The translations under genes and the position numbers were made by a program. The notes beneath the pieces are model-generated. The model had not been told where the DNA came from, searched no databases, and worked only from the letters and a program-made list of their open reading frames with translations. This document shows positions 1-22,935 of a stretch of 22,935 nucleotides of DNA, piece after piece (the first letter of the stretch is position 1; each line of letters opens with the position of its first letter). The stretch spans positions 1-22,935 of IMG/VR virus record IMGVR_UViG_3300020444_000010; one strand, written 5' to 3'. This DNA is from a virus.

Positions 1-44
1 AACTATAATATCGTAACTAATAACTGTTTGAGCGAGTAACGAGA

Positions 45-70
45 AGGGTGTCAGAATCATCTGGCACCCT
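45..70 (-). terminator. Hairpin after the last gene, possible terminator
   Basis: A 10-bp inverted repeat (45-54 with 61-70, loop AATCAT) lies 14 to 39 bases beyond the stop codon of the final dioxygenase gene. The arms differ at one pair, which would be a G-U wobble in plus-strand RNA and an A-C mismatch in minus-strand RNA. The minus-strand tract after the stem is TCTCGTT, not a proper run of U, so a strong intrinsic terminator is doubtful. The position at the end of a long operon is the main support. Confidence 0.35.
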
Positions 71-83
71 ATCTTATGCCGCA

Positions 84-716
84 TTAAAATTCAATACTAT
101 TAGCTCCTAATTGCCCACTACCTTTTATCCAATAATTGGCAGCAATCATAAGTCTAGTGGTGTCTGATTCATTTGGTGTAGTAAAGTGATTGACCCATCC
201 CGGAAATATAACTATATCACCAGATAAAACTGGTATATCCCAAACAACCGCATTCCATTTATTGATTTCACTATATGAAAAGGGAAAATAATAGTCTCTC
301 TGAAATATATTTTTTTCATCTGGCGCTTTCAATACTAAATTTCCAGATTCTGCTTTTGGATAATAACATACAGAAAAAATTGTACATGCGTGTTTATGTA
401 TAAAGTGACTATCACCTTTATGATTTACAGTAAGCCAACTTTCCGTTAGTTGTAATTCATTTGTACACGCCATAATCCTATCTTTAAAAATTTGTGCGTG
501 TTGATTTATTAAATCTTTTATTTTCTCTAATTTAGGGTTTTCTAAAAACTTACCTCTATCTACAAATACCTGAACCCCATTCGAACCGATCATTGGTTTT
601 GTGTTTTCTATGTATTTGTCAACAAAGTCTTGAGTGTCTTTATCAAAATTGCTATATGTGTAATTAACATTTTCTTTATAAACAGGAACACCCCAGAGGT
701 TATTATATAAACTCAT
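84..716 (-). CDS. 2OG-Fe(II) dioxygenase, 2OG-FeII_Oxy_5 type
   Basis: A 210-residue putative 2-oxoglutarate/Fe(II)-dependent oxygenase of the small type common in marine phages, expected to hydroxylate an unknown substrate using O2 and 2-oxoglutarate. Seen in the sequence: H107-K-H109 in the segment SHFIHKH, where the family places its first metal ligands, then the GNLVL strand, the FPGWVNH segment with H177, and R188, a candidate 2OG-binding arginine. I chose the ATG at 716. It overlaps the TGA of the upstream gene as ATGA and has GGAAG just before it; an in-frame TTG at 725 would add three residues. It is the last gene of the operon. The family call rests on motif order; the substrate is not predictable. 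The nearby collagen-like fibre is one candidate target, by inference only. Confidence 0.75.
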   Translation of the reverse strand: MSLYNNLWGVPVYKENVNYTYSNFDKDTQDFVDKYIENTKPMIGSNGVQVFVDRGKFLENPKLEKIKDLINQHAQIFKDRIMACTNELQLTESWLTVNHKGDSHFIHKHACTIFSVCYYPKAESGNLVLKAPDEKNIFQRDYYFPFSYSEINKWNAVVWDIPVLSGDIVIFPGWVNHFTTPNESDTTRLMIAANYWIKGSGQLGANSIEF

Positions 717-1336
717 CGCTTCCAATAATCTTCATTCCAATCCCCGTTATCATTCCAAATAAAATGGGCTACGCTTATCCTACAAGATTCTTCGCCACCA
801 ATTAGCGGCTCACTAGCGTGGTTAACAATAGATGGAAATATTATTGTACGCCCCTGTTTAAATTCTATTTTTACGTTTTGGTCCGGGAAACAAAACCCTC
901 CCCCCGTAAATTCACCCCAACCTAATAAAGTTATAGTAGTTATATCAACATTGTCTTTATGGGCTTTATATATTTGCCCCGGACAATAGTAATTTATTAG
1001 TATGCTATCATGATTAGATTCGAGTATTTTACCAAACACAACATCAAATTTCTCTAAATCCTCGCCAAGTTCCGAACTAAATATTTTCTGACCCATACAA
1101 AGTATAGGAGAGGACTCTCGGTTATTTCGTGGATACAAAGGGTCTACAAAAACACCGTTCCCGGTTTGTACAAAGTTACCATTCTCGTCTGTTGCTGAAT
1201 CGATTTTTTTAGCAGGTACCGAAAATCTTCTTAGATCTTTTATTTCTGCTAAAACTTCCTTGTGCTCTTCATCAGTTAAATAGTCATCTATTACTATGTA
1301 ACTTAAATTTTGTTCTCTGTGACAGGTTACTTGCAT
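713..1336 (-). CDS. 2OG-Fe(II) dioxygenase, prolyl-hydroxylase-like
   Basis: A 207-residue enzyme of the prolyl-4-hydroxylase-like 2OG-Fe(II) superfamily. The double-stranded beta-helix core is visible: the metal motif H126-x-D128 (in AHKDNVD), the GGGFCFPD strand, FPSIVNH with the distal ligand H173, and R186 in SCRISVAHF as the 2-oxoglutarate-binding basic residue. All catalytic positions are present. The start is set at ATG 1336, 9 bases beyond the previous stop codon and preceded by AAGGGG; a TTG at 1372 would add 12 residues overlapping the upstream gene. The C-terminus overlaps the next gene as ATGA, indicating coupled translation. The protein is clearly distinct from the dioxygenases on either side, so these are three different enzymes and not a recent triplication. 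Substrate unknown; peptidyl proline is plausible from family resemblance. Confidence 0.8.
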   Translation of the reverse strand: MQVTCHREQNLSYIVIDDYLTDEEHKEVLAEIKDLRRFSVPAKKIDSATDENGNFVQTGNGVFVDPLYPRNNRESSPILCMGQKIFSSELGEDLEKFDVVFGKILESNHDSILINYYCPGQIYKAHKDNVDITTITLLGWGEFTGGGFCFPDQNVKIEFKQGRTIIFPSIVNHASEPLIGGEESCRISVAHFIWNDNGDWNEDYWKR

Positions 1337-1344
1337 ACTACCCC

Positions 1345-1956
1345 TTATTTTAGCGCTGGGCCACCGGCCCAAACAACTAGAGAGTACCGCACTCCCTTAG
1401 TGACAGGAGTCACACGGTGCAAGGTATAAGATGGAAACACGGTAATAAGCCCCTTCTGCTTATTAACTGTCTCTGGCTCTGCTTTATCGAAAACCTGTAA
1501 TTCGCCTCCTTCATACTCAGACGGGTCAGACAGTTGTAAAACCATTGATAGTTTTCTTGGTACCTTGGTGTTGTCCCCCATATCAATGTGCCATGTGTAA
1601 TGTGCATCTATTTCGTCGTAAATGGTGAACTGCATGTCTTCACAAAAGCCGTACAGATCAAAGTTATAATACTGCGCGTTTAACTTATTCGCCACATCCG
1701 CCATGCATTCATAAATCCATGAAGTCTCTGGTGTGCGACTAAGCCAAGAGACTTTGGTTTTTCTTATCTGTTCAGGAGCCGGACCATCGTCGTTGCTTAT
1801 TGACGCGGGCATAGTCACCAATGCCTTGAGGTCCTCTTTTATTTGTTCGATATCTTCATCGGTAAAAGCATTTTCCCACCAAGCAAAGGTAGGATGGCGC
1901 CCCTCATGTACTACGGGGGGAAATATATAATTAGACACTCGGCTCACCTTTGCCAT
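1345..1956 (-). CDS. PKHD-type 2OG-Fe(II) hydroxylase
   Basis: A 203-residue protein resembling PiuC/YbiX-type PKHD hydroxylases and Rps23-Pro-64-type prolyl hydroxylases. Motifs in order: H123-x-D125 (WHIDMGD), the family's hallmark block RKLSMVLQLSDPSEYEGGEL (134-153), FPSYTLH with H180, and R190 in VRYSLVVW for 2-oxoglutarate. The active site looks complete. The start is uncertain. ATG 1956 overlaps the halogenase gene by 26 bases and lacks a clear ribosome site. A GTG at 1938 has AAAGGTGA six bases upstream and overlaps the halogenase stop codon by only 8 bases; it would shorten the protein by six residues. It is the first of three consecutive dioxygenase genes and lies directly after the halogenase. 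Substrate unknown. Confidence 0.82.
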   Translation of the reverse strand: MAKVSRVSNYIFPPVVHEGRHPTFAWWENAFTDEDIEQIKEDLKALVTMPASISNDDGPAPEQIRKTKVSWLSRTPETSWIYECMADVANKLNAQYYNFDLYGFCEDMQFTIYDEIDAHYTWHIDMGDNTKVPRKLSMVLQLSDPSEYEGGELQVFDKAEPETVNKQKGLITVFPSYTLHRVTPVTKGVRYSLVVWAGGPALK

Positions 1957-3409
1957 ATTGAGAAATAGCTTTGTTCATTTGTAGTAACTCAAAGTTGCTG
2001 TGCCTACCCCGATGTCTGTACATTTCGTTATTCGCATAGTGGTAGTTTAATGTCATCAAGTCGTCTGTGGCAGAGAGCCTAGAGGGAAAGCCTCCTTTAA
2101 TCCCCACACCTTCAAATAGAGATATCCAACTATGCTCATGAAATATAGCGCCGTCTGGCAAAAAACTTAAACTGTAGCCGAACTTTTCATATAAGCTAAT
2201 TCTTTCTATTAACTCCTCAGAGAGTTCTTGTTCTTTGACCATATCCCAAAACTTAGAGGTGTAAGTGCTGTTAAGGTAGTGGAGCCTTACAAAATCCATT
2301 GTCTCTTCGTATTTTAAAGTCATTCTAGCGTTGTGTGCTAAAATATCTGTCGAATTATAGAACCCCTTCCGTATTCTTCCAGTAAGGCTATAACCCGCAT
2401 CCTGTATTAAAGCAATACCTGAGGACTCTAAAGGCTCAACAAATCCAGAGGATAGCCCAATAGAAACAACATTACCTAACCAAGACTCTGAGTTAAATTT
2501 GGGTTCCCACCTAAGAACATTAAACTCTGCTAGTCTTCTATCGCCCCAAATAGAGTCAAACTTAATCTTTGCTTCTTCTACCGAAGTGATATTGGAGTTA
2601 AAGATAATTCCAGCTCCAATTCTGGATTGGATTGGTATTACCCACATCCAACCAATATCAAGGCATTGTGATATGGTGTATGGGCGCATTTCAATAGCTT
2701 CATCCACATACTTGACGGGGGCTGCGATAGCGATGTTTACAGGCATATCCCCTGATCGGTCTACCCATTTTGCGTGCTTGGTTGCCTCTGAAAAAACACT
2801 ACTCCATCCGGTGCAGTTAATAAACAAATCAGCTTTTATCTTAGTGCCATCTTTGAGGAGAACAGCTTCTATTTCAGAATCCGTATGCTCTACTTTTTCA
2901 ACAGCCTCCTCGAATATCTTAACCCCCACAACATTATTTTTTAGAAAAAGAGCTAGTTTTTTAGCATCTAAGTGATACCCAATACCCCCATCCACTTTGT
3001 TGTTTTCAACTGAACAGGTGTAGTTGATTAAACATTTCCTACTAAAAGAATCGTGGTCATCAGCTTCACTGGTATTTTTATGCAAAGAAACAGAGCTAGT
3101 CTGATCTACATATTGAAGCCCCGTAAAAGAGTGCCATATTTTATGCCCCTCTTTTACCCAGTCTTCGAACACAATCCCACACTTGTAAGTTCCTTCAACT
3201 TCGTTCAACCACTGGGCTTCGTTAAATCCACACTCCTCCATAAAGTGTACAAAATTAAGTAATGTAGCCTCTCCCACCCCTACGGATGGAATAGTTGGAG
3301 GATCAATAATAGATATTTCAAAGTGCGGGAGTTGATTTCGTATTAAAGCAGCTGTCAACCATCCGGCGGAGCCACCGCCGACAATACAAATTGACGATAT
3401 TTTTTTCAT
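1931..3409 (-). CDS. Flavin-dependent tryptophan-halogenase-family protein
   Basis: A 492-residue flavin-dependent halogenase of the tryptophan halogenase family (PrnA/RebH/VirX1 type), using FADH2, O2 and halide. Diagnostic elements are all present: the FAD-binding glycine motif CIVGGGSAGW (8-17), GVGEAT (44-49), a lysine in TYKCGIVF (K76) at the expected place of the catalytic lysine, the family-defining W-x-W-x-I-P (WMWVIP, 254-259), and EPLESSG with E328 at the expected place of the catalytic glutamate. Length matches the family. Phage members are established: VirX1 from a marine cyanophage is a broad-substrate iodinating halogenase. The gene lies between the 125-residue unknown and the dioxygenases in a fibre operon, and no flavin reductase is visible here, so the host would supply FADH2. 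Activity and substrate are not provable from sequence; the motifs argue against a decayed gene. Confidence 0.88.
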   Translation of the reverse strand: MKKISSICIVGGGSAGWLTAALIRNQLPHFEISIIDPPTIPSVGVGEATLLNFVHFMEECGFNEAQWLNEVEGTYKCGIVFEDWVKEGHKIWHSFTGLQYVDQTSSVSLHKNTSEADDHDSFSRKCLINYTCSVENNKVDGGIGYHLDAKKLALFLKNNVVGVKIFEEAVEKVEHTDSEIEAVLLKDGTKIKADLFINCTGWSSVFSEATKHAKWVDRSGDMPVNIAIAAPVKYVDEAIEMRPYTISQCLDIGWMWVIPIQSRIGAGIIFNSNITSVEEAKIKFDSIWGDRRLAEFNVLRWEPKFNSESWLGNVVSIGLSSGFVEPLESSGIALIQDAGYSLTGRIRKGFYNSTDILAHNARMTLKYEETMDFVRLHYLNSTYTSKFWDMVKEQELSEELIERISLYEKFGYSLSFLPDGAIFHEHSWISLFEGVGIKGGFPSRLSATDDLMTLNYHYANNEMYRHRGRHSNFELLQMNKAISQYGKGEPSV

Positions 3410-3450
3410 CTTCTTATTCTCTTATTATAATATTATTATTTTCTAGCTCC

Positions 3451-3828
3451 TTAGTCCGGTAGTGTCGGAGGATCCGGAGGTGGTGGAATAGTAACATCGC
3501 GATCCACTCCTATCATGTCTTTTAAACTTGTCATCGATGTATCAATGGCAGGGTCCTTAATCTTTTCTAGTAGGTCAAACCAAGGTGCCGGAGCCCTTAC
3601 CGAAATGTATTCGTCAAGAGCATCTCCCGTTAAGGCAGGTACATCAAAGAATGTGAGATTCATATCCGATATGCAAGTTTTGATGCTGCCATCCGAGTGA
3701 CGTATAATTTCACCTGTGTCTACGTCACGAACAGCTAAGTCTTCTTCTGTACTTACATCGCTATAATACCTGATTTCGGCACTGTGACCATCCTCTGAAA
3801 CACCTAAGATTCTGTATTTGATTTGCAT
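3451..3828 (-). CDS. Hypothetical protein with proline-rich C-terminus
   Basis: A 125-residue acidic protein that I do not recognise. The first half looks beta-rich (KYRILGVSEDGHSAEIRYYS) and the second half has an amphipathic helix-like stretch (WFDLLEKIKDPAID). It ends in a proline run, IPPPPDPPTLPD. It starts at ATG 3828 with TAGGAG upstream, ten bases after the stop of the collagen-like fibre gene. Its place directly after a fibre would suit a fibre chaperone or small virion protein, but no motif confirms this. It is followed by 41 AT-rich bases before the halogenase gene; these contain no convincing promoter or terminator. Confidence 0.7.
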   Translation of the reverse strand: MQIKYRILGVSEDGHSAEIRYYSDVSTEEDLAVRDVDTGEIIRHSDGSIKTCISDMNLTFFDVPALTGDALDEYISVRAPAPWFDLLEKIKDPAIDTSMTSLKDMIGVDRDVTIPPPPDPPTLPD

Positions 3829-3837
3829 ATTAAACTC

Positions 3838-5229
3838 CTAAGAAATAGCCCCGTTACGGGTGCCCGTTGAAATGTAAGAAATGTTTGAATTACCGGTAAC
3901 TGAATTACCTGTAGGACCCGCAGGACCTGTAGGACCTTGAGGACCTGTAGGACCTTGAGGACCAGTAGGACCAGTAGGACCAGTAGGACCAGTAGGACCT
4001 TGAGAACCCGGAGTAGTACCAGCTGGACCCGTAGGACCAGTAGGACCTGCTCCTGAAGGCCCTGCTGCACCTCCAGGACCTGCAGCAGGTCCAGGACCCC
4101 ATGCTGTTGGGCCGCAACTGCTACCAGGTGAACCTGAGTTCGCGTCGCCATTCGCCGCAGCTAACCCACCTGCTCCTCCGGCACCTCCATTCTGGGGGCC
4201 ATTGACATGATATCCGCCAGCACCACCTGCTCCTCCGGGACCACTACCACTACCGGCTGCGCCTGATGCGTAACCAGAGGCAGATGGTCCTTGAGCAAAA
4301 GTAGTTCCACCAGCACCACCAGAACCGCCGTAAGAGCCACCGCCGCCGCCACCGCCGCCGCAGGCCCACCAATTACCTGTATAATCCCAAGCACTACTTT
4401 GCCCTCCACCGCCACCGCCACCGCCGCGAAAAGTTCCACCCGGACCACCCGGACCTCCAGGACCAGCAGGACCGCCGGGGCCACCCGGACCGCCCGGACC
4501 ACCGCCGCCACCAGGACCACCTGGACCGCCTGGACCGCCGGGGCCACCCGGACCACCCGGACCAAGTCCTCCTGAAAGAGTACCAGAACCATTATCAAAA
4601 GTGACTGTTACCCCCGAGTTTGTATCAGCAGTAAATGCTGTTCCGCCTGTCTCACCCGGACCGCCTGTACCACCAGTACCGCCTGGATTACCTGTACCGC
4701 CTGTACCACCTGTAGGACCTGTACCGCCAGTACCGCCAGTACCACCTGTACCACCTGTACCACCTGTACCACCTGTACCGCCAGCAGAACCTTGGCTGCC
4801 ACTAGCGCCCGCGGTGCCGTAGTCTCCTCCTTTACCTCCTGCACCTCCGGGACCTGCCGCGCCCGTCGATCCAGTAGAACCGGGAGGACCGGTAGGACCG
4901 GTAGGACCGGTATCACCAGGAGTGGAAGAGGGAGTACCAGTTGGACCAGTTGAACCAGTATCACCAGTATCACCAGTAGCACCAGTGGCAGAAGCACCCC
5001 CGTACCCTGAAGCAGTTGCGGTATGCTTAATATAAATTTGCGATCCTGCTTTCCACGTCGTGCCGGTACGTATCGCAGGAGTACCTTCAGCAGTTGACCC
5101 TTGGTTAGTAGCAATCAGTGCTTCTACACGCACAGCATTAGGTGGAGCACCAGCCGCTGTATTAAGGTTGAGGTCATCCCCTGCATCAGGAGTTAACACT
5201 ATCAACGGTTCACCTGGAAGAAACATCAT
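3838..5229 (-). CDS. Collagen-like, glycine-rich phage fibre protein
   Basis: A 463-residue low-complexity virion protein. Residues 1-75 form a non-repetitive head ([19 protein letters not shown] onward), likely for attachment. Residues from about 76 show collagen-type G-x-y triplets ([23 protein letters not shown]), then a run of G-G-T, a G-P-G-G stretch, and polyglycine flanking an aromatic island [15 protein letters not shown]. Then come Gly/Ala-rich sequence with a second cysteine (GSSCGP) and a terminal run of GPT/GPQ triplets ending at [12 protein letters not shown]-like sequence. Collagen-like triplets are known in phage fibres as trimerising rods. The ATG at 5229 overlaps the previous stop as TAATG; a second ATG follows at once, and AGGAG lies upstream. 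Four oxidative enzymes are encoded downstream in the same operon, so this fibre is a candidate substrate (inference). Confidence 0.85.
3905..4014. repeat. 9-base tandem repeats encoding GPT/GPQ triplets
   Basis: Near-perfect 9-base units (GTAGGACCA or GTAGGACCT on the plus strand) repeat about a dozen times and encode the C-terminal G-P-T / G-P-Q collagen-like rod. Units are a multiple of three, so gain or loss would change rod length without a frameshift. Confidence 0.85.
4660..4791. repeat. 9-base tandem repeats encoding glycine-rich run
   Basis: Tandem 9-base units of the form TGTACCACC, with CCGCC and CAGTACC variants, run through this stretch. At least four consecutive identical copies lie near 4741-4777. 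On the coding strand they give G-G-T repeats. The repeats keep frame and are a likely site of slippage. Confidence 0.85.
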
Positions 5230-6533
5230 TATGCGGCTCCTCTAGACACTAACGAACCGTAGATATTAGTACCATCGTAAATAAATGCCAAAACGTCTAC
5301 TGCATTAGCCGCCGTAGACAGCACTGGAGCAGCGCCAGCCGACCATTTGAATATAGCGTTCCAAGTAACAGTTCTGCTGCCTGTACCATCTTGAGTAAGT
5401 CTTAACGCAGAAGAACCCACTGCAAGATTTGTAGGAGCTGCCATTGTTCTATTGTCTGCTATTGTCCAAAGGGCTATGTTTCCAAAAGCATGATCCCAAT
5501 TAACCGTAGCTCCATCTGTCAAAGTTTGTGTAGCATATACAGTGCCCGCATTTGCAAATGTATCCCAATGTGCTGTGTCTGAACTAAATGTACCTGAAGT
5601 ATGATCCGCGGAGGCTACATACACCGACCCACTTGAATTCACAATATCATTAACCTTGTAGGCAGTTGACGTTGCCCAATTGCCTTTCCAGTCCATTCCA
5701 CCAGAAAACTTCACCCATTTAGATGCGGCTAAATCTGTTGCAAACGTGCCCGAGGTGTGGCCTACCAGTGCTTTATATGTTTGACCGCCATAAGATAAAA
5801 CATCATCTACTTTATAGGCAGTAGTAGTAGCCCAATTGCCTTTGTGTTCCATACCATGTGAGAATTGATTCCAATACGCTGTGACTGTGGGAATGTTGCC
5901 CGTTGAATTTTGAATACAGATGTAAGTATTGGCACCATAATAGACGACATCATCTACTTGATATTCAGTATCGAAAGATAAAGCAACATCGTCAGTTAAA
6001 CTTTGTGCTGAACTTAATACTAAATTATTTTGATCTGTAACTGTTGATACTGTAACTGTTCCTGAAATACCTGAGCCAGTTACTACCATTCCTACAGCAA
6101 TAGTTCCAACGTTTGTGTCAACCACTAATGCTGTTGTACTCGAAGTTGTACCGTTAACTGCTGCTGTAGCTTCAGCGTACTGGCCTTCAAACTTAATACC
6201 TGTAGCGAGTAGCTCCCAATAGGTAGCGTTTGGAGGCGCAGTTCCTGCAGTTGTAAGAAGGATACATACATATGCATTATTGGCATGCTGCACCACTTCG
6301 TGAGGCTTGTATGCAGTTCCTGCAGCGTACTCACCTTTCCACGACAGTCCTTCCTGAACTAATGACCAGTAAGTTGTGTCTGTAGTTAGATTACCGGTTG
6401 CCGCCAGTGCATAAACATAAACGAACACGTCACCACCGTAACGCACTAAATCATTGGATTCATACTCGGTGCCTACGGCCCACTCCCCAGCCCAATTAAA
6501 TCGTAGTTTCCCTAGATCAATAGTTGTACTCAT
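5229..6533 (-). CDS. Tail fibre with carbohydrate-binding-like repeats
   Basis: A 434-residue fibre protein, first gene after a strong promoter. It has five repeats of about 50 residues resembling chitin-binding CBM5/12 folds, each with a W-x(4)-x-x-Y-x(3)-D/E-V-x-Y-x-G-x-x-Y core and a closing YW or W. They lie roughly at 13-60, 62-110, 114-226, 228-277 and 280-327. The third repeat is interrupted by about 65 residues rich in T, V and G (about 121-186, including [16 protein letters not shown]), an inserted beta domain. Residues 331-434 form a C-terminal domain ([25 protein letters not shown]) that resembles the end of the fibre encoded at 10601-11839. GGAGA lies before the ATG. Likely role: binding of surface polysaccharide; exact ligand unknown. 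Confidence 0.8.
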
Positions 6534-6556
6534 GTGTTTTAACTCTCCATGCTATT

Positions 6557-6585
6557 ATTATAGCAAACCCGACATTTTATGTCAA
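6557..6585 (-). promoter_or_regulatory. Perfect sigma70-type promoter with operator-like palindrome
   Basis: On the minus strand TTGACA (6580-6585) and TATAAT (6557-6562) are separated by exactly 17 bp, the full bacterial sigma70 consensus. The -35 box overlaps the inverted repeat GACAT-AAA-ATGTC. Transcription would begin near 6550, giving a leader of only about 17 bases to the ATG at 6533, with GGAGA inside it. It would drive the two fibre genes and the four-enzyme cassette. Confidence 0.85.
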
Positions 6586-6610
6586 GAAATTTTGTAGTAT
6601 AGTTATGATT

Positions 6611-6639
6611 CTAAAGCAAAAAATTATTTTTTGATTTAG
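6611..6639 (-). repeat. AT-rich inverted repeat, possible weak terminator
   Basis: A 29-base imperfect palindrome (13-base arms around TTA, one mismatch) sits just after the stop codon of the 73-residue gene and upstream of the 6557-6585 promoter. The core is CAAAAAA-TTA-TTTTTTG. It could end upstream transcription or act as an AT-rich UP-like element. The lack of GC pairs argues against a classical terminator. Confidence 0.45.
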
Positions 6640-6642
6640 TAA

Positions 6643-6864
6643 TTATTCATATACCACTTCTATATGCCCCCTTGTACCCCATTGGTACAATAGTTTATTT
6701 TGTGACCAGAAGGAGTCCTTGTAATCAAGGTCTCCTAGATAAACCGTAGTGGTGTCTATGACATCTACAGTTAGACCGCCGTTACTTCTGTCCAACTTAA
6801 AGCCATAAAAAACCTGATGACTATGTGTTGGTGTATCTTCGGGTTTAGCTCCTATATAAGCCAT
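6643..6864 (-). CDS. Small hypothetical phage protein (73 aa)
   Basis: A 73-residue protein that I do not recognise, beginning MAYIGAKPEDTPTHSHQVFYG and ending in an aromatic, charged tail (FWSQNKLLYQWGTRGHIEVVYE-like). No signal peptide or membrane segment is visible. The ATG overlaps the TAA of the preceding gene as TAATG, so translation is coupled. It is the last gene of the middle fibre block, ending before the inverted repeat and second promoter. MAYIGAKP-type starts are seen in small phage virion proteins, but that is a weak hint. Confidence 0.7.
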   Translation of the reverse strand: MAYIGAKPEDTPTHSHQVFYGFKLDRSNGGLTVDVIDTTTVYLGDLDYKDSFWSQNKLLYQWGTRGHIEVVYE

Positions 6865-7187
6865 TAGGTTATCTCCAATACGCTTAAGAATGCGGTTAAC
6901 ATGTTAGTACTTGTAGCCAGAACTTTTAAACTATCCCCCGCTTCTAGATTTATCGGTTTATCGAATGTTAATGTACTACCTGGTGGAACAGGCGCCCTAT
7001 AAAGAATATTATAATCCGTGCTTGCAGAAGTGTCATTGACAATAACAGTTACAAAACCTTCATAACCTTCCGTTATATTAGTTAAAAATAACGCATTTAC
7101 CACTGATTCAGTCGAAGACGGTGCCGTATACATTGTTTGAGCAGTAGCGGTGACGCTAATCCCTTTGTTTTTGAATGCATTAGCCAT
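6864..7187 (-). CDS. Small beta-rich probable virion protein (107 aa)
   Basis: A 107-residue protein with an immunoglobulin-like or jelly-roll-like strand pattern: NALFLTNITEGYEGFVTVIV, then ILYRAPVPPGSTLTFDKPINLEAGDSLKVLA. The phrase PGSTL-x-F near the centre and LEAGDSLKV near the end are typical of small phage structural proteins that sit on tails or heads. A strong AGGAGG lies seven bases before the ATG, inside the end of the preceding small gene. The stop overlaps the next ATG. Function beyond structural is not visible. Confidence 0.72.
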   Translation of the reverse strand: MANAFKNKGISVTATAQTMYTAPSSTESVVNALFLTNITEGYEGFVTVIVNDTSASTDYNILYRAPVPPGSTLTFDKPINLEAGDSLKVLATSTNMLTAFLSVLEIT

Positions 7188-7188
7188 A

Positions 7189-7347
7189 TTAACCTCCTAA
7201 TGCTATAGCCATCGCTACAGCAGCTTCAACAGCATCAGCTTCAGCTTTGGCATCTGCAGCCTCTAGCTGAGTTTGAATTTTTGAAGAAGCATCATCTAAA
7301 TGATTTATTACTTTTCCGGCATCAGCCATATCTCTTGCTCTAGTCAT
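7189..7347 (-). CDS. 52-residue alanine-rich small protein
   Basis: A short open frame filling an otherwise empty 163-base gap. It starts at ATG 7347 (MTRARDMADAGKVINHLDD) and ends at TAA 7189-7191. GGAGA lies ahead of the start, and the TAA of the upstream gene is three bases away. The last part is an alanine, glutamate and aspartate-rich helix (QLEAADAKAEADAVEAA) that could form a short coiled coil. Support comes from exact packing between neighbours, a ribosome site, and the next gene's Shine-Dalgarno lying over its last codons. No family is recognised; small coiled-coil virion or fibre-linker proteins are possible. Confidence 0.65.
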   Translation of the reverse strand: MTRARDMADAGKVINHLDDASSKIQTQLEAADAKAEADAVEAAVAMAIALGG

Positions 7348-7350
7348 AAT

Positions 7351-7836
7351 TTATTCTCCGGGCTCTTCAGGCCAAGTTATCGTGTGGGGAAACCCCGCCT
7401 GCGCTGTTATGTCTCTTAACGCTTGTCTATATGTCGTCCATTCGGAAGACATTGTAGTATCTGATAAGGCTAACCAATCTGTTTCAGCTAATAGTCTGTC
7501 TCTTTCTTTTCTTACAGAAACAGAAGCTGTAGCGTCTAATCTTGCTTGATATTCCGTCTCTTTCTCTGCTTTTGTACTATCATCGTCAGTAGCAAACATA
7601 TCCTGCTCTACCCAAGCCTGAACCCACTTACCTCCGTCTTCAACCGCACCATTACGCACAACTCTTTTATAGGGTGCAGAAGCAACTGGTTTTGGCGTAA
7701 TTAAAACAGGGTCAATCCCAATTGATTCACGAACGTTTTCACCCCAAACCTGCGGAAAGGATGTATTCTTATGTATTCTACGGATTTCGCGTTCCGACTT
7801 GATGTCTCCGCTTTCTCTAATTCGATATTCGCTCAT
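7351..7836 (-). CDS. Phage tail assembly chaperone-like protein (Phage_tail_APC type)
   Basis: A 161-residue protein. The C-terminal 50 residues match the pattern of the phage tail assembly chaperone family: RDRLLAETDWLALSDT, then WTTYRQALRDITAQAGFPHT and a closing WPEEPGE. That WxxYRQxLRDI core is highly characteristic. The N-terminal half (IRESGDIKSEREIRRIHKN) is specific to this phage group and charged. Such proteins are usually encoded next to a fibre gene and are thought to help fibre folding or attachment. Here the gene follows the 916-residue fibre by 11 bases, with TAGGAGA before its ATG. Good confidence in the family; moderate in the role. Confidence 0.83.
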   Translation of the reverse strand: MSEYRIRESGDIKSEREIRRIHKNTSFPQVWGENVRESIGIDPVLITPKPVASAPYKRVVRNGAVEDGGKWVQAWVEQDMFATDDDSTKAEKETEYQARLDATASVSVRKERDRLLAETDWLALSDTTMSSEWTTYRQALRDITAQAGFPHTITWPEEPGE

Positions 7837-7847
7837 AGTTAATTCTC

Positions 7848-10598
7848 CTATGCTATTGCTAAAAAGATGTAAGTCTCTCCTGATGCATTAATTTCTCCCC
7901 CACCCGGTAATTGGAAGCCTGAGGTATTAGGGTCTACGTAGTCTGAGTTTGTTACTTCTGCGTTCTGATTATTTAGTAAACGATATGGATCATCTCCTGA
8001 GACGATTCCTCGTGTTGAAGTCCACATATACCAATCTTCACTACCACCATCAATTCGTTTGATAAGTATAAACCTAGCTGTAGCACTAAATCCACAATCT
8101 ATAACTTCGCCTACGGTGCCGCTACTAGTATAACTTCCAACTTTAGATACTCCCTCTAAGGTAGCCCACATATAACAAATATAAGTGCTTCCAGTTGAGT
8201 TTGTGCGGTAAGCATCACCAACTGTAAAAACGGAAGCAGTGGGTCTTGAAGGTATATTATAACCTGGATTAGCCGATAATTCAGAGCTTCCATCTAAGTA
8301 TATATAATTACCCTCATCAAAAGCTTTATGGTATCCAACCCAGTCAGCGGAAGAGCTGTATCGTTTAATCAGCATAAACTCAGGAACCACACCAAGGTTA
8401 TGAGATACGTCTTGAGTATTACCAGTGCCGCTACTAGCTGAATCACCATCATAGAAAACAGTATCATAAAAGCCAGCAGCACGTTTAAAATAGAGTCTCC
8501 AATAGTTCTCATCATTTGCCACGGGGGAGACGCCCCAACCCCCTGAGGTACTCCAAGTACCTCCAATATTATGATCAAAATGAAATGGTCCGGTATTGGT
8601 ACCGACGGCGGCGGTAGAACTAGAAAATAGATCTCCGGCGCCTTTTACACCTCTTAATCGATCCCCTATTACCATTCCGGCTCCGGCTGCTTTACCGTAC
8701 CAAACCGTATCTACGAGATGTCCAGTATCTATATATTGTTCACCTGATCCTGGCGCTTTGAATTCTGTACTGAAAACCTCAGTCCCTGCCGTTGGAGTTT
8801 TCATAGGTCTACGAATAGCCATATACTTATAACTATCGCCACTTGTATTCAGTGATACTCCTGTATTTGTTAATTTAAATCCGGTTGCTGTTGAATGTAT
8901 CCAATTATAACTTGTGTATTCTGCATTTGACACCTCTGCTGCGAGATATGGATCCTCATCATCTACACACATCCCTCTCATATTATCAGCCATCATCCAT
9001 TTGCCATCATTTGTCGTACTTTTTAGCATCACAAACTGGGGTTCCCAATCTAAAGTAATTTCAGGGCCATCAGTACTACCATTTCCGGTATAGGTGCCAC
9101 ATTTAATAATATCCTCATCTTTATCCTCCCCAAAAACCTTGCCGCCGCCTTCTCCGTATCCAACTGCTGCTCCACCTTGTCCCCATACATAAGCAATATA
9201 AGTTGCCCCATCAATATTGGTTGTACTAGCTGTACCCCCTACTTGAAATTGTGTAGGAGTAAAGCTCGTTGCGCCCCAAAAAGCACCGTCTGTAGTTCTA
9301 GCTAAATCACTATTTAATGTGTAATAGTGATCATTAGATTGATGCCACTGACAATACCAATCACCAGCGGCATCAGTTCTTTTTATTATTACAAGTCCAA
9401 TTTGAGAATCTAAACTATGTGCAATATCTTGACTGCCTGTGCCGGCTGAATTGCCTGTATATTCAATTATATCAAAAAATCCTGGTGCTTTGCGGAATGT
9501 CCAACCAACATAGTTCGCTGTGGCATAGTTACTCGACCCGTTTTCGTTATTATAAGCGCCTATGTCAAATCCACTTGTATTAAAAGCCTCTACGCCCTCA
9601 TCAAGACTTGCTTCTGCACCATTTGTATTAGGGTAAACAACATTGTTGACTCCCCTAACTGTGTCGTAAATAGCATTATCTGCACTACCTAATGCATTGT
9701 ACCTAAATTTGAGCCATACCATACCACCTTCACCATATCCACTGTCGATGTATGGGCCACCTTGTGACAATGCAGTTGGTGAGCCATTTACAGTAAAGTC
9801 ACCACCCGTACCTAAGTTCTTACCAATAGCATTTGTATCATCAAGCGGCATAAACATAATTGGACTTAAACTAGCCTGATTTGCTGCTGGCTGACCATCT
9901 GCTGTGATAAATAAGCGGCGGTTGCTAGTAACACTTAAATCACGGTAGGTGTAGTCTAGGAATAGGCTGGATAGTCTACCCTGCCATAATTGAGTTGAAA
10001 TACCCCCCGCTTTACCTATGCTTTGTGTTGTTGTGGTAAAGTTAATGTCATCATCAGTATAAGTACCAAAAGTAAATGAAGACGTTACATTCACATCATT
10101 AAAATATACGTATCTATTAGAAGCTGAAGACAAGTCAATAGAAATTAATACATGAGTCCAAACCTCAGCCTTGAGTAGGTTGCTATAAGCATGGGCGCCC
10201 AATATGGTTGTGTCAGCATCATCCCTAGCATAAAAAGCAAAGTCGTTATTACCAGCGTAAACCAATAACCCGCTGTCTGTTCCAGAACTCTCCCCGTCTG
10301 TAAAAACTCTTAGCGATTCTCCATCTACCGCCTTAAAACACCAACAGCTAAATGTAAAAGAGTTTCCGTCAGCGTTCCCAGAAAAATCACCTGTGCGGGT
10401 TAGCCAATCGTTAGTCCCATCAAACTCAACACACGCTCCAGCGTTTGTATCCCCCAGAGCTATGCCGTTTTCGATATTGAAACTTGTATCGCCCGTTCCC
10501 TTATAGAGGTTAGTATTAAACAAATCCTCTACATACAGAGGGTCTGCTGCTCCACCGGCTCCAGCAGCTGCCATCATTGATCTTTTTACGCCTGTCAT
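7848..10598 (-). CDS. Large tail protein: LamG-like head plus DUF7483-like repeats
   Basis: A 916-residue fibre-like protein. Residues about 35-240 look like a concanavalin A/LamG lectin fold (CVEFDGTNDWLTRTGDF, FSCWCFK, WTHVLISIDLSS, GRLSSLFLDYTY). The rest is made of repeated domains of the kind found in marine phage tail proteins (DUF7483-like): blocks with GWTFRKAPGFFDIIEYTG and later WRLYFKRAAGFYDTVFYDG, each followed by SHxL plus a V-I-I-K-R type strand and a YIxYMW or YVWG segment. Two further matching blocks contain GTYTGNGSTDGPEI / VGSYTSSGTVGEVI and end in YMAIRR and YIFLAIA. Role inferred: side or distal fibre that binds host glycans. Start at ATG 10598; an ATG at residue 8 is possible, as no strong ribosome site marks either. 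Confidence 0.8.
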   Translation of the reverse strand: MTGVKRSMMAAAGAGGAADPLYVEDLFNTNLYKGTGDTSFNIENGIALGDTNAGACVEFDGTNDWLTRTGDFSGNADGNSFTFSCWCFKAVDGESLRVFTDGESSGTDSGLLVYAGNNDFAFYARDDADTTILGAHAYSNLLKAEVWTHVLISIDLSSASNRYVYFNDVNVTSSFTFGTYTDDDINFTTTTQSIGKAGGISTQLWQGRLSSLFLDYTYRDLSVTSNRRLFITADGQPAANQASLSPIMFMPLDDTNAIGKNLGTGGDFTVNGSPTALSQGGPYIDSGYGEGGMVWLKFRYNALGSADNAIYDTVRGVNNVVYPNTNGAEASLDEGVEAFNTSGFDIGAYNNENGSSNYATANYVGWTFRKAPGFFDIIEYTGNSAGTGSQDIAHSLDSQIGLVIIKRTDAAGDWYCQWHQSNDHYYTLNSDLARTTDGAFWGATSFTPTQFQVGGTASTTNIDGATYIAYVWGQGGAAVGYGEGGGKVFGEDKDEDIIKCGTYTGNGSTDGPEITLDWEPQFVMLKSTTNDGKWMMADNMRGMCVDDEDPYLAAEVSNAEYTSYNWIHSTATGFKLTNTGVSLNTSGDSYKYMAIRRPMKTPTAGTEVFSTEFKAPGSGEQYIDTGHLVDTVWYGKAAGAGMVIGDRLRGVKGAGDLFSSSTAAVGTNTGPFHFDHNIGGTWSTSGGWGVSPVANDENYWRLYFKRAAGFYDTVFYDGDSASSGTGNTQDVSHNLGVVPEFMLIKRYSSSADWVGYHKAFDEGNYIYLDGSSELSANPGYNIPSRPTASVFTVGDAYRTNSTGSTYICYMWATLEGVSKVGSYTSSGTVGEVIDCGFSATARFILIKRIDGGSEDWYMWTSTRGIVSGDDPYRLLNNQNAEVTNSDYVDPNTSGFQLPGGGEINASGETYIFLAIA

Positions 10599-10600
10599 AT

Positions 10601-11839
10601 TTAGCTACTCAGTGTCGAGGCTATCTGACCGTGCCAGATTGTGCCTCCATCTATAGTTTGAAAAACAAGAATATCCACACCACTTGCCGAAAGTGTAGGA
10701 GCTGTGGCCGCTGGCCAATCTACAGTACCAGGCCAAGTCACAGTTTGTGAACCACCATTTGTTAAAAATAAAACAAAACCACACAGCTCGTCTGATGCTG
10801 TAGGGTTTGAAAAGGTAAAAGTATTAGCTGAGGTATCCACTGTTGCACTTACGCAATTACCTGCTGCTATGTCTATATCTTGTGTGCCACCCCCAGTTCC
10901 ACCTATAGCATTAGTAACTTCGCCGTAGTCTAAAAGATTGGCTCTTTGTAATGTATTATCTGCAAAATTCTGTGTGCCTGTATAAGTATTTGCTCCCAAT
11001 ACTGCAGCAGTGCCTACGACTCCGGCTGCCGGTAATCCAGTAGCATTAGTTAACGTACCGGATGCTGGTGTTCCTAGAGCCGGAGTTACTAGAGTCGGAG
11101 ACGTAGCGAATACTGCTGCTCCAGAGCCTGTTTCATCGGATAAGGCTGTTGATAGTTGCGCAGAGGTGAACGACCCTAAGACGGCCGCATTGCCTGTAGA
11201 AGTTATATGTCCTGTCAGGTTTGCGTTAGTAGTCACGGTTGCCGCATTACCTGTTGTATCTTGGTTAAGTGTACCAATTACAAAGTCTAGAGTATTATCT
11301 GCATCTTCGTAAGTTACTGTGACATTTGTTTCAGTATTTCCACTAACCATTGCACCAACAGTATCAGCGATTTCTTCACTTAAATCTATGTCGGCTGAGC
11401 CATCAAAAGATACTCCGTGAATTGTTCTAGGTGTTGCTAGAGTTGTAGCATCTGCTGCCAGTGTTGCATTACCTGCAGTTAGCGAAGCCGCTGTTCCGGT
11501 TAGGTTAGTTGCTACGCCTGAAGCCGGTGTACCAAGAGCCGGAGTTACTAGCGTTGGGCTTGTGGCAAAAACCGCCGCTCCTGAACCTGTTTCATCTGAT
11601 AGCACTCCTGCTAATTGCGATGAAGTCGTAGCCGCAAACTGTGATAAGGGATTAGCTGTGAGACCTGCTCCTGTAGTTGCTAATGTATAGTAAGCAAGAG
11701 ATGTCCAAGCGGTAGAAGCGTCTCCTACTTTAAGTTTTCCAGTATCAGTTTCAAGGCCTAATTCTCCACTGGCTAAAGTGGGGTTAGCACTAGTCCAAGC
11801 GGAAGCAGTATCCCGTCTAATTTGTATAATATCAGCCAT
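10601..11839 (-). CDS. Tail fibre with Mtd-like N-terminal adaptor
   Basis: A 412-residue fibre. The first 50 residues (MADIIQIRRDTASAW, LASGELGLETDTGKLKVGD) match the N-terminal domain of the major tropism determinant type, a trimeric attachment head. Two internal repeats follow at about 80-108 and 233-261, with 29 identical residues in each (starting LSDETGSGAAV, ending LGTPASG). The C-terminal domain (GSQTVTWPGTVDWPAA, LVFQTIDGGTIWHG) is a fibre end shared with the 434-residue fibre at 5229. I prefer ATG 11839, which has GGAGGAG at good spacing, over ATG 11845, which directly abuts it. The gene overlaps the upstream stop by 8 bases. Likely a receptor-binding fibre. Confidence 0.82.
   Translation of the reverse strand: MADIIQIRRDTASAWTSANPTLASGELGLETDTGKLKVGDASTAWTSLAYYTLATTGAGLTANPLSQFAATTSSQLAGVLSDETGSGAAVFATSPTLVTPALGTPASGVATNLTGTAASLTAGNATLAADATTLATPRTIHGVSFDGSADIDLSEEIADTVGAMVSGNTETNVTVTYEDADNTLDFVIGTLNQDTTGNAATVTTNANLTGHITSTGNAAVLGSFTSAQLSTALSDETGSGAAVFATSPTLVTPALGTPASGTLTNATGLPAAGVVGTAAVLGANTYTGTQNFADNTLQRANLLDYGEVTNAIGGTGGGTQDIDIAAGNCVSATVDTSANTFTFSNPTASDELCGFVLFLTNGGSQTVTWPGTVDWPAATAPTLSASGVDILVFQTIDGGTIWHGQIASTLSS
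11057..11143. repeat. Second copy of 29-residue coding repeat
   Basis: Encodes residues 233-261 of the 412-residue fibre, identical in protein to residues 80-108. By hand comparison 19 of 29 codons differ, all synonymously. The repeat is therefore kept by selection on the protein and is not a fresh DNA duplication. Confidence 0.85.
11516..11602. repeat. First copy of 29-residue coding repeat
   Basis: Encodes residues 80-108 of the 412-residue fibre. It pairs with 11057-11143; protein identical, DNA differing at many third positions. Confidence 0.85.
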
Positions 11840-12305
11840 TGGCATCTCCTCCGTCTATCGATTGTGCTGCTGTGTAAATTGATGTAGCAGCTCCTCCGTC
11901 TGCTCTAATAAGGTGTTGTGAGAAAGACTCACCAGGGGTAAAAGCAACTGTTTGTATAATATCATCAACAGCTGCACCCGCTGCCAAGACTATACTTGTT
12001 CCACTAGTAGCGGTCACATCTGTTCCTACGACTAATTTAACCCCGTTTAAATATACATTTATAAGTCCTACTGTATAAGTAAGACCTGTAACAGTTGTTT
12101 GATCCGCTGTTGCAGTAGTAGTAGTAGTTGTAAATACACTACTTCCACCTGTACCTAATTCTACAATAGATTCAGTTCCATCATTTTTCTTGATGAACAT
12201 CTTACCGTCATAGGTATTAATACCTACTTCACCTAATGCAAGATCAGACGTGGTTGGTTCGGCCCCTTCGGTACTAGACCTCTTGAGCTTAATTACTTGT
12301 GCCAT
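11832..12305 (-). CDS. Small fibre protein with shared adaptor head
   Basis: A 157-residue protein starting MAQVIKLKRSSTEGAEPT followed by LALGEVGINTYDGKMFIKK, the same adaptor-type N-terminus as the fibres on both sides. Residues about 60-157 form a beta domain (GLTYTVGLINVYLNGVKLVV, TSIVLAAGAAVDDIIQTVAF) that occurs in many phage fibres as a small trimeric knob-like module. It ends in SIYTAAQSIDGGDANG. The GCCATATGGC palindrome covers the ATG, and GGAGAG sits upstream. It may be a short fibre or a piece of a composite fibre assembled with its neighbours. Function inferred from context. Confidence 0.75.
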   Translation of the reverse strand: MAQVIKLKRSSTEGAEPTTSDLALGEVGINTYDGKMFIKKNDGTESIVELGTGGSSVFTTTTTTATADQTTVTGLTYTVGLINVYLNGVKLVVGTDVTATSGTSIVLAAGAAVDDIIQTVAFTPGESFSQHLIRADGGAATSIYTAAQSIDGGDANG

Positions 12306-12322
12306 ATGGCTCTCCTAACTTC

Positions 12323-12334
12323 GCGTATATACGC
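12323..12334. repeat. 12-bp perfect palindrome between fibre genes
   Basis: GCGTATATACGC lies in the 38-base gap between two fibre genes, itself enclosed by CTAAC (12315-12319) and GTTAG (12343-12347). RNA could form a short hairpin just after the stop codon of the upstream gene. No U-run follows, so a processing or stability hairpin, or a protein site, fits better than a terminator. Confidence 0.5.
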
Positions 12335-12343
12335 TAGAGTATG

Positions 12344-13708
12344 TTAGAATGTACCCCCATCAATAGATGCTGACCATTCGGGAGTACCGGAGTTAGATAA
12401 AAGTATATACCCATCTGCTCCTGCTGCTGTGGCGTTTATACCACTAGTACCATTACCGTATAATATACCATTTGATGTTAAGGTACTTCGTCCTGTTCCA
12501 CCATCTGCTACGGTTAAATCTGTAATTCCTGTTATGCTTCCGCCTGTAATTGCTATTGCACTATCTTCTAAGTGAGCAACTACAGTACCTATCGCGTATC
12601 CTGTTCCACTTGTATCTACAGTATCTCCAGGAACCGCTTGATTATCATCAAAAAATTTCCATTTTCCGCTATCATTAGCATCTCTGAAAAGTCCAGAGTA
12701 TGCGTCTTGAGAGCCAGTACTATCATGTAATCCGTAAAAACCAATATCAACAGTATCTGCCGCATTATTACCAGACGCTAAAGCCAACATCGTATCTTCA
12801 GTAGCAACAGTTGCAGTATTAATAGTAGTAGTTGTACCATTTACTGTGAAATTTCCAGTAACAATTAAATTATTAGAAGTAGTAATATTAGTTGCAGTAA
12901 TGTCATCGGTAGCCAGTGTACCATCTACAGTTACATTATTAAAAGTTACATTACTAGTAGTCGCAACAGCCTGACCAATACTAACTTCTCCACTACTAAC
13001 AGCTACCCCAGTACCCGCTGTAATATGAGCTTGAACTTCTGCCGCACTTGGTCCAGTATAAGTAAATACGCCAGTAGAGTTATTATAAGCAAAGGACCCA
13101 TCACCCCCTGCATCTGTTGCGCTTACTAAACTTCTTGTTGCTGCGTCTGTTTTGCCATCAAAAGTTATTTCGTTATCAGCAACAGTAGTTGTAATGTTAG
13201 TTCCACCAGTAAACGTTAAAGTTTCGCCAGTATTAAATACATCATTTGATCCTACACCTGCCGCTAATGTAAATGAACTAGATGCAGGAGCTGTCCAAGA
13301 AGCTTGCCCTGAACCATTAGTAGTAAGTATATATCCATTGGTACCATCAGCAGTAGGCCAATTCACTCCGTCAAGTACAATAGACCCAGAACCATGTGGA
13401 GTAACTGTAATAGAACCATTAGTATTTGTAGAACTAATAGTATTGCCATTAAACGTTAAATTATCAACATTTAACTGATCTAAGCTACCCCCTGAATCAA
13501 CTATTAATGCACTGGAGTTTGTTAGGGTACCTGCAGTATGGTCAAGCATATCCATATACAGCTTACCACCAATTACTGTTACTTCCGCATCTCCAGGCTG
13601 ACCAATAAATAATTTATCACTGTCAGAAGAATACGCCATCTCTCCCTGATTAAGGGAAGTAGGTACAGCAGTAGTATCACTTCGTTTAATTTTTACTATT
13701 TGTGCCAT
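12344..13708 (-). CDS. Tail fibre protein with adaptor-type N-terminus
   Basis: A 454-residue fibre. Residues 1-50 (MAQIVKIKRSDTTAVPTSLN, QGEMAYSSDSDKLFIGQPGD) are the adaptor head shared with the next two fibre genes. The body has Thr/Asn/Gly-rich beta-helical sequence: NGSITVTPHGSGSIVLDGVN, NTINTATVATEDTMLALASGN-like, FYGLHDSTGSQDAYSGLFRD. Toward the end come DGGTGRSTLTSNGILYGNGT and ADGYILLSNSGTPEWSA, both common in phage fibre tips. The start ATG 13708 lies 16 bases after the preceding stop, with GAGTAAT upstream, a weak ribosome site. Likely a trimeric side fibre. No chaperone or peptidase domain at the C-terminus is visible. Confidence 0.8.
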   Translation of the reverse strand: MAQIVKIKRSDTTAVPTSLNQGEMAYSSDSDKLFIGQPGDAEVTVIGGKLYMDMLDHTAGTLTNSSALIVDSGGSLDQLNVDNLTFNGNTISSTNTNGSITVTPHGSGSIVLDGVNWPTADGTNGYILTTNGSGQASWTAPASSSFTLAAGVGSNDVFNTGETLTFTGGTNITTTVADNEITFDGKTDAATRSLVSATDAGGDGSFAYNNSTGVFTYTGPSAAEVQAHITAGTGVAVSSGEVSIGQAVATTSNVTFNNVTVDGTLATDDITATNITTSNNLIVTGNFTVNGTTTTINTATVATEDTMLALASGNNAADTVDIGFYGLHDSTGSQDAYSGLFRDANDSGKWKFFDDNQAVPGDTVDTSGTGYAIGTVVAHLEDSAIAITGGSITGITDLTVADGGTGRSTLTSNGILYGNGTSGINATAAGADGYILLSNSGTPEWSASIDGGTF

Positions 13709-13724
13709 GGAATTACTCTATAAG

Positions 13725-14096
13725 CTAAAAAGCTCCTGCATCGACTATATCTGAGTCTCCGGGAGGGGTTCCAATCATTATTGGTGCCCACGCAAAAACT
13801 CCAGTTGATATTTCTCTGTATACTTTAAATTCGTCATCATCCGTATCATACCAAGTATCACCTTCGCTTACGGTAGCTCCTGTAGGTGCGGCGGCCTGTC
13901 TAAAATTCTGATCTGCTAATTGTTCTATAGCTTCTTGTATATTTGTTGCAGTTATTGGACCATATGCTGAACTAGTTATTGTCGAAGCGGTTGCCGCAAC
14001 TGAAGGTATAGCGGTGTTATAAACCTGCAAAGTAGTAGCAGTACCAGAAGCCGTTACACTTGTTGAAGCTTCTGTGATTTCTATTGATATTGTCAT
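13725..14096 (-). CDS. Small tail or fibre linker protein (123 aa)
   Basis: A 123-residue virion-type protein. It contains the phrase YGPITATNIQEAIEQLADQ, a motif frequent in phage fibres and tail connectors, followed by PTGATVSEGDTWYDTDDDEF and a hydrophobic closing strand (AWAPIMIG). The latter looks like a small attachment domain that displays the next part of the fibre. The ATG overlaps the preceding TAA as TAATG, and GGAGG lies twelve bases upstream. Likely a linker between the BppU-like protein and the fibres; not assigned to a named family. Confidence 0.72.
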   Translation of the reverse strand: MTISIEITEASTSVTASGTATTLQVYNTAIPSVAATASTITSSAYGPITATNIQEAIEQLADQNFRQAAAPTGATVSEGDTWYDTDDDEFKVYREISTGVFAWAPIMIGTPPGDSDIVDAGAF

Positions 14097-14434
14097 TATC
14101 TAGTTACCTCCGGAGTTAAAATAACCGTCCCTTGCATTAATCTAGCAACTATCGCATCACTAGCAGTAAATAGTTCTAAATCGTAATAATATTTGCCTGG
14201 AGAGAGCGCAGAAGATGTAGCATTAGGAAGTTCCATTTTTACTTGTCCCTCACTAGCATCAGTTACAGTACAAGTGAAAGTAGCAGCTATTGTAGAAGCA
14301 CTTTTAGTAATTCTCATTTGCGCTCTAGCCGAATAACCCGTAAGATTCTTTACAACACCTTCGTCTTTTATAACTAAGTCAATAACAAAGTCTGAACCTT
14401 GATCTATTGTTAAATTATGATTCGCTGCAGTCAT
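14096..14434 (-). CDS. BppU-like N-terminal domain protein (112 aa)
   Basis: A 112-residue protein with the seven-strand pattern of the baseplate-upper-protein N-terminal domain: DQGSDFVIDLVIKDEGVVKN, LTGYSARAQMRI, then VKMELPNATSSALSPGKYYY and LELFTASDAIVARLMQGTVI. That GxDF-x-LxI ... LTGYSARAQMR ... GKYYYDLEL arrangement is typical of short marine phage structural proteins. It is the first gene after the 14454-14482 promoter; GGAGA lies six bases before its ATG. Likely a tail or baseplate adaptor that holds the following fibres. Family call is by motif pattern, moderately sure. Confidence 0.75.
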   Translation of the reverse strand: MTAANHNLTIDQGSDFVIDLVIKDEGVVKNLTGYSARAQMRITKSASTIAATFTCTVTDASEGQVKMELPNATSSALSPGKYYYDLELFTASDAIVARLMQGTVILTPEVTR

Positions 14435-14453
14435 TCAAATTCTCCATGATGTA

Positions 14454-14482
14454 ATTATAACAAACCTGACATTTTATGTCAA
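14454..14482 (-). promoter_or_regulatory. Perfect sigma70-type promoter with operator-like palindrome
   Basis: Minus-strand TTGACA (14477-14482), 17 bp, TATAAT (14454-14459): full consensus. The -35 region is covered by TGACAT-AAA-ATGTCA, a perfect inverted repeat that could bind a dimeric repressor or activator. It matches the 6557-6585 promoter at 28 of 30 bases across CTTGACA to TATAAT. The expected transcript would start near 14447, so the leader to the ATG at 14434 is only about a dozen bases. It would drive the middle fibre block. Confidence 0.85.
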
Positions 14483-14510
14483 GAAACTTTTTTCGCTACC
14501 TCTTCAGTTG

Positions 14511-14527
14511 TGATTCTAAAACAAAAA
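14511..14527 (-). promoter_or_regulatory. Conserved block upstream of both promoters
   Basis: TGATTCTAAAACAAAAA (plus strand) recurs at 6606-6622 with one change (G for A). It lies 33 bases beyond the -35 palindrome here and 25 bases at the other copy. Both copies lead into A/T-tract inverted repeats. It could be an UP-type element, a regulator site, or the tail of a weak terminator. Confidence 0.5.
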
Positions 14528-14548
14528 TTTTATTTTTCTATGGTGCTA

Positions 14549-14860
14549 TTAAACTATCATTCTATTATAAGGATCTCCACCCTCAGATATTACATGGTCA
14601 AAATAACTGAAAAAATCCTCAGATAAAAGTCTTTCCGCAGGCTTATCAGATGCCCAAGAAGGATTAGCTGACATAAATTCCGTATATCCAGTTCCTCTAA
14701 TTATTGCCATCCTAGTACTACCTTTTTCTACTCTATCAGTATCCCAATATCCAGTGGTTACTGATATTTCTTCACTAATTAAATCATGTGTTACTGTAAT
14801 TACAACTTCCGTAACTGTTCTTTCTGATACGGCAGGTATAACTTTAGATCTAGTTCCCAT
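14549..14860 (-). CDS. Hypothetical protein after the central fibre (103 aa)
   Basis: A 103-residue protein that I do not recognise. Recognisable features are an N-terminal beta part (TVTEVVITVTHDLISEEISV) and an acidic, aromatic C-terminus (LSEDFFSYFDHVISEGGDPY). No signal peptide, membrane segment or catalytic motif is visible. It starts at ATG 14860 after AGGAGA, ten bases beyond the stop of the central fibre, and is the last gene of the tail-tip transcription unit before the promoter region. Possibly a small virion protein. Confidence 0.7.
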   Translation of the reverse strand: MGTRSKVIPAVSERTVTEVVITVTHDLISEEISVTTGYWDTDRVEKGSTRMAIIRGTGYTEFMSANPSWASDKPAERLLSEDFFSYFDHVISEGGDPYNRMIV

Positions 14861-14870
14861 TTTATTCTCC

Positions 14871-17800
14871 TTATACTGCGTCTAATGATAGCCAGTATTC
14901 TACTGCGTTTATTTTTATCTTTATTTTATGACTAGCTGTATACGTGCCAATAGCTTCAACGTCTTGTTTTAAAACTAAAGCTAGTGTAGAATTTCCTGTA
15001 CTAGTCACCCTATCGGCAAAAATAGAAATTTGGTCAGTAATTTGTCCACCTGCAACTCCTTCTGCTATATTTATACAATTACTACCTGTATTAGTAGCAG
15101 TACCTATGTTAAGATTACAGGGTTCGGTTCCATCTTCATCCCGTGACTTTATATCTACAGTGCCTCCAAAAACTGCACTTCTAGCGGGGATGGCCATTTC
15201 GCAATAAGTATTCCAACCAGTAGTGGCATAATTATCCGTAAGAGCATTGCCAAACCAGCCCCCAGCAGAGGCCGTGCCTCGAGAAGCACCCCCGACTCCT
15301 ATACCTCCGGTTCCACCAATTCCAGCTATACCACTCATCTCATCAGCAGTACCTTGAGTCCACATTACAACGGACTCACTCCCTATCGCTGCCCCTACAC
15401 CTAAATGGAACTCTCTACCTGTAGCCAGAGATGCATTAGAGCCCGCTTTTATTGTATCTACTTCAATTGTACCCGTTTTTATAGCTCCTCCATCAATTAT
15501 GGTAGCTGATTGGGTACCCTCTTCATTCATTGCGAGAGATAAATTAGTAAAAGTAACTAATCCATCAAATGATGTCCATGGAAATACAGCACTCATAGTT
15601 TCTGTATAAGCACCATCATATTCTGTTTCTTGAAAAACTACTTTTACAGCATGAAGTTTATTAGCCCTTGTATCACCACTAGCAGGAAGATCGGGAGGAT
15701 CATAGTCAGTATCCCAGCCTGCAGCGGTAGTTGAAGCTTCTGACTCACCAAAATCATAGGCTACTGTATATAGTGATGGGGCAGTAGGGGCAGTAGCTTG
15801 ATAATGATTATGAAAAAAGTATACTTGAGCATTACGAAGGGGCTCTCCGTCAGGTCCTGTAGCTCCAGTTTCTCCAGGTGTTCCGTCTTGTCCGTTTGTT
15901 CCGTCTTGTCCAGTATCCCCTTGATGAGACTTAGCAAAAGATTGCACTCTAGTAAATGTAGAAGTAGTTCCCGTAGCGTCTTTTACTGCTATATTATAAG
16001 TAATAGTAGCAGTATCTGCGCTCATACTATTATGAACACCATACCTTCTTATATTGGAAGAAACAGTTGAAGCACTACCAATAGATATACCACTTCCTGT
16101 TACACTAGAAATTACAAATTGACTATTACCTGTTCCATAATTTAATTGAGTCGTTCCCAACCAAGCGGTTATATCAGTACCTGAATTAGTATAAGTAACT
16201 ACTCCTGCTACAGTAACTGGAAGAGTATGAGCTTCATTACTTAAAACTGTAACTATTGCATCTGATCCAGCTTGAAGTCCTGAAGCGGTTATTTGATCTC
16301 TTGCATAAATTGTGCCTGAGCTAGATCCTTCTCGTATTTGTACTTCTATCTTTTCAGGCATAGAACTATAATTAGTCGGAGGAGTATAAGTGTAAGTATT
16401 GGTAGTAGTATTTTGAACACTAACATCATTCTTAAAAAACTGATAATAAGGAGTTCCAGTAGTATTCATAGCTGTTGATGTTACAACAGCACTTGTGGGG
16501 GAGGGAACAAGACCACTAGTATTATATTCAAAAGTTTGATCTCCCATTGTTAAATTAACAGCTCGTGCACTTGTTCCTGCAGAGCCATCAGCGCCTGCAG
16601 CTCCGTCAACTCCGTCGTCCGCAAACCTTCCTACAACCGTGGATCCTGACCAGTTAGCTGAGACACTGTCTCCCGATGAGGGATTTCCAAGAATAGCTCT
16701 TTGCGCTCTCCACAGAGCTTTATTAGAGGTTGTCATAGAAGGTGCCCCATCGTACCAAGGACTACTAGGACTATCGAACCCCCAAGAGTTACTTGGAGCA
16801 CTAGGAGAAGTATCAGAGTCAGAGGTTACTGCAAATATATATTCAATACCCGCTCCATCAGCTCCATCTGCTCCTTCAACACCGTCGTCTGCAAACCTTC
16901 CTACAACCGTAGAATCCGACCAGCTATCAGAAACAGCATCTCCGACATCGGGGTTTCCAAGAATAGCTCTCTGCGCTCTCCACAGAGCTTTGTTAGAAGT
17001 ATCTAACGAAGGGGCTGCGTCGCTCCAAGGACTTTGAGGACTATCGAACCCCCAATTATTATTTGGAGCACTAGGAGAAGTACCTGAGTCAGAGGTTTTT
17101 GCAAATATAAATTCAATACCCGCTCCATCATCTCCATCCTGTCCAGCAACGCCCTGAAGCCCAGTAGCTCCTGCGTCTCCATCGTCTCCAAACCTTCCTA
17201 CAACCGTGGAACCGGACCAGCTATCAGAAACAGCATCTCCGACATCAGGCGTTCCTTCAATATCTCTTTGGGCTCTCCACAGAGCTTTGTTAGATGTTGT
17301 CATAGACGGAGCCCCATCATACCAAGGACTGCTAGGTTGATCGAACCCCCAAGAGTTATTTGGAGCACTAGGAGAAGTACCTGAGTCAGCAGTTATTGCA
17401 AATATATATTCAATACCTACTCCATCCTCTCCAGCTGCTCCTTCAGCTCCATCTGCTCCAGCTACTCCATCAGCTCCAGGAGCGCTCATTACTACAGCAT
17501 CTGACCACTCTCCTATAGCAATAGTATCACTAGTAGTAGTGGAACTAGCTGTAGCTTGTCTTACCCATAAATAAGATCCTGCTGCTACTGTAGGAACTGT
17601 GGGAGTCCAGCTTTGTAAATTACCATCTGTAGCTACTGCTCCTGAGCTAAATGTATAAGTAACTGTACCAGTAAAAGCAGTAGGAGCAGTAGATCCATCT
17701 GTAGAGGCTCGATATAAAGATACTAAAGCGTTAGACCTGCCAGAAATTCCAGCTTCTGTATCTACATTAGTAAAGATAGAGTATTTTTCAAATGTATTAT

Positions 17801-18722
17801 TATTATTTCTTATAGTATAAACTAGTGAATCATAATCTGGATCAATCGTAAGACCTTGTTTTTTAATAGAAGAACCAGAAATAGCAGTAGTAAAAGTTCT
17901 ATCAATATTTAATGAAACATCTGAATCAATATAAGTAACTATACCCGCTTTTGTACTATTAAAGTATATTATGTCATCAATCTCATATTCAGTTTGAAAG
18001 TCAGTTCCATTACCTACTACTTCATTAGATTCAGCAGCTACTGTAACAGTGCCTGTTTGAGTTACAAAAGTGTCCTCTGCAACAACATCCCCATCTCCTG
18101 TATCATAAAAATATGGAATGTTTAAATTATTAGATGAAGAAAATACAGTATCTTCATATTTAATTAGTTTCCAAGGGTCATCAGCATCACTATAATCGAA
18201 AAGTATATAATGAGATTTAATTGCTTGTTCATCGTTTCCAAAAGTGCTAAAATCTAGAGAGGCTACATCTGTACAATCTTGTTCAAATCTATCTGTTTCT
18301 CCCGCATAAAAAGTGGTAAAAACTTGAGGAGCTCCTCCGCCTGCAAAAGACCAACTAGTTGTATTATCTACACTAAAAGTTCCACCAGTAATGGAAGTAG
18401 CTGAATTAATAACCCCACCTATACAAACCCTACCAAATCTTTTCGCAGTAGGATCTAAAGGTGGATTTTTTACTTGAAATTTAGTTATAATTTTTTCTGA
18501 TTTATGGCCTTCATTATTTACAGCTCGTACAGCAACTGAGTATTTTCCTTTAGGCAAAGGAAGAGGTCCACCAGAAGTTACACTAGGAGGTACAACAAGA
18601 GGATTGGGATACCCTGGAATATTATGATGGAGTTCATATTCTTTTAAATGCTCATATATACTCCCATCCGCATTTAAAGGTGGGTCCCAAAAAATTGATA
18701 CATTTTCTTCTTTTTGCGTCAT
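14871..18722 (-). CDS. Central tail fibre with tandem repeats and collagen-like linkers
   Basis: A 1283-residue protein that looks like the C-terminal half of a J-type tail protein carried as its own gene. Residues 8-85 form a fibronectin III-like domain (VSIFWDPPLNADGSIYEHLK, KGKYSVAVRAVNNEG). About 400-432 is a G-A-D/G-A-E collagen-like linker. Three tandem repeats of 90-100 residues follow at about 432-530, 532-621 and 622-718, each with IEYIFA, SPSAPNNSWGFD, SNKALWRAQR and STVVGRF. A second linker, GQDGTNGQDGTPGETG, is near 935-960. Around 1080-1095 AIKTGTIEVDTIKAG is typical of central fibres. The gene overlaps J by ATGA. Likely host-recognition fibre at the tail tip. Confidence 0.85.
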   Translation of the reverse strand: MTQKEENVSIFWDPPLNADGSIYEHLKEYELHHNIPGYPNPLVVPPSVTSGGPLPLPKGKYSVAVRAVNNEGHKSEKIITKFQVKNPPLDPTAKRFGRVCIGGVINSATSITGGTFSVDNTTSWSFAGGGAPQVFTTFYAGETDRFEQDCTDVASLDFSTFGNDEQAIKSHYILFDYSDADDPWKLIKYEDTVFSSSNNLNIPYFYDTGDGDVVAEDTFVTQTGTVTVAAESNEVVGNGTDFQTEYEIDDIIYFNSTKAGIVTYIDSDVSLNIDRTFTTAISGSSIKKQGLTIDPDYDSLVYTIRNNNNTFEKYSIFTNVDTEAGISGRSNALVSLYRASTDGSTAPTAFTGTVTYTFSSGAVATDGNLQSWTPTVPTVAAGSYLWVRQATASSTTTSDTIAIGEWSDAVVMSAPGADGVAGADGAEGAAGEDGVGIEYIFAITADSGTSPSAPNNSWGFDQPSSPWYDGAPSMTTSNKALWRAQRDIEGTPDVGDAVSDSWSGSTVVGRFGDDGDAGATGLQGVAGQDGDDGAGIEFIFAKTSDSGTSPSAPNNNWGFDSPQSPWSDAAPSLDTSNKALWRAQRAILGNPDVGDAVSDSWSDSTVVGRFADDGVEGADGADGAGIEYIFAVTSDSDTSPSAPSNSWGFDSPSSPWYDGAPSMTTSNKALWRAQRAILGNPSSGDSVSANWSGSTVVGRFADDGVDGAAGADGSAGTSARAVNLTMGDQTFEYNTSGLVPSPTSAVVTSTAMNTTGTPYYQFFKNDVSVQNTTTNTYTYTPPTNYSSMPEKIEVQIREGSSSGTIYARDQITASGLQAGSDAIVTVLSNEAHTLPVTVAGVVTYTNSGTDITAWLGTTQLNYGTGNSQFVISSVTGSGISIGSASTVSSNIRRYGVHNSMSADTATITYNIAVKDATGTTSTFTRVQSFAKSHQGDTGQDGTNGQDGTPGETGATGPDGEPLRNAQVYFFHNHYQATAPTAPSLYTVAYDFGESEASTTAAGWDTDYDPPDLPASGDTRANKLHAVKVVFQETEYDGAYTETMSAVFPWTSFDGLVTFTNLSLAMNEEGTQSATIIDGGAIKTGTIEVDTIKAGSNASLATGREFHLGVGAAIGSESVVMWTQGTADEMSGIAGIGGTGGIGVGGASRGTASAGGWFGNALTDNYATTGWNTYCEMAIPARSAVFGGTVDIKSRDEDGTEPCNLNIGTATNTGSNCINIAEGVAGGQITDQISIFADRVTSTGNSTLALVLKQDVEAIGTYTASHKIKIKINAVEYWLSLDAV
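16566..17430. repeat. Three tandem coding repeats in the central fibre
   Basis: Three consecutive units of roughly 270-300 bases encode repeats that share IEYIFA/IEFIFA, GTSPSAPNN/TSPSAPSN, WGFDSP, ALWRAQRAI and VVGRFADDG. The units are separated by short collagen-like spacers. Long near-identical DNA runs (for example around SNKALWRAQR) make in-frame unit gain or loss likely. Confidence 0.85.
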
Positions 18723-21562
18723 GATTTTATAATATTTAGATTTGTAATTGCAGGTACAAATTCTCCGGGAGGTAATAACGTATCTACATAAGGTTGCCCA
18801 AAATCAATATCAATATCATCGAATTTCTGATTATAATGTTCTACTGCTATTATATTATAAATATTTTTACCTCCGTCTTTAATATCTAATATTTTATACA
18901 TCTTCTTAGAAGCATCTGCTATAACTCCTGAAGCTGTAACAACTTCTCTTAACACCCAAATACTTTCTCTCTCAGGAGCTACACTAAAATGTGGAGTGGA
19001 AATACTCAAAGTAGCAGTAGCTCCATCGTCAGTATTGACTGATCCAGTTTCCACGTGAGTATAAGGCGCCCAGTTAATTTGTACTATAACATCGTCATCA
19101 TCTTGAATATTAGAGGCGGCTTCATTAGTAGTAAAGCCAGGAATTATATCCCCTCTTTCATAATCTACTGTACTTATAGTTGCTTTATCTTGTGCTAAAA
19201 AAGGTACAGGAGCGGATATAATAACACTTAAATCATAAGCACTTCCCGAATTAAGAGTAATAGTTCTGTCTAAAGGTATCACACCCGCAGTAATCTCTCC
19301 TGTGCTAGAAATTCTTCCGCTATATGCTACATCATATCTATCTGCGTCTTGAATATTAACAATGTCTCCAGGCGCTAGAAAGACCGCATTAAGTGCAGTT
19401 TTAAAACTTACAACTTCTGATTGATTAATCGCTGTCCATAGTTTCCAACGTCCATAACGCGTAGCTTGTCCTATAGAAGTGGCTCCAAATGCTACTGCCT
19501 CTTCTGAAATTATTTTTCCTGTTTCTACAATATTCTGTTTATCTTCTACTAAAAGAGCTTCTGGAGTGTAATCATTCTCAGGATTATTCCAAGTAACCAC
19601 CACCTGATTTGATCTTAATTTTGCCCCTGTTCCTTCATAGTTAAAAGCTCCTTCTATAACATTACCTTTTGTAAAGTTAAAAACAGGATCTTTTGCTTGA
19701 TCTACTACTGGGACAATATGACCTTCAGACCAATATAAAATAGCCCTAAAAGTAGTGGCCATATCTTTAATAACTTTATAAGACTCAGTAGCTTTTGTTA
19801 AATAAATATTTGCTTTAAATCTAGGCTCAGTACTTCCTTTCCCATCTGGGACTAATTCATCACAGTATCTTGCAATTCTATATAAAGTATATATATCAAA
19901 ATCTTTATATTTTAACCAAGAGCCTAATCCGTATCTACTATTATTAAGAATATCAAAAAATACCCAAGCCGGATTATCTGTATAAACAAGTTTAGATCTG
20001 AAATTACCATCCCAGTCTTGATCTTCAGAAGCGTCTACTACTCCTGAACCAGGGTCTCGTCTATAATTAGCAATTCCATCAGAGCTTTCCTCTCTAGTAA
20101 CATAATTACTAGGTACTAAAACTAGCCTTCCCCTACATAAATAAGATCTTTTAGGAACATTATTAAAAGTCTCTGCATCAACTCTTACATTAGCATAAGC
20201 TGTCCAAGGATAAGTAAATCTTTCTTTTACTATACAAACTGTACTGGCTAATGCTGAAGAAAACTGTACATTCATATGCCCTGGATCATCATAAGTACCA
20301 TCTTTATTTATTCCTACATCATCACGAGTACATTTAGTAATTTTTAATCGAAAATCAGTAAAAGGTTTAAATCTATCAAGATCTAAATTTTCTTGAATAT
20401 AAAAAGAATTATTTTGTTCTGCTCTATGATAGTAAAATTCTCCATCTACTCTATAATTAAAATAATCTACTGGATCCCCGAAACCAGAACCTTTATTAAT
20501 AGCTATTTCTATTTTATATGCTTGTAATCCATTATATATTTTTTGAGACTCATTACTACTTTGTATTAAAGCTGGATAGGAAAACACAAGTCTAACTTCA
20601 TCTACTTGACGAGCAGTAGAAGCGCTAAGATTCATATCAGCAGAAGTCAGATATATAGGAGTTCCTTCTGACTCATCTGGCCAAGTACTCCCTGCATCAT
20701 TATAAATAAAAGCATCCCCATGATTTGCAGTAATACTGGTAGAACCACCTCCATATATATCATGAATAGGAGGTTGATATAATGTTCCTTTTCTGAACTG
20801 ATATGAAAAACTTTTATATTTAGAAGTATCTGAAATTACATTATTATTTGTAAAACTAGAATGATGCTCAGCATCAGTAATATCACATTTATAAGTACCA
20901 GTAGGAACATTAGTAGCAGAAGATAAAGTTATAGCACTAGCAGTGTTACTAGCAATTTGATAAGATCCATCAATAATTACTTTATACTCTCCTCCAGTTT
21001 TATCTAAAAATTCATTTGGTATAACGCTTCCTGCAGGAACAGCAGTAGCTACAGTATTAGAAGTTATATTTGTTATATAACCAATAAAATAAGTTTTATC
21101 ACTAAGTTCTAATCGAACTACAGGTTGATTATTCGGAGAATTAGTAGGATCTTGTTTCATCCAACTTAGGAAAAAAGCAGAAGCTGCAGTAATTGTTATT
21201 TCGGGATTTTCAGTAGTAGTTGATCTAACTGCATTTGCCCCCGTTTGTCCAGTAGTTTCTATTATTCTTAAATATTTTCGGCCTGTTGAAGTACCTCCTG
21301 TAAAACTAGAAAGAGTTTCATTTGCAACAGATACTGCAGTAGTTCCATCAAAAGTAAAATTAGCTGGTCCATTAGATAAATGTTGTCCCGCCTGACTTTC
21401 ATCAGCCGCAGCACTACTATCTAAATATATTGAAGATGACCCTTTTACTAAGCCATCAATAGGCCCTTCTGAAATTATATCAGTACAAGAAATATATTGA
21501 TTCTTATTTATGGTGCTTGTAGGCATTGATGCACCAGTTATGCCGTGAATCATTATACTCAT
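18719..21562 (-). CDS. J: Tail tip / host-specificity protein, lambda J-like
   Basis: A 947-residue J-type protein that forms the tail tip hub. Landmarks in order: SEGPIDGLVKG near 32-42 (a J start hallmark); NPAWVFFDILNNSRYGLGSW near 530-550; LYRIARYCDELVPDG near 560-575 followed by EPRFKANIYL; ATTFRAILYWSEGHIVPV; and VAFGATSIGQATRYGRWKL near 687-706, then FLAPGDIVNIQD. These match lambda J's conserved central region closely. Lambda J is 1132 residues and includes C-terminal fibronectin domains; here the equivalent part is the separate downstream gene, coupled by ATGA. The start overlaps the I-like gene by ATGA. High confidence in the family; receptor unknown. Confidence 0.93.
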   Translation of the reverse strand: MSIMIHGITGASMPTSTINKNQYISCTDIISEGPIDGLVKGSSSIYLDSSAAADESQAGQHLSNGPANFTFDGTTAVSVANETLSSFTGGTSTGRKYLRIIETTGQTGANAVRSTTTENPEITITAASAFFLSWMKQDPTNSPNNQPVVRLELSDKTYFIGYITNITSNTVATAVPAGSVIPNEFLDKTGGEYKVIIDGSYQIASNTASAITLSSATNVPTGTYKCDITDAEHHSSFTNNNVISDTSKYKSFSYQFRKGTLYQPPIHDIYGGGSTSITANHGDAFIYNDAGSTWPDESEGTPIYLTSADMNLSASTARQVDEVRLVFSYPALIQSSNESQKIYNGLQAYKIEIAINKGSGFGDPVDYFNYRVDGEFYYHRAEQNNSFYIQENLDLDRFKPFTDFRLKITKCTRDDVGINKDGTYDDPGHMNVQFSSALASTVCIVKERFTYPWTAYANVRVDAETFNNVPKRSYLCRGRLVLVPSNYVTREESSDGIANYRRDPGSGVVDASEDQDWDGNFRSKLVYTDNPAWVFFDILNNSRYGLGSWLKYKDFDIYTLYRIARYCDELVPDGKGSTEPRFKANIYLTKATESYKVIKDMATTFRAILYWSEGHIVPVVDQAKDPVFNFTKGNVIEGAFNYEGTGAKLRSNQVVVTWNNPENDYTPEALLVEDKQNIVETGKIISEEAVAFGATSIGQATRYGRWKLWTAINQSEVVSFKTALNAVFLAPGDIVNIQDADRYDVAYSGRISSTGEITAGVIPLDRTITLNSGSAYDLSVIISAPVPFLAQDKATISTVDYERGDIIPGFTTNEAASNIQDDDDVIVQINWAPYTHVETGSVNTDDGATATLSISTPHFSVAPERESIWVLREVVTASGVIADASKKMYKILDIKDGGKNIYNIIAVEHYNQKFDDIDIDFGQPYVDTLLPPGEFVPAITNLNIIKS

Positions 21563-22296
21563 GGTGCTGGGTTTGGCTCTCCTAAGCCTTCTCCTAGTAA
21601 AATATTATCTTTTTCTGGATTAAAAATTGGAGCAACGTTAGTATTATCAACAGTACCTACTGTAGCATGAACTGTTGCTGCTTCAAATGATACCATATTA
21701 GTAGAGCCTCCCATATCTATTCCGTTATTTACTGCCATAGAAATAGGCTGACCTGCTACTCTAAGTTCTCCATATAATAAAGGAACTGGATCCCCTTCTA
21801 TTATTATATTTGTATCTCCTGAGTATAAATAACCTTCATCTTCTTGATCTTCAGTGGCCGGGTCTGGTGCTAGCATGCCTTGTATACCTTGCATGCCTAA
21901 TGTTATTCCTAAAGTAACAATAGCCTGAGTCCATCCAGCAGCAGTTCCAAATCCAGCAGCTCCATGTAACCAACCACCTAATGGGCCAGATACCATAAAT
22001 AAAGCTATTGCTGTTACAACTTTGAATGCATCGCTTTTAGACCCTGCAGGAACAGCAGCAATAGTAACATCTCCTTCTTTTATAGGAGTAAGTAGTTCAT
22101 TTTCCTCTATATCTTTACCCGCAAAGTTAATCGTAAAGTCTACTCCTTTTTCATGACTTTCTAATAAATATTGTCTGAATCCAGGACGATTACAATCAAT
22201 ACATTTAAGTATATCCGCATAAGAATTAGCGTTCATAGAAAACTCAGATCCAAACCTCTTTTCTATTTCCCCTATTAAGTATACTTTACGGTTCAT
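21559..22296 (-). CDS. I: Tail assembly protein, lambda I-like
   Basis: A 245-residue protein in the lambda I position between K-like and J-like genes. The N-terminal 80 residues look like the beta-grasp domain of that family (KVYLIGEIEKRFGSEFSMNA, PIKEGDVTIAAVPAGSKS). About 92-140 is a hydrophobic, glycine-rich stretch (TAIALFMVSGPLGGWLHGAA, GWTQAIVTLGITLGMQGIQG), usual in this family. The C-terminal part contains GDPVPLLYGELRVAGQPIS, a hallmark of the family. It overlaps the K-like gene by 11 bases and J by 4, so the three are translated together. It is needed for tail-tip assembly by analogy with lambda. Confidence 0.9.
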   Translation of the reverse strand: MNRKVYLIGEIEKRFGSEFSMNANSYADILKCIDCNRPGFRQYLLESHEKGVDFTINFAGKDIEENELLTPIKEGDVTIAAVPAGSKSDAFKVVTAIALFMVSGPLGGWLHGAAGFGTAAGWTQAIVTLGITLGMQGIQGMLAPDPATEDQEDEGYLYSGDTNIIIEGDPVPLLYGELRVAGQPISMAVNNGIDMGGSTNMVSFEAATVHATVGTVDNTNVAPIFNPEKDNILLGEGLGEPNPAP

Positions 22297-22935
22297 ATCT
22301 ATATGCCTGTTTAAAAAATCTTTTCCATAATGGATATATATTTTCCCTACATGAAATCCTATTTTCCATATGATGGTAAAATAAATCGTTTCCTAAATAA
22401 ACTCCGCAATGATTAGGAATACTTCCTTCAATTGCAAAAATTAATAAATCATTTTTTTGTAAATTATCTACAGGACTAAAGCCCCATTCTTTAATGTGCT
22501 CATCCGTCATATAATTTTCATTAGATTTCCACCAATCTTTCTTATATGCTCTTTTCTTTTTTAAATCAATATACAGTTCTTTTCTGTAATAATCTCTTAC
22601 TGCTTCTAAACAGTCTGTAACGCCCCACTCATAATCTCTGCCCATTAAAGGAATATCTGAGTTTTTTGGCTCCAATTTATACCCATCCATACTAGGATAA
22701 CTAAAAATATAATATGGTATATCAGAAGCATTACAATATTTTATATCACTTTCACTAGGTTCACAGGAGGAATTAACATGACTATGTACTATTCCTACCA
22801 CATCATGAGTATGGTATATCTTAATATATTCATCAGGGTCTAGTGCAAAATCATTATCCTCCTGAGCTACATTAGTACAAGGAAGCCATTTTAATTTTCC
22901 TTTTTTAACTGCTAAAACGCCACAACCTTCTCTAG
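22286..22935 (-). CDS. K: Tail tip peptidase, lambda K-like (JAB + NlpC/P60), 5' end cut
   Basis: A truncated gene: 215 residues are visible and the reading frame runs off the window edge, so the true start is outside. Residues 2-63 form the JAMM metalloprotease (JAB/MPN) part. The motif H50-S-H52-x7-S60-x2-D63 is exact and E2 sits where the general-acid glutamate is expected. An NlpC/P60 domain follows with C108 in VTDCLEAV, H175 in PNHCGVYLGN and H187 or H188 in FYHHM. This two-domain layout is that of lambda K, which acts at the tail tip, with the NlpC part able to cut peptidoglycan. A GTG at 22801 is not the start, because the JAMM motif continues upstream. Confidence 0.92.
   Translation of the reverse strand, partial: REGCGVLAVKKGKLKWLPCTNVAQEDNDFALDPDEYIKIYHTHDVVGIVHSHVNSSCEPSESDIKYCNASDIPYYIFSYPSMDGYKLEPKNSDIPLMGRDYEWGVTDCLEAVRDYYRKELYIDLKKKRAYKKDWWKSNENYMTDEHIKEWGFSPVDNLQKNDLLIFAIEGSIPNHCGVYLGNDLFYHHMENRISCRENIYPLWKRFFKQAYRYEP

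Follow-up and report, generated by a model that had tools for sequence, protein, structure and literature searches.

Our results strongly support a link in phages between genes for Gly-rich or collagen-like fibres and 2OG-Fe(II) oxygenases of one family, represented by ORF3 in the viral DNA studied here (the window, 22,935 nucleotides, which is the complete IMG/VR contig IMGVR_UViG_3300020444_000010). From the sequence and a structure model, we read the operon that holds this pair as a fibre with its module of finishing enzymes, in which ORF3 probably hydroxylates the adjacent fibre, most likely at Pro.

The operon is of the tail-fibre type, lies on the minus strand and spans positions 84-6533. 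Read from 6533 to 84, it contains a CBM5/12 fibre, a collagen-like fibre, a small ORF, a halogenase and three 2OG-Fe(II) genes, ORF3, ORF2 and ORF1. The first gene (5229-6533) encodes a tail fibre with four CBM5/12 repeats (PF02839, E=5e-20; phrog_9851, tail fibre, 3e-41) and has 1 bp in common with the collagen-like fibre (3838-5229). Gaps of 9 bp and 41 bp separate the small ORF from the collagen-like fibre and from the halogenase, respectively, and the neighbouring ends of the halogenase and the three 2OG-Fe(II) genes overlap by 13-28 bp. Immediately 5' of the CBM5/12 fibre and of the operon there is a predicted promoter-like element of sigma70 type on the minus strand (6585-6557), TTGACA-17-TATAAT, with 12/12 consensus bases and a TG before the -10 (extended -10). 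A terminator scan gave 7 hits against 5.3 in shuffled sequences, none of them between the fibre and enzyme genes. The original prediction, which had placed the fibre, the halogenase and three 2OG genes in one operon with no terminator between them, thus stands with every gene at its predicted position. It also had the order of fibre and halogenase right, but the small ORF (3451-3828, minus strand, 125 aa) intervenes. This ORF is without Pfam or PHROG match and showed no similarity to the small ORFs at the same place in other loci; that it encodes a chaperone would be a guess. The lambda-J-like tail tip protein (18719-21562, minus strand; phrog_31, E=6e-114) marks, by its sequence, a siphovirus tail module. 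The cassette lies at the contig end and, because the window is the entire contig, the operon may extend beyond base 84.

The proposed substrate (3838-5229, minus strand) is a collagen-like and Gly-rich fibre of 463 aa with weak matches to tail-fibre PHROGs. Its perfect Gly-X-Y runs have 31, 16, 12, 6 and 6 triplets and form arms on both sides of a Gly-rich core that carries W/Y loops (AWDYTGNWW). The Gly-rich part is 42% Gly, and the local G+C content is 63%, against about 41% in the surroundings. The fibre has 47 Pro, 22 of which are followed by Gly, and its GPG portion can be read in both registers. No Pfam family was matched at E<=1, neither Collagen (PF01391) nor PF21722, and we therefore call the fibre collagen-like and not a Pfam collagen.

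ORF3 (1345-1956, minus strand) is a 2OG-Fe(II) hydroxylase (PF13640, 6e-17) in which the iron triad H123, D125 and H180 and the basic 2OG-binding residue R190 are invariant among 59 aligned sequences. Its AF2 model (pLDDT 92.5) predicts a protein-prolyl-hydroxylase fold, and in this model the fold is nearest to known prolyl hydroxylases: the best matches were the P. putida P4H/EF-Tu complex (4iw3), PHD2, which is over-represented in the PDB, 3dkq and PiuC, with TM of about 0.6-0.75. Sequence profiles and fold agree on the PKHD-type PiuC and Shewanella 3DKQ and on P. putida P4H as best matches, at about 20% identity. The profile is also matched by 5HV0, the P4H of Bacillus anthracis, although by sequence ORF3 is closer to the PKHD-type hydroxylases. 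In ORF2 (713-1372, minus strand; PF13640, 4e-6), the alignment shows that the H-x-D, the distal H and the R are retained, and its closest relatives are found in loci with Gly-rich fibres. ORF1 (84-725, minus strand; PF13759, 5e-13; phrog_81, 5e-33) has the H-x-H of PF13759-type oxygenases, not H-x-D, and the alignment shows the distal H kept. Two of the three enzymes had been expected to be prolyl-hydroxylase-like; only ORF3 is clearly so.

The association was evaluated in phage loci with enough flanking sequence (49 with ORF3 relatives, 47 with halogenases). A Gly-rich or collagen-like fibre lies within three genes of the ORF3 relative in 44 of the 49, so that this family is not found equally often without such a fibre. 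Among loci found via ORF3 only, 74/95 have a Gly-rich or collagen-like ORF within three genes, compared with 20% for other genes there. Where a locus has both fibre and 2OG gene, the two lie within two genes of each other in 92% of cases (34% expected; maximum 50% over 2000 permutations), and the anticipated co-occurrence above chance is thus borne out for the 2OG enzymes. In the reverse direction, fibres were picked by a Gly-rich DNA pattern alone, blind to enzymes: a 2OG gene was within three genes in 55/112 loci and adjoined the fibre in 55 of the 57 having any 2OG gene. Eight of nine complete genomes of named phages with a Gly_rich_2 domain have a 2OG or halogenase gene no more than 3 kb away, against 2.3 expected (P=1e-4); the per-genome combined P for the same nine isolates is only 0.07. 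The tree groups ORF3 of the window with support (99/93) in a set of 22 rows, 18 of them with a fibre upstream; of the other four, one contig (L207) starts at the enzyme, and in another (L246) the collagen frame was missed by the gene caller. The order in this clade is mostly fibre upstream and hydroxylase downstream, and fibre-enzyme order is conserved over ORF3 relatives at 33-60% identity.

The partner had been described as a collagen-like fibre. This holds for some loci, but most partners are Gly-rich and adhesin-like with short Gly-X-Y runs, several of them, like several isolate fibres, matching PF21722 (Gly_rich_2). Strict collagen was consequently too narrow as a partner criterion. A structure model of a partner fibre (pLDDT 62) was too poor for fold classification.

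Gly-rich fibres beside 2OG genes are rich in Pro, which makes up 10.8% of their non-Gly residues against 3.9% elsewhere (p=1e-15). The excess is also seen in the enzyme-blind subset (10.7 vs 3.4%, p=5e-8), when each sequence cluster counts once (p=3e-7) and after adjustment for G+C (t=9.9). This Pro is often in X-Pro-Gly, with NPG and SPG common, and X-Pro-Gly is the context of prolyl-4-hydroxylase. In GPT collagens beside 2OG genes, Lys at the Y position is more frequent (11% vs 1.4%, p=0.004). The presence of the hydroxylase beside Gly-rich or collagen-like fibres in dozens of phages, together with the high Pro of these fibres, suggests that phages finish their own host-recognition fibres. 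In the window, ORF3, probably with help from ORF2 and ORF1, would hydroxylate the fibre encoded just upstream, most likely at the Pro of X-Pro-Gly and before the chains trimerise. This hydroxylation would stabilise the helices and give the surface that binds the host additional OH groups. Much less certain is that the halogenase adds halogen to aromatic residues of the same fibre; we consider proline hydroxylation likely and halogenation possible.

Some observations on composition speak against such a module. Pro in the window fibre is mainly at the X position (GPT), as in ordinary bacterial collagens, and phage fibres with GPT collagen are mostly without a nearby 2OG gene (80/91, many of these loci being truncated). 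When near and far Gly-rich fibres of the same locus were paired, their Pro content did not differ (18 pairs, p=0.2); action in trans is compatible with this result without predicting it.

The halogenase (1931-3409, minus strand, 492 aa; PF04820, 4e-93; phrog_2928, 1e-99) is a flavin-dependent enzyme of the VirX1/PrnA type. GGGSAG (G11-G16, the GxGxxG motif), W254-x-W256-x-I-P (P259), K76 and E328-S329 are conserved, K76 and E328 being the expected catalytic Lys and Glu. The name tryptophan halogenase is inherited and, for this sequence, putative as to substrate. By profile the closest solved relative is VirX1 (6QGM), which is CPUG_00131 of cyanophage Syn10, and identity to the aligned cyanophage enzymes is only about 30%.

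That the whole cassette acts on the fibre, the 2OG enzymes and the halogenase giving hydroxylated and halogenated adhesin residues, is a rather unlikely reading, although the operon places the halogenase between the fibre and the hydroxylases. The closest relative found for the halogenase (L001, 49% identity) begins 30 bp downstream of a Gly_rich_2 fibre, and the VirX1 gene of Syn10 is preceded by Gly-rich fibre ORFs and followed by a 2OG cluster, an order repeated in S-RIM44 and P-TIM40. The active site of VirX1 is large and open, and neither a pathway nor a native substrate is listed for this enzyme (PMC8407142). Against this, a Gly-rich fibre is within three genes at only 10 of the 47 well-flanked halogenase loci, and tandem halogenase pairs exist without one. 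For the halogenase the proposed co-occurrence is therefore weak: with no such fibre in range at the remaining 37 loci, the result named beforehand as a refutation nearly applies, and a role of this gene as fibre partner in general is not supported. Gly-rich fibres with a halogenase nearby have a high His content (4.5%, against 0.5%; p=1e-6, and p=6e-4 over 9 clusters), but high His may mark a single fibre lineage, to our knowledge His is not an established substrate for flavin halogenases of this kind, and in the window fibre the Gly-rich part contains 2 His, 4 Trp and 7 Tyr.

About equally doubtful is that the enzymes target the host (EF-Tu, ribosomal proteins or surface glycans) or metabolism, and gather near fibre genes because this region is a cargo hot spot. 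For cyanophage 2OG genes, roles in nitrogen signalling or in DNA repair have been proposed (PMC3037559). The top fold match of ORF3, the P. putida prolyl hydroxylase, was solved with EF-Tu, and marine phages have numerous additional 2OG genes distant from any fibre; both points also count against a fibre-finishing module, as does the lack of a nearby Gly-rich fibre in some relatives, such as L442 (Melnitz-1) and L446. However, a hot spot predicts neither Pro enrichment in the neighbouring fibre nor such deep conservation of gene order, and among tail loci anchored on J just 1/18 has a 2OG gene. A small halogenated and hydroxylated metabolite, made or tailored as by bacterial tryptophan halogenases, is improbable: the halogenase superfamily is known mostly from natural-product pathways and such a role was suggested for cyanophage prnA (PMC2984593), but no biosynthetic gene besides the cassette was found in the contig, the operon is structural and the 2OG family is tied to fibres. 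Chance or misassembly, conceivable for a cassette at the end of one metagenomic contig, is very improbable and is refuted by the recurrence of the fibre-2OG arrangement in many independent contigs and isolates.

Collagen hydroxylation in giant viruses likewise combines a virus-encoded 2OG hydroxylase for Pro-containing viral proteins with a collagen-like viral protein. There the virus infects eukaryotes, whereas here a tailed phage has the enzymes in the fibre operon, with a halogenase and two more 2OG genes. The P4H of B. anthracis, whose structure the ORF3 profile matches, acts on (PPG)n peptides, and the collagen-like exosporium protein is BclA (PMC8968730), but that system is cellular. PiuC, 3DKQ and P. 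putida P4H are distant in sequence, and the last was not solved with a virion protein. VirX1 shares its family and its surroundings with the window halogenase, but Syn10 is a T4-like cyanophage. The S16-type Gp38 adhesins with polyglycine-II helices, which we take to be Gly_rich_2 (PF21722), resemble several partner fibres, but the window fibre is without this match and has long Gly-X-Y arms.

Phage 2OG-Fe(II) oxygenases, frequent in marine phages, are usually filed under auxiliary metabolism (PMC3037559, PMC4164917, PMC9599517), and viral use of prolyl 4-hydroxylase has been termed cryptic (PMC9301287). We found no paper in which 2OG enzymes or halogenases of phages are connected with fibres; in the literature found, these genes are treated as metabolic or unexplained. 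The physical and compositional link to an adjacent adhesin offers a concrete, testable substrate for the oxygenases and for VirX1. Tentatively, 2OG clusters, sometimes with halogenases, might introduce hydroxyproline, hydroxylysine and halogenated residues into Gly-rich and collagen-like adhesins, in a widespread virion maturation of marine and freshwater phages. If so, many 2OG genes now classed as auxiliary metabolic would be accounted for, and so would the missing native substrate of VirX1. Host recognition would then partly rest on post-translational chemistry that needs oxygen, iron and perhaps halide, and that escapes genome-based host prediction.

The window spans a whole IMG/VR virus contig, and its large genes, all on the minus strand, code for a siphovirus tail. 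Ahead of the operon come a gene for a lambda-J-like tip protein, one for a large fibre, several small fibre genes and a gene for a fibre-assembly chaperone; the operon itself has, in transcription order and all on the minus strand, a CBM5/12 fibre (6533-5229), the collagen-like fibre (5229-3838), a small ORF (3828-3451), the halogenase (3409-1931) and three 2OG-Fe(II) oxygenase genes, ORF3 (1956-1345), ORF2 (1372-713) and ORF1 (725-84), shortly past which the contig ends. A sigma70-type promoter, a perfect match with an extended -10, is predicted directly upstream of the CBM5/12 fibre. The neighbouring enzyme genes overlap one another, and a scan of the window found no terminator-like site separating them from the fibre gene. 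The original observation of a fibre encoded with these enzymes in one operon is confirmed. The large fibre (14871-18722) has short collagen-like stretches of its own, with a weak match to PF01391, and another fibre (10601-11845) starts with a Major tropism determinant N-terminal domain (PF18454).

In ORF3, H-x-D, the distal H and the R are kept, invariant across 59 sequences; ORF2 likewise retains H-x-D and the distal H and R motif, and ORF1 has the H-x-H variant typical of its own family. The AF2 model of ORF3 (pLDDT 92.5) best matches the folds of P. putida P4H, PHD2 and PiuC; the frequency of PHD2 among the matches means little, since it has very many PDB entries; the PiuC/3DKQ and P4H matches agree with the sequence profile. 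The halogenase keeps GGGSAG, WxWxIP, the catalytic lysine and the glutamate-serine pair, whose roles are established from PrnA and RebH. Profile comparison gave VirX1 (structure 6QGM), identified here as Syn10 CPUG_00131, as its nearest solved relative.

Pairing of the hydroxylase with fibres is general across phages, and the evidence for it is strong. Gly-rich ORFs were defined by at least 35% Gly in 60 residues and collagen-like ORFs by at least 10 Gly-X-Y. Among 95 viral contigs found with the ORF3 sequence alone, 74 had such an ORF within three genes, as did 44/49 of those with at least four genes on both sides. In loci with both genes, the fibre lay within two genes in 92%, vs 34% after within-locus shuffling of fibre labels. 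The co-occurrence was also recovered from the fibre side: in 112 Gly-rich loci picked blind to the enzyme by a DNA pattern, 55 had a 2OG gene within three genes of the fibre, out of 57 with any 2OG gene. The same distance held for just 11/91 GPT collagens, and only 1/18 loci anchored on the unrelated J-like protein had a 2OG gene. Complete genomes with a Gly_rich_2 domain (PF21722) had a 2OG or halogenase gene within 3 kb in 8/9 cases (2.3 expected; P = 0.07 combined per genome), a non-random sample because it was reached through enzyme searches. In an unsupervised count of neighbours of Gly-rich loci, the 2OG superfamily ranked second, behind the short family phrog_7759 (~140 aa, MAHFAKLG...; L321:7694-8143 and 47 other loci). 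In 50/50 cases a Gly-rich fibre is at most three genes away from a member of this family, which may be a chaperone or a structural partner of the fibre.

The tree of ORF3 relatives, in which some long branches are of unsure placement, falls into two sets: in one the fibre mostly lies downstream (Gly-rich in 42 and collagen-like in 2 out of 49), and in the other it lies on the same strand and upstream, the arrangement of the window (18/22). In the latter set, the L207 contig begins at the enzyme, and L246 has an upstream collagen frame overlooked by a simple gene caller. Fibre-enzyme order is kept among relatives of 33-60% identity in differing phage backgrounds. One of these is L244, in which the J-like tip protein (9923-18034) itself bears a collagen-like stretch near its end, and an ORF3-type gene starts 4 bp after it. 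The ORF3 relatives of Melnitz-1 (L442) and AG-345-E15 (L446) have no Gly-rich fibre nearby; in AG-345-E15 a short halogenase directly follows the 2OG gene.

Fibre composition is consistent with a hydroxylase substrate. Pro makes up 10.8% of non-Gly residues in Gly-rich domains beside 2OG genes vs 3.9% where the locus lacks these enzymes (p=1e-15; enzyme-blind subset 10.7 vs 3.4%, p=5e-8), and the enrichment holds after collapse to sequence clusters (p=3e-7) and G+C adjustment (t=9.9). It remains a correlation and may belong to the phage rather than to adjacency, since near and far fibres inside single loci did not differ in Pro. The most frequent Pro contexts are NPG, GPT, GPG and SPG. Collagen-like fibres of ORF3-anchored loci have ~16% Pro in the Y position, the site used by animal prolyl 4-hydroxylase. 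GPT collagens beside 2OG genes have more Lys in Y (11% vs 1.4%, p=0.004; 13 vs 18 proteins), the animal lysyl-hydroxylase context X-Lys-Gly, which occurs in L092, L094, L114, L171 and L175. The window fibre is mixed, with Pro at 29/71 X positions, Thr at 32/71 Y positions and Gly directly after 22/47 Pro.

The halogenase might modify the fibre too, which would extend fibre hydroxylation and is compatible with it, but we consider this unlikely. The gene of its nearest relative (49%) comes straight after that of a Gly_rich_2 fibre, and the VirX1 gene lies downstream of Gly-rich fibre genes and upstream of a 2OG cluster; yet a Gly-rich fibre is within three genes in only 10/47 evaluable halogenase loci. 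Gly-rich fibres adjoining halogenases are strongly His-rich (L005, L006, L014, L025, L061), a feature that, to our knowledge, is poorly explained by any known mechanism. Fibre halogenation is therefore treated as a rival reading. The proposal that the fibre is modified by enzymes of its own operon is partly supported: its pairing with the hydroxylase is strong and recurs widely, the link to the halogenase is no more than suggestive, and both modifications are putative. In L028-L050, halogenases occur in tandem pairs with no Gly-rich fibre nearby, a different context of viral halogenases.

Earlier work gave cyanophage 2OG genes a role in nitrogen signalling or in DNA repair (PMC3037559) and prnA one in antibiotic protection (PMC2984593). 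Viral use of P4H has been termed cryptic, with collagen tail fibres and chlorella-virus P4H mentioned (PMC9301287). In a search that barely covered subscription papers and preprints, we found none connecting 2OG enzymes or the halogenase with a neighbouring fibre. In uncultivated pelagiphages, 2OG genes are accompanied by a 'ferrochelatase' (PMC9599517), whose PHROG was also found in 2OG cassettes of the compared loci. Proteins so annotated (phrog_2954/3531) occur at L208:11087-11704 and L439:7501-8091; phrog_3531 aligns with 2OG enzymes over its C-terminal part, and the annotation may be wrong. S-SSM5 gene 48 (L439:9907-10425), annotated 'leprecan-like' (prolyl 3-hydroxylase), lies in a 2OG cluster downstream of fibres.
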